Origin: Drechmeria coniospora
Lineage: Eukaryota; Ascomycota; Sordariomycetes; Hypocreales; Ophiocordycipitaceae
Assembly: GCF_001625195.1 (NCBI RefSeq)
Contig: NC_054390.1
Location: forward strand, 8,591,222 to 8,655,221
Direction of reading: 5' to 3'
DNA length: 64,000 nucleotides
Part shown: positions 1 through 64,000 of the stretch, piece by piece
Position numbering within the stretch: the stretch's first letter is position 1
Layout: the number at the start of each line of letters is the position of its first letter
Notes under the pieces: model-generated
What the model was told of the DNA's origin: nothing
Seen by the model: only the letters and a program-made list of their open reading frames with translations
The model's database searches: none
Made by a program: the position numbers and the translations under genes

Positions 1-484
1 CGCTCCCCGAGGCATGCCGGCCGAGGCTGGAACGCGAGGAGGATGTCATTGAGATGACTGGACCGCGGGTTCGACGACGCAGGGGCAGTTTGACGCACGA
101 GCCGACGGCCGGAGCAACGTTGGCCATCACGACGAGCTCGCACGACGCTGGCCTTGTGTTTTTTTTTCGGACGCACGTACGCGTGTAGAGAGTCTATCCG
201 TCACGAGCACCGGGCCCTGCGACGGCTGGCTTGCAGCGGCAAGCCGGTCACGCCGTTGAACCATCAGTCCACGTGTAAACGCTGGCAAGGATACCGGCCG
301 GCGCAGCATACCGCATGTACATGTACTCCGTATTCATGTGAATGCAAATACTGTGTGCTATACTCCGTGCTGTACTTGTAGCACATGTACTAGCATGCGC
401 AGCACCCATGGTCGGTGCGTAGTTGTATATGTAAATGTAATAGTTGTACTTGAGCACTGGTCGTGGTGCGCCTGGACGCTTGCC
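1..484. other. Left-edge sequence without a supportable gene
   Basis: Only short overlapping open frames are present, none with a recognisable motif. From about 310 to 440 the sequence is rich in the palindrome GTAC and in CTCCGTA-type words, the same motif family that fills other intergenic regions of this window. Confidence 0.6.
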
Positions 485-962
485 GGTACAACTAAACTTA
501 TATTCCCGGTGGTGCAACTACATAATCTACCCTTGGCCCGGTTCCAGGAACTTCAACAATCGCACCACCTCCCGGATGTCTCACTAACTGTATTACAAGA
601 GCAATAGTACTGAAACAGGCGTGCTTATGACACTTACAACCCTAGGGCCAAGGAGCACCAGCGGGTACAACGGTTATTCAACCATCTTCTGGATGTGTTA
701 CCAGCTGCACTACGACTGTGATTATTACAACTACAGGTGGTCGTATTACCGAAACAACCATTAACCATTAGTTCGAATATAGGAACTTCAGCTCTCTTGC
801 CGCCGACAGAATGTACAAGCAACTGTATTACTACCATAATTGTTACTCAAACCGGTGGTGTTGTTACCATTACAAACCCAGGACCTACACCGGGCACAAC
901 AATAATCTTGCCACCTGTTGAATGTATTACAAACTGCGTTACATCAACCGTCATGCCCGTGG
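485..962 (+). pseudogene. Degraded fragment of an adhesin-repeat gene
   Basis: This stretch is a broken piece of the repeat array seen intact in the giant adhesin at 24347-36706. Short translated pieces show the same unit signature: G-T-[ST]-T-I-x-P-P-x-G-C-x3-C followed by T-x-I-I-V-T-x-T-G. It is collinear with units around 26270-26700 of the intact gene; for example, the sequence near 570 (caccacctcccggatgtctc) is shared with about 26305. Frames are interrupted by stops and indels, there is no signal peptide, and no GLEYA end is present. The fragment stops at about 960, where an unrelated duplicated segment begins. It looks like the relic of a second adhesin paralogue rather than a functional gene. 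Confidence 0.8.
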
Positions 963-1565
963 CAAGGCCCAGGTGCAGTCGAAGGCTAACGAGCTGCCTA
1001 TCACGTGAGCGGCCTCGGCTGCGACCTCATGACGACGCAACAAATATTAGTCCGCGCCGGCCGACGGCGGCTGAGCGGCTTCACTTTCGACACCCGATTG
1101 CTCGGACGGAGAGCTGGTCGACCACCAGGGATACCCAAAGAGGAGATGCCGTGGCATGTCGTTCCGGCGTCGCTCCTTTTCGTTAAGTCTTGATCCTCAA
1201 CAAGGGCGAGCAGTACGATGGAGAGCGACTCTGTGCCTCCGTTACCTACCGACCTGCGTGCAGCTGCATGCATACTATCATGGAAATAATCAACTGCAGC
1301 ATGTACATGTACTTGTACGGTACATACATGCACACGTAATGACAAGTACCTGGTACAGCAGGTGAAACCGTCGGCTTACGGAACGGGGTAATTCGCAGCG
1401 GCTTCCACGCATCCGCCAGGGGTCTCTCCGGCGTCGGCGGTGACCAGCTGACAGGGCCTCGCTTAGGTGCCAAGAGCCTGTAATGTCGCCCCGTTAGTGG
1501 CTGGGTACAGCGCCATGTACTATAAGTACTTGCATGTAAGTACAGTACTGTAGGCTCCGATGCAG
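963..1565. repeat. Segmental duplication, left copy, part 1
   Basis: About 600 bp matches 38240-38835 in the same orientation. Shared landmarks include the GAGCTGCCT..CGTGAGC block, GGCCGACGGCGGCTGAGCGG (about 1060 and 38342) and CCGCCAGGGGTCTCTC (about 1410 and 38699). Differences are mostly transitions plus small indels. No coding function is evident. In the right copy this part is followed directly by sequence homologous to 4850 onward, so about 3.3 kb containing the SET gene is absent there. Confidence 0.8.
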
Positions 1566-1831
1566 GTAACTCTAGGCACGGCACCATCTCGTCATGGGCT
1601 GGCACTACCAGCAACGTCATGTATAAAAAATAGCCAGACGCTTCGCTTCCTCGAATTTCGCTCCCACAATCTTGTCCGCTCCGTCACGCTGCCATCGAGC
1701 CTTGCCATCCATCTCAGCGCCGTCGGGCATCTGGCTACGTAGACGGTCTCGCTCTCTCGCCTCCCCGAGGCCTCTGCATCCCGCTCGTCTCGGGCGGACT
1801 GGCACGGCGTCGTTGGAAAATTCCTTCACCC

Positions 1832-3343
1832 ATGGGCAGGCTCGTCAACGGTTCGGCGGGCTCGCGCACGCGAATCGACAGGCTCGTCGATTGGGCCGCG
1901 TCCCACGGCGCCGTGCTTCATCCCTCGGTCGAGGTCTACGACGACGCAGGAACCGGTCTCTCGTTCCGAGTGCATGCAGCGGCGTCCAAGCCGGTGCAGC
2001 CGTACGAGCCCATCGTCGACCTTCCGACCTCGCTCACGCTCTCCTACCTTGACGCCCTGTCTGATCAGAGCGCCAGTCGGCTCGGTGGCCAAGTTCTGTC
2101 CGGGCTTGCACCCCATGTCGTCGGACGCCTGTTCCTCGTCAAGGAGCATCTCCGAGGCGAGGATTCGTTCTGGTGGCCCTACCTGCAGGCTCTGCCCCAA
2201 CCGGCCGACACCCAGAGCTGGGCCCTTCCACCCTTCTGGTCGGCCGAGGAAGCGGAGCTTCTCGAGGGAACAAATCTCGAGGTCGGCATGAAGAAGATCA
2301 ACACCGATGTGCAGCGCGAGTTCAGGGCGGCCATGGAGCAACTGTCGACGGCAGGTGACGGCGGCGTCGTGGGCAACGGCAGCAACGGCGGCGACGGTGG
2401 CGACGGCAACGGCAACGGCGGCGACGGTGGCGACGGCAACGGCAACGGCAACGGCTGCCCTTTGACGGCGTCGTCGTTGACCCCGGCTCTCTACCACTGG
2501 GCCTATTGCATCTTTTCCAGCCGCAGCTTCAGGCCGAGCCTTGTGTTGCCCGCGTCACGGCGGGACGGCCTGCCGGACGGCGTCTCCATGGACGACTTCT
2601 CCGTCCTCCTGCCCCTCTTCGACATTGGCAACCACGACATGACGACGGACATCCGCTGGCATCTCGACGACGCCCGTAGCAGCTGCCGGCTCGAGGTCGG
2701 CAAGGCTCACCAGGCCGGCGAGCAAATCTTCAACAACTACAGCATGAAGACGAACGCGGAGCTGCTTCTCGGCTACGGCTTCCTCGTTCCCGCGACGGAC
2801 AAGCTGCACAACGACTACATTCACGTTCGGAAGCGCACGACGTCGGCGCCCGTCGCCTCGGACGAGTATCTCATCTCCCGCCGACCCTTCTCCCACCCGA
2901 GCTCTCTTGTCGCGCGAGCCAAGCGGACGCTCGCGGTCGAGCCCCCGACCGACGTCATGGGCGCGCTCCAGCACGTGCAGCCGGACATGGTCTGGGACAT
3001 CTTCCGCACCCTCGCCCAGGCGAGACGGCTCGTTCTCGACCACGGCAAGCCGGGGTCGGATGCGGAGCGGCACCAGCGGCAGGCTTTGCTCTCGGGCCGC
3101 GTCGCCGACGAGGCTCGTCCCGTCCTCGAGCAGACGGCGGCCGTGATTCAACACAAGGTGCTGCAGGAGCTGGAGCGCCTCGACGAGACGGACGTCGAGA
3201 TTGTCGGCGGCGACGTAGACCTCTTGACGGCGAACCAGCGGCTCGCGCTCGACTACAGGGACCGATGCCGCAAGGTGCTCGAGAGCACGCTCGAGGCCAT
3301 CGGCCGGGATGAGATGCTCGGCGCCATGATGGAGGAGCCGTGA
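1832..3343 (+). CDS. SET-domain protein lysine methyltransferase (Rubisco LSMT/RKM-like class)
   Basis: This 503-residue intronless protein is a predicted SAM-dependent lysine methyltransferase of the split-SET LSMT/SETD3/yeast Rkm class, whose known members modify ribosomal proteins, elongation factors or other non-histone proteins. The N-terminal SET half begins near residue 26. The post-insert SET motifs are clear: DIGNH at 264-268 (the N-H pair that helps bind SAM), NNYS at 301-304, and ELLLGYGF at 310-317. A helical C-terminal region (about 350-500) corresponds to the Rubisco-LSMT substrate-binding domain. A Gly/Asn/Asp-only low-complexity insert (residues 175-208, nt about 2352-2457) interrupts the SET core. 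The ATG lies in a good context (caccATGG) and is the first in frame. Substrate cannot be told from sequence. Codons are GC-rich, unlike the island to the right. Confidence 0.88.
   Translation: MGRLVNGSAGSRTRIDRLVDWAASHGAVLHPSVEVYDDAGTGLSFRVHAAASKPVQPYEPIVDLPTSLTLSYLDALSDQSASRLGGQVLSGLAPHVVGRLFLVKEHLRGEDSFWWPYLQALPQPADTQSWALPPFWSAEEAELLEGTNLEVGMKKINTDVQREFRAAMEQLSTAGDGGVVGNGSNGGDGGDGNGNGGDGGDGNGNGNGCPLTASSLTPALYHWAYCIFSSRSFRPSLVLPASRRDGLPDGVSMDDFSVLLPLFDIGNHDMTTDIRWHLDDARSSCRLEVGKAHQAGEQIFNNYSMKTNAELLLGYGFLVPATDKLHNDYIHVRKRTTSAPVASDEYLISRRPFSHPSSLVARAKRTLAVEPPTDVMGALQHVQPDMVWDIFRTLAQARRLVLDHGKPGSDAERHQRQALLSGRVADEARPVLEQTAAVIQHKVLQELERLDETDVEIVGGDVDLLTANQRLALDYRDRCRKVLESTLEAIGRDEMLGAMMEEP
2352..2457 (+). 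repeat. In-frame GGC/GAC/AAC low-complexity tract in the SET gene
   Basis: An imperfect repetition of gacggcaacggcaacggcgg-type units encodes Gly, Asp and Asn only (residues about 175-208). It sits in the variable insert between the two SET halves, so length changes here would probably be tolerated. Confidence 0.85.
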
Positions 3344-4529
3344 GTGCCGTCGGTTCGTCATCGCACTCCCCAGCGGAGCGTGCCTAGGGGCCCGCGCCGC
3401 CCCGGCCCATGCCCATGCGTCGCACAGAGACGCGACGGCAGGATGACGCCGATGGCGGACCTCGACCATGGGCACGACGGCGACACCACGAGGCTTGGTG
3501 CGGCCCCCTGCGACACACGGGCCACGTGGCGTGTCGAAATCAACCCGCACGACGTCGACGCACCGAGGGGGTTGCGAGGGCACGCGCGCTCGTGGCCTGC
3601 GGCGACGCCGCTCTCGACGGGTTGGACGAGACAGGTCACCAATGATGCACCGGTCAGGGACGCGGTGAAGGTGACGGGGCCGGAGGAGGAGGCTGTCGAT
3701 GGGAGAAACAAGTCGACGCTGCCTGCGGAGCCGTTGGAGACGATACCCCGTGCGTCACTTGCCAGCAACTTGCCAGCAAGAGCCGGCGCACGCTGATGGG
3801 TCGCCGATGAGGTCATCGCCATCGGCTCGTCCACTATGCTCGCCGCCCATCAGCAGCGCCCCGTCGGCCAACCATGGCGGCAGGCGACGACGATGACGGC
3901 GCCGAGCCGTGCATTTCATTCACATCTCGCCCGCGTCGACTTGCGAACTCAAGAAGGCACCGAGCGTGTTCATGCTGACAAGCGCGAGAAGCCTGCGAGT
4001 CGGCGAATGCGAGCAAAGCGGATGCCCAAAGTACGAAGTAGGGTATCAGCGCCCTTTCATGTCACATCTGTACCTCCTTGTGGTGCTGGTGGTTCACAGG
4101 CGACAAGCATGAATTAATTATAGTGCACTCGATGCTTGTCTGTCGTACTTTTTGGTTGGTAGACTCTAGTTGTTGGTGCGCTTAGGTGGTGACCAGGACG
4201 ACAAAGTATTACCTGCCTGCAGCAGTCCAGCACAGTATACCACCATTCGGCAACATGACAAGCTCGCGTAGCTCCCTCGGAAGGTTCAGAACTGCGGATA
4301 AGGGCGGGAGCGGAAAGGGATGAATCCAATGGACTCGCGAAGCTAGTGAAGCTGTATCATTGGGCTGGCTTATGATTGATTAGCTGTGTGCCTAATCGGC
4401 TCCGTGCGAGGGAGAGGCTACGCATCAAATGTACCGTACACGCCATGACAGCGTGTTCTCGAGCCTCGTCACCAGGCCAGCTCTTGCACGCCCACCGCAG
4501 CAGCAGCAGGACTCGTCAGCTTCATCGCC
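3344..4529. other. Intergenic region between the SET and Nudix genes
   Basis: The first 600 bp are GC-rich and open on both strands (about 150 codons each way), but neither reading shows a domain or conserved-looking composition, so they are not called. From about 4030 to 4400 the composition becomes more AT-rich. The last 150 bp form the promoter and 5' leader of the Nudix gene. Confidence 0.6.
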
Positions 4530-5625
4530 ATGTCGGCCCTCCACTCTGCACCGCCCAAGCGGCTCCTGGATCGCGTGAGCCGCGCTGACAAGTAAGTAGC
4601 ATAACGGACGGGCAGAGCAGTCCACCACCCACCCTCGCCTCGACCCGTCCTCGCCTCCATCCCGCGACGCGGACGGCCTGGCTAAGGAAAAAGGCAGCGT
4701 TCCCCTCGACTTCGCGACCAACCATGCGCCCTACTACCGGCTGCTCCTCGCACCCGACCCCCGTCCCCACGGTTACGTGCACCCGAGGACGGTGGCCAAG
4801 ATGCCCTGGCCGGCCTCCTTCTCCGTCGACGACGAGGCGCGGACGGTGACGCTCGCGCCGGCGCCCGAGGGCGTCTCGCTGTCGGAGCACGCCAACGCGG
4901 CCTTCCAGCAGGCCGTCGACGCCGCCATCCCCATGAGGGACGACTTTCCGACGCTCGCCGGGACGCACAGCGAGTACTACCGCGTCGTCGGCGCCCGTGA
5001 CTTTGTCCACGTCGAGCGCTACGCCGCCTCCCTCTTCGGCATCGCCGCCCGCGGCTCCCACCTCACCTGCTTCGTCCGCTCGGCCCCGTCGTCCCCGCCT
5101 CGGCAGGGTCGCCCGCGGCGCGACGAGATCAAGATTTGGGTCGCCCGCCGCAGCCGCCACCTCTACATGTTCCCGGGCATGCTCGACAGCACGGCCGCCG
5201 GCGGCCTCCAGTCCAAGGACAGCCCGCTCGACTGCGTCATCGCCGAGGCGGTCGAGGAGGCGTCCCTGCCGCCCGAGCTCGTACGCTCGTCGGTGCGGAG
5301 CACGGGCGTCATCACCCTCTCGACCCGCGACCCGCGCTCCGAGCTGTTCCACTCCGAGATCCTCTACGTCTACGACCTCGAGCTCGCCGACGACGTCATC
5401 CCGCGGCCCGGCGACGGCGAGGTCGAGGAGTTCATCCTCATGGGCTGCGACGAGGTCCGCCGCCGCATCGTCGCCGGCGAGTTCAAGCCCAACGTCTGCG
5501 CCGTCCTGGTGGATTTCCTCATGCGTCACGGCGAGATCACGCCCGAGGACGAGCCGGACTACGTCGACCTCTGCGCGAGGGTGAGGAGACAGCTGCCGGT
5601 GCCCACGACGTCGGACGAGCCGTGA
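4530..5625 (+). CDS. Nudix hydrolase of the DUF4743 / thiamine-pyrophosphokinase-like family, two exons
   Basis: Model: join(4530..4591, 4698..5625), 329 residues. Exon 1 starts at ATG 4530 (catcgccATGTCG) and encodes a 20-residue helix with RLLDRV, typical of this family's start. The 106-bp intron begins GTAAGT and ends GGCAG. Splicing gives an A-D-N-V-P-L-D junction and keeps frame into YYRLLL and HGYVHPRTVAKMPW, the usual family landmarks. A reading that begins only at the downstream Met or at the GTG at 4777 would lose the conserved N-terminus. The Nudix box lies near residues 188-212 (GGLQSKD..AEAVEEAS), with Asp and Ala in place of two classical positions, as is common in this family. 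Related proteins are fused to, or resemble, thiamine pyrophosphokinase and are thought to hydrolyse damaged thiamine diphosphates; the substrate here is inference. A decayed copy lies at 38836-39611. Confidence 0.88.
4592..4697 (+). other. Intron 1 of the Nudix gene
   Basis: Donor GTAAGT at 4592 and acceptor GGCAG ending at 4697. Removal joins codon phase 2 to phase 2 and restores the conserved family N-terminus. Candidate branch sequence GGCTAAG lies 11-17 bases before the acceptor. Confidence 0.8.
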
Positions 5626-6822
5626 CGAGTGACGGCGGCGCCACGACGCACGTGGGAGAGGGTCGATGGCGGATGGACCATCGAGGAGGATACTGGAGGG
5701 TGAGGAGGGGAAAAACGAAAGAGACGGTGGCGGCCATGGATTTGGTATCCACGTAATAGAGCATGGATGGATGATGGATGCTTGAGGCTTCAGTGATACC
5801 TGCACGGAATACCCGCACCGTGCGTACAATGACAGTGCTTACAAGCAGATTTGCAGGCACATGTACATTGTACAGCTACAGCACAGCACGGAGTACACCT
5901 GCATGCAAGTACTTACTGTACAGTGCAGCACTGTAAGTACAGTACATGCACACGTGCGGAGTACAGTGCATGACCAGTAAGTACAACAGTAAGTGCAGTT
6001 GTACATCTACAAGAACCTGCGCTTTGCCTACAGAGTACGGAGTACGGAGTACGGAGTACGGAGTACGGAGTACATAGTACCAACTTACTTCTTGTTTCTA
6101 CGGAGCACCACGCTCTCATTCCCATGAGCATCTCATCTGGACGCAACGTTCCAACGCAGATGCAACCGCTACTGCCACCGGCCACGGAATATTGAACTTC
6201 AAAAGTGCCTCTCTCGACACCTGCAACGACGGCAAGCCAAGCCAAGCCAAGCCAAGCCAAGTACGCGAGGGAGGCGAACTCGGTAATTACGACGGAGTAC
6301 TAATTACACCTACTTTTAGCATGGATGAGCATGGCATCGTACAAGTACATGTGCATATTCGAGCACACCCGTAAGTACAACTACCAGCACACTCGCAAGT
6401 TCATGTACTAGAGTATAGAGTACTTAAGTACTGTACGTGTAAGAACACACCTATCGCCTGCGTAAGGCACTGTAGTAGGTGTACGCAGTATTCCGTACTC
6501 CGTACAGTGGGCGAGCTCGAGCACAAGTACTTAACACGGAGAACCTGCAGGCATGTGTGCTGCAAGTCTGTACTTACACCTACTTGTAGGTAGGTGTACT
6601 CCGTATACTGTACTGTAATAGTACGGAGCAATGCTGTGCTGCATTACTCCGTACTGCATCTCGGATATGTACAGACAGCACTTACTTACTAGCAGGTGCT
6701 TGCCCTGTACTGAGTACCTATGTATGTACATGATACAATATGCATGATACGTACATGTTACTGTTTGTATGAACATGTACGTACAAACACTAACACGAGC
6801 GCCCAACCACACTCCCCCTAGG
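4850..6822. repeat. Segmental duplication, left copy, part 2
   Basis: Homologous in the same orientation to about 38836-40635. It covers the Nudix exon 2 from the residues APEGVSLSEHAN onward, its 3' flank, and about 1 kb of GTAC-rich non-coding DNA. Shared blocks outside the gene include the sequence around CAACGCAGGTGCAACCGCT, a run of GCCAAGCCAAGCCAAG (6235-6262 and 40089-40106), and the cacactc-ccta end at 6810-6822 versus 40622-40636. Beyond 6822 the left copy runs into an acyl-CoA ligase fragment, so this is one edge of the duplicated block. Confidence 0.8.
5870..6800. repeat. GTAC-rich palindromic microsatellite region
   Basis: This interval is dominated by GTAC, GTAAGTAC/GTACTTAC and TACGGAGTAC/GTACTCCGTA words. 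It includes a clean tandem (GTACGGA) run with five full copies at 6035-6073. No reading frame here shows protein-like content. The same words recur in nearly every long intergenic stretch of the GC-rich parts of the window. Confidence 0.75.
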
Positions 6823-7000
6823 AGTGGAGATTCGATTGGTTCATAATGTGGTATTTAAAAATGGCAGAAAATATGTTGATTGGGGTTGCCCGGTGTCGAG
6901 CCGTAATACTGTGTCGCAGCTCGATTGTTGTCGCAGCCTAATGAAGCATCGTTGCGTGGGTTTATCTCAGTCATTTATTTTTTTTATTATTCATTTTACA
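6823..7000 (+). pseudogene. Short 3'-end fragment of an acyl-CoA ligase gene
   Basis: About 150 bp matches the reverse complement of about 13535-13675, which is the extreme 3' end and downstream flank of the ligase fragment at 13535-14195. Shared words include ATATGTTGATTGGG-GTTGCCC and GTCGAGCCGTAATACTG. The identified bases are mostly 3' flank, so nothing functional can be encoded. Its orientation is opposite to the larger fragment. Confidence 0.7.
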
Positions 7001-7189
7001 AGAATGCTACGTACTCATATAAATTCCTCCCTCTTTATGAGTAATCTCTAATCGGGAAGGACGATAATAGTAATTGCAAGCAACAAGACTTGTGAATACA
7101 ATAACCAGCAGGTCTCTAGTTCATAATACTCCAGATATTAGTGCATGTGGTTTTTGCTACCGCTTTCTGTATTCGTTTCTTGTGCAAAG

Positions 7190-8383
7190 TTACGTTCTGC
7201 AGTACAACTCAGCCATTGCGTCGGACCATGAATATGATAATCGTAAGCAAATAATGCCTGAATCGAGTTCCCTGGACCCCAAACTCAGCGAAACACAGCC
7301 TGTAATCTCGTGGAGCTGGCTGTTTATCTCCCATTGCCGAAGATGACTGCCTTGAAGCGCTTGGCAGATCGTAGGGCCGAAGATGGATTTCAAGGCGGAG
7401 ACAGAGGCTGATGTTAATATTACCTCATAGTCTTCTCGAAATGATGATAATCCTCGATATTCTTCTGGGAAGAGTTGCCGAGCAATGCTGTCGCAAAGCC
7501 CAATCTCTATCCATAGCAGCATGTCCTGGAAGGCTGACTGAGGAGCATGTGTTCGGGTACATTCTGTTGTGTGATACAAACTTGCGTATTTAGACTCCTC
7601 CCTACGTCTTGGTGAATTCTCAACCGCATCGTAGATGTAGTCGCCGAAAATTCGGCGCAGGGCAGTCATATCAGCGGTCCCAATGATGTATGCTGTTGGG
7701 CCGATGACGGGTACTGCATTTGTCAGCTTTTTCGTAAAACGCAACATGGTTTATCGCACACCTTGAAACACTAAATCCATCCATAGCAGGTATTTCGGAC
7801 TTTGGTCCACCCCTTGTCTTCTTGCTGCAGCTGCAATGGTGACCTTGGCCTCGAGCTTAAGGGCAGCAGGATATCTATTCTCATTGGCCGTGATAAACTG
7901 CGAGATGTTGATGTTGCTACATGTTCTGGGAGACACTGCAAGAAGGAATGCAAGAAAGCTATGAGGGATACATCGCAAGACCTCTAGGTAGTTGAAATGC
8001 GCTTTCCGTAGCCTGGATGCTAATGCGTATTCTGTGGCGGTTCGAGGAATATTGGCACGCGGAGCGGGTTGATAGGAGCCAGCCTCCGTAAACACCACCG
8101 GCAGGCGTTCATCAAGGGTTGGCGTATACCCTAGTGGGATCATCCGTAACTTTTTGAGGTGGTCCGATATCCTCTTGAAGCGTTCTAACGACATTTTAGT
8201 CAGTAATATTGAATGAAGAACCTGCCTGAGATTGGCGCGGAATTTTGTCAATGCTGGCTCAGGCTGTAAGGCTTCGACCAAATCGGCACGGTTAGTTGCG
8301 CGAACTGTTCCAGTAATGTAGCAGGAGTAAACGAATGGTGTCTGTCTGGCTCTTCCAAGCAGAACTATAAGCCCTCCCTCCAT
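7190..8383 (-). CDS. Unrecognised two-exon gene in the accessory island
   Basis: Model: complement(join(7190..7713, 7762..8383)), 381 residues. Two adjacent minus-strand frames join cleanly across a 48-bp intron (donor GTGTGC, acceptor ATGCAG, branch-like GCTGACA). The splice junction turns MDLVFQ + VPVIGPTAYIIG into one continuous frame, which supports a real gene or a recent relic of one. I do not recognise the family. The product is mixed alpha/beta in character, without signal peptide, clear membrane segment or repeats; notable stretches are TATEYALASRLRKAHFNYLE, SQFITANENRYPAALKLEA and RRIFGDYIYDAVE. Further introns or upstream exons are possible, since the start at 8383 is simply the first Met. 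It sits among ligase, hydrolase and methyltransferase relics and may have belonged to the same metabolic cluster; that is inference. Confidence 0.5.
7714..7761 (-). other. Intron of the unrecognised island gene
   Basis: On the minus strand it begins GTGTGCG and ends AAATGCAG, 48 bp long, splitting a codon after its first base. Without its removal the upstream frame stops within a few codons. Confidence 0.6.
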
Positions 8384-9005
8384 AACATCGAGGTCTTTAT
8401 AGCCAAAACACCTTGACGCAATCCTCGGGATGTTAGATACTTAAGCGTTCAAGATACTGGGCTTGCTTGTTCAACCACTAGGCAGGCAGGTGTCTGGATA
8501 GTTTCATGCACATTCCTGTTATCAGGCGCGATAGTTCCGCACGTAGACGAGCCAAATGCATTTTGTTGGGGTTTTTTTTTGAGATCAACGGCCTTCTGAA
8601 ACAGTTTTGGAGGGTGTTGATATTTTGATTGGTAATCTGATAGACTTTTAAGCCCGAGGGCCACGCAACTTGCTGCGTAATATACTACCCTTCAATTACT
8701 TCTGCAGCTTCTTCATATTCGCGATGAATGGATGATGCTCGCAAGGAAAAGTTAAACATTGGATTACTATATACGATAACCCCATTTAATGAGTACTACC
8801 AGACTTGCAACTCCCGTCGACTTACTCACGCTATTCCTCACTTCCAATTTCACACACAATCAACTGTGTGTCGCATTAGATAACCGATACAACCATAACG
8901 CCTACGTCGGCTGTAACTTGCCGAACATTTCAGGCATTTAGGCAGCCTCACAAACATTTCGGTACAGGACTCACCAATAATTTCAAACTCTGGACACGAG
9001 CACAC
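8384..9005. other. AT-rich intergenic sequence
   Basis: No convincing gene is seen. There is a run of ten T at about 8570, and otherwise unremarkable AT-rich sequence. It lies between two divergently oriented units (the minus-strand gene ending upstream at 8383 and the hydrolase relic starting at 9006), so it would hold both promoters. Confidence 0.5.
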
Positions 9006-10469
9006 ATGAGATTCGTGAGACTTTTATCACACTACCGCCCTGTGGAACATACCATCAACTGCCAACATACCAGGGAGTACTTATCAGCCACGGCTAACGG
9101 AGACTTGGATACCCCAAAGCTTTCCGTCAAGCAGTACATCCCTCTGGACAACCCAAACCCACAGCCAGGCGATGTAACCATCATAGCTGCCCATGGCAAT
9201 GGCTTCCCAAAGATTGCCAGCCCCGATGATATAAACTAGATGGTGCTAAAATTGAGCAGGAGTTGTACGAGCCCCTTTGGGACGACCTTTATGAGAAAAC
9301 GAAACAAAATGGTGTGCGAATAAGAGCAATATGGATTGCGGATATGTGGAATCAAGGCCAGTCCGTAGTTCTCAATGAAACCATACTGGCAAATGACCGT
9401 AAGTTGTTAGCAGCCTGGAACGACTTTGAGGCTAATTTGCTCCAGCCAGCTGGCTAGACCATGCCAGAGATTTGATGACATTAATCAACAAGAGGCAAGA
9501 TGACATACCTCATCCCATCATCGGAATTGGTCATAGCATGGGTGGCGCACAACTGTAAGCAAACAATGATTGCTACCTTCAGGTTGCTAACACGGCTAAC
9601 AGCTGTTTACTCGCGATGGCACATCCACGCCTGCTGCATTCACTGATCCTGATTGACCCGGTTATTCAAAATCCAAACGGTTGTGTTGAGCCAGCTATAC
9701 TCACTACAGCCCGCCGTGACATTTGGCCGTCGAGACAAGCGGCAGCGGCTTGGTTTCAAAGGAGCAGGTATTACCAGGCTTGGGATCCGCGTGTGTTCGC
9801 CCTATGGATTAAACATGGTCTTCGCTCAACTCCAACAGAGCTGTATCCGTCCAAGTCCTCAATCATGGACGCGAGCGTTACGCTTACAACCTCGAAGCAT
9901 CAAGAATTGTTCACATACCTCAGACCAACGTACCCCAGGCAGCCGGAAAGCAACTTTTTGGACATGGATCCGATATCAAATGAAGGGTACACCGGGTGCC
10001 CATTTTACCGCCCCGAACCAGTGCATGTGCTTCATCGGCTACCGGAACTCCGTCCTAGTACCCTATATATATTTGGAAATAGGTCCGAGTTCTCTACCGA
10101 CGAGCGTCGCCAAGAGAAGATGTCTACTACAGGAACAGGGGTCGGTGGCAGCGGCGGCGTTGCTGCCGGGAAAGTAAACAGGCTGTTCTTGATTGCGGGC
10201 ATCTTGTGCCCATGGAGAAGGTCTCATGTTGTGCTGATGCAGTTTCTGAATTTCTTGGCCCTGAGCTATCCAAGTGGACACGACAACAGCGAGATTTCAG
10301 CCACTATTTGAAATGCAAGCCAAGAAGTGAGCAGATGGCTATTGACGAACGCTGGAGAAGTGAGGTTGCCAGAACTAAGGCATCGAACACCAGAGGTCTA
10401 CCGCCACGACACTGGAAGGAACCGGATAGATTCATATCAGAGGCAATGGGTTCACCGGTGAGAGAGTAG
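9006..10469 (+). pseudogene. Broken alpha/beta-hydrolase resembling AKT2/TOXE-type biosynthetic hydrolases
   Basis: Four collinear exon pieces of an alpha/beta-hydrolase can be read: about 9006-9212, 9260-9398, 9458-9554 and 9603-10469. Introns 9399-9457 and 9555-9602 are canonical (GTAAGT..TAG, GTAAGC..CAG). The nucleophile elbow GIGHSMGGAQL lies across the last intron. The first intron has lost its donor: the boundary reads AAG then ATTGCC instead of GT, leaving a stop at 9237. A one-base loss near 10174-10176 then shifts the frame just before the block that carries the catalytic-His motif (CGHLVPME, near 10190), separating Ser from His. Relatives act as ester hydrolases in fungal polyketide-derived or other secondary-metabolite pathways, several of them peroxisomal. 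Two independent lesions make a functional product unlikely. It probably formed a set with the acyl-CoA ligase fragments nearby. Confidence 0.8.
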
Positions 10470-10589
10470 CGAGGTCTCCTAGCTAGAACGCCGATTACGG
10501 GTAGCAGCTGGCTGCAAGGACCATAGCGATCAAGGGGGACTACCGACCGACCCACTTAACGGGCTTATACATAAGGGAAGCCCTAGCCA

Positions 10590-11150
10590 ACAAAGTAGTC
10601 TCTCTTCCTGCAAGTCTTTTAATAAACTTCATTCAGACTCCTAGAACAGCTGAATGGTGACTCCGTAACAGTTGAAAGACTTAACTTACACCAGTTAGGA
10701 AGAAAGTAAGGCCCAACTATTGTAAGCTAGAGTAGAAATTAATTTCCTGCAAGCAATGGAGGACTTCATGGCAAAAGTCCATACGGAATTTGGCCGAATG
10801 CAACTCCAAATGCAATCATACTCAGAACAAACCACAGCCCTACAACAAGGAGCTCATCAACAGGGGAAACAGGACCTAGGGCTACTACCGGTCCTACTAA
10901 TGGATACCTCCGCGACTGACCCTTCGCAGGAACAGACCGGGGACAAGACAGGCACAACCCGGTCCCTAGTCAAACGCAAGCCGACCCCGGCTGGGGATTC
11001 GTACGACGGCAACAAGGGTACATTCGCAGCCTGGCGATTTTGCATGGATTGCAAACTTCAAGTTGACAATGACTTTGTCAGCTCTATCCAGGAACAGTGG
11101 ATATTCGTCTGACAAGATCTCTCTCCTAAAGTTAAGACGCGGGTTACTCT
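10590..11150 (+). mobile_element. Gag remnant of an LTR retrotransposon
   Basis: A 118-codon frame from ATG 10756 has a Gln-rich coiled N-terminus followed by a gag-type block: SYDGNKGTFAAWRFCMD, CKLQVD and a decayed motif leading into a stop at 11110. After that stop the same frame continues QDLSPKVKTRVTL, which fits the usual gag continuation, so the stop is a nonsense change in a longer ancestral gag. No protease, reverse transcriptase or integrase follows; the element is cut off near 11150 by another repeat. The preceding 160 bp may include leader or LTR sequence, but no LTR pair can be shown within the window. Confidence 0.55.
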
Positions 11151-11424
11151 TCGTCGCGGGTGGTGATGTCGGCATGGGCTACGAATGGCGACGGGGCGGC
11201 TTTGAAACCAACGTCCACACCGGCGCAGAGCTCATAGTACGCCAAAGGACGGTGATCACTCCGATTCTTGGAGAACAGATGTGCCGCCTCGGGACAAAAA
11301 TACCACGAGTACCCCCCTCCTTACTCGTCTTGGCCAATCGGACTCTGGTTGGCTCGATTTCCAATCCCGTTCGCTGCACCACACGCGGTCAGCGCGACGA
11401 ACCCCTTGCATACCTCTTGCAATA
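11138..11424. repeat. Dispersed repeat, inverted relative to 37655-37940
   Basis: About 280 bp matches the reverse complement of 37655-37940. Landmarks are AACGGGATTGG, GACGAGTAA, ATTCTTGGAGAA/TTCTCCAAGAAT and GGCATGGGCTACGAATGGCGACGG versus its complement at about 37880-37905. It may be part of the retroelement whose gag precedes it or of a separate element. No intact open frame is shared by both copies. Confidence 0.75.
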
Positions 11425-11429
11425 ACACT

Positions 11430-12331
11430 AGTAGCGCAGTGTGTAATGCATCCAACAGGTGGCAAGATTCTTGTTGTGCCCGGTGTAGGTCCAGTTTTGT
11501 AATGGTAATAATAATACAGGTTTGAGTAACAATAATAGTAGTAATGCAGTTGCTTGTAAATTCTGTAGGCGGCAACATGGTTGAAGTTCGTTGGAGCCAA
11601 CAGTTGTTTTGGTAATAAGACCACCTGTAACTGTAATAATCACAGTTGTAGTGCAGCTGGTAATATATCCAGAAGGTTAGTGAATCATCGTTGTATCCGC
11701 TGTTGGTCCTAAGGTTGTAACTGTTATAAGCACGCCTATTTCAGTAATAACCACTCTTGCGGTGCAATCAGTAATACAACCAGGAGGTGGTACGATGGTC
11801 GAAGTTCCTGCTCTGTGGCCAAGAGTTGATTCAGTAAAGTAACCCTCAGTGACAGTAATAATAACTCGTGTAGTACATCCAGTAGTAATCCACCCAGATA
11901 TTGGCGCAGTTGTTCCAATGCGTTCTCTTCTGTTGGACCCGTTGGTATTATTGTAGTATTGCCACCGATTTCGGCAGAAATAATTTTATTCATGCAGTTA
12001 GTTGAGCAACCAGTAGCTGGTGGGATATTTGAAGTTCCAGGGCTATATCCAAGAGTTGCTTCAGCATTAAAGCCACCAGTTACTGTTGTCCAATGGTTGT
12101 TGTACAGCTGGTAGTGCATCCGCCCGTGGGCGGCATAGTCGTAGTACCAGGCACTGGTCCTTGAGTAATAACTGCTGTTACAAATCCTGTTTCCGTAATC
12201 ATTATTCGAGTAATGCAACTACTCGCACATCCTGGGGGTGGCCAGATGGTTGAATTATCAGTGATGGGGCCGATTGCTGAGCGGTTGTACTCAGAATCAT
12301 ATCCGTCAAGAAGCTTTGGTGTACTTCTCAT
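11430..12331 (-). pseudogene. Degraded antisense fragment of an adhesin-repeat gene
   Basis: Reading the minus strand from 12331 to 11430 shows several adhesin units with the C-x3-C signature: PPPGCASSCITRIMITETG, PPTGGCTTSCTTT, PPATGCSTNCMNK, and a last unit ending LPPV-x-CITHCATS. Frames are broken repeatedly by indels and stops. The terminal segment (about 11440-11560) matches the end of the fragment at 485-962 much better than it matches any unit of the intact gene. The two fragments therefore probably descend from one lost paralogue. Neither signal peptide nor GLEYA end is present. Confidence 0.8.
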
Positions 12332-12475
12332 TCAATCGTAGACTGAATGCTTATACTGGTCACTGAAGAATCGAGCTAGTGGTAGAGACTGGCCGATATA
12401 CTTATTCATTCCTTCATTCGTCTTGTTGGATCGTCTGTATCGCCTTGCTCTCACTCCTTAATAACAATCATGTTC
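12275..12475. repeat. Dispersed AT-rich repeat, direct copy at 16745-16975
   Basis: Shared sequence includes GCCGA-TGC-GAGC-GTTGTA, the TCCGTCAAGA-GCTTTG block, GCTAGTGGTAGAGACTG and CTTATTCATTCCTTCATT followed by TTGTTGGATCGTCT and CGCCTTGCTCT. Both copies have the same orientation. At 12275 it abuts the adhesin fragment. Identity unknown; it could be a transposon end. Confidence 0.7.
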
Positions 12476-13534
12476 CCGTACATTTTTTTAGATAGTTAAT
12501 CGCACTGCATTCTTTTACAATCACACCCTACTGTCTCAACTGTAATGCATATGCTGCAAAAGCGCACCTTTTGCCTAGATACTAACTGGTTCCTATTACG
12601 CCGCAACGGTTACAAGAAGCGCTGCTTCTTCTTCCCCTATCCACTTCAATGCATTCGTGCCGATCAAGACGATTGCCACAGCACTCTTTCAAAGGACTTA
12701 CTAACAAGGAAGATAACCCTGGCTTCTACTTCCTTCCCAAAGGGAGATACCTTTTAACGGCTTCCACTCTCTTCCCCCAACATCGCAACGGATAACACGG
12801 TCTCCAATCCAATCTGTGTGTTATATGTATATAGTGGCCAATAGTAGACTAGGATCACGTAATCGTATGGGGCACGATTACAGAGAGGATAAAAGTGGCC
12901 GCTCAGGGGCAGCCTCTTTTCCCTCCTTTCGTACCAAATTGAATCCATTAGAAGAGATCTCTTGTTACCAGTTTCCCCCAGAACCGAACCAACACAATCC
13001 CTTCCACCAATCAAGGAATATATCCACATCCGATCCAACGATCGCCACAATGTCTAATACATCAGCCAACTCCAAGGCAATGAGACTCCAGTTGTCAAGT
13101 CAGGAGTATCGAACAGATGGATCAACAGACAATCCTCAATCGCCCACCAAGAATTTACAGGGTTTGATCTAGACAAAAATGTACCAGTGTTCACAAGCCA
13201 TGCCAGCTGAAAACTATCCCATCAGGAGGGGGCTTTCTCGGTGCCCGGCCCATTATTTGTTACGGTCGCTTCTTTGCATTTTTTGAGTTGAAATCCACAT
13301 ACGGAATACGGACCATCTTGATAGCCTATGTTACATGTGTCATCGTTCGATAGCAGCAGAAGAACCCCTATAATACTGATAGTTACTGCAGTTGTCCAGA
13401 GTCTGTACTCCTTGGATCTAGAATACTAGAACCTCTAACGTAGGACTTGTGGTGTGCAATTGCTATTGCCCCTCCCAATAGGAGATTACGCATAAAGCCG
13501 AGGTATTTTCTATGGAGTACTTCAAAAATAATAC
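12476..13534. other. AT-rich sequence without a firm gene; possible retroelement leader
   Basis: The longest plus-strand frame (12816-13172, 118 codons) has a plausible internal start at about 13050 (MSNTSANSKAMRLQL). This looks like the beginning of a gag-type polypeptide but ends after about 40 residues. No domain supports it, so it is not called as a gene. Confidence 0.45.
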
Positions 13535-14195
13535 GAAATGAGGAAAGAGATTAATGACTGAATGAAACCCAGTACAACGATGCTTCGCCAAGGTGCGACA
13601 ACCATCGAGCTGCGGCCCAGTATTACGGCTCGACAACGGGCAACCCAATCAACATACTTTCTGCCATCTCTCGCAATACCGCCTCCTGGACCTGACCAAC
13701 CTCCACTCTTTGATAAAATTCCAACCAAAAAATATACTTAGGGACCGAATGGGCAGGCAGCTTCATCGTAGCCCACTTCCTCACGCCTTCCTTAGTCAGC
13801 CCGTCCTCACCGGACAGCCCACCAGCTCTCCACTCGTCTTGACGTAAAACAAAAGCAGCAACTACCTCGCCAAGCTTCCCATCATCAACGCCAACAATTT
13901 TGACATTTTTCACTCCGGGATGTTGCAGTATGCAATGCTCAACATCCGATGCAACGGTAGTCTCTCCATGACTGATAATAACCTTGCTTGTATGCTGCCT
14001 GGCTCCGCTATCCCCACTGACCTCTGCATCCGCACGGCAAGCCAAAAGCGTACGTTCAATTCCACTCTTTCCTATAACACGATCGTCCGCAGTCATAGTG
14101 GCAGAGTAAGGATAACTATGTGCCAGAGATTTGGTGGCTGTCAGGACCACGCCCACGTTGGCAGATTGAGTCGCCAGTTGGTTCTTCGGTACCAT
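13535..14195 (-). pseudogene. C-terminal fragment of an AMP-binding acyl-CoA synthetase
   Basis: The minus-strand frame (to about 13623) encodes the C-terminal subdomain of an adenylate-forming acyl-CoA ligase. It includes a decayed hinge region (SKVIISHGETTVASDVEHCI), HPGVKNVKIVGVDDGKLGEVVAAFV, and VRKWATMKLPAHSVPKYIFW. The invariant catalytic-lysine motif that should read S-G-K-I-Q is VGQVQ here, so the adenylation lysine is lost. The whole large N-terminal domain with the P-loop is missing, and the N-terminal 45 codons are not ligase-like. In fungal clusters such ligases activate a polyketide or fatty acid, often beside an AKT2-type hydrolase as seen at 9006-10469. This copy cannot be active. 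A short 3' piece of a related copy lies at 6823-7000. Confidence 0.82.
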
Positions 14196-15111
14196 TATCT
14201 GGAGGGTAAACTTAGCTTCTGATCAATATAGGAGCAAGCGTCAAGTCGTAATATAATAGAAATTGGCTCGGCTACCGGTGTTAATTTTTGAGGTATTGAT
14301 CCTATTAGGATTTGTGTATTATTCCGTGAGTGCTTCCTAAGCTTGGCTCTCACTAAGACTGATTGCCGTATCATGCTCCTACCGCGTAACCAAGGTGAAC
14401 TAGCAGCGCTCGTTACGTCTGTCCATTCAAATGCTTTCGTTTATTTGTATTGCTGCGATCTTATGGATATAATACCCCGTGGTATTGTTGAACCCAGTGC
14501 GTGCATCGGGAGAACTTGGTTCGATTTGTGCGCTTTTATGTTGAATATCTTCAGATCGGACGTTTCATTATTCTTCTGAAATATTCTTCTGGAATTTCAT
14601 GATTCTTCTGAATAACCCTCCAATGCCTTATATACAGCCTGTCTCATGGGCGCAGGGAAGGTATTACTAATGTATTCCTCATCATTCACGCTTTCATTCC
14701 AAGGACTGAACTCATTACTCAGAACAAGCAATGTTTACAGCCATACGAAGTACACGGGCATAAGTTCGTCCAATAAGCAGCCAATCTAGCCAATCTAGCC
14801 AATCTAGCCAGTCTAGCCAGTCTAGCCAGTCTAGCCAATATAACCGATGTAGCCAGTCTAGCCAATGTAACCAATCTAGTCAATCCATCCAATGAGCTAA
14901 CCATAATCCAGACAGTCGAGCCAGGCTAATCAACGTATGTCAAGAGCGCACATGTTCGAGATTCTGCAGTGCTTATGTTATATCGTCTGAGCTTATCATT
15001 AACATTTCCTGGGTATATATAGCAGCACATCTCTTAGCTACTGCGAGAACAAACCGAAGCTACCCAAGTATAATTTTTAAGGGTCACACCATCATTATAC
15101 CGTATTGTCAA
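14196..15111. other. AT-rich spacer with a minisatellite
   Basis: No convincing gene. A 78-codon frame at 14343 lacks any recognisable motif. The minisatellite at 14778-14895 is listed separately. The last 100 bp contain GGGTATATATAGC (about 15010), a TATA-like sequence that would suit a promoter for the methyltransferase gene that follows. Confidence 0.5.
14778..14895. repeat. 9-bp minisatellite, unit CCAATCTAG
   Basis: Roughly a dozen copies of CCAATCTAG and variants (CCAGTCTAG, CCAATGTAA, CCGATGTAG) follow each other in register. Most variants differ by transitions. Confidence 0.85.
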
Positions 15112-16395
15112 AATGACACAGTCTACAGCCATCCTTACATACCAGGGACAGCCGCTGGAGGTTGACCACCAGTCGCCTGATGCTAGTGATATAGCCATTC
15201 GAATACCAATGTGAATTACTACTGTCTATTAGCGAGAATACATACGCTAATGTGCCACGGAGGAATTGGGCTGCTCTGTCGCATGATGTTCCATCAGGAG
15301 AGGAGGGCAGAACATACCATGGCTATCACGATGGAGGTATGTCTACCTCTTTGTTATATTGTACTGGTAACTAATACTAGGAAGCGTATTTTCTTCCAAA
15401 CGATAAAGTGAGAGCATTGTGCTTCTGGTTGACGCATGCTGACTGACTCTTTAGGCGGAGCAAAATCGCCTTAGTAAGTACACACCGGTCTTACTAACAT
15501 TTACGTGCTATGTTTCGTAACGACTATAGATTTCCAACACGAAATGTGTATCCAGTTACTGGACGGAAAGCTTGGGCTTGCAGCAGTAACCTCTCCGAAG
15601 CACGTCCTCGATATCGCAACCGGGACAGGTATATGGGCTATCCAATACGGTATGAAAGTAGAACTCGTTCGATGAGTTGCAACTAACTTATATATAGCAC
15701 AGCAGAACCCTGATTCGGAGGTCATTGGCACAGATCTAAGCTCTATTCAGCCAAAAGCCCCAGTCCCCAACTGTTCTTTTATTCAACAAGATGTCGAGCA
15801 CGACGATTGGTACTTTTCTCGAAACTTTGACTACATCTACCTCCGCTTTGTCGTTTCTTGTTTTGATAACACCAAATCTGTAATCCAAAGGGCATTCGAC
15901 AATCTCAATCCAGGGGGGCACATCGAGTTCCTTGACTATATTTTTGAGATTACCGACTTTGATGGTACTACCAAGGGTACATTTTGTGAACGTTGGTTTA
16001 ATCTAATCCATAAAGGCGGTAACAAAATTGGGCGCGATTTTACAAAGCCAGCACGGTACGCAACTTGGTGTCGCGAAGTTGGATTCCTGGACGTTGAGGA
16101 GAAATACTTTCCCGTACCGTGCGGAACTTGGCCCAAGGACCCAAAAATGAAGAAAATTGGCAAGTATTTCTTGCACGATCTGCAAGCCCTTATGGAAGGG
16201 ATGAAGAAGTTTCTCGGTTTTGCGGGTCTATCTCATAATGAAATAGAAGACTTAGTGGAGAAGGCCAAGAAAGACGCTGAGGATCCGAGCATGCACTTTG
16301 CCGTTACGATGTAAGTTTTACTTGTATTGCTAGGACATCGAGAATTCTGACATGAGCGGACTAGTGTTGTCACTCACGGACGTAAGCAGGGGTAA
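15112..16395 (+). CDS. SAM-dependent methyltransferase, LaeA-like / TAM family, multi-exon
   Basis: Well-supported exons are 15319-15336, 15381-15407, 15455-15473, 15530-15649, 15698-16310 and 16365-16395, with introns of 44-56 bp that all begin GT and end AG. They encode AYFLPND..AEQNRL, then the SAM-binding motif I VLDIATGTGIWAIQYA, then GTDLSSIQP, FIQQDVE, YIYLRFVVSCF, LNPGGHIEF and a C-terminal VVTHGRKQG after the last intron, matching LaeA-like methyltransferases. Reading from ATG 15319 gives 275 residues. The family normally has a longer N-terminus, and ATG 15112 (MTQSTAILTY) probably begins it. However, the expected family sequence RTYHGYHDG just before 15336 is one base out of frame with exon 15381, so either an indel or an unseen splice form is involved. 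Such enzymes regulate or act in secondary metabolism. Confidence 0.72.
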
Positions 16396-17345
16396 TATTT
16401 GTCTTCGGAATAGATATTATCATTCAAGATAGATTAGCTTTCAGGAGCATTGATAAGTCTGGTTGATATCTTTGTATTGATGAAGTGAGTGTCAGCAGCT
16501 GCCTAGTGACTCTGGAACAGCAACCCACAAATTCCTCCCCTCCTACCAGCCTCTGCCACACCAGAGTATTCACGCTACTGTATACAAGCTGCAGTTGCGA
16601 GGCTGCCCATATAATATATTAGTTGGTTGTATTCGCCTATCTTCGCCCGGCTAGTAGAAGGCGCCTGAAGGAACTACACGAGCTAGGGACGAGCTCGTAA
16701 CGAAGGCCTATTAGGGTCCTAAGTAAGTCTGTCGCTTAGAAAGTAAGTTTGGTAATTGCCGAGCAGTTGTATTCACAATATGTCCGTCAAGATGCTTTGA
16801 TGTACGTATGATTCAATCAGAAACTAAATCCTTAGATTGATTACCGAAGAACAGAGTTCTATCTGGCTAGTGGTAGAGACTGTCCTAAACACTTATTCAT
16901 TCCTTCATTGATCTTGTTGATCGTGTTGGATCGTCTTAATCGCCTTGCTCTTACTGTTTAGTAGTGATCATGGTGGTCATGCGGAGCGTAGTGAGCCAAT
17001 GGTCCCTGATCACCTTACTTACCCTCACTATACATCCTGGCATGGTTGTGGTGAGCACACAGACAGCACGAGATGGGGTCCACCTTCGTGCATGGCTTCC
17101 CCGCGTCTTACCGCCCTATTCTTCAAGTAGGCCGACCGGCTGCTCCAGCTGCGGTAGGTTCGTAACAAACTAGTAGGCTTTGGTGGTAACGACCGGTAAT
17201 GTTGGGATTCTTCCCAACCTTGGAAGAAAGAGCTACAGAAGGTATATTTGGGATTTGGATAAGGTATATTTGGGATTTGGATAAGCCGTTCTTGTCGATC
17301 GGCGCACTGGTATGTCGGGTATTGTGCTTAGGGTTAGTTAGATCC
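16396..17345. other. AT-rich spacer containing a dispersed repeat
   Basis: No gene is seen. The interval 16745-16975 is a direct copy of the repeat at 12275-12475. A near-perfect 21-bp doublet (AGGTATATTTGGGATTTGGAT type) occurs at about 17240-17283. Confidence 0.55.
16745..16975. repeat. Dispersed AT-rich repeat, second copy
   Basis: Same orientation as 12275-12475, with matching TCCGTCAAGA-GCTTTG, CTAGTGGTAGAGACTG and CTTATTCATTCCTTCATT blocks. Differences are mostly transitions and short indels. Confidence 0.7.
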
Positions 17346-18435
17346 AGAATTGGAAGTTGTGTTTGCACACACAGATAGTACGCTCTATACTATCTATACG
17401 TCCTCGTCGTATACTTCTAGCAGTAGAACCTCCATGACTAGTAGTATGGTTACTAATGGTAGTAGGCTGCCACTACTGGTAGGGTTATTACTACTAATAG
17501 TAGGGTTGCTACAACTGGCAGGGTTACAGATCGTAAGTGCTGTTAAAATTGAGTTGTATTCGATAACTGAAAGATCAGAGTGTATAGTTATACGGCTGAC
17601 AGGTGATATTGTCGAAGTATACAGCATATTTCCCGTGAATATATTCCTGTAATGTCCAAGGCGGAGAAGCAGAATTAGCGAAACAACGTTTGTATGGAAA
17701 GTAGGAACGTATGCAACGTTTAACAGGCGAAAACGTCTATCCACTAAACGTAAGAATATCCAAGTATTGTCAGATGTTTGGGAATAATAGTATAGTTGTT
17801 AAAATTACTGGTATTTATACTAGTAAGACTACCCAAATAGGATACTATCCTATGTGTATTGCTACTTGCAACACCTAGCAGCAGTACTACTGCTTGCCAA
17901 TATACTACTACTGTACTGCACGTACAAGTAAGTATATCGAGTTGACGAATTGCACTTGCTATGCAGATTCTCCTCGCTCCGACTTGGCATTACTGATGGC
18001 AGTACTACTGCCCAGCCAATCTACTACTATTGCGCGTCTCGTGCAAGTAGTACTTGGTCGACCAAGCAAGATCATTTATCGGACTGTTAATTGACGCGCT
18101 CCCAACTACTACTAGTAGTTGCCCGCCAACAGTACTACTGTTGCGCGATAGGACCCACCCAACTGCAACTAGCAGTTGCTTGCTAGTAGTACTACTACTG
18201 GCACCGCTTGACTACTGCAGTACTTCTGCTGTACTGTCGCGACCGAACCCTAATACTAACCAACCCTGCTAGTTGCATCCAACTGGCAGTATGACTCAAC
18301 CAGAGTATTTGGAACTGCATTGGGAACAAGCAGATTGTTCGGAGATGCATTGTGTGGAATTAGATAGAATTCCAACACGTACACATTGCACTGATTAAGG
18401 TACTACCTCTCAGGTATAAAATGGTCCTACCTTTC
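17346..18435. repeat. Low-complexity TACTA/GTAGTA-rich stretch
   Basis: Loose repetitions of TAGTAGTA, ACTACTA and GCAGTACTACTGC fill much of 17390-18290, giving many short hairpin-capable palindromes (for example around 18105-18120 and 18185-18200). Frames of about 60-116 codons here are compositional and not called. Confidence 0.6.
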
Positions 18436-18439
18436 CTAC

Positions 18440-18910
18440 ACTCTTAGATAGGGAGGAAGTATGAATGATGAAAGCAAGCAAGCATTCATACAAGCACAAG
18501 AAGAATACGTAAGTCTCTCTTCTGAATCGCATCTTGGCACTACCATTTGACTTATTCAAATCTGCATTCCCTGCCCAGTTACTAACTGGTGCACTTTCTG
18601 CTGTTACTAACAGCCTTAATTGATATCCATTTTGGATAGTCCGTGCAACTGAACTTCCACTGCGCACCCTTCCTATTTTACCCCTTTCTTTTAAGAGGTA
18701 TTCCCCTTTTATTTTAAAACTTACACTCTTAGATAGGAAGCAAGCAAGCAAGCATATAAGCACACAAGAAAGCACAAGAAGAATACACAAGTCTTTCTTT
18801 TGAATCGTATCTTGGCACTACCATTCGACTTATTCAAATCTGCATTCCCTGCCCAGTTACTAACTGGTGCTCTTTCTGTTGTTACTAACAGCCTCGATTG
18901 ATATCCTGTA
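18440..18910. repeat. Tandem direct duplication of about 190 bp
   Basis: Copy 1 (about 18440-18622) and copy 2 (about 18731-18905) share AGATAGG, AAGCAAGCAAGCAT, CAAGAAGAATAC, TCTTGGCACTACCATT, GACTTATTCAAATCTGCATT and CCCTGCCCAGTTACTAACTG. The start-to-start offset is about 290 bp. Differences are few and mainly C/T, so the duplication is relatively young. No coding content is evident. Confidence 0.8.
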
Positions 18911-19184
18911 ATGGGCGGGCCAGTTCGAAGACAGTCAGGTAAGCGAGTGAGCCTTCTTTCAGAAATCGAGTAGTATTTAAGACTAAAGCTTGACCCCTAT
19001 TATCAAGCTTTCGTGCTTCCGCTCCTTTTGTAGCTGGGGCGTGCCCTACTTGTAACGATATCGTATATCGTTTTTCTTTTTCTGGCCTACCCTACACTCT
19101 GCATTACGTACCACGCGATGCACGGACCACCCTATATATAGCCTCTTCCTTCTCCGCACTTATTGTTTTCTCTTTTCTTCCTCC

Positions 19185-19505
19185 TTAGTTCGAAAATTCT
19201 ACAGTCTTTGCACATACTGCCTTCCTGCTAGTCCGCATCGTGACAGTAATAAACTCTGGGCGAACAGCAAAGTTAGCAGCATCAAGCCTATCAATATATC
19301 GATATAATGCCTTCTCTTCTGGCCGACTTAACTTAGTATTGTGGCCTTGAATACTGGTCTTTGGACTAATACCAGACAGTCGTCGTTGTAGGCGCCTACG
19401 AGGGATTTTGAATAGTCGGGCAACCTTTGCAATTTTTTCGTCAGGAAACTCGTCAAGATAATCTATAGCCTCCTGAGTACGCGTTTCAACTGTTGGATTA
19501 TCCAT
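19185..19505 (-). mobile_element. Truncated pogo/Fot1-type transposase (N-terminal HTH)
   Basis: 106 residues. TRTQEAIDYLDEFPDEKIAK begins a psq/CENP-B-like helix-turn-helix, followed by VARLFKIPRRRLQRRLSG and KLSRPEEKALYRYIDRLD, a pattern typical of Tc1-mariner/pogo transposases of filamentous fungi. The catalytic DDE region is entirely missing; the frame ends with EFSN. The 5' leader to the right carries hairpin-like GCACCACCTTTAGGTGGGGC at about 19597, which may belong to the terminal inverted repeat. It is a dead element fragment. Confidence 0.8.
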
Positions 19506-20680
19506 AGCTGTTATGGTTGTAAAGATATTGGAAATTGAATATGAAGGAGGGAAAAAGTGCGCGGTGCGGTGGTGTGCGCGCTGTGGTGGTAAGCACCACC
19601 TTTAGGTGGGGCGTGGCACGATTAGGGAGCAGGCTACGTACAAGTACAACTACTTGTAGCGTAGCTTACTGAGTTCAATACTTTGTCGCGCTAACGATCC
19701 GGCAGCCGGGGGGGCGGTTAAGTTACGGTATCTACAGTATTTCCGCCCATTTAGGCGGGCGCTGAGGATATCTCGTAATAGGCAATAACATATTCAAGAA
19801 GAACATTAACAGGTTAATTATTCGCTCATCTTACGATAATTTATTCGTTGTTGCCGCAGCTAGAGCGGATCCCCTGCTATATATTGCATCATACTTAGGT
19901 CATGATGAACAATTGCACAAGCAGGCTAACGACCGACTTAGTCCATCATCGAAACACATCACGGAGACACCGTAGGATCATCGCCGAGACACCGCGGGAT
20001 TAGGGTGGCCTGTTGTGGATAGATGTCTATACCTTTTTCTTCCCCCCCTCTTCTTAATTATATCGTTTGCAGCTTAGTCCTCGATAGTAGTATGGTAAGT
20101 AGGCATCCTTATCTTCTGCATCCAGCAGGCGTTAAGTGCGCTCTCTTCATCGCTAGACAGCTTCGTTAGTCGGCGGGAAACACGAGGGAATTTGCCAGCC
20201 ACCACCAGCCAAGAGAAAGTCTATCGCATGCCGTATCCGGCTTGATGGCGGAGAGGGCAACGACAGTGTCATTGCTGTACGTTAACGTACCAGTACAATA
20301 GCGGATTGGTACGAGAAAAGGCGCGTTACGCCAACCTAATGTCAAAAGCATCAGGCTGCTTAGTTTTCCGTAGCCGAACCCTCCCTACCTCTCCCGCGGT
20401 ACCTGGGCACGTCGTAACACCGTGCTCCATGTCCATGTGTGCCCGCGGTTCGACGACGTTTGGGTGCCTACAGCGGAGGATAACCGTATGGACTCGTACC
20501 CTATAGCGGTTAGACAAAACAAGGCGGATCCTCCGGAAGAATCTCCATTCGTCCACTCCGTATTACGGAGTAGTTCGTAATAATACGGATCAATGCAATG
20601 TCCCACGTATCTTTATGCACTGTCTAGCTCGCCCTTCCATTATAATAGCTTGGCATACGGGTTTTTCCACGTCGCTAGAA
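19506..20680. other. Transposon flank and undefined AT-rich sequence
   Basis: Contains two hairpin-capable words (CCACCTTTAGGTGG near 19599 and CCGCCCATTTAGGCGGGCG near 19743) that may be element termini. A GC-richer patch (20160-20600) has no supported gene. Confidence 0.45.
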
Positions 20681-23490
20681 TTCTGTTGTTGGTGTCACCA
20701 ATACGGCCTTCCTATAGATATATTCATTCTGGCTTGTAGCCCGCAGGTGTACCAAACTTTAGCGCGTCTCATCCCTTTAGTATCAAACTTAAATGGCCTT
20801 GTAATATTGGTTCTTCCCAGTGGGCAAAATCGTACTTTTTTGTCTCCCTAGTACGGACTGTCTGTGGATAGATTGCTCTTGCTTGCGGCCCGCAGGTGTA
20901 CCAAATTCTAGTACGTCTTGTCCCTTTAGAGTTAAACTTTTCCCTATTTCTCTACGAAACTTAAATAGCCTTATGATATTAGCTCTACCAAGTGGGTAAA
21001 ATCGTATTGTTAGTTTCCCTAGTACGGTCTGTCTGTAGATGGATTGCTCTTCCTTATAGCTCCCGTAGGTATACCAAACTTTGGTGCGTTTTATCCCTTT
21101 AGAAATAAACTTTTCCCTAATTCTCTACGGAACTTAAATGACCTTTTAATATTGGTTCTTCCCAGTAGGTAGAATCGTATTATTAGTTTCCCCAGTACGA
21201 TCTGTCTGTAGATGGATCGCTCTTGCTTGTAGCCCGCAGGTATACCAAACTACTATATTGGGAATTCTTTCGTTTAAATAGTGGTTTTTGTTTGATCGTT
21301 TCGGCTTGGCATGTCTGTTGGTCCTTTTATATGTAAGACGTTGTTTATGGGGATAGCCTGGAAGTTTATATTATACGCACCGTTTGAAAAAGAAAATGGG
21401 TTGCTGTTTGCGTGAATTAATGAAATGTACAAATTTTATATTGTACCGGGATCTGTTTGTTTACTTTCTCATTCTCTCTTCAGGACTACACTATTGATCT
21501 AGAGTAATGTTATTATACGTTAGTATTAAGTATTTGTAGGGGTAGTAGCGGGGGATATTTACTAATAATATACTTTCTAACGTATTACATCAATTTTATA
21601 ACTTTAATATTTATAATAGAGCAATACTCAGCCAGGAATCGTTTAGTATTCAGCCTCAAAAGCGCCTTGATATAGTGCCAACAACACCAGTCTTATAGTA
21701 TTTCCGTCTTAGCAAGGGCGAATATAGTTTTGGGAATGGCTATCAGCACACTCAGGGACCCGCTACGCTGATATTTGCTGATAATATACTTTCCGACGTA
21801 TCATCAATATTATAACTTTAATATTTAATATGGAGCAATGCTCCGCCTGAAACCTTTTGGTATTCAGCTTCAAAGGCGCCGTAATATAGCGCTAATTACA
21901 CTAATCTTGTATTTCCGTCTTAGCAAGGGCCAATATGATTTTGGAAATAGCTATCACTCAGGGATTCGCTACGCTAATATTTGCTGAAAATATACTTTCT
22001 GACGTATCATTTTAATATTTATAATGATAATATACTTTCTGACGTATCATCAATGTTATAACTTTAATATTTATAATGGCGCAATACTCAGCCAGGAATC
22101 GTTTAGTATTCAGCCTCAAAAGCGCCTTGATATAGCGCCAATAACACCAGTCTTGTAGTATTTCCATCTTAGCAAGGGCGAATATGATTTTGGGAATGGC
22201 TATCAGTACACTTAGGGACCCGCTACGCTGATATTTGCTGATAATATACTTTCCGACGTATCATCAATATTTTAACTTTAATATTTAATATAGAGCAATG
22301 CTTAGCCTGAAACCTCTAGCCTGGAAGTTTATATTATACGCACCGTTTGAAGAAAATGGGCTGCGGTTTGCGTGAATTAATGAAATGTACCAAATTCATA
22401 TCGTACCGGGATCTGTTTGTTTGCTTTCTCATCCTCTCTTCAGGACTACACTATTGATCTAGAGTAATGTTATCATATATTGGTATTTGGTACTTGTAGG
22501 AGTAGTGGCAGGGGATATTTACTAATAATATACTTTCTAATGTATTATGTCAATTTTATAACTTTAATATTTATAATAGAGCAATACTCAGCCAGAAATC
22601 TTTTAGTATTCAGCCTCAAAAGCGCCTTAATATAGCGCTAATAACACCAGTCTTGTAGAATTTCCGTCTTAACAAGGGCGAATATAATTTTGGGAATAGC
22701 TATCAGCACACTCGGGGATCCGCTACGCTGATATTTGCTGATAATATACTTTCTAACATATCATTAATGTTATAACTTTAATATTTAATATGGAGCCAAT
22801 ACTTAGCCTAAAACCTCTAGCCTGGAAGTTTATATTATATACACCGTTTGAAAAAATGGGCTGCCGTTTGCGTAAATGAATGAAATATACAAATTTCATA
22901 TCGTACCGGGATCTGTTTGTTTGCTTTCTCATTCTCTCTTCAGGACTACACTATTGATCTAGAGTAATGTTATTATATATTGGTACTTGGTATTTGTAGG
23001 GGTAGTGGCGGGGGATATTTACTGATAATATACTTTCTAACGTATTATGTCAATTTTATAACTTTAATATTTATAATAGAGTAATACTTAGCTAGAAATC
23101 TTTTAGCATTCAGCCTCAAAAGCGCCTTAATATAGCGCCAATAATACTAGTCTTGTGGAATTTCCGTCTTAGTTTGGCGCGTCTCATCCCTTTGGTATCT
23201 GCGCCACTCCTTATTTCTCCGAGGAACTTTCCACTGATTTTAATCCTATTCCATGCTAAACAGCCTTGGGGTATTGGTTCTTCCCAGTGTTTAGAATCAG
23301 GCTGTTTGGCTGTCTATAGGTAGTTTACTCTGACCTATGCTCTGCAGGTATACCGACTTCAGCGTGTCTTATCCTATTAAAATCTGTGCTTCTCCCAATT
23401 TCTCTATAGAACTTAAATAGCCTTAGGATATTGATTCTTCCCAGTATATAGAATTATGTTGTTAGTATCCCTAAGTGAGGCAGCAATTCC
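20680..23490. repeat. Satellite-like block of two interleaved AT-rich repeat families
   Basis: Family 1 (unit about 150-175 bp) has a core GCTTGTAGCCCGCAGGTATACC at about 20732, 20881, 21052 and 21225, with further decayed copies near 23170-23450. Family 2 has a core ATAATATACTTTC-ACGTAT followed by TATAACTTTAATATTTA at about 21567, 21780, 22028, 22232, 22526, 22740 and 23026. A longer module (AGCCTGGAAGTTTATATTAT..GGATCTGTTTGTTT..CTCTCTTCAGGACTACACTATTGATCTAGAGTAATGT) recurs at about 21357, 22318 and 22818. There are virtually no open frames. Copy differences are dominated by C/T and G/A changes, as expected from RIP. Confidence 0.8.
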
Positions 23491-24346
23491 ATTCCAACCG
23501 CAGGCACTAGTATATTACTACTAACAAGTAAGAAATACAGTTTACATCATTTGACTTGTCGCACGCGAAAATTGGCTCCAGGACCATATAAAGTTGTAAA
23601 GGCAGTTTCATAACGAGAAGTCGTACGATGGCGTAAAAGTTAATCGAGCAAAATGATACGGAAGCATGAGCTGCAAGTTAACCTACACCTTACCAACTAG
23701 GTAGTTCGTGTTTTTAGCTCCGTATCTGTATGAGTAAGTATACATTTAGGGACAAGTATGTAATTGTATGCATATGAACGAACAAACCGCGCGTTAACAT
23801 GGCTGCTGCCACCCATAGGGGGGCATTGCAGACGACCGGCCCGAAACGAATCTGGATTTGATTCGCAAATACACCGAACGAGTGCCTACTTCATAATGCA
23901 TACGCCTTCTGTATATAGTACGGGAAAAAGTTTCAGGCTTGCCCCTTGGCAGCCGGTTTTATGGGGCTAGTTTTCGATTGTACACTCGCTAGTGCATTCT
24001 GTAGGCGGCAATCCTATTACAATACGTAGGTAGAGCGTAATAATACCGCATTTAATACTCGAAAGAGTTTTAACAATATAAGTGGAACTAATTGAAGGAC
24101 TTGACCAACCATATGCCAATACACCAACATATTAAGTTTAGGTATATCGACAGTACCAGTACTCCCTATATCTATATATCTCTGTATAGATAAGATATAT
24201 ATATGTATATTGGGGAAGCTACTCCTACTTACTGTAGGAATTCAAGTATTTCCACCAGTCTCACCTACATCCCTGAAAGTACCTATGTTATATAGCAAGC
24301 AACGAACAGCATCGAGAGCCAAATAACTCTTATTGTTGTCTTAATC
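23491..24346. promoter_or_regulatory. Upstream region of the giant adhesin gene
   Basis: There is no gene. A short antisense adhesin-like snippet (CATTCTGTAGGCGGCAA) occurs near 23995. A TA-rich tract at 24165-24210, about 140-180 bp before the adhesin ATG, is the only TATA-like candidate. The immediate leader is AT-rich and pyrimidine-biased. Confidence 0.4.
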
Positions 24347-27300
24347 ATGCGTTTAATACTATTCCTTTCAATTATATTCTATCAAGTTTGTTATTCTGCC
24401 GCTCGAGAAGATACTGACTGCATGAATGGAATTGTTTATGTCGAAGTTCAACCGCTTGATTTTGTATGCTCTCATGATTCCGCAGCAAAGAGCAGTATTA
24501 TTCGGTATTGTCCAATGCATACAGCATCCATAAAAAGTATACTACTAATTCTATCTAGATCGTATACCAGCTGTCCTCCAATTGTAAAAATAACCACATT
24601 AACAATACCTGGACCCAAGGCAGGCACCACAACGATACCGCCACCATTTGGATGCACGGAAAACTGCATATCAATCATTGTTGCTACCACTCCTACTATT
24701 AGCATATTAACAGAAACAACTTTAGGTCCAGTTCCCGGAACATCAACTATTCACCCGCCAATTTCATGCTCGGAATATTGCATTACATCAATAATCATTA
24801 CTACTACAGCAAGGATTCAAACGCACACAACTATTGGCCCAGTTCCTGGGATATCGACAATTCACCCTCAACCAGGATGCATTAGTAACTGTATCAAATC
24901 TATCATTGTTACAGTCACTGGCGGTGCTGTTACAGAAACGACTTTGGGCCAGGCTCCTGGGACGTCAACCATCCTCCCACTACCAGGATGCACTGAAAAT
25001 TGTAGTACTAGAATTATTGTTACGGTTACTGGTAGTGCTATAACAGAATCGACTTTAGGCCCGTCTCCTGGGACATCTACCATCCTCCCTCCACCAGGCT
25101 GTACAGAAAACTGTGTTACTAGAATCATAGTCACTGTTACTGGCGGTACTATATCAGAGACTACCGTAGGTCCTATGCCCGGTACATTAACCATCCTCCC
25201 TTTACCGGAATGCACTGAAAATTGTGCTACAAGAATTATCATTACAGTAACTGGCGGTAACATAACAGAAACAACCTCAGGCTTGGCTCCTGGGACGTCA
25301 ACCATCTTTCCTAGACCGGGATGCACGGAAAATTGCATTACTAGAGTTATAGTTACAGTTACTGGCGGTGCTATAACAGAAACAACATTGGGCCCTACTC
25401 TGGGGACAACAACCATTCTCCCTCTACCAAGATGCACCGAAAACTGTACTACAAGAATTATCGTTACAGTTACTGGCGGTACCGAAACAGAAACAACCCT
25501 AGGCCCGGTTCCTGGCACATCAACTATCCTTCCTCTACCGGGATGTATAGAAAATTGCATTACTAGAGTAATCGTTATAGTTACTGGTGGTACTATAACA
25601 GAAACAACCTTAGGCCCTGCTCTTGGGACATCAACTCTCCTCCCTCCATCAGGATGCACCAAAAACTGTATGACTAAAATTATCTTTACAGTTACTGGCA
25701 GTGCCGTAACAGAAACAACCTTAGGCCCTACTCCAGGGACATCAACTTTACCCCCTCCACCAGGATGCACTGAAAATTGTATTACTAAAATTATCGTTAC
25801 GGTCATTGGCAGTGCCATAACCCAAACGACTATAGGCCCAACTCCTGGTACATCGATCGTTCTCCCACCACCGGGATGTTCTACAGGTTGCATTACTACT
25901 ATTATTATAACTGAAACTGGCTATATCGAGACAGTTAGAACTCCTGGCTCAGTTCCTGGAACAAGTACTATCTTACCATTTCCTGGGTGCGCCAATGGAT
26001 GTACGACCAGAATCATCATTACTGTTACTGGCGGCATTTTGACTGAGACAACGATTGGTCCAATTCCTGGGACAGTTACTATCCAGCCATCATCTGAATG
26101 TATAACAGGATGTCTTACTAGAGTTATTGTTACTAAAACAGCTGGTATTCTTACTGTTTTTACTCCAGGCCCAACAGCTGGTACAACAACCATTCCACCT
26201 CCTCTAGGGTGTATTATTGACTGTACGACAAAAATTATTATTACCATTCCCGGTAGTGTGACCATAGAATCAACCCTGGGCCCTGTTCCAGGAATTACAA
26301 CAATCGCACCACCTCCCGGATGTCTCACTGACTGTATTACCAGAGTAGTCGTAACGGACACTGGTGTTTTGGAGACATTATTAACTTTTGGACCGATATC
26401 AGGTACATCAACTATTCTACCACCGCGAGGTTGTATCATTAGCTGTACTACCAGAGTTATTATAACTACGACTGGAAGTGTATTTACTGACACAGGCGTG
26501 CTTACAACGGTTATTACCCTAGGACCAACAGCGGGTACAACAACAATTCAACCACCACCTGGATGTATTACTAGCTGTACTACGACTGTAATTGTTACAA
26601 TTACAGGTAGGGTTGTTACCAAAACAACTATTGGTCCGAACATAGGAGCTTCAACTATCTTGCCACCTCCTGGTTGTATTACAAGCTGCACAACTAGTAT
26701 TATTGTTACCGTTACTGGGGTGTTAATTACTGAAACAACAATCGGGCCTAGTTCAGGGGTTTCAACTGTCTTGCCATCTTCTGGATGTATATCTGATTGT
26801 ACAACCAGAGTAATTATTACTGAACCGGGTTTTATTACAACACGCACGACTCTGGGGCCATCAGCAGGGACAACTACAGTCCAGCCACCTCCCGGATGTG
26901 TCACTAGCTGCACAACGACTATTATTGTCACCGAGACTGCCGGTATGACTACAATAACAAGTCTAGGTCCGACCCCTGGTACCTCAACAGTTTTGCCACC
27001 TTCTGGATGTATGGTAGGCTGTATTACAACCATAGTCGTCACCAAAACTAGTGGGTTTAAAACCATTACAACGACAGGATCGGTTCCCGGTACAACAACC
27101 GTCCTGCCGCCATCCGGATGCATTACGAGCTGTATCGGCAGTGTCATCATTACGGTTACTGGTGATGTTATAACTAGAACTACTTTAGGTCCGACCCCTG
27201 GTACCTCGACAGTTTTGCCACCTTCTGGATGTGTGGTAGGCTGTATTACAACCGTAGTTGTCACCGAAACTGGTGGGTTTAAAACTATTACAACGATAGG

Positions 27301-30300
27301 ATCAATTCCCGGTACAACAACCGTCCTGCCGCCGTCCGGATGCATTACGAGCTGTATCGGCAGTGTCATCATTACGGTTACTGGTGATGTTATAACTAGA
27401 ACTACATTAGGTCCGACCCCTGGTACCTCAACAGTTCTACCACCATCTGGATGTACTATAGGCTGTGTAGCAACTGTAATTGTCACCGAAACTGGTGGCT
27501 ATACGACTGTTACAACGATAGGGTCGGTTCCCGGTACATCAACAATCCCGCCCAATGTAGGATGTGTAGTTGGATGCATAACTACTATTATTATTACTAA
27601 AACCGGTGGCATTACGACGGCGACTACAATAGGTTCCTTTGCCGGAACCACAACGATTCCACCTCCGTTAGGATGCACTTCAAGCTGTACTACAAGCATT
27701 GTTATAACTATTACTGGCGGAATTGTAACAAAGACAACGATAGGCTCAATGCCTGGTACTTTGACAATTATGCCTCCCTCTGGGTGTCTTACTGGTTGTA
27801 CAACATCTATTATTATAACAAAAGTTGGTACCATCACGACTATTTTTACTACAGGTTCCGTCGCCGGTACTACAACTATCACGCCACCAGTAGGGTGTAT
27901 TTCAGGCTGTACTACAAGTATTATTGTCACTGCTACCGGCGAAGTATTGACAAAAACAACACTTGGTTCTACACCAGGTACATCTACAATTTTCCCACCC
28001 ACTGGATGCATTGCCAGGTGCATTACGTCTATTATTGTTACCCACACTGGGGCCATTACAACTATCACTACTCCAGGTTCTGTTGCCGGTACCACAACAA
28101 TCCTGCCGCCATTAGAATGTGTTGCAGGCTGTACTACAAGCGTCGTTATTACCGTTACTGGCGGAATCGTATCACAAACAACACTTGGCTCTACACCTGG
28201 CACGTCGACAATTCTTCCTTCCTCTGGGTGTATTACTGGATGTATGACATCTATTATCATTACAGAAACCGGTAGCATCACGACCATTACTACTCTGGGC
28301 TCCGTCGCTGGTACTACAACAATGTCGCCTCCATCAGGATGTACTACAAGCTGCATTACTCGTGTCGTTATTACTGAAACCGGCAATATTGTTACCATGA
28401 CCACCCTGGGCCCACAACCTGGTACCACAACGATCCCTCCATCATTGGGGTGTATTATACGTTGCACTACAAGCGTTATTGTAACTATTACTGGTAGAAT
28501 TGTAACACAGACAACGATAGGCTCATTGCCTGGCACTTCAACAATCATACCTCCATCCGGATGTCTCACTGGGTGTATTACATCAATTATTATTACTCAA
28601 ACTCGTGCCATTACGACCATGACTACTACAGGTTCCGTCGCCGGTACCACAACTATCCCGCCAGCGGCGGGATGTATCACACTATGCACCACAAGTGTTA
28701 TTGTCACGGTCACTGATGGAATTGTGACAAAGACAACTCTTGGATCAACACCCGGAACATCTACAGTTCTTCCTCCCTCTATGTGTAGTACTGGGTGTAT
28801 TACTTCTATTATTGTTACCGAAACAGGGGCCATTACAACTATCACTACTCCAGGTTCAGTAGCTGGAACCGCAACAATTCTGCCATCTACAGGTTGTAAT
28901 ACAAGCTGTACTACAAGCATCATTGTTACAGTTACTGGTGGAATAGTAACACAAACAACTCATGGCTCTACACCTGGTATATCTACGATTCTTCCTCCCT
29001 CTGGATGTATTACCAGTTGCCTTACATCCATTATTATTACACAAACTGGTAATATTGTAACAATTACTACTCCAGGTTCGGTAGCTGGAACCACAACTAT
29101 TCCACCATCCATTGGATGTAGTACAAGCTGTACCACAAGAGTCGTTATTACAGTCACTGGAGTAATAGTAACACAATTTACGTTTGGCCCTACGCCTGGC
29201 ACATGGACAATTCTTCCTTCTTCTGGATGTATTACTAGTTGTACTACATCTATCATCGTTACAGAAACTGGCGACATTGTAACAATTACTACCCCAGGCT
29301 CAGCAGCTGGTACCAGTACAATCTTGCCACCACTTGGATGCATAGCAAGCTGTACTACAAGCATTATCGTAACAGTAACTGGTGAAATTATAACAGAGAA
29401 CATTATTGGTTCTACACCCGGTACTTCTACAATTCTTCCTCCGTCTGGGTGTATTAAAAGTTGTACTACAAGCGTGGTTGTTACCGTTACTGGCGGATTG
29501 GTTACTCAAACAACTCTCGGCTCTATACTAGGCACATCAACAATTCTTCCATCCTCTGGATGTATTACTGGGTGCATTACATCTATTATTATCACTCAAA
29601 CTGGGGCTATTACAACTATTACTACCCCAGGTTTAATAGTTGGAACTACAACAATTTTACCATCAGCAGGTTGTGTAACACGCTGTACTACAAGCATCAT
29701 TGTTACTATTACCGGCAGAATAGTAACTCAAACAACTCTTGGCTCTACACCTGGTACATCTACAATTCTTCCACCCTCTGGTTGTATTACTGGGTGCATC
29801 ACATCTATTATTGTTACTCAAACTGGGGCCATTACAACTATTACAACCCCAGGTTCAATAGCTGGAACTACAACAATTTTACCATCAGCAGGTTGTGTAA
29901 CACGCTGTACTACAAGCATCATTGTTACTATTACCGGCAGAATAGTAACTCAAACAACTCTTGGCTCTACACCTGGTACATCTACAATTCTTCCACCCTC
30001 TGGTTGTATTACTGGGTGCATTACATCTATTATTGTTACTCAAACTGGGGCCATTACAACTATTACAACCCCAGGTTCAATAGCTGGAACCACAACAATT
30101 CCGCCATCAGCAGGTTGTGTTACAAGCTGTACCACAAGCGTGGTTGTTACCGTTACTGGCGGATTGGTTACTGAAACAACTCTCGGCTCTATACCAGGCA
30201 CATCAACAATTCTTCCATCCTCTGGATGTACTACTGGGTGCATTACATCTATTATTGTTACCCAAACTGGGGCCATTACAACTATTACTACCCCAGGTTC

Positions 30301-33300
30301 AATAGCTGGAACCACAACAATTCTGCCATCAGCAGGTTGTATTACAAGCTGTACTACAAGCGTGGTTGTTACCGTTACTGGCGGATTGGTTACTGAAACA
30401 ACTCTCGGCTCTATACCAGGCATATCAACAATTCTTCCATCCTCTGGATGTACTACTGGGTGCATTACATCTATTATTGTCACCCAAACTGGGGCCATTA
30501 CAACTATTACTACCACAGGTTCAATAGCTGGAACTACAACAATTCTGCCATCAACAGATTGTGTTACACCATGTACTACAAGCATCATTGTTACTATTAC
30601 CGGCAGAATCGTAACTCAAACAACTTTTGGCTCTACACCTGGTACATCTACAATTCTTCCATCCTCTGGATGCATTACTGGGTGCATCACATCTATTATT
30701 GTTACTTACACTGGGGCCATTACAACTATTACTACCCCAGGTTCAATAGCTGGAACAACAACAATTCTGCCATCAACAGATTGTGTTACACCATGTACTA
30801 CAAGCATCATTGTTACTATTACCGGCAGAATCGTAACTCAAACAACTTTTGGCTCTACACCTGGTACATCTACAATTCTTCCATCCTCTGGATGCATTAC
30901 TGGGTGCATCACATCTATTATTGTTACTTACACTGGGGCCATTACAACTATTACTACCCCAGGTTCAATAGCTGGAACAACAACAATTCCGCCATCAGCA
31001 GGTTGTGTTACACGATGTACTACAAGCATCATTGTTACCGTAACCGGCAGAATAGTAACTCAAACAACTCTTGGCTCTACACCTGGTACATCTACAATTC
31101 TTCCACCCTCTGGTTGTATTATTGGGTGCATTACATCTATTATTGTTACTCAAACTGGGGCCATTACAACTATTACGACCCCAGGTTCAATAGCTGGAAC
31201 CACAACAATTCCGCCATCAGCAGGCTGTGTTACAAGCTGTACCACAAGCGTTGTTGTTACCGTTACTGGCGGATTGGTTACTCAAATAACTCTCGGCTCT
31301 ATACCTGGCACATCGACAATTCTTCCTTCCACTGGATGTATTACCGGTTGCATTACATCCATAATTATTACACAAACTGGTCATATTGTAACAATTACTA
31401 CTCCAGGTTCAGCAGCCGGTACTACTACAATTTCGCCACCACCTGGATGTATTGCAAGCTGTACTATAAGCGTCGTCATCACAGTAACTGGTGAAACCAG
31501 AACACAAACAACTCTTGGTTCCATACCTGGTACATCTACAATTCTTCCATCCTCTGGATGTATTACTGGGTGCATTACATCTATTATTATTACTCAAACT
31601 GGGGCCATTACAACTATTACTACCCCAGGTTCAAGAGCTGGAACTAGAACAATTCCACCATCAGCAGGTTGTGTTACACGATGTACTACAAGCATCATTG
31701 TTACCGTGACCGGCAGAATAGTAACTCAAACAACTCTTGGCTCTACACCTGGTACATCTACAATTCTTCCACCCTCTGGCTGTATTACTGGGTGCACCAC
31801 ATCTATTATTGTTACTCAAACTGGGGCCATTACAACTATTACGACCCCAGGTTCAATAGCTGGAACTACAACAATTCCACCATCAGCAGGTTGTGTTACA
31901 AGCTGTACCACAAGCGTTGTTGTTACCGTTACTGGCGGATTGGTTACTCAAACAACTTTCGGCTCTATACCTGGCACATCGACAATTCTTCCTTCCACTG
32001 GATGTATTACCGGTTGCATTACATCCATAATTATTACACAAACTAGTCATATTGTAACAATTACTACTCCAGGTTCAGCAGCCGGTACTACTACAATTTC
32101 GCCACCACCTGGATGTATTGCAAGCTGTACTATAAGCGTCATCATCACAGTAACTGGTGAAACCAGAACACAAACAACTCTTGGCTCCATACCAGGCACA
32201 TCTACGATTCTTCCGTCCTCTGGATGCTTCACTAGCTGTACTACATTTATTGTTATTACTCAAACCGGTAGAATTATTACTATTACTACTCCAGGTTCAG
32301 TAGCTGGAACCACAACAATTCTGCCATCAGCCGGTTGTGTTCGGAGCTGTACCACAAGCGTGGTTGTTACCGTTACTGGCGGATTAGTTACTCAAACAAC
32401 TCTTGGCTCTACACCTGGTACATCTACTATTCTTCCATCCTCTGGATGTATTACTGGGTGTATTACATCTATTATTGTTACTCAAACTGGGGCCATTACA
32501 ACTATTACTACCCCAGGTTCAATAGCTGGAACTACAACAATTCCGCCATCAGCAGGTTGTGCTACAAGCTGTACTACGAGCATCATTGTTACCGTAACCG
32601 GTAGAATAGTAACTCAAGCAACTCTTGGCTCTACACCTGGTACATCTACGATTCTTCCTTCCTCTGGATGCTTGACTAGCTGCACTACATTTATTGTTAT
32701 TACTCAAACTGGTAGGATTATTACTACTACTACTCCAGGTTCAGTTGCTGGAACCACAACAATTCTGCCATCAGCTGGTTGTGTTCGGAGCTGTACCACA
32801 AGCGTGGTTGTTACCGTTACTGGCGGATTAGTTACTCAAACAACTCTTGGCTCTACACCTGGTACATCTACTATTCTTCCATCCTCTGGATGTATTACTG
32901 GGTGTATTACATCTATTATTGTTACTCAAACTGGGGCCATTACAACTATTACTACCCCAGGTTCAATAGCTGGAACTACAACAATTCCACCATCAGCAGG
33001 TTGTGTTACACGATGTACTACAAGCATCATTATTACCGTAACCGGCAGAATAGTAACTCAAACAACTCTTGGCTCTACACCTGGTACATCTACAATTCTT
33101 CCACCCTCTGGTTGTATTACTGGGTGCATCACATCTATTATTGTTACTCAAACTGGGGCCATTACAACTATTACAACCCCAGGTTCAATAGCTGGAACCA
33201 CAACAATTCCGCCATCAGCAGGTTGTGTTACAAGCTGTACCACAAGCGTGGTTGTTACCGCTACTGGCGGATTGGTTACTGAAACAACTCTCGGCTCTAT

Positions 33301-36300
33301 ACCAGGCACATCAACAATTCTTCCATCCTCTGGATGTACTACTGGGTGCATTACATCTATTATTGTTACCCAAACTGGGGCCATTACAACTATTACTACC
33401 CCAGGTTCAATAGCTGGAACCACAACAATTCTGCCATCAGCCGGTTGTATTACAAGCTGTACTACAAGCGTGGTTGTTACCGTTACTGGCGGATTGGTTA
33501 CTGAAACAACTCTCGGCTCTATACCAGGCATATCAACAATTCTTCCATCCTCTGGATGTATTACTGGGTGTATTACATCTATTATTATTACTCAAACTGG
33601 GGCCATTACGACTATTACTACTCCAGGTTCAGTAGCTGGAACTACAACAATTCCACCATCTGCAGGTTGTGTTACACGCTGTACTACGACTGTAATTATT
33701 ACAGTAACTGGTGGAATTGTAACTCAAACAACATTCGGATCAATCCCTGGTACATCTACGATTATGCCTCCTTCTGGATGCGTAACAAGTTGCATTACAT
33801 CCATCGTTGTTACTCAACCTGGTGGGATTACAACCATTACAACTCCCGGTCCGGTGGCTGGTACCTCAACAAAGCCGCCGTCACCGGGATGTGTTACAAG
33901 CTGTACTACAAGCATTATTATTACCTATACTGGTAGAATTGTTACAGAGACAACTCTTGGCTTCTCGCTCGGTACATCCACAATTCTTCCTCCCTCTGGG
34001 TGTATTACTGGCTGTATTACGTCTATCATTATTACACAAACTGGCGCAATTACCACCATTACCACCCCTGGTTCTGTGTCAGGTACTACAACAATCCACC
34101 CACCATCAGGCTGTGTTATTAGCTGTACAACAAGTGTTATTATTACTATACCGGGCGCAATCACGACCATAACAACTCTAGGATCTATGGCTGGTTCTTC
34201 AACAATTGTACCAGTGTCCGACTGTATTGGCTGCACGACAAGTATCATCATTACACAACCAGGTGTTCTTATAACAGTCATTACCACTGGCCCTGTAGTG
34301 GGTACGACAACAATTCCGCCGCGCTCTGGCTGTGTCCTGAGCTGTACGACAAGTGTCATTATAACTGTTACAGGTGGAATTGTAACAGAAACAACCATTG
34401 GTTCAACTCCTGGCACGTCTACAATTCTTCCGCCGTCGGGATGCATTACTGGCTGCATTACATCTATTGTTATCACTCAAACAGGTGGTATTACAACTAT
34501 TACTACGCCAGGTTCTGTTCCCGGTACTACAACAATCTTACCACCAGTGGGTTGTGTAGCAAATTGCACCACAAGTGTTGTTGTCACCGTAACAGGTGCA
34601 ATTGCCACTGTAACAACTTCAGGACCAGTCGCCGGTACAACTACAATCAATCCAGCTTCTGACTGTATTTCTGATTGTACTACAAGTGTCATTATTACTC
34701 AGACTGGCGCCATCACGACTGTTACAACAGTGGGATCAATAGCTGGCACTACAACAATACCACCAGCCGCTGGATGTACCCTTGGCTGTACTTCCAGCGT
34801 CATTGTTACTATAACTGGTGCAATTATTACCATAACAACTCCAGGATCGGTCGATGGTACAACAACAATCACCCCGGCATCTAATTGCCTCCGGGATTGT
34901 ACTACAAGCGTAATCATAACTCAACCAGGTGTCATAACTACCATTACAACGCTTGGATCAATAGTTGGCACTACAACCTTATCACCATCCGCTGGTTGTA
35001 CACGTAGCTGTACAACCAGTGTCATTGTTACTATAACTGGTGCATTCATCACTGTAACAACTCCAGGTTCAGTTGCTGGTACAGAAACAATCACACCTGC
35101 CTCTAGCTGTATTAAGAGCTGTACTACAACTGTTATCATCACTCAACCAGGTGTTATTACTACCATTACAACCCCTGGTTCCATAGCTGGCACGACAACA
35201 ATACCTCCAGTTGCTGGATGCATCCTTGGTTGCACCACGAGAGTTATTGTTACCATCCCTGGCTTTATTGTCACTCGAACCACTCTTGGCTCTGCTCCAG
35301 GATCATTAACAATTCCGCCATCGCCTGGATGTATTTCGAGCTGCACTACGAGTATCATCATCACGGTCACGGGTGAAGTTGTAACCATTACAACTCCAGG
35401 GTCGGTGTTTGGTACCACCACCATTACACCAACAGCTGGTTGCGTTGTTAGCTGCATTACAAGGGTAATTATTACAGAACCCCCTGATGTCGTTATCACT
35501 TCAACCGTAGTTGGACAAACAGCGACCGCATGCACAATCCCCCCGGTATCCGACTGTACTCGCCCTTGTACTACGAGCATTATTGTTGTTACAGTCCCAG
35601 CAGATGTTGCTATTACTTCCACGGTGAGTGGACAAACACGCACCACATCGACTATTCATCCATTATCAGATTGCATACATCCTTGTACAACAAGAGTTAT
35701 TATAGTTACAGTACCTCCTGATGTGGCCGTAACAACATCCGTCACTACTGGTACAGTTCCCGGCACAACTACTATTTTACCATCATCTGGGTGTATACAT
35801 CCATGTACTACTAGAATTATCATTACTCGGCCCGTTGATACGGTTGTTACAACAACGGTAACTGGGTCAGTATTCCGAACTTCGACTATTCCGCCATTAT
35901 CTGGATGCACGCCTCCGTGCACGACAAGTGTTGTCATCATGTTGCCCGCTGATACAGCAGTTACAACCACTGTAACCGGGTCATTGCATGGCACCACCAC
36001 CCTCACACCACCAGCCGACTGCACACATCCGTGTACCACAACTGTTATTGTTACCACCATAAGTGTACCGGTAGGCGCTTGTGAAACTATAGCTCCAACA
36101 TGCATTCCACTTGGAGCAGGTCGATTAAATGTTGATTTGTATACCAATATTTACGCCGATGTTCCAAATCAGGTGGGATATTACTCGAATATTGAAGGCG
36201 TAGGAGTATCACCGGATTACTACATGTCTAAATCTCGACTGAATCACGGTACGACAGATACTATGATTGTTCCCTTTGTCGCGCGACCAAGTGTTGGCTG

Positions 36301-36706
36301 TGTCCAATTTGAAACGGAGATGATATATTGCCCTGGAGTTACTTTCACATTTGGTGGAATGGTTATTGATGCAAACAATTATACCCTCGTCTTCAGTGGC
36401 TATTTTAAACCGCCAACCACTGGTAATTACACAATTTGTGAGTATGCGGACGAGGTTGACTTTTTTTATATTGGGGAGGCTGCATTCCCGTGTGATCAAC
36501 CGTTGAACCCACCCTTTGGGGCTTTAAGCTCTCAATTTGAACAATCGACGAGATGTACGTCATACTACTTTGTTAAAGGATTTTATTATCCTATTCGTTC
36601 AGTTTTTGCAAATTATGGCCTTCCTACACAGAACACTATTACAGTTGATCCCGGTGATGGTTCAAACTTGAACATGACGAACTACATCTATGCTGCTTCC
36701 TGTTAA
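24347..36706 (+). CDS. Giant secreted repeat adhesin with C-terminal GLEYA-like domain
   Basis: 4119 residues in one uninterrupted exon. Residues 1-18 form a signal peptide (MRLILFLSIIFYQVCYSA). A non-repeated region with six Cys follows, to about residue 82. Roughly 100 tandem units of 37 residues then run to about 3915, with consensus G-[ST]-x-P-G-T-[ST]-T-I-x-P-P-S-G-C-x3-C-T-T-S-I-I-V-T-x-T-G-x-I-x-T. The last six or so units diverge (GCIHPCTT, DVAITSTV). Residues about 3925-4119 resemble a GLEYA/PA14 lectin-like domain: YTLVFSGYFKPPTTGNYTIC, FFYIGEAAFPC, YYPIRSVFANYG. Known GLEYA and flocculin-like proteins are fungal surface adhesins that bind glycans, so attachment to host or cell surfaces is the likely role. 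No GPI signal is seen; the protein ends NYIYAASC. Thr/Ser density predicts heavy O-mannosylation. The gene is AT-rich and has GC-poor codons unlike the housekeeping genes. Confidence 0.9.
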   Translation: MRLILFLSIIFYQVCYSAAREDTDCMNGIVYVEVQPLDFVCSHDSAAKSSIIRYCPMHTASIKSILLILSRSYTSCPPIVKITTLTIPGPKAGTTTIPPPFGCTENCISIIVATTPTISILTETTLGPVPGTSTIHPPISCSEYCITSIIITTTARIQTHTTIGPVPGISTIHPQPGCISNCIKSIIVTVTGGAVTETTLGQAPGTSTILPLPGCTENCSTRIIVTVTGSAITESTLGPSPGTSTILPPPGCTENCVTRIIVTVTGGTISETTVGPMPGTLTILPLPECTENCATRIIITVTGGNITETTSGLAPGTSTIFPRPGCTENCITRVIVTVTGGAITETTLGPTLGTTTILPLPRCTENCTTRIIVTVTGGTETETTLGPVPGTSTILPLPGCIENCITRVIVIVTGGTITETTLGPALGTSTLLPPSGCTKNCMTKIIFTVTGSAVTETTLGPTPGTSTLPPPPGCTENCITKIIVTVIGSAITQTTIGPTPGTSIVLPPPGCSTGCITTIIITETGYIETVRTPGSVPGTSTILPFPGCANGCTTRIIITVTGGILTETTIGPIPGTVTIQPSSECITGCLTRVIVTKTAGILTVFTPGPTAGTTTIPPPLGCIIDCTTKIIITIPGSVTIESTLGPVPGITTIAPPPGCLTDCITRVVVTDTGVLETLLTFGPISGTSTILPPRGCIISCTTRVIITTTGSVFTDTGVLTTVITLGPTAGTTTIQPPPGCITSCTTTVIVTITGRVVTKTTIGPNIGASTILPPPGCITSCTTSIIVTVTGVLITETTIGPSSGVSTVLPSSGCISDCTTRVIITEPGFITTRTTLGPSAGTTTVQPPPGCVTSCTTTIIVTETAGMTTITSLGPTPGTSTVLPPSGCMVGCITTIVVTKTSGFKTITTTGSVPGTTTVLPPSGCITSCIGSVIITVTGDVITRTTLGPTPGTSTVLPPSGCVVGCITTVVVTETGGFKTITTIGSIPGTTTVLPPSGCITSCIGSVIITVTGDVITRTTLGPTPGTSTVLPPSGCTIGCVATVIVTETGGYTTVTTIGSVPGTSTIPPNVGCVVGCITTIIITKTGGITTATTIGSFAGTTTIPPPLGCTSSCTTSIVITITGGIVTKTTIGSMPGTLTIMPPSGCLTGCTTSIIITKVGTITTIFTTGSVAGTTTITPPVGCISGCTTSIIVTATGEVLTKTTLGSTPGTSTIFPPTGCIARCITSIIVTHTGAITTITTPGSVAGTTTILPPLECVAGCTTSVVITVTGGIVSQTTLGSTPGTSTILPSSGCITGCMTSIIITETGSITTITTLGSVAGTTTMSPPSGCTTSCITRVVITETGNIVTMTTLGPQPGTTTIPPSLGCIIRCTTSVIVTITGRIVTQTTIGSLPGTSTIIPPSGCLTGCITSIIITQTRAITTMTTTGSVAGTTTIPPAAGCITLCTTSVIVTVTDGIVTKTTLGSTPGTSTVLPPSMCSTGCITSIIVTETGAITTITTPGSVAGTATILPSTGCNTSCTTSIIVTVTGGIVTQTTHGSTPGISTILPPSGCITSCLTSIIITQTGNIVTITTPGSVAGTTTIPPSIGCSTSCTTRVVITVTGVIVTQFTFGPTPGTWTILPSSGCITSCTTSIIVTETGDIVTITTPGSAAGTSTILPPLGCIASCTTSIIVTVTGEIITENIIGSTPGTSTILPPSGCIKSCTTSVVVTVTGGLVTQTTLGSILGTSTILPSSGCITGCITSIIITQTGAITTITTPGLIVGTTTILPSAGCVTRCTTSIIVTITGRIVTQTTLGSTPGTSTILPPSGCITGCITSIIVTQTGAITTITTPGSIAGTTTILPSAGCVTRCTTSIIVTITGRIVTQTTLGSTPGTSTILPPSGCITGCITSIIVTQTGAITTITTPGSIAGTTTIPPSAGCVTSCTTSVVVTVTGGLVTETTLGSIPGTSTILPSSGCTTGCITSIIVTQTGAITTITTPGSIAGTTTILPSAGCITSCTTSVVVTVTGGLVTETTLGSIPGISTILPSSGCTTGCITSIIVTQTGAITTITTTGSIAGTTTILPSTDCVTPCTTSIIVTITGRIVTQTTFGSTPGTSTILPSSGCITGCITSIIVTYTGAITTITTPGSIAGTTTILPSTDCVTPCTTSIIVTITGRIVTQTTFGSTPGTSTILPSSGCITGCITSIIVTYTGAITTITTPGSIAGTTTIPPSAGCVTRCTTSIIVTVTGRIVTQTTLGSTPGTSTILPPSGCIIGCITSIIVTQTGAITTITTPGSIAGTTTIPPSAGCVTSCTTSVVVTVTGGLVTQITLGSIPGTSTILPSTGCITGCITSIIITQTGHIVTITTPGSAAGTTTISPPPGCIASCTISVVITVTGETRTQTTLGSIPGTSTILPSSGCITGCITSIIITQTGAITTITTPGSRAGTRTIPPSAGCVTRCTTSIIVTVTGRIVTQTTLGSTPGTSTILPPSGCITGCTTSIIVTQTGAITTITTPGSIAGTTTIPPSAGCVTSCTTSVVVTVTGGLVTQTTFGSIPGTSTILPSTGCITGCITSIIITQTSHIVTITTPGSAAGTTTISPPPGCIASCTISVIITVTGETRTQTTLGSIPGTSTILPSSGCFTSCTTFIVITQTGRIITITTPGSVAGTTTILPSAGCVRSCTTSVVVTVTGGLVTQTTLGSTPGTSTILPSSGCITGCITSIIVTQTGAITTITTPGSIAGTTTIPPSAGCATSCTTSIIVTVTGRIVTQATLGSTPGTSTILPSSGCLTSCTTFIVITQTGRIITTTTPGSVAGTTTILPSAGCVRSCTTSVVVTVTGGLVTQTTLGSTPGTSTILPSSGCITGCITSIIVTQTGAITTITTPGSIAGTTTIPPSAGCVTRCTTSIIITVTGRIVTQTTLGSTPGTSTILPPSGCITGCITSIIVTQTGAITTITTPGSIAGTTTIPPSAGCVTSCTTSVVVTATGGLVTETTLGSIPGTSTILPSSGCTTGCITSIIVTQTGAITTITTPGSIAGTTTILPSAGCITSCTTSVVVTVTGGLVTETTLGSIPGISTILPSSGCITGCITSIIITQTGAITTITTPGSVAGTTTIPPSAGCVTRCTTTVIITVTGGIVTQTTFGSIPGTSTIMPPSGCVTSCITSIVVTQPGGITTITTPGPVAGTSTKPPSPGCVTSCTTSIIITYTGRIVTETTLGFSLGTSTILPPSGCITGCITSIIITQTGAITTITTPGSVSGTTTIHPPSGCVISCTTSVIITIPGAITTITTLGSMAGSSTIVPVSDCIGCTTSIIITQPGVLITVITTGPVVGTTTIPPRSGCVLSCTTSVIITVTGGIVTETTIGSTPGTSTILPPSGCITGCITSIVITQTGGITTITTPGSVPGTTTILPPVGCVANCTTSVVVTVTGAIATVTTSGPVAGTTTINPASDCISDCTTSVIITQTGAITTVTTVGSIAGTTTIPPAAGCTLGCTSSVIVTITGAIITITTPGSVDGTTTITPASNCLRDCTTSVIITQPGVITTITTLGSIVGTTTLSPSAGCTRSCTTSVIVTITGAFITVTTPGSVAGTETITPASSCIKSCTTTVIITQPGVITTITTPGSIAGTTTIPPVAGCILGCTTRVIVTIPGFIVTRTTLGSAPGSLTIPPSPGCISSCTTSIIITVTGEVVTITTPGSVFGTTTITPTAGCVVSCITRVIITEPPDVVITSTVVGQTATACTIPPVSDCTRPCTTSIIVVTVPADVAITSTVSGQTRTTSTIHPLSDCIHPCTTRVIIVTVPPDVAVTTSVTTGTVPGTTTILPSSGCIHPCTTRIIITRPVDTVVTTTVTGSVFRTSTIPPLSGCTPPCTTSVVIMLPADTAVTTTVTGSLHGTTTLTPPADCTHPCTTTVIVTTISVPVGACETIAPTCIPLGAGRLNVDLYTNIYADVPNQVGYYSNIEGVGVSPDYYMSKSRLNHGTTDTMIVPFVARPSVGCVQFETEMIYCPGVTFTFGGMVIDANNYTLVFSGYFKPPTTGNYTICEYADEVDFFYIGEAAFPCDQPLNPPFGALSSQFEQSTRCTSYYFVKGFYYPIRSVFANYGLPTQNTITVDPGDGSNLNMTNYIYAASC
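24590..36090 (+). repeat. 111-bp tandem array with 222-bp higher-order unit
   Basis: Each 37-residue unit is 111 bp. From about 28,000 to 33,700 units alternate as A (GCITGCITSIIVTQTGAITT) and B (AGCVTRCTTSIIVTVTGRIV), so the homogenised period is 222 bp. Exact offsets can be read: the block at 29681 recurs at 29903 (222), the block at 31381 at 32047 (666), and the block at 30121 at 33229 (3108 = 14 x 222). The outer units at both ends are much more diverged from one another. Confidence 0.9.
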
Positions 36707-37536
36707 AGGAGAGCTTTAAGTTACAATACACTATTATTTACCGTATGCTACTACTATTATTTTGGACGTGTACAGCTGCACCCTCAGTTCGATGTGATGT
36801 TCTATCTCTCTTTTAGCTAGCGCATATCTGTCATACCTATATATGGTTTGCTCATCAATAGGAATATTGCGGTGCTCTTCAATGAGCAACTTAAATGTCA
36901 GTGAAGCAAAAGTCGACATCCTGCTTAGGCTCCGGTTCTCTGCTGCTGTAATATGGGTAACTTGATGATTCCAAATAGCGGTTCAGTTGATGGGATTCGG
37001 TCGAAAGCGCCAGTGGAAGACCTTGGTAATTCTTCGCCGCGCGTGAAGTACCTCAACGATGGAGGTTGTTTGTTGTATGCCCGAAGTGGCGATGTTGATT
37101 GACAAAGCAGGATACGATCCCCTGCTTCCAACGCGAAAGCCATGTATCGTAACAGTAGTGTACAGCTGCAAGCCGGTGGCGTCCTGGAATCTTGAAGCGA
37201 TGTAGAAGTAGACGACGAGATAGCTATTTGTATCTTCTGCCTTTATTATTTCGTTCCACTCTGTAAGGAATTATCGAAACTCGGGTGCCCGTATAACTCC
37301 AAATTTCGAAGCCATTGGGAATAATTGCTCGCATTCCTGCAACAAGCCTATGGCTAACGTACCAAGAGTCTGGAGCAAGTCAGTACAACTTTCAGGTTCG
37401 AAAAAGCTACTTGACGCCTTGAGTAATGCAACACCGCGATCCGTAACAGTCATCTTTGGAAATGGAAAACATTCCTTCGTACAATGATAGTGAACGGCCG
37501 GCGTGAATCATCCTGTGGCCCAAGATCACCGGCGCC
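36707..37536. other. Region downstream of the adhesin, no firm gene
   Basis: Short minus-strand frames (60-72 codons) at 36925-37171 and 37271-37453 show no motif, and I see no splice arrangement linking them. The first 100 bp will contain the adhesin terminator; no canonical AATAAA is obvious. Confidence 0.5.
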
Positions 37537-38070
37537 ATGGTGAACACACACGGAACTCAGGCTCGAGGTAACGAAAACTCGACGACCGGCCGCAACTCAG
37601 ACGGTGCTGTCGACAGGTACTCGCCGACCACATCAGGAAGCAACTACGAACCTAGCGGTATTCAAGGGTTCGTCGTGGCGACCACGTGTAGAGCAGCAAA
37701 CGGGATTGGCCATCGACTCAACCAAAGTTCGATGGGCCAAGACGAGTAAAAAGAGGGGTACTCGTAATAGTCCTTTGTCCTGATGTGGCACATCTATTCT
37801 CCAAGAATCGGAGCAATTACAGAATTTCGGCTCACCATGAGCTCCGCGCCGGTGTGGGCGTCGGTTTCAAGGCTGTCCCGTCGCCATTCGTAGCCCATGC
37901 CGGCATCACTATACGCGACGAAGACGGAGAGGCTTTTGGAACGGGAGCTCAAGGCGACCCGAGCAGAGCGAGGCCGGCTGACGGAGGAACTCTACGAGAC
38001 AAGAGTGGACTACAGACCGCGAAATCCTGGTCCGCCGTTGCCTGGATATATTGAGCTCCATCCATTTTCA
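37537..38070 (+). mobile_element. Probable transposon remnant containing the 37655-37940 repeat
   Basis: A 70-codon frame (MVNTHGTQARGNENSTTG) ends inside the repeat shared, inverted, with 11138-11424. After it a Glu/Arg-rich coiled stretch can be read in another frame (LERELKATRAERGRLTEELY, ending VANR at 38085). Breaks in frame and the repeated core suggest a decayed element, but no transposase, reverse transcriptase or terminal repeat identifies its class. Confidence 0.4.
37655..37940. repeat. Dispersed repeat, inverted copy of 11138-11424
   Basis: It reads as the reverse complement of the earlier copy over about 280 bp (GGTATTCAAGGGTTCGTCG, AACGGGATTGGCCATCGA, CCCATGCCGGCATCAC). The two copies lie near the two ends of the AT-rich island. 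Confidence 0.75.
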
Positions 38071-38239
38071 GTGGCCAATCGGTAAGGACAGACGTAATTA
38101 ATCAGCGAGGCAATTGGGTCGAACGCATTCGGCCCAGGTCGAAGCGCTGCTCTAGGTAGCGATCCATCGAGGGCAAATACCAACAAGAGTCCTTTCTTTC
38201 ACTTCGCCGCAGGGACTGGGTTACATCAACCTTCATGTC

Positions 38240-38835
38240 CGTAGCAAGCCCTAGCTGCACTCGAAGGCAGGCGAACGAGCGGCCTATTTCGTGAGCTGCC
38301 TCGGCTGCGACCTAATGACGCAACAAAGATCAGTCCGCACCGGCCGACGGCGGCTGAGCGGCTTTACTTTCTACCCCTGATTGCTCTGACGGAGACCTAC
38401 ATGACCATCAAGATTACCGAAAGAGGAGATGCCGTAGTATGTCGCTCCGCCGTTGCTCTTTTGGGTTCAGCATTGATCCTTAACACAGGCGAGCAGTGCA
38501 ATGGGGAGAGAGCGACTCTATACTCTGCTACCCCTACAGACCTGCATACAGCTGCATGTATATCCCAGAAACAATCAACTGCAGCATATATATATACTTA
38601 TACGGTACATACATGTATACGTAATGACAAGTACCTTGTACGACAGGTAATAGTCGTCGGCTTACGGAACGGGGTAATTTCCAGCGGCTTCCGCATATCC
38701 GCCAGGGGTCTCTCTAGCATCGGCGGTAACCAGCTGACAGGGCCTCGCAAAGGCACTAGGAGCCTGTGATGTCGCCCGGTCAGTGGCTGGGTATATCACT
38801 ACATACCAAGCACCGTAGCCTTCGATCCAGGTACA
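38240..38835. repeat. Segmental duplication, right copy, part 1
   Basis: Direct copy of about 963-1565. It contains the same GGCCGACGGCGGCTGAGCGG and CCGCCAGGGGTCTCTC landmarks with many C-to-T and G-to-A changes. At about 38835 it passes straight into Nudix exon 2 sequence, a junction absent from the left copy. Confidence 0.8.
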
Positions 38836-39611
38836 ACTGCGCCCGAGGGCGTCTTGCTATCAGAGCACGCCAACATAGCCTCCCAGCAGGCCATCGATGC
38901 CGCTATCCCTACGGAGTATAAGGGATGACTCTCCATCGCTCGCCGGGACGCATAGCGAGTACTGCTGCGTTATCGGCGCCTGTAACTCAATCTATATCGA
39001 GAGCTATTATACCGCCTCCCTCTTTGGTATTGCTGCCTGTAGCCCCCATCTTACCTGCTTCGTCCGCTCGGCCACACTGTCTCCGCCTCGGCAGGGCCAG
39101 CCGCAGCGCGACGAGATGAAGATTTAGGTCACCCGCTGCAGCTGATACCTCTACATATTCCCCAGCATGCTCGAGGGAGTACGACCACCGGCGGCCTCTG
39201 GTCCAGGGACAGCCCGCTCGACTGCATTATCGCCGAAGCGGTCAAGGAGGCATCCCTACCGCCCGAGCTTGTACGCTCGTCGGTACGGAGCGCGGGCGTT
39301 ATCACGGTAACCTCTCGACCCGCGACCCGCGCTCCGAACTGTTTACTCCGAAGTCCTCTACGTCTACGACCTTGAGCTCGCCAATAATGTCATCATGAGG
39401 CCTGGCGACAATGAGGTCGACGAGTTCGTCTTTATAGGCTGCGACAAGGTCCGCTGCCGTATCGTCACCGGCGAGTTTAAGCGCCGTCCTGGTGGATTTC
39501 CTTATGCGTCACGGCAAGATTATGCCCGAGCACGAGCCGGACCACGTCGACCTCTGCGTAAGAAGGGTGAGGGGACAGCTGCCGGTGCCCATAACGTCGG
39601 ACGAGCCGTAA
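38836..39611 (+). pseudogene. Nudix (DUF4743-type) pseudogene, decayed copy of the gene at 4530-5625
   Basis: Sequence follows Nudix exon 2 from APEGV-LSEHAN to the terminal stop (TGA in the parent, TAA here). Exon 1 and the first 50 or so residues of exon 2 are absent, because the duplication junction lies upstream of this point. Lesions include an in-frame TGG to TAG change at about 39125, a further stop (TGA) about 20 bases on, an insertion near 38915, and small deletions in the region of the parent's FKPNVCAV. Most substitutions are transitions, frequently at CpG or CpA. It is not expressible as a Nudix enzyme. Confidence 0.88.
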
Positions 39612-40635
39612 CGAGTGACGGTAGCGCCACGACGCATATAGGAGAGTTTATGGCAGATGGATCATCGAGGAGGATCCTAGGGGTTGAGGAGGAAAAACTT
39701 TATTATGGATTCGGTAATTAGTAATAATAGAGCATGGACGGATGGATACTTGCGGCTTTAGTAATACCTGCACATGATTCCGCACAGTGCGTACTGTATG
39801 ACAAGTAGACTTGCAGGCACATGTACACCTAGAAATACATGTACATGCACACGTGCGGAGTACAGTAGATGTACAACAACAGTACAGTACGAGAACTTGT
39901 GCTTTGCCTACCTACATAGTACCTCCACCTCCTTACTGCTTGTTTACTACGGAGCGCCTTGCTCCCATTCCCATAAGCATCTCTCTGGAGGCAACGTCTC
40001 AACGCAGGTGCAACCGCTTCTGCCACCAGCGACGGAATAGTGAACTTGAAAGGAGTCTCTCTCGCCACGCTGCAACGACGACAAGTCAGGCCAAGCCAAG
40101 CCAAGTTCGCAAGGGAGGTGAACTCGGTAATTACGACGGATTACTACGGAGTAATTACACCTACTTTCACCGTGGATGAGCATAGCACCGTACAAGTACA
40201 TGTACTTACATGTACAAGCACACCCGCCCGCAAGTACAACTACCAGCACACCCGCAAGTACAGGTACTGGAATAGGTCCTGTATACTCACGTAAGTACAC
40301 ACGTGTCGCCTAGGCACTTAATACGGAGTACCTGCAGGTATGGGTACTGCAAGTCTGTGTAAGTACACCTACTTGTAGGTCGGTGCACTCCGTAATTATA
40401 CTGTACTCTACTTAATAGCACGGCGTATTGCTGTACTCCGTACTCCGTACTCCGTACATTATTATTACATGTTCGGAGTACTCCGTACTGCGTACTGCAT
40501 CTCGAATATGTACAGTACTTACTAGCAAGTGCCTGCCCTGTACGGAGTATTTACATGATACATGATACTTGTTACTGCTTGTATGAACGTGTACGTGCAA
40601 ACACTAACACGAGAACCCGACCACACTCTCCCTAC
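39612..40635. repeat. Segmental duplication, right copy, part 2
   Basis: Direct copy of 5626-6822, including the GTAC-rich tract and GCCAAGCCAAGCCAAG. A (GTACTCC) run at 40436-40460 is the complement-type equivalent of the GTACGGA run in the left copy. No coding content. Confidence 0.78.
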
Positions 40636-41866
40636 GAACCCCACGCATGTACAGTACATACAAACCCCCACAGCTTGGGGGCGCTCGGTACGTCCTTCCT
40701 CTATCTACCCCGTCCTCATATACCTACCATAGACCGTCCCCGACGTCACGAGGCCTCCATCCGTCACCATCTGCTTCGTTTTCTTTCCCTCGGCGTCACG
40801 GTACTACCGGCTCTCCTTCATCCCCATCAAGACGGCCTTTCTTCTCAACGTGTTCGTGCCAATGGCGGCATCGAATCCGAAGCGAAACCCGCAGTGGCGG
40901 TGAGGCCTCGGGCGGGAGGGGTGGGAGGTGTGAGACGCCGACCGGTCGGTTGGCCATCGCACCTCGCGCCGTCGATCCTCTTTCTCTTCTCTCCTTCTTT
41001 CCTCCTCCATCTGCTACGTCGACCCCGTCCTGCCTCTTGACGTGATGCAGCTAGTAAGTCCTGGCGGCCGTGCCGGGTTTCGGTCACTTGGTCGACCTAC
41101 TTACGTTGCTAACTTTGTGCTTGGGCCTGCGTCGCCGAGAAACGAGCAGCGTGCGTATTCGTGGCCACATAGTTGGCCTCGAGGTTGACACCCACCTCGG
41201 CTCCTGCTCCAAATCGGAGAGGGTCAAACTTGCATGGATTCTTTCATGTGACCTGACCAGCCGTCGAATCGTTCACGTTGCCTTTCGCCGGGGACGCCGA
41301 GGCCGCTCCAGCCTGGGGCCATAATTCACCGTCTCGTGGTCAGGCGGTGCAAGTTGTGGTTCATCACCCGCTGCGTACGTTATTGTATGATACACGGAAA
41401 ATACTACAAACGCTACGGGTCGGAAAGACGCCCATGGTCGAGCCCCACGCCGACCGACGACATCAAGCCAGCGGGGTGCCGACACATGATACCCCGGACC
41501 CCTTCTAGACGCCGTCGCCATCCAAACTCGGCACCAACGTTTGGTCGGCCGCCGTCTCCGCTGTCGTCAGCCGTCCGCTTCCATGACGCGTCCCAAAGCC
41601 ACGTCCCGCGGGCGCACCCGTCGCGATGCGCGCCCAACGCCACGGGCCATGGCGGCCAAGGCCAAGAAAGGCACGCGGCCTGCCATCCCACCAGCGCAGG
41701 GCAGCGAGAGAAGCCAGCGCTGGCCAATCTAGCCGCCGCTCGAACCACGCACTCCTCGCCCGGCCACGACCTTTCCGCCTCTCGAGAATATACCCCAACG
41801 CCGGCACCGCCGTCACGTCGTTTACTCGTACAAACGCGCCCGTTCGGCGACTTGCGGCCGTTCCGT
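40636..41866. other. GC-rich intergenic region downstream of the BET gene
   Basis: Frames up to 277 codons exist, but they are open because of GC composition and partly antisense to the BET gene. No domain or splice structure supports a gene between 40640 and 41866. Confidence 0.55.
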
Positions 41867-44800
41867 CTACTCCTCTTCCGAGTCCGAGTCGTCGCTCGAG
41901 TCGGCCATGGGCGTCGGCGCCTGGATGGTGCCCTCGCCCTCGCCCGGTTCCTGTCCCGAGTTGTACATGTTTTGGAGGGCAGTCAGCTGCGCAATCTTGG
42001 CCTCCTGCTCCTTGGCGCTCATCGGCTTGTTCTTCTTCGGCTTCGACGCCGACTTGGCCCCCTGCTTGGCCGTCGACCGGCCGACCTCTGGCGACGACTT
42101 GGGGCCGCCGGCCAGGTCCTTGCCGAAGCCCGGCAGAGCCTTCTTGCAGAGCTCCCACAGCTTGGATAGCGCTTCGGTGCTCAGCTGATCAATGTCGAGC
42201 TCGAGCTCGCCTTCCGTGTTCTCCTGTTCGCACGAGTCAGCCACGCCTCAAGGTGCCGCCGCGCCCGTTGCCACTTACATTCTGCCCCGTGTCCGTCTTG
42301 ATTATGTCTATGGCGCGATCGAGATGAGAGGCGTCGAGATCGTTGATGGCGTTGGCGATGGCGTCCTTCTCCGCCGCCGTCAGATTCTTCTTGGCCTTCT
42401 TGGAACCGCCGCCCGACTTCTTCGCGTGGCCGGGCCCGCTGATGGATTTGCGACCTCCGACGCCGCCCGCCGCCTTGGCCCGGCCGCCCTTGCCGGCCTT
42501 CTTCGCCGGCTTCTCGCTCTTCGGTTGCGTCTGCGCGTCCTTGACCGCCTTGATGAGAGCATTCTGGACCATATCGACGATGCCTCTTTGAACCAAGATC
42601 ATGGCTTCGTTGGCGCTGAGGAGCATCTTGTTCAGCTTCGTCGTCTCCTCCTCCAGCTTGGCCTGCAGCGCCTCAATCTCCGCCTTGTTGGGCATCGTCT
42701 CGGTCGCCTCCTCGCCGTCGTCGTCCTCCTCCTCGTCGTCGTCACTGGCGTTCGAGGTCGAGGCCGCGGGCGCGCTCGCCTTGGCCGCGTGCCTGGCCAG
42801 CCACGAATCCTTGTTCTTCATCTGCGCGCCGTACAGGTCGTCGAGCTGCTTGGCGAGCACCGACACGGGGTTGCCCTGATCCGGGGGGCCGTTGAACTTG
42901 TAGCAGTTGTCGAAGACGAGCCGGACGTTCTTGTCAAAGTCCTTGAGGCTAGAAATGTCCCCCGTCGCCAGGTTGTGATGCACCTTGCCCAGGTCCATGG
43001 GCTTCTTGATGACGTTGTGGTACGTCGGGATGCCGAGACCCTCGGCGTCGACGGGCTCGAGGAACCACTGGTTGATCTCGTGGTGCTTGGGGTGCATGAT
43101 TTCCGTCAAGACCTCGTCGCAGAACTGAAGCTCGGGCTTGAGCTTCTTGCGCGACGGCTTCGTCGTGTAGTCGATATCCTTGGGCTTCGGCGCCCGGACC
43201 GTCCGCTTAGGCCTGTCGCCGTCCGTCGCCGTCGAGGCCCTACGATCGTCGTACGGTTCCGGGGGCGTGGCAGTGACGGGTGCGGCCGTCTCGGTCAGGG
43301 GGCTCGGCGCAGGAGCCGTCGACTGTCGCCGCGCCGCCGATTCGGTGACGACGGCTCGGGGCTCGCGCGCCGGTTTCGCCTTCGGAACGGCCTTGGGTCG
43401 GGCGGGCTCCTCGACCGGTATCGGCAGGACGTCCTGCCAGATGGTCGTCACGGCTTGGGCGGCGGCGGCCGTGATGTCGTGGGCGGGCCCGTTGAACGTC
43501 AACGCGTTCTCGAACATGAGGGCCAGATCCTTCCTGAACTGGCCCAGCGTCACGATGGAGCTGTTGGGGTCGCGGACGTTCCGATCGAGCTCCGAGAGAT
43601 CCATGGGCTTCTCGATGCGGGCAATGTACGAGTCCCAGAGGAAGGGCCACAGCTTCTGGACCGAGTCGCGAAAATGCGCACCCGCCTTGGTCTTCTTGAC
43701 GCGTCCGATGACCTTGCGGATCTCGCGGCGCTGGAAGGGAGACAGCTCCTTGGCGTTTGTCTCCGAGTCGGACCAGCGCGTCAGGCTGGTGAGAACCGTC
43801 ATGTCGAGACCCGGGGCGTCGGACGCCACGCCGGTGGAACCGGCCGGCGTGGACGAGCTTGCCGTCGGCTCGCCGGCAGCCGCGACGGCGCTCGCCTCGT
43901 CGTCCTTGGGCTCCGTCCTGGCCCGTTTGGAAGCCGGTTCCTCGGCCGTGTCATCCTCGCGCTCGCGTGCGACCTTGGCGCCCGGGGCATCGGCCATGGG
44001 CGCTTCGGGAGACGCCTCGGCCGGCGACGCCTTCCCGGTTCCCTCGATGGCGAGCTGGGACATGCTGGCCGAGCCCAGATCAACTTCGGACGTGGGCAGC
44101 GCGGCTGCATCCTGCGAGGGGGGAGCGGCGTCACCGACACGGGCCGTCTCCGTGGCGCCCGCCGAGCTCTCGGCCGGCGCATCCGTCATATCTTCGTCTT
44201 GCGTCTTGCCGTCGGCGGCGGCGGCGGTGGCCTCGGAAGGCCCCGTGGTTGCTTTCGCGGTTTTGGCTTCGCCCGACGGCGGAGAGTCGGTCCGGGGCGT
44301 GGCTTCGCGCATTTCAACATCCTCGGTCCGCGAAGGGCTCCGGGCAGGAGTCGACCGCTTCGCCGCCCGTGCGGGTTCGTCTTCTCCTCGAGCCGGTCCC
44401 GCAGACGGACCGTCCTTCTTGGACTCGACTACTTTTTCTTCGGTCGAGGCGGCCGCGGTGGCCTTTGCGGCCGGTTCGGGCCCATCCGATGGCTTTGGCT
44501 GAGCGGCCGTCGACTCCGCCTCGGTTCTGGGGGCTACCTCGTCGGTCTCGACGGCGTCGGTGTCGGATTTGGTCGGGCCATCCGCCGTTCCGCTGCCGTT
44601 CAGGGCACAGCTCTCGGCTCCCGTCTTGGGGGAACCGGCGCGTTGTTGCGTCGTCGAGGCGTCCTTGGTGGAGGCAGGCTCCGGGCGTGACTCTCTCGCG
44701 GATGCACCCACGGGTGGCTCCGTCATGGCAGGCTCTTTCGGGGGCGCGTGGCTGTTTTTGGGCGAGTCAGTCCGAGACTTCGCACGAGCGTGGGCGTGTC

Positions 44801-44985
44801 GAGGCAACAGCGATGACGAGTGCACCGGGGCTCATGGCCTCGGGCAAGAGCCAGCGGACCACGCACGCTCCGTCGACAGAGGGGTTGGGCGTGGTGCACG
44901 GCAGAAGGGGCGAAATGACTCACCCGTTAGGCACTTCCTCCGGCTTGGGATCGGGGACGGCGGCGTCGGGGCGCGGCGATGCCAT
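41867..44985 (-). CDS. bdf1: BET-family double bromodomain protein (Bdf1-like), three exons
   Basis: Model: complement(join(41867..42223, 42279..44751, 44924..44985)), 963 residues. Exon 1 encodes MASPRPDAAVPDPKPEEVPN; both introns (172 bp GTGAGT..AACAG, 55 bp GTAAGT..AACAG) keep frame. The order is a long Ala/Pro/Ser/Glu-rich acidic N-terminus with a KRAR basic patch; bromodomain 1 (about 361-463; FNGP acetyl-lysine Asn near 441); bromodomain 2 (about 557-666; CYKFNGP Asn near 641); an acidic tract; a coiled coil; a Lys-rich segment; an NET domain that spans the last intron (DRAIDIIKTDTGQN joined to ENTEGELELDIDQL); and a Ser/Asp/Glu tail. It binds acetylated histones H3/H4 and works with TFIID and chromatin regulators in the nucleus. 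Without the introns the NET domain would be cut in half. Confidence 0.93.
42224..42278 (-). other. Intron 2 of the BET gene (within the NET domain)
   Basis: Minus-strand donor GTAAGTGG at 42278 and acceptor GCGAACAG ending at 42224; 55 bp, phase 0. Removal joins the two halves of the NET domain. Confidence 0.88.
44752..44923 (-). other. Intron 1 of the BET gene
   Basis: Minus-strand donor GTGAGTCA at 44923, acceptor CAAAAACAG ending at 44752; 172 bp. It joins the 20-codon first exon in frame (phase 2) to HAPPKEPAMTEP. A branch-like GACTGAC lies about 20 bases before the acceptor. Confidence 0.78.
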
Positions 44986-46340
44986 GATTCCGATGGCGAT
45001 GGCGGCGCAGTTGTGGTGGTGGCTCAGAGAGTGCGGCGCGTCATGAAATCGGGCCAAGGATGAAACTGCGCAGGCGTGCGGCGAGGGATGCGGAGGTGCA
45101 GGTTCGGGGAGGCGACGAGAAAGGCGTGCGGCAGCTCTCCGAAGCACGCGCGAACGGGTGGTCAGCTTTCGCGGCGAGGGGCAGGTGCGACGAGGCACCG
45201 AGAGGCTAGCGGGACGGAGCAGGAGCTTGCGCGGTGCGCAGGCACGCTGACGGCTGTCACGGCTGCGAGAGGAGGGGGGGGGGGGGGGGGGGAGCGGCGG
45301 CAGCTGCGCGGTGGAGGGCCGGTCGAGGAGCGAGGGCAGTGAATTCGACCCGATCAATGCACCGTCGAGATGGAGCGAGCGCGGGCGCGGGCGAGAGGCG
45401 CGGCGAGGTGCCGTGAGCGGGGCGGGCTGCGAGCAGAGAACAGCGAGGAAGCTCTCGCGCGGGTGGCGGGGGCGAACGGGTACAGACTGCGCACGGCGGC
45501 CGCGAGCTGTTGCCGTGGTCGTGATGATGCGAAGCTGCAGCAGCGGTGCGGGAGCTCGTGGCGGCCGAGCAGCGTAGCTTCCTGCGGTGGAGCTCTCACG
45601 TCGGGCGCGCGTGCTCGTCCGGCGGTGCCCAGAGGCGAGTCGTCGTCTCGTGTCGGCGCGGCGACTGCGTCGGGTGGGGGAGAGGGGAAAAAAGGCGACG
45701 ACGGGCGAAGGGCGGAGCGGATGGCCGTCGGCGGCGACGTCGGTGAGAATATGGATTATGGATTATGGACAATGCGAGCGACCCGAGGTGGTGAGGAAAA
45801 TCGGCAGGGAATGGGACAGCGCGCTGCGATGCAAGCTTCCTTCGAGGCAGGCCAAGGTCCAAAGGTCAAGCAGGATGCGGTATGGTGCCGTCGAGGTGCG
45901 TTCGGTACGCCGACGGTACCTCGACGCGGTGGAAAAATGACGGCGCGGCGCTGCGTTTGCGGGATGGAGCAGAGGTTCCTGGCGGGTACCGTTGGGGGCG
46001 AGGGAGGGGAGGGGTGGGAGGGTCGGCGAGAAAAGCGCGTGCACGTCAATAAAATTCGGCCGACCGGAGGCGCGAAGGTATTTATGAGAAGAGAAAGGCA
46101 AGGTCCGGGCAGGCGTTGATGTGACTTTATCGGGGCGCCGAAAATGGCTGGGGCAGAAAAATTTACTTGCCCGAGGTGGGGATCCACCGCATCGGGGAAG
46201 CCAACGAGTGATTTGCTCGAGGGCGTGTGGCTAGTTTCGAGTGAGGCTGGGGAGAGCAGGAGGGAAGCCCGTTGGTGGTTGCCTAGCCGGTCGCCGTCGA
46301 CAGTGCCGTCAGGAGCGCTCCGCACCCGCTCGTAGGCCGC
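44986..46340. other. Promoter and 5' leader of the BET gene; homopurine-rich
   Basis: GC-rich with strong strand asymmetry, being purine-rich on the plus strand. It contains an unbroken run of 19 G at 45274-45292. Open frames on both strands here are compositional. The region beyond about 46100 shows no features. Confidence 0.55.
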
Positions 46341-48829
46341 CTGTGTACCCAGCGTGTACTTTCTGCACGGTCGGGCGTACGAGGTATACTTATAAGTACA
46401 TGCTCACCCACTCATCCACCTCGGTGCCCCCCCCGAACGGTAGGAAGTACGGAGTACGGAGTACTTGCTTAGTATTCAGCTGCGCAAGTAATACGGAGTA
46501 CTTCTTGCCGTACGGAGTACTGTACGGTAAGTAAGTACTGTAGGGGTAGGGAGTACTCCGTACAATGTACTTACTTGAGTAGTACCAAGGGAGGGAGTAC
46601 GGGTACTTGGGGTTCTCTCATGGAGGTACCGCTACATGCACGACTACGCACAAGTGCCCCCTACTTACTACGATGAATCCAAGTACCTGTACAAGTACGA
46701 CTCCGTCCCGCGCGGTCGAGGTGCTGGAGCAGGCATGAGCGAGCGCGAACTCCCAGCGCTAGGTGCCTGCGGCAGTGCTTGAGTAAGTACTTGTGTACTA
46801 GGGCACCGGAGCGTAGGTTTGGAGGAAGGTGCATCTTGCACTAGCCACAGGTGCTTCTCTAGCACGAACATGCACGTCACAGGCGGCAAGCACGCAGATG
46901 CGAGTGCTAAAGTACTCAAGTATATACAGTAATACAATGCAGTAAGTATTACTCCGTACTGCACGTCCATCTGGCCAGCATGCTCGATGCACGCTCGTAG
47001 GGAGAGCGACGCCTCAACAGACGACATCGACATGGCCGGTCGCATGCTGCTCGTGGCCGGCGTGCACGGCGTTGCAAGTGTGTGCCTGACCTTGACTGCC
47101 ACTGGCACTCCTACGCATGCGTGCAGTCGTACGTCGAACGTGCACTCCATGTTGCGAACTCCGTCGTGGGAACGCTCACGCTTCGCGACCACGTCGCCAC
47201 CGCCACGGTACGGACCGTCGACGAGATAACCTCCACGATCAGGGGCCATTTCCAGGTACGGAACAGTACTGTGCGTACGGTAACACACGTACGTTGCGCT
47301 TCCATGCCGAGCAACCGCGTCCACGGCGTGCGCCCAGCACGTAAAAGTCAACTCGGCGCGTGAGCCAGCCTTGCGCGTCAAAGGCAAAAAGGCGAGGACA
47401 AAGTTAAACGCAATCGTGCCTTTTCTTCTAGACGAGGAAGCTGTTGCAAGAATTTCATTTCCCGCGTGTCATCGGCTCGTCGGGACGATGAAATGAGCCT
47501 CTCACTACTACTGTACTACGTACTGCGCACGTGTTGGGGCGTGACGGAGCAGTGCGGCCAGTATCCGTGCTGGATACCAAACCAGACGTGCGTGTGCAGT
47601 ACAAGTAGGGAGTCACACTCGGTGCAGTCATCCTGGGGTGAGTACAGACAGTACTTACTTGGTACTGTCATGTGCAGTACATTTATGAACGGGACGACAG
47701 TGCAGTACTGGATAATGCCAAACCAAGGCCGTACTTGAGAGCAAGTAAGCACATACTTACAGTTCACTCGCACTTGTTTTGCGGTGAGTACGGAGTACCT
47801 AGTACTCTGTTCGTTTGTAACATGCTGCACACGCAAGTGCAGTACCCCTACAACTACAAGAATACCAGCAAGGAAGCCTGTGTCTCCGTCAAGCGGTGAT
47901 ACTGTGGTTCGACAGCCTCGCACTACGTCAGAACGCGTATCGTTCAAACGGGGCATTGAATGTATACAGTACTTGCGTGCTCGATGGAGCACGGCATGAG
48001 GTGATTGATTGAGAGCGAGTCACCTGACTCGCACCATTTCGAGAGGACGAACATGTACAAGGTACCACGACGGAGTACAGTAGCACTGTATTGCAGTAAG
48101 TACCCAGTACGGAGTACAAAGTTCAAAGTTCATGTACTGTATTACTCCGTACAACACTAAATTCTTACAAAACATGCCCGGATAATTACTACTTACATTC
48201 TTACAGTACAGCACTCCGTACATGTACAACCAGTCGTACTCTGTGCTTCATATTGCATGTCCTGGATACTTATACATGCACCTGTCTGGCGAGGTACTTA
48301 CTGTACGCAAGTACTTGACGCAAGTACACCGTGCAAGTACACCGTACATGTGCCCACTGGTACCCGTGCTGCCCGTGGTCACGGCGATCCGCGAGCACCA
48401 ATTCCACAGGGACCTCCAGCGGCACGTGACTCGGAACCGCAATGCCATGGTGAATGCTTATGTCATCCGGACGCACGTTGCGGTGGGACGCAGCGGCCGC
48501 CCACCCGCCAACCCACCCCAGCAGGGGCCGGCCCAGAAAAAAGTTGAACGAGGTGAAGCAAGAGAGTCGTGAAATTTTCCCACGCAAAACTCGGTGCGCA
48601 CAACGCCTAGCTCTGCGTCCTTGCTCTGTGCACAAGAGTATGTTTATCCGTCGTTTGGCGTTTGGATCTTGAATCCATCTACTGAACAAGCCAACCATCG
48701 ACCACGTCTCGTTACCCGTGCAGTCGCCATCCGTATTCCGTCCATCTTCAAGTCGCAGCGCTTCGAGCCACCCGCACCCTCGCAGTACTTTTCGACCGGC
48801 CCCGGCACCCGCTCTCCGTCGCTCCCGCC
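46341..48829. repeat. GTAC-palindrome-rich intergenic region
   Basis: Dense GTAC, TACTTAC/GTAAGTA and TACGGAGTA/TACTCCGTA words at 46376-46680, 46790-46960 and 47500-48350. The less repetitive part (46980-47440) has open frames on both strands without any recognisable domain. The last 200 bp form the leader of the Utp12-domain gene. Confidence 0.6.
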
Positions 48830-50056
48830 ATGCCTGCGTCGACGAAGAGAAAGGCGCCGGCCAAGCTGGCGGCGCCCGTCGTCAAGTCGAGCGCGAGACG
48901 TCCCACCAAGAGCTCCATCAACGAGTCAAAGGCCTCCGTCTCGGCCACGGACACGCTGCCGTCCTCGGCCGTCGACATGATCGAGATTTCGTCGGACCAG
49001 GCCAGCGAGGATGACGTCTCGGACGAGGAGGAGGACCGAGAGTCCGATGGGGTCAACGGCGGCAAGGATGGTGCGAAGCCGTCCGCCACCCCCCTCGGGC
49101 TCCGTGGCAAGACCGTCGGCCGTGACGACGCCGACGCCGCCGCCGAAGAGTCGGACGGCGAGGCCACCTCGCCCTCCTTCGGCGAGCTGCTCCGCAACAA
49201 CGAGGCCATCGACGTGCCCGCCCTCCTCCAGCAGTCCGGCGCCGCCGGCGCGGTTGCCGAGCGGGCGAAAACCGTCATCGTCCCCCCCTCGCACCAGTCC
49301 CTCACCACCGTCCTCACCCAAGCGCTCCGGACCGACGACACGGACCTCCTGGAGTCCTGCCTCCACACGACGGACCTGACGACGATTCGAAACACCATCG
49401 AGCGCATCGACAGCGCCCTCGCCGGCAACCTCCTGACCAGGCTGGCGGCCAGGCTCCACAGACGACCCGGCCGAGCCGGCAACCTCATGACCTGGGTCCA
49501 ATGGACCCTCGTCTCGCACGGCGGCGCCTTGGCCTCGCAGCCCAAGGTCGTCCACAGCCTGAACGGTCTGCAGAAGGTCTTGGCCGAGAGAGCAAAGGGG
49601 CTCAACAGCCTCCTCGTCCTGAAAGGCAAGCTGGATCTGCTCGAGGGTCAGATGAACCTGCGAAAAAAGATGCAGCAAAAGGGCCCTGGCCTGCTGCAGC
49701 AGGGCGATGCCGACGACGACGAGGATGCCATCTGGGTCGAGGGGGAGACGGGCGCGTCAAACGGTGTCCGCTCACGGAGGAATCGAGACGACGACAGCGA
49801 CGACGACGACGACGACGACGACGCTCCACCCGAGGCGAACGGCTTCGTCGGTGCCTCCGACGATGACGACGACGATTCTGTCGACGAGGATGATGACGAG
49901 GACGGCGACGACGCAGATGAACCACTGGACGAGGACGAGGTCATCCACGACGACGTCGACGAGTCCATGGGCGAGGACGAGGAGAGCGACGTCGAGGCCG
50001 CCGCGCCGCCCTCGAAGCTGCAAAAGGTGACGAGGTCCTTTGCGAAAAGAAAGTAA
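48830..50056 (+). CDS. Utp12-domain protein, small-subunit processome component (Utp5/Utp9-like)
   Basis: 408 residues, intronless, start in good context (cccgccATGCC). Order: a basic N-terminus (STKRKAPAKL), an acidic Ser-rich stretch (50-75), SFGELLRNN near 116, a Utp12 (Dip2/Utp12) helical domain at about 155-275 (SLTTVLTQALRTDDTDLLE, LLTRLAARLHRRPGRAGNLM, WVQWTLVSHGG, LNSLLVLKGKLDLLEGQMNL), then a very acidic Asp-rich tail (318-392) and a basic end KVTRSFAKRK that may be a nucleolar localisation signal. The domain mediates assembly of the t-UTP/UtpA and UtpB subcomplexes for 18S rRNA maturation. Yeast Utp5 and Utp9 carry N-terminal WD40 propellers, which are missing here; short forms occur in filamentous fungi, so the exact orthologue is uncertain. 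Confidence 0.82.
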   Translation: MPASTKRKAPAKLAAPVVKSSARRPTKSSINESKASVSATDTLPSSAVDMIEISSDQASEDDVSDEEEDRESDGVNGGKDGAKPSATPLGLRGKTVGRDDADAAAEESDGEATSPSFGELLRNNEAIDVPALLQQSGAAGAVAERAKTVIVPPSHQSLTTVLTQALRTDDTDLLESCLHTTDLTTIRNTIERIDSALAGNLLTRLAARLHRRPGRAGNLMTWVQWTLVSHGGALASQPKVVHSLNGLQKVLAERAKGLNSLLVLKGKLDLLEGQMNLRKKMQQKGPGLLQQGDADDDEDAIWVEGETGASNGVRSRRNRDDDSDDDDDDDDAPPEANGFVGASDDDDDDSVDEDDDEDGDDADEPLDEDEVIHDDVDESMGEDEESDVEAAAPPSKLQKVTRSFAKRK

Positions 50057-50704
50057 CGACGGTCGAAGGGAAGTGGAGGTGACAGCGCCGGCGCCGCCGG
50101 CTGGCATGGCATGGCATGGATTAGAACCGTCGAGGCAGCATTCATTGTTCCAATTTCCCCCCCCCCCCGTCATTTTTTTTCATTACGATGGCATCTCTGG
50201 CGTTCTTGTAGATATGGACTGCGCAATATGACGAGTTGATACCTGGAAAAATCCACGCATCATCGTGGCCTCTGTCCGTACTCGGGTGGATGATTCAATT
50301 GTCTCGCCGCCCGATACTGCTCGTTTGCCATGCATGGGTATGTCCGACCGGCATGTGCAAAGACGGCCAACGACAAACAAATACACATTGCCCACGCCAC
50401 CACATCCCGTCAGTGTGTGTCTATCCAGCCATTCAATCCAATGAAAAGTATATCAAACAAACCACGCAAGGCAGCCAGAAACAGCGCTCGGTGCCAAGGA
50501 ACGTTGGAAGTAGGAACCGCTGCAACAATGCCATGCCGCCTCTGGTCTTGCTCGGCCCAAAAGGGTGGAAACGGAAGAGGAAGAGGAGGGTGTCGATTCA
50601 AACGACGGCCCTCGGGAGCGGCACCACGGCCGTCCAAGTGGAAGGGGGGGGGCGAAAGGAGGAACTTGAAGTGAGGGGAGGGCGGCGAGTGCGACGCAGC
50701 GCCG
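50057..50704. other. Convergent intergenic spacer
   Basis: Lies between two genes that point toward each other, so it holds both terminators. A run of C at 50158-50168 is followed by T8. Nothing else is seen. Confidence 0.6.
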
Positions 50705-52627
50705 CTAGATGGCCCAGCTACCTCGCCTTTCTCGGACGCCCCAGGCGAGGGGATCGAGATTGTCCAGATCGGGGTGCTGCCTAGCCCACTCGATAATGTA
50801 CGTCTTCAGCGCATGCCAGCGGGGACACCGGGCGCCGTCGGGAATGTCCTGGAGCTTCATCTCGACCATGTGGCCGGTGGCCGTCTGCTTCTCGTCGTGC
50901 TTGGCGAGCTCGTCGAAGCTCACGCGGCTGATCTTGGAGAGCTCCTCGTCAAAGGAACGGGCCATGGAAGGGTAGCCGAGCGAGAGGTAGTTGAAGACTT
51001 GGGTGACGAACTCGTCGTCAAACTCTTGCAGGATCTTCTCGTCCCGCTCGGCCTCGGCCTTTTCGCGCCGCAGCCGCTCGTCGATGCCGCGGAGCATCTG
51101 CGGGCCCTTGACCAGCTGGCCGCTCCTCGGACGGTGCTCGGCGGCGCCGGGGCCGAGCATGCCGTCGTCCAACGAATGGGAGGATCCCCACAGGGAGTCT
51201 GGTTCCTCGCTCAAGAGGTCCGCCGCGAGAGGCTCGCCAGGGGTCCCCGGCGGCTGCGGTGTAACGATCATCTGGGCGGCGTGCAGGTCGGACGGCACGG
51301 TGAAGCCGCCGTTGGATTCCGACCTGCAGCAGTATCCTCTCCAGAGACCCCCCTCGCCCGAGAGGTCCCGGTTCTGCTCGCGGGGACCCCCATGCTCGAC
51401 AAAGGGATGGTCCGTCTCCAGCTTCGTCTGCTTCGGCGACGGGCAGCTTCGAAAAGTCAGGTCCTTGCCGAGCATCGGCGGCGAGGCGGCCTGTCGCATG
51501 AGCAGGAGCTTCGGGTCCTCCGGTCGCAGGCCAAAGGCGGCAAAGGGGCGGCCAAAGGGCGATTCGGCGGGGGGCGAGGCCAAGGAGACGCCGAGGCGGT
51601 CCACCTGCGCGACGGGGACGAGCACGGGCCGGTCATCGGTCTGCCTCTCGTCGGCGACGTCGTCGGGTGGGGAGACCAGGGTGGGCGAGTGATGGAGCGA
51701 CTGCACGTCGGCAAGGTCCGAGTCGCGTCGCCTTCTCGTCGTCGTCGTCGTCGTCCACATGGCGTCCGGCGGCACGTCCCGGTCGATCTTGTCCAGGTCC
51801 GAGTCGGTCCGCATGAGCGTGTCCTCGACGTCGTTGGGCTCGCCATGGTCGTCGTTGCGCTCATCGGCGAGGTGGGAGACATGCTCCTGCATGTGCTTAT
51901 GCCACCAGCCCAGGTCCAGGTTGGACGGTCTCCGATGGCCGGGGGGTTGGCCGTGCTCCTGCGGGGAGTCGTCGACGGACTCGTCGCTGTCGGAGCTGTC
52001 GCGGAAGTAGAAGTGGGCGACGCCGCCCTCGCGGGCACGGCTGTTGGGGAAGGCGGCGAGGGCGGCCTCCTCGATCTGGCGCGCCGCCTCCCTGGCGGCG
52101 AGTTCGAGGAGGTACTCCTTGACGCCTTCGTCCTCGGTCTCGCGGCGCGTGGGCGGCATGTGATGGACGGGTTCGTCCTCCTGCAGGTCGCCATGCTTCC
52201 GCCGCGACCGGTGCTTGGCGACGTAGATGTGGTTGGTGTAGGGGGTGATGTCGGTCTTGTCCGCCGGTCGCGTGGCGGGGTTGGCATCGCCCGCCCTCCG
52301 CGTTCTCCGCGACGTCTCGATCAGCTGGGGCTTGAAGCGACGCCTCTGCTGCTTCGGCTGCTGCCGCCGCTGCAGCGCGTGCAGTTGCGGCTCGGGTAAT
52401 GTCGGCGAGGGCGAGCGAGGGGACGGCTCCGGCGTCAACTCCGGGTTCGGCCCCGAGCTGGCCATGCTGCGTACGGATTGAAACGTCGTCTCGATGGGGA
52501 TGGGGGCGAATCGCCGTTTCGGCGTCCCATCGTGATGGCCCATCGGGCCGTGGGCAGTCGAGGCAGGGAGCCGGTGGAGGGTGTCGTCGAGCGATCCGGG
52601 GTCGGGTCGAGGAGGTGGGGGGATCAT
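50705..52627 (-). CDS. Conserved fungal protein of unknown function, 640 residues
   Basis: A single open frame with good Met candidates at residues 1, 29 and 55; I chose the first. Most of the protein is disordered and rich in Pro, Ser, Asp and Arg. A short motif occurs twice: RRFAPIPIET (38-47) and RRFKPQLIET (96-105). Basic patches around 90-112 and KHRSRRKH (138-145) could be nuclear signals. The only compact-looking part is C-terminal (about 515-635): a charged helix LRREKAEAERDEKIL, then FDDEFVTQVFNYLSLGYPSMARSFDEEL, which weakly resembles a LisH-type helix pair, then TYIIEWARQHPD. I do not recognise a named family. GC-rich, housekeeping-like codon use; tail-to-tail with the Utp12-domain gene. 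Confidence 0.8.
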   Translation of the reverse strand: MIPPPPRPDPGSLDDTLHRLPASTAHGPMGHHDGTPKRRFAPIPIETTFQSVRSMASSGPNPELTPEPSPRSPSPTLPEPQLHALQRRQQPKQQRRRFKPQLIETSRRTRRAGDANPATRPADKTDITPYTNHIYVAKHRSRRKHGDLQEDEPVHHMPPTRRETEDEGVKEYLLELAAREAARQIEEAALAAFPNSRAREGGVAHFYFRDSSDSDESVDDSPQEHGQPPGHRRPSNLDLGWWHKHMQEHVSHLADERNDDHGEPNDVEDTLMRTDSDLDKIDRDVPPDAMWTTTTTTRRRRDSDLADVQSLHHSPTLVSPPDDVADERQTDDRPVLVPVAQVDRLGVSLASPPAESPFGRPFAAFGLRPEDPKLLLMRQAASPPMLGKDLTFRSCPSPKQTKLETDHPFVEHGGPREQNRDLSGEGGLWRGYCCRSESNGGFTVPSDLHAAQMIVTPQPPGTPGEPLAADLLSEEPDSLWGSSHSLDDGMLGPGAAEHRPRSGQLVKGPQMLRGIDERLRREKAEAERDEKILQEFDDEFVTQVFNYLSLGYPSMARSFDEELSKISRVSFDELAKHDEKQTATGHMVEMKLQDIPDGARCPRWHALKTYIIEWARQHPDLDNLDPLAWGVRERRGSWAI

Positions 52628-53540
52628 TGGACGCGCGTCGACGGAGCGAAGAGGGAGGGAGGTGGCCAGGAGGGCATGCCTCGACGGGGTGGCAGGAAGG
52701 ATACGACCTTATGACGACGGACGGAGCATGGGTCGACGGTTCGAAGGGGACGTCGGAGGCCGAGATTGGACGGCCGATGGCAGCACGAAGCAGGCGAGGC
52801 GTGGGAGGTTGGCGGCCGTGGTGATGATGAGGGGGAGGGGGGAGGGGGGAGGGGGGAGACGCAGCGGACACGCAGCGGACACGCAGCCAGCCAGGGAGAG
52901 AGCCGGAGTCGCGTCGAGTCGACGAGGAGAGGCTACCAGAGCGAATTGATGAGGCCGTCGGTTGGTCCTTGGGAGAATGGACGAGCCAAGGGGCGAGCGA
53001 GAGTGCGGGTGCAAAGGCGAGTGCGAGCCGGACAACGCAGTGCAAGCAGCGGAGGTAATGATGTACAGACGGGTCGATGCGTGCACCGCGGCTCGTGCTC
53101 GCCATGCAATGAGTGATGATGGTTGGGATTTTGGGCCTTGACTGGCCTCGGCCTGGTCCTGGGTGCATGTCCTGGCTGGTCCTGGTCCCGCTCGCGATGT
53201 TCTGTCCGTTGCGGTGTGGAGTGGGGCTCACCTCTGTCTCCGTGGTGGGGCTGGAAGTGCCAGTGCCAGCAGCGAAAGGATGGATGGACTCGTACTCGTA
53301 CAGTCCGAAACCGGAACGTTCAGCGAGCGCGGCACTGTGCAGCCGTGGCGGTCAGACGGGTGCGAAGAGGCGGGCTTCCGCCTTCGGCCCCCCCCCCCCC
53401 CAACGTGCTCAACGCGTGCCCGCCATGCACGGAGATCGCACTGTCCCGGTACGAGGGCACCAAGCGGCATGGTCGAGTGTGGTGGAGGCGACCTCCTAGT
53501 ACGAGACACGTCATAACCTAAGCGCGCCCAGGAGGTATTA
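52628..53540. other. Upstream region of the 640-residue gene
   Basis: GC-rich leader/promoter with a purine-rich (GGGGGA) run at 52833-52858 and a C-run at 53390-53401. Overlapping frames on both strands have no support. Confidence 0.55.
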
Positions 53541-56500
53541 GGAGGCCGAAGCAAACGGTAGCGGCTCCGGCTGGCAGTCAGTGCCCTGTACTTGAGTGTA
53601 AGTACTACTAGGTAGGTACCTAGGTAGTAGTTGGTGTGCTGTGCTGTAGGTGCAGGGCACTCTATGGCGGGAGGCATGTCGGTGTGCTCCCCGCTTGCGG
53701 CCACGCAACGTTTGTTGCGGCATCGCATCGTCGGTACAGGCTCCCACCAAATGAAGCGAGTGCGCGGCGGAGAGTGAGAGGGGGCCAGAGGGCGACGACG
53801 GTCCGCTCTCGTCGCTCACCTCCTCCTCAACATCCTCGGGACATGCAGGCGCCTTTGCGGCAAAAGAGAGCCTTGCATCGACACGATTCCGTGCCGTCGT
53901 GCCACCAGAAGGAATGTGGTCGAGGCTAGCCAGACCCCTGGTTGCCTGAGCAGAGCAGAGCAGAGGCGGGCGAAGCGAAAAAAGAATGGTGAGAGTCGCC
54001 GGAACCGCCTCCCGAACAATGCCACAATGGCGGGAATCTCCCTCGCGGGCCATGTACTTGCTAACGCACCCTCGGCCAGCATGGCACGGTAGGTGCTAGG
54101 CGGGATCCAAGTGCCTCTCATGCGCCAGTGGCTTGGTACCAGCCTCTAAGCACTGAAGGGGCCTACAAGTACAGTACAGTACAGTAAGTACATGTACGGA
54201 GTACTAATTGCTTGCATGTGCAGATCTGCATGCAAGTGCAGGACAAGTATTCGGGACTGTCGTTTCGTGCAATGTGCAATGACGAGGAAGCAAAATCCAT
54301 GGCACCGCGGTCCAGTAATGAACAGGCACTTGCGGATGGCAGAATGTCCAAGTTTCAGCAGTGATGGAGTGTATTTCGCTCGCACGGTTACCATGCCTCT
54401 CCCCTCTGCACTAGAACTCGGCACGGTACGTGGGTATTAGTAGGTAGGTGTACTGTACTGTATGCTACCTTGGAGGTATGTACTAGGAAATCTGTATTAC
54501 CTGTGCTGTAGGCATTACCTGGGCACCTACTCGTATAATATGCAAGTACAGCAATACCGTACGTAGTATTTCCTACCTAGTAGTTGTGCAAATACCTTGA
54601 ACGTGCTAGGTGTCGTTGTTAGGCACATTCCTGACAGGCTTATTACTGTACTAGCAAGTGTACACGTCACCGGCCGTACATGCTTGGTCAAAGTACCTGT
54701 GCTCTCTGGTAATTACGGGTCCAGCCGAAGCTGTCGCCGCCACCGCCCACCGTCAGGATTAAGCTTGGCGGTGAAACAGTCTTTTTTCTTTTCCATCGCT
54801 GCTCTCCGACCATCGGGAGCGGTGCCAACAAGGTCGGCTCGTCGCCATGGTGGTCTGTTGCTTGTATGCAATTTCCAAGCCTAGAGAGGCGTCAAACGTC
54901 GACACGGCCGCCGACTCGAATGTGGCCGTCAAAGGGGACGCTTCCGTCGTTGCTGCGCCTGCACCGTCTGGGGCCAGCCAACTCCAGCGCACCGTCGGCC
55001 ACTGCATGAGCAGCGGTGTCACCGACTCTTTCAAGCACGGCGTGTGTTTTGACGCAAAGAATTGCTCCGCCCGGGTTCCAGACATGTGCGTATCCGTTCG
55101 GTGAAAGGAGAGCTGCCCCAGCCCGTGCCCGTGCACCTCTCAGGGCAGCCAAGCTCGCGGCGACGACGCTGCCTACCCTGCACACGAAATGGAGAAGAGG
55201 CTCTCTCCTCCTCGAAGCGTGCATTGGGCGCGGGCACGCAAGGAGTTGATTCGAATGGCAACGGCCTGATTTCGACCTTGATATTTCCCATGGAAAAATG
55301 GATGCCTTTTCCCCTCCCAACGGCTGTCTGCGTGCCGGTACGCTCACCAGGAAGGTCGACTCCCGTCAAGATCATCGTCTCCATCCTTGCGTACCAAGTA
55401 CATGAACGGCACTCACCTGTACGTGGTCCACCCACCACCAAGCTTGGTGTGAGCTCGGGAACGGGCATGTTCTGTCGTGCCACGCCAGTTCATCATCGAT
55501 GCTCGCACTTGTGCAACCCATCATTTCCTGCAGGGACACACAAGTCTGGCGAGCAGCGCGGACACCTTGTCCCGTTCGACGCGGCAGGCGCAACGCCGCC
55601 AATCTTCTCTCCGCTCTCCCTCACAATGCGATGCTTTATTCATCGTCACATTGCCGTCGCCACACAGTCACCACGACGGCGTCGATGCCGCGGAGACAAC
55701 TGGTAATACCGGCAGCCAAGTCGTTTCCGCATCATGCTGCCGTGGTACCGTCCACTTGCTGCGCCGTCCTGCATGTTGCCCATGTGCGGAATGACAAGTG
55801 CCGAGGTGAAGACGCAATGGCTTGCAACGGTCCGACATGGTGCCGCGACAGCACGCCGTGCGCCCTGCGTCGATGCCATCGGCTGATGAGTCAGTGGGAA
55901 GTCGCTGGACTGGATGGACGAAGCGAGGCACACGCCATCGTGCGACCATTCCCCAAGCACCACTGCACGCCTACATGGCGGCACGCAGCGCTCCGTACGG
56001 CACGAGGCACATTGCGTTGGCGCACAGTACGTGGGCATGCGGGCACTTCATTACGACGGCGGGTGGAATGGGATGCCACGCGAAGATGAGCTCAGGGCCT
56101 CATCCACCAACATGGCAGAACGCAGGTACCGAGGTAGAGTACTCCGTAGAACGTACCCAGTAATAGGACTCCTGCCGACATGTACCATGCACGCTCTGAA
56201 CACGGCATTAGTACTAATACACCTTCAGGTCACTGTACAAGTATATACACCTGCAGGCCATTGCACCGAGGATTTACACCTACAGGCCATTGCACCAAGG
56301 ATTTACACCTACAGGCCATTGCACCAAGGATTTACACCTACAGGTCACTGCACAAGGTTCCTCGTCCATGTTGTCGTTCTCGAGCCGCAATTTTGCCATT
56401 GCCAGCACCACGGTGCAGAGGGGCAGGCTCTGCGGCGTGGTACTTACTATTCATGCAAGACCTCCCAACACCGAGCACTGCGGGCTTACTCCTGAGCCTG

Positions 56501-59500
56501 CTGGCTTACTGCTGGTGAACAAGCACAAGTACCTTGGTTAGTACAAGTAAGTACCCACTAGGCAGTAATGTGGCATGGCATACGGAGTACACCTACCAGA
56601 GCCTAATACTGGGTACGTGTTGGTTCCTGCTCCTTGTACGGAGTACGGGGTACAGTACTGTACAGCCACTTGTAAGTGCACATGCAAGTAGGTACGCGAA
56701 CAGGTTGTGCCGCATCATGTCCGTAGCACACATGTGCAGTACGGAGCACATTGCACCGACACGAGCTTGGCAATTACAAGTACAACTACGGAGTACTGTA
56801 CATGTAAGTACTTATGCGCTTCTGTGGAAGCTTGGAAGATTGCCCTCGACTACAATACAATGTGCAGTAATTACCAGATACCACGGTGCTTACTGTACAT
56901 GCAAGTACAGTACATGTTCATCCCGTAGGTACTACTCCCTAAGTTATAATCTACTAGGTACCTACTACCTTAGGTACCTAGTAGCAAGATAGGTACAGCA
57001 CCCATTGCAAAGATGGCGCCCAGGACCTATTAATACTGTACTTACTTACAGTACTCCGTACTGTGGTGCACTTGCAACCACGAGCACAGCTGCGGTACCT
57101 AATGGCGTACCCGAGGTGCATGGGCAGGGAAAGGGCAGGTGTAAGCATGTACCTTGACATGTTGAGTACGAGGAGACAACACTGCGGCATAGTGGGTCAT
57201 CCATCAATGAACGAGCACAGAGTGGGATTACTCCGTACGAGCAACGGGCAACACGGGCTGCATGTGCATGTGCCTGGCCCTACCAAGTACGGTCCATCTG
57301 GACGATGCCGTGGAGGAAGCACTGGGCACCCTGAAGAGTTGCTTGCAGGCACTGTTCTATTCTTGCGGTCAAGGGCTTGGTGCATAGCTACGGACGGGCC
57401 CCGTAATTACTTGGTGCTCGCTGCTTCGCCGCTTGTCCTTGGTGCCGCGCCAGCGCTGCATGCCTCGTCGCCGGATCTGTCCCGCGCCCGTCTGGGGAAA
57501 CAAAGCAAATACGTGTGCCGCAGACTTGCTGCGTCGGTGAAACAGCTGACGTGCCGAGCGTAACCGGGCCAGTCAGTCCATTTCTGCAGGTTGCTGGCGT
57601 GGTTTGACCATGGCGGCACAGCATCCGTGGCTGCGATGCTACCCACCCACGGAAACGGACGACCTAATCATGTAGGTGCCATGTGTTTTCTTGCTGATGG
57701 CCGTGCCGACAGTTGGTATTTGCCCGTGGCTGGCCGTGGTTGGCACTGCATGCAACGTCCATGTTGCTTGGTACCAGGTACCTGTTAATTCCTCTGTGCG
57801 CCGTGGGAGGTTAGGTACTGCACTACCAGCAGCGCCCGCCCAGAGTCCCGCGTCGACACTCTGCCACCTGATTGCCGTCGTTGTGCGAGCACGGGTTTGC
57901 ATCTGCCATCGAGTACAACGAACTGCCTGCGACGTGTCGCAACCGTATCTGAGCCATGGCTACTCGGCCCCTTGCCATAGACAAGTAGCAATGCTCGAGT
58001 GCAAGTATTAGGGGGAGGCCTGAGAACGGAGCGAGGAGACTGTGACCTGCGAGTAGAGGAGGGTGCCCGCACCTGCTGACATTCTTGCCACCGCCGTACA
58101 TGGACTGGATCCATACCGAGTATTAATCAATACTGCGGGTGTAGTTGTGCTCCGTACTGTACGGAGAACGACAAGCAGGTTGTGAAGATGCAATTACTTG
58201 CATGCAATACTTCCAGTCTCCGTAGACACCGGAAATTACGAATCGGGTCCTGCGACCAAGCCGTCGATGTTGTGTGTGCTGCTGCGGCCGTCCAACCCTC
58301 CCACCGTGCGAGGGTGTACATGTACGCGTGTCGGTGGTGGAGGTACGGGATGTGACTGGTGCAACCGCAAACACGGTGGTGTTGTGGCGGCATCTGACAG
58401 GCCCATCTCATGCCGCTGCGTTGTCTCGACAGCGGCCTACTTGGTATGACTGCAGCGTGAGCCTGTGCTGAACGGTGCTGCGCGACCGCTAGGCGAAGCC
58501 GCCTTGATGCTAGTGCCCAGGTGGTGTTAGTGGTCGATACCTTGGTGGCCATGGTGGGTGTACGGGTATGACAGGCGCCTTCATCGTTGCTGGCCGTCGC
58601 CAGGGGAGCTATCCACTCATTTTCGTCTAGTTTACCCGCCGACCCAATCAGCGTCGCCGCAAATCCGCGCACGCCGTCAAAGTCGAAGCCGTTCCTTGCT
58701 TGGCTTGCCCGCTGGTGGGCCTGCTTTCAGTGCTGCCAGACTGTCCCGATCGCGTCCAACCTGTCCGCAGCACCTGTGCGGTGCAAGGACTTGTACGAGT
58801 AAGTACACCTACAGTAGGTCCGGAGTACACCCGTCGTCGCGTACGACTAGGTAGGCGGACAGGTAATAACCGACTTGTGTACGTGTACAGTACTTACATG
58901 TACCATACCTACAGTAGTTTATGCTTGCAGCACAGCTACACCTACGACATGTACAACTGGTTGTACTAACTTGCAGGTGTGCTTGCACGTCGTATTTGTA
59001 GGGGTAGTGCCGAGACGCCAGCAGCCATACTTGTGCCTTCCACCCTGCCACGAGAAAAAACTACTAGACGTCCATCATCAACTCTCCTTCAGCCACAGGC
59101 GCCGAGGACAAACCTCGTCCCCTCCATCGATCGTCCGTCGGGTAGCATTTTCGTTCTTTCCTTCTCGTCGAGCTTCGTTTCCCTTCTCCATCCCGTTCGG
59201 AATCCGACGTCGAGCGCAGGCCCGACGAGCAAGTTACGGCGCCGCCCGCCATTTGTTTCGTGGGGTTGAGTCAGGACTTGGGGGCCATCGGTACGCAACC
59301 CAGCAACTCCCCACACACCTTGCACCCCCCCCCTGGTCAGGCCGGGCGGTGGATTGGGTCCCCGTTGCTCTCTACTTTTGCTTCCATCGCTGCGACTCGA
59401 GAGCGAGCATCCACTCAAACAGTGGCACATCTGCCTTCAAAGGCCATCCGTCCGACTGTCTGGCGAACGCCGTCGAGCACCCCAACTCCCGTCACCAGAC

Positions 59501-60621
59501 AAGGTCTCTCGTGCCGATCGAGCCAAGAGGAAGAAGACGGAAGAAGACGAAGACGAATGCGAAGAAGAAGAACAAGAAGAAGAAGCCATCGACGGTCCTA
59601 AATCGAGTCATCTCGTTCCGCGTGGCGTGGAATCGTCGACGGCGAGATTGCCTCGATTGGCCTTGCCGGAACAGGCACCGTCCTCTTGTTCGTCCCGTCA
59701 TTCTGGCTTTCATTTCATGGCCAAACTGGATCCCTTCCCCCCCCCCCCCCCCCCCCCCCCTGGTCCAACAGATAATAATACTGTCCTTGACAACCTGGGG
59801 CGGATACCGAGTATTACGTACAGTACGAGTCCCTGTCGATCAATCTACGGTACATGCTTGTCGGTGCGAGTACGAGTACAAGTGCAAGTACTTGCAGCGG
59901 CAAGGACAGTACGGATACGGTACACGCATAATACCCCGTACGCCTGCAGATACAATCGGCGCAGCTTATAATTAATCACCTACCGCCCGCCGCTGGCCCC
60001 TGGAGCTCGCAGCCTCTCGCTCGCCTTGCCTTTTGCTTCTCGGATCCCTCTCGCACCTTCAAGCCTTCTTCACCTGCATGCTGCTGCTGCTGCTAGTGCT
60101 CACTCCCACCACCTCCGACGCCTGCCGGTACGCACGACCGTGCTCGTCCCTTCGTTTGTCTCTTCTCCGTCCGAAGAGCACGCCCTCCTGCGCTGTCGAC
60201 ACGCTACACCACCACGGCAACCGAGCTGTGCAGGCAACGGCGGCTGGAGTCGCATTCTCACCCCTCGGCACAGGAATGACCGCCGTTTTAGCGTGCTCAG
60301 GTCCCGACGCCCGACTTTTGGCTTTCACGCTTCCATCGTCCCGAGAGGCCTAGCAGAGATTCCAGCGAGACATCGGTAAGTCATTCGTCGGCTACCCTCT
60401 GCTCGACTCCCACCCGGGGCGTCGCCGAATGACCACGCCTACCATCCTGCCCTACCACCACCTACGGACCCCCCTAGCGGGTGGTGCCCGTTGCCCTGCC
60501 TCGCCCCGTCGAGTGATTACCCCATCCGTGCCGGGGAACGGCTCTGTTGACGAGGAAAAAGTCGCGTTCCCCCAACTCCCGACCACTGAGGCCCGCCGCC
60601 CGAGCGGCAAACTCTCGCTCC
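53541..60621. other. Seven-kilobase gene-poor stretch with palindromic microsatellites
   Basis: GTAC/TACGGAGTAC/TAGGTACCTA words are concentrated at 53590-53640, 54165-54210, 54425-54680, 56130-56170, 56530-57070, 58790-58970 and 59805-59950. Between them lie mixed-composition segments (53650-54130, 54740-56110, 57080-58780) with frames of up to about 200 codons on both strands. None has a domain, biased composition or splice structure that I can support. A 24-base C run is at 59737-59760. The segment 60000-60621 is probably the leader of the next gene; GTAAGT at 60374 could start a 5'-UTR intron. Confidence 0.5.
56222..56356. repeat. 29-bp minisatellite
   Basis: About four and a half copies of TTTACACCTACAGGCCATTG followed by CACCAAGGA. 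The middle copies are nearly identical, while the outer ones are diverged (TATATACACCTGCAGG at the left, CAGGTCACTGCACAAGG at the right). Confidence 0.88.
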
Positions 60622-63600
60622 ATGGCCGCCTCGCATCATGACCCGTTGCTCGAGCGACTCTCGCCGCCGGCCACGGCGGACCCGACTTCGCCCCCGATTC
60701 GATCCGTCACGAACCGCGTCGCCACGCCGTTGAACATGTTCGTCGAGCTGGGCAACAAGGGGACGGCCGACGGTGCCCTGGCTGGAATGCACCGTCGATT
60801 CGCCACCATATCGCCCGCAGACACGCCCGAGTCCGACGTTGCGCCACCCGACGACGACTCTGCTGACCGGCTCGTCGACGCTCCAGAGGCTCCACGCCGG
60901 AATACGACGACGGTCACGGCCGTTACTGCCGCCGCCGACGCCCGCCTCTGCCCTCGCGAGCCCGCGAATGCAGCCGCGCCTATTTCAGGTGGCGGCCCCG
61001 ACGCATCCAACGCACGCCCCGTCCGAGACCTGGCACACGAGAGCCCCAACGAGGGCCCGGACGAGAACCGCACCCCCCACGACGACCCCATCGCAACGCC
61101 AACCCCCCTTGTTGATGCTGGCCCCCCCGACTCTCCCTTGGCCGACCTCCGTCCTCTGCGCACCGCCAGCGTCCGGGCCGACACCAAGTTTGCCCACCCC
61201 AAGCCCATGGCCAGATCCGCCTCCTCGAGCCAGCCCGACGCCGACCTGGGCATCCCCAACGCATCGCTCGTCGGGAACATTGCCCAGCTCGAAGCCACGG
61301 CCGAGAGGCTTTCCATGACGAGCTCCATCGACGATGCCATTCGCGATCTCGTCGGCGAACTGAAGCGAAGCGACAGCCACCGATCCTCCATCCTCGCCGC
61401 CAGCGTCCGAGCCGCCTCGACCGACGCCTCCGTCAACGCCGCCGGCACCGCCCTCGACGGCGACGTCGCCCGCTCCTCGACGCCCGTCCAGCCCCGGAGG
61501 CATCTTCCCGCCTCGTCCTCCATCGTCTCCACGAACATCGCCGCCCGTCACGGCGGCTACTCACCCGCCGCCTTTGTCATGTCGCCGAACCACTCCCTCA
61601 CCACCGGCCGCGTGCGCTCCGGCTCCAAGACCTCGACCGGCCGACCGGACTTGGACCTCGACTCGGTCCTCTCCCGCCACGGTCCTGGCAAGTCGTCCGT
61701 TCGGAGCGTCCGTTCGGCCAAGAAGATGTCCCTCGCCGAGATATCCGAGTCCGAACCCGTCTCGCTGACCCAGCAGGCGCTCGACGACGCCGACGTGGCG
61801 CCTCCCATTGAGGGTGACCCGCCGCTGCCGCGATCCCATCCCGAGGAGCCGCCGAGCACCGACGCTTTCCATCGGATGCTGCATGACGACGCCGCCGCTC
61901 TCGCATCCGCGGGCCAGCAGCAAACGACGGCCGACGCGCTCGACCTCGACGCTGCTACGCCCCCCCGAGACGACGACGAGCAGAGACCTGCGACGTCCCA
62001 CTCCAATACCACCTTCCAGCAATGCCAGGATGCCTTTGTTGACTTTGACGGCGTCCATTGGGAGCCCCAGTTTGACACGGATCTGTTCGCTCCGCCCGAT
62101 CTCGAGCTCGACTTGCCGACGCCTCGACTTGCTCCCGCGGGGGCCGTGCCCGCGCCGCAGTCGTATCTCGATCCCACCACCGGCCAGCAGATGCTCTACT
62201 ATCCGGCTCGCGTGCCCGCGACGCTGAACTTGCCGCCGAAGCTGTCGAGCAGGCCCAAGGCGGAGCAGCGGAACCAGAGGCGATCCCGCGTCCTCAGCGC
62301 CATGATGAATGCCGACGACCCGCCCGACTCCCCGGAGCAGGTCTGGCTTCCCGATCCCCTCGCCGGCCATCGAGAATCCTTCGCCCTGCTGGTGCAGGAG
62401 CCCTTCCAGGACCCCGACTGTCCACCGGAACCGGTCGAGGACGAGCTGCCGTCGAGCCCAGCACCGGCCGTGACCATGGACCAGCTGCGGCGCCCCCCAC
62501 GGCTGACCGCCCTCGATGCGGAGAGGCGCAGGTCCAGGGGCACCCAGCTGCGCATACCGCCTCAGCTCCGCGCGAGCGCCTTCTTCGATTTCCCTTCGCA
62601 GTCGGCCGATGTCGAGATCAAGGACGGTTCTGCCATGGCCACCCTCGATAGCATCCTCGACGCCTCCACCAGCGCACCCGTCAGCGCCTTCACCGACAAC
62701 CCGTTCGGGGGCGGCGGAAATGCGACGGGACGTGAGAGGCGGAAGAAGCGCGGCAAGGTCAAGAAATCCACGACGGCGACGACGATTAGCGTGCCGTCCC
62801 CCGAGCCGACACCCAAGAAGAAAGCGTCGCTCATGTGGCTCCGGAAGCGCAGGAGCAGCCTCAACAGCGAGGACAAGCGACGAGCTCACAGCCTCGCGAG
62901 CGCTACGGCCCCGGGGACGGATCAGGAAGCAGGCGACGCGTGGGCCAGAACGGCCTCGGGCCGGCCCAGCGAGGAGAATGGCCCGAACCATGGCGACGAC
63001 GAGGAGGAACAGGAGGAGGAGGAAGACGAGTACGAGTCCGAGGAAGAGTTGGACGCCGTCTATGTCGGACCGCCGAACACGCTTCTGGACGAGCTTCAGC
63101 TTCGTAAGAAGGAACAGATGCAGCGCATCAAGAACACGGCAAGCGGCAACCCCAACGGCATGCACGCGACGCTGCTGGAGATGGACACCATCGCGGAGCG
63201 GCAGCGTAACCATCGGCGGAACAAACGCGTCAACCTCGCCTGGGAGGCACCCGAACCCCACCTCGACCCCAACGACACCGACGACGAGGATGTCCCGCTG
63301 GCCATCCTGGCCGCCATGCATCAGGGTGCCAAGAACCTGGCGGATCTGGAGCGGCCCATGGGACTGCTTCAACGACGAGACATGGAAGACAACGAGCCGC
63401 TGAGCCGGCGCCGAGCGCGGCTGCAAGGCGTCGAGCTGCCGACCCCCGTCCTGCCGCAGCGCCAAAGCGTCATGTCGTTCCCCGCCCCGAGACCGGAAGA
63501 CATGCAGCCACCTCCGGCGGGGCCGGAGGAGCAGGAAGTGGAAGGCGAGACGCTGGCCGAGAGGCGCCGACGACTCGCCGAGGCCAACGATAGTGAACTG

Positions 63601-64000
63601 CTACCCAAGGCCCGGCCCGACAGCACGAGTTTCTCGGCCGAGCTTCTCGGCCAATTCGGCGAGCTGGAGCCGGCAAAGGAGCCGGCCGCTTCGGCGAGCA
63701 AAGAGGACCCGAAGCCGGGACCGAACGCGGAGGAGGAAACGCTCGGCCAACGGCGTCGGCGGCTGCAGGCCGAGAAGGAGGCGCGCGATCGCGAGATGAG
63801 CTACGGCAACCTTGTCGGCGACGGAGCCAAGCGGGCCAGCCGACAGCTCAACATGGCCAGCGTGCTGTCGGCGTACGCGAAGACGGAGGTCGAAAACCGG
63901 CCGCAGGAGCAGAGAATCCGCGCGGCGGAGGAGCAGCGGGCGGCCACGGAACGAGAGTCCAAGATGGCTGCCATGAGGAGCCAGATGCCCCAGACGCTGG
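60622..64000 (+). CDS. Large conserved protein of unknown function, 3'-truncated by the window edge
   Basis: ATG 60622 (cgctccATGGCC) is the first in-frame Met after a stop at 60514, and the frame stays open for at least 1126 codons to the end of the window. The protein is mostly disordered and rich in Ser, Pro, Asp and Ala. Landmarks: NRVATPLNMFVELGNKG (30-46), Ser-rich phosphosite-like stretches (RVRSGSKTSTGR), SYLDPTTGQQMLYYPARVPA near 515, a basic patch RERRKKRGKVKK near 710, an acidic run (EEEQEEEEDEYESEEELD) near 795, then a conserved-looking block DTDDEDVPLAILAAMHQGAK, NEPLSRRRARLQG, and two copies of a TL-x-[EQ]-RRRRL motif (TLAERRRRLAE and TLGQRRRRLQA). I do not know its function. 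The arrangement recalls conserved cytoskeletal or nuclear scaffold-type proteins of ascomycetes; that is only an impression. Confidence 0.82.
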   Translation, partial: MAASHHDPLLERLSPPATADPTSPPIRSVTNRVATPLNMFVELGNKGTADGALAGMHRRFATISPADTPESDVAPPDDDSADRLVDAPEAPRRNTTTVTAVTAAADARLCPREPANAAAPISGGGPDASNARPVRDLAHESPNEGPDENRTPHDDPIATPTPLVDAGPPDSPLADLRPLRTASVRADTKFAHPKPMARSASSSQPDADLGIPNASLVGNIAQLEATAERLSMTSSIDDAIRDLVGELKRSDSHRSSILAASVRAASTDASVNAAGTALDGDVARSSTPVQPRRHLPASSSIVSTNIAARHGGYSPAAFVMSPNHSLTTGRVRSGSKTSTGRPDLDLDSVLSRHGPGKSSVRSVRSAKKMSLAEISESEPVSLTQQALDDADVAPPIEGDPPLPRSHPEEPPSTDAFHRMLHDDAAALASAGQQQTTADALDLDAATPPRDDDEQRPATSHSNTTFQQCQDAFVDFDGVHWEPQFDTDLFAPPDLELDLPTPRLAPAGAVPAPQSYLDPTTGQQMLYYPARVPATLNLPPKLSSRPKAEQRNQRRSRVLSAMMNADDPPDSPEQVWLPDPLAGHRESFALLVQEPFQDPDCPPEPVEDELPSSPAPAVTMDQLRRPPRLTALDAERRRSRGTQLRIPPQLRASAFFDFPSQSADVEIKDGSAMATLDSILDASTSAPVSAFTDNPFGGGGNATGRERRKKRGKVKKSTTATTISVPSPEPTPKKKASLMWLRKRRSSLNSEDKRRAHSLASATAPGTDQEAGDAWARTASGRPSEENGPNHGDDEEEQEEEEDEYESEEELDAVYVGPPNTLLDELQLRKKEQMQRIKNTASGNPNGMHATLLEMDTIAERQRNHRRNKRVNLAWEAPEPHLDPNDTDDEDVPLAILAAMHQGAKNLADLERPMGLLQRRDMEDNEPLSRRRARLQGVELPTPVLPQRQSVMSFPAPRPEDMQPPPAGPEEQEVEGETLAERRRRLAEANDSELLPKARPDSTSFSAELLGQFGELEPAKEPAASASKEDPKPGPNAEEETLGQRRRRLQAEKEARDREMSYGNLVGDGAKRASRQLNMASVLSAYAKTEVENRPQEQRIRAAEEQRAATERESKMAAMRSQMPQTL

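Follow-up and report, generated by a model that had tools for sequence, protein, structure and literature searches.

A giant reading frame and its parts

The window analysed here, a 64,000-nt stretch of the Drechmeria coniospora genome, carries on its forward strand one uninterrupted reading frame of 4119 residues, which runs from an ATG at 24347 to a stop codon at 36706. Its parts are listed below, together with the remains of a second array upstream.

11200..12300, minus strand: degenerate remains of a related C-x3-C array, frame broken (tblastx to the intact array 45-71% among the best 20 pieces)
24347..24504, plus strand: predicted exon 1, signal peptide and short N-terminal module (VxVExxPxxxxCS), ending in an Arg codon split by the intron
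24505..24558, plus strand: predicted intron of 54 nt, GT..AG, with a CTAAT branch-like site, from paralog comparison
24559..36706, plus strand: predicted exon 2, stalk and tip, starting ..SYTSC and extending to the stop codon
24653..36034, plus strand: stalk, from the sequence, with 102 C-x3-C pairs in mostly 37-residue units that alternate as A and B (111/222-nt period)
29672..33556, plus strand: recently homogenised part of the stalk, coordinates computed from unit comparison
36059..36703, plus strand: C-terminal tip of about 215 residues, start chosen by eye, the last Cys being its end
36380..36646, plus strand: GLEYA domain (PF10528), residues 4012-4100 (Pfam E 3.6e-14, 53.3 bits against a cut-off of 26.2)
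36449..36454, plus strand: Asp4035-Glu4036, at the position of the Flo5/Epa Asp-cis-Asp calcium motif by alignment with Epa9, the second Asp being replaced by Glu

The first-pass annotation had read the gene as one exon without a stop. The open frame stands, and the one-exon reading is probably wrong because paralogs predict a 54-nt intron at 24505-24558: its position agrees with that of the paralog introns, which measure 54-75 nt in 16 strict matches, and the long frames of the paralogs start near the exon junction and exclude exon 1. The window intron is in frame and stop-free by chance, so that the unspliced reading gives a single 4119-residue frame; the spliced protein would have 4101 residues. 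The signal peptide proposed earlier is upheld by a hydrophobic start in all 24 first-exon rows aligned, the window's among them (called by the count of hydrophobic residues in 16 rows and by eye in eight). The reported lack of a GPI signal agrees with hydropathy, by which the C-terminal 30 residues are polar and the last windows lie below zero, so that the protein appears to end without a GPI tail.

A search against NCBIfam gave no match, and Pfam matches to GFP, QSregVF_b and DUF3732 are taken as repeat artefacts, with no passing stretch for any of them. Pfam gave no ALS match in this protein, ALS-type repeats occurring only in some paralogs; the DIPSY search matched nowhere at all, so that its silence here does not show absence. 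None of the 236 + 372 homologue candidates from a large protein collection reached E 1e-3; this collection seems poor in fungal proteins, and uniqueness is therefore not claimed from the empty search.

The stalk had been described as about 100 units of 37 residues with an invariant C-x3-C. Count and period hold, with 102 pairs and a spacing of exactly 37 residues in 93 of 101 cases; invariance does not, being partly by construction since the units were located by that motif, and the only 73-residue gap contains a unit with C-x2-C (Cys 3293/3296). The protein has 1074 Thr and 386 Ser among its 4119 residues, in a 37-residue period. A partner at 97% or more exists for 26 of 93 units, and every best partner lies at an even unit lag (2-28), so that recent duplication has proceeded by whole A/B pairs. 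Between units, dN/dS is 0.21 for neighbours, 0.30 at lag 2 and 0.29 at lag 20, with dS values of 1.68, 0.64 and 0.95, respectively. Selection on the frame, suggested in the first reading, is thus borne out at dN/dS 0.21-0.30 over dS 0.6-1.7, and 747 of the 4119 codons of the frame stand one step away from a stop. The stalk may adopt a beta fold held by disulphides and carry glycans. A five-repeat fold model, based on 58 aligned rows taken from the array itself, is poor (pLDDT 50.5, pTM 0.51); it has strands that recur in each unit, at low confidence, and the best PDB match to the repeat had an E of only 0.25.

At the C-terminus, profile searches confirm the GLEYA-like domain that had been noticed by eye. 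The accompanying suggestion of PA14-like motifs fared less well, PA14 (PF07691) scoring 18 bits against a cut-off of 24. By sequence, the relatives in the PDB are flocculins, Flo5, Epa9 and Cea1, with E 5.2e-5 for the best of them, and the closest tip among the loci compared is that of C1:12278k, with 48-51% identity (48% over 224 aligned positions, E 6e-56; loci are designated by contig and position). The family alignment has 33 GLEYA rows, tandem copies included, with one domain of C1:8k entering two times because its hit is split. In 31 of these rows the calcium motif begins with Asp; its second position holds Asn in 20 rows, Asp in 10, Ala in two and Glu in the window alone. The loop after GN/GQ is highly variable, and the second-loop Asn of the window is present, in FANYG. 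The role of Asp-cis-Asp in PA14/GLEYA lectins is described in PMC8621652 and PMC6308950, as far as covered; calcium-dependent sugar binding by the window tip is uncertain because the second calcium Asp is replaced by Glu.

That everything else around the gene is broken had also been claimed, and this fits, within what was examined, only the AT-rich upstream stretch (~6-24 kb); past ~37 kb the window turns GC-rich and holds recognisable genes. Ordinary neighbours there are a bromodomain/BET protein at 42237-44825 (minus strand) and an Utp12 protein at 48830-50056 (plus strand). The AT-rich stretch contains remnants matching AMP-binding_C at 13626-14222 (minus strand, 2e-9) and a methyltransferase at 15676-16311 (plus strand, 3e-8), which are possibly decayed metabolic genes. 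Directly upstream of the giant gene, 20785-23171 consists of tandem repeats of 173, 214 and 500 nt, with GC down to 34%. Two peptides from outside the family that look alike by eye (..QP.xxxPRRVxRGVLV..) lie near the broken and the intact array, at 11256-11639 (minus strand) and 37692-38054 (plus strand), and perhaps represent a repeated element at array edges. CpG is depleted in the giant gene, where observed/expected is 0.62 and falls to 0.33 in the central array; for the majority of the GC-rich kilobases of the window the ratio is ~1.0-1.3. Heavy RIP in the region was considered and set aside, the indices being mixed and not strong.

A family of giant frames with a common first exon

The genome searched is 32.83 Mb in size, and its three large contigs measure 12.54, 10.20 and 9.75 Mb. 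GLEYA gave 64 matches among 66 scored candidates, all over the cut-off, at 39 loci by our own grouping, 20 of which have frames of 3368-6916 residues; DUF6923 gave 37 matches from 40 candidates, a few of them under the cut-off. A five-repeat stalk query matched further arrays without GLEYA among the 150 scored of 1369 candidates, so that counts of giant frames (3300 residues or more) are lower bounds. There are at least 31 such frames, spanning 3368-6916 residues (median 4136, quartiles 3906-4436): 20 carry GLEYA, seven DUF6923 only, and four fall outside both classes. The frame is broken or short at several family loci.

Both classes of locus gather near chromosome ends: 24 of the 31 giant frames lie within 600 kb of one (3.4 expected), as do 29 of 38 GLEYA loci on the three chromosomes, the contig C7 locus being left out (4.2 expected). 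Unlike most of the family, the window gene is an interior member, 1.58 Mb from its chromosome end.

Some local arrangements are recorded here in their own right. Lengths of 3500-4500 residues occur in 22 of the 31 giant frames despite differing stalk types and tip numbers, with a peak near 4000. At C2:5142654-5148762 two arrays of opposite orientation have equal match scores (2302 and 2101 residues), forming an inverted pair, and the frames at C3:9640286 (4035 residues) and C3:9661366 (885 residues), 20 kb apart, have tips 94% identical with dS 0.18.

Ten of the first 11 paralogs inspected have a short signal-peptide exon with VxVExxPxxxxC, followed by an intron that ends just before R-[TS]-Y, and the start codon of this exon lies ~200-255 nt upstream of the repeat-frame start. 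In all, such an exon was found in 30 of 42 family regions: 24 of 34 at GLEYA loci, the window counted, and six of eight at other giant frames, three of these eight having been chosen because the exon-1 search matched there. A strict search for exon, intron and junction accounts for 16 of the 34 GLEYA regions, and inspection added eight. The exon was not found in the other 10, in part because the frame start was only estimated for the 1.1-kb pieces fetched. The first exon is short (~50 residues) and divergent (12-53% identity to the window's). The 24 exons aligned share invariant Glu33 and Cys41 (window numbering; alignment A2). With the window exon as query, eight matches had E ≤0.1 and five E ≤1e-5, three of these five lying upstream of frames tipped with DUF6923.

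The tips are of several kinds: GLEYA domains (one to four), DUF6923 domains (one to five), a combination of the two, or some other region. GLEYA and DUF6923 stand together in the 6916-residue frame at C3:600k and in a 1390-residue frame at C3:9736k. In 19 of 21 mapped loci the last GLEYA ends 19-44 residues before the frame end; the exceptions are the broken C2:40k locus (151 residues) and the 6916-residue frame, in which DUF6923 follows GLEYA. Several giants contain ALS-type repeats above the Pfam cut-off (PF05792), and at C2:414-429k, where no exon 1 was found, another C-terminal region follows such repeats. This further kind of tip belongs, at C2:413900-418000, to a 4642-residue giant frame with ALS-type repeats, and the region is devoid of credible Pfam matches (Ig-like by eye). 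The member at C2:4249k (GC 54% over a 3.3-kb locus) has the family first exon, a GLEYA domain whose calcium motif is the canonical Asp-Asp, and C-x3-C repeats of ~42 residues; it may be close to the ancestral form.

For tip pairs with dS 0.05-1.2 (61 of 465 pairs from 31 tips, hits of 80 residues or fewer being dropped), the median dN/dS is 0.45, and tandem tips of one gene, among the pairs listed, range from 0.18 to 0.56. Purifying selection is the average regime in both the stalk and the tips, and positive selection as the average regime of the tips is rejected by the same median.

First exons and tips have unlinked histories

Exon-1 identity and tip identity were compared in the 15 genes for which both parts were in hand, using the last tip where several are present. 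They are uncorrelated (Mantel r = -0.05, p 0.67), and the nearest relatives by the two parts agree in none of the 15. Parts that are physically linked behave otherwise in the same test: r is 0.64 for exon 1 and the exon-2 start (where the exon-2 piece is just 8 residues long in C2:4249k and 85 in C2:10147k), 0.76 for the signal and the rest of exon 1, and 0.81 for the N- and C-terminal halves of GLEYA (14 genes, C1:8k left out), with 0 of 5000 permutations as high, although nearest relatives agree in only 5/15, 10/15 and 7/14 genes, respectively. The exon-2 start and the tip, again, give r = -0.09, with agreement in 1/15.

Individual genes illustrate the discord. The first exon nearest to the window's is that of C1:156k (53-55% identity), but their tips are 30% identical, and C1:12278k, nearest to the window by tip, has a first exon only 16% identical to it. 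Between C1:7805k and C1:12354k, DNA identity is 78% along 2301 nt that reach from upstream of exon 1 to the end of the similarity in the stalk, and exon 1 is 88% identical, yet their tips are 34% identical in the single protein alignment confined to the tip. The tip of C1:7805k matches the last tip of C2:168k at 80% identity, and the first exons of these two genes are 20% identical. Misassembly of long arrays does not explain the mismatch between C1:7805k and C1:12354k, since these genes are ~3 kb long.

On a tree of 30 first exons, built from 53 columns only and with 13 of 27 inner branches open, GLEYA and DUF6923 tips need five changes, against a mean of 5.6 after shuffling, with 160 of 500 shuffles as low. 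The well-supported branches alone force at least three changes of tip type, and the clade of the window (95/92) mixes C1:156k, tipped with GLEYA, and C3:152k, tipped with DUF6923.

Known adhesins and the meaning of the family

The C-terminal position of the lectin-type domain had been put forward at first as a reversed design. It is not new, because fission-yeast GLEYA/DIPSY adhesins already have this layout (PMC13147542, PMC6308950, PMC6023273): as the covered parts of these papers describe them, crediting Linder & Gustafsson 2008, they begin with a signal peptide, continue in repeats rich in Ser and Thr, end in a GLEYA or DIPSY region and lack a GPI signal. A predicted signal peptide, Thr-rich tandem repeats, a C-terminal GLEYA domain and a polar C-terminus are likewise found in the window protein. 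The likeness to the agglutination proteins Map4 and Pfl includes tandem repeats of beta type (PMC6023273, PMC13147542, in the parts covered), and Map4 reportedly exposes its C-terminal DIPSY region at the outer wall, glucanases not releasing the protein (PMC6023273, in part). What sets D. coniospora apart from fission yeast is the many frames of 3400-6900 residues, the C-x3-C in the units, the intron-split N-terminal module, one to five tandem tips with unlike tip families on one plan of stalk, and loci that number in the dozens, the majority close to a chromosome end. The repeats of the fission-yeast GLEYA/DIPSY proteins we take to be ~36 residues long.

The Flo/Epa proteins (PA14/GLEYA) of budding yeasts have a lectin-type domain homologous to that of the window, as the PDB matches Flo5, Epa9 and Cea1 indicate, and in Candida glabrata, according to the literature covered in part, this type of family is likewise large and near chromosome ends. 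Their plan, an N-terminal PA14/GLEYA lectin domain with a C-terminal GPI anchor, is the reverse of that of the window gene, whose protein has neither feature.

For D. coniospora itself, nine GLEYA and ten ALS proteins have been annotated (PMC4792172, in part), which presumably belong to the giant family; nine seems far below the 39 GLEYA loci found here. The covered part of that account makes no mention of giant size, a common first exon, DUF6923 tips or tip exchange. The repeat-only, Drechmeria-specific proteins of 'paralogous group 2' are mostly clustered and, by description, differ from the tipped giants in having no recognisable domain, one member measuring 471 residues (PMC4859500, in part); they may be pieces of giant adhesin genes. 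The literature on GLEYA, DUF6923 and D. coniospora adhesins, within the share of it covered, reports no giant GLEYA genes, common first exon or swapped tips for this fungus. New, within that coverage, are the giant family, the common first exon with its intron and the exchangeable tips; the layout with a C-terminal lectin was already known. The window gene is a real, intact and selected member of that architectural class, greatly enlarged.

On this basis it is likely that the window gene encodes a secreted giant adhesin of a large family, in which recombination within the stalk joined N-terminal modules and tips anew to produce a repertoire of binding heads. The N-terminal module would stay with the cell wall, some 100 Thr-rich, Cys-paired 37-residue units would form the stalk, and the C-terminal GLEYA lectin-type domain would be carried outward, where the glycan that it binds would most likely belong to the nematode cuticle or to sister cells. 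New combinations of module and tip, and with them the repertoire, would then arise as shared stalks recombine. Surface location, wall attachment, expression, glycan ligand and a role in nematode infection are all conjectural parts of this proposal. More tentatively, and with slightly less than even confidence, we consider that the family may constitute a combinatorial system, in which dozens of giant wall-held stalks present heads of unrelated families (GLEYA lectin, DUF6923 and others) in one to five tandem copies, exchanged within the shared repeats to give changeable cuticle-binding specificities.

The C. elegans genes bus-2, -4, -12 and -17 presumably act in glycosylation. Spore adhesion is increased in these surface-coat mutants (PMC7847803), which speaks for the adhesin proposal; against it counts that just one of the nine annotated GLEYA proteins, DCS_00041, is high in conidiogenesis or conidia and in infection (PMC4792172, in part).

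A role in cohesion between cells or within the spore coat, the proteins acting like flocculins that bind fungal wall glycans or each other and not the nematode, is the less likely but most serious alternative. Fission-yeast proteins of like layout are indeed flocculins and sexual agglutinins (PMC13147542, PMC6023273, PMC3516552, in the parts covered), and the tips, with their median dN/dS of 0.45, carry no average sign of an arms race. However, host binding is matched at least as well by the size of the family and its position near chromosome ends, by the specialisation of the fungus on its host (PMC4792172, in part) and by the way in which spore adhesion depends on the surface coat of C. elegans (PMC7847803).

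It is unlikely that this is an ordinary expanded family of C-terminal GLEYA proteins whose mismatch arose through gene conversion of the first exon or saturated divergence and not through tip exchange. In favour, gene conversion is common in near-end families, and the first exon, of ~50 residues and 12-53% identical to that of the window, is short and divergent; yet linked parts correlate strongly in the same test (r 0.64-0.81), high-identity pairs conflict in both directions (first exons at 88% but tips at 34% in one pair, tips at 80% but first exons at 20% in another), tips of different families occur on one clade of N-terminal modules, and conversion of the module would itself be reassortment.

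Selfish repeat growth or pseudogenes, in which the frame would owe its openness simply to the youth of the array or to a shortage of stops, would account for the nearly identical central units (26/93) and the broken copies, but is very improbable: neighbouring units, old as they are (dS 1.68), keep the frame at dN/dS 0.21, a single step would turn 747 of 4119 codons into a stop, and exon 1, intron and tip are conserved among paralogs. Assembly chimaeras, in which misjoined arrays mixed modules and tips, are the most improbable of all, since, hard as 12-kb arrays are to assemble and although long tandem repeats make up most breaks in another D. coniospora assembly (PMC7500977, in part), the five-repeat query of the window is only 53-78% identical to the repeats of other genes among the matches listed, too unlike for confusion, the mismatch is equally clear in ~3-kb genes, and the published assembly was made with PacBio reads and optical mapping (PMC4792172, in part).

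In summary, first exon and tip of these genes have unlinked histories, and recombination within the stalk, the step that would have reassorted them, is the likely explanation. D. coniospora is a nematode pathogen used with C. elegans, for which the covered part of the literature names only candidates for the molecule that makes spores stick, a Mad1 orthologue and the GLEYA protein DCS_00041 among them. Adhesion being the first step of this widely used infection model, giant adhesins with exchangeable heads provide further candidates for it and a testable reason for host range. The family points to a fungal version of the modular surface-protein repertoires, with a repeat stalk that would be a recombination adaptor and not only a spacer.
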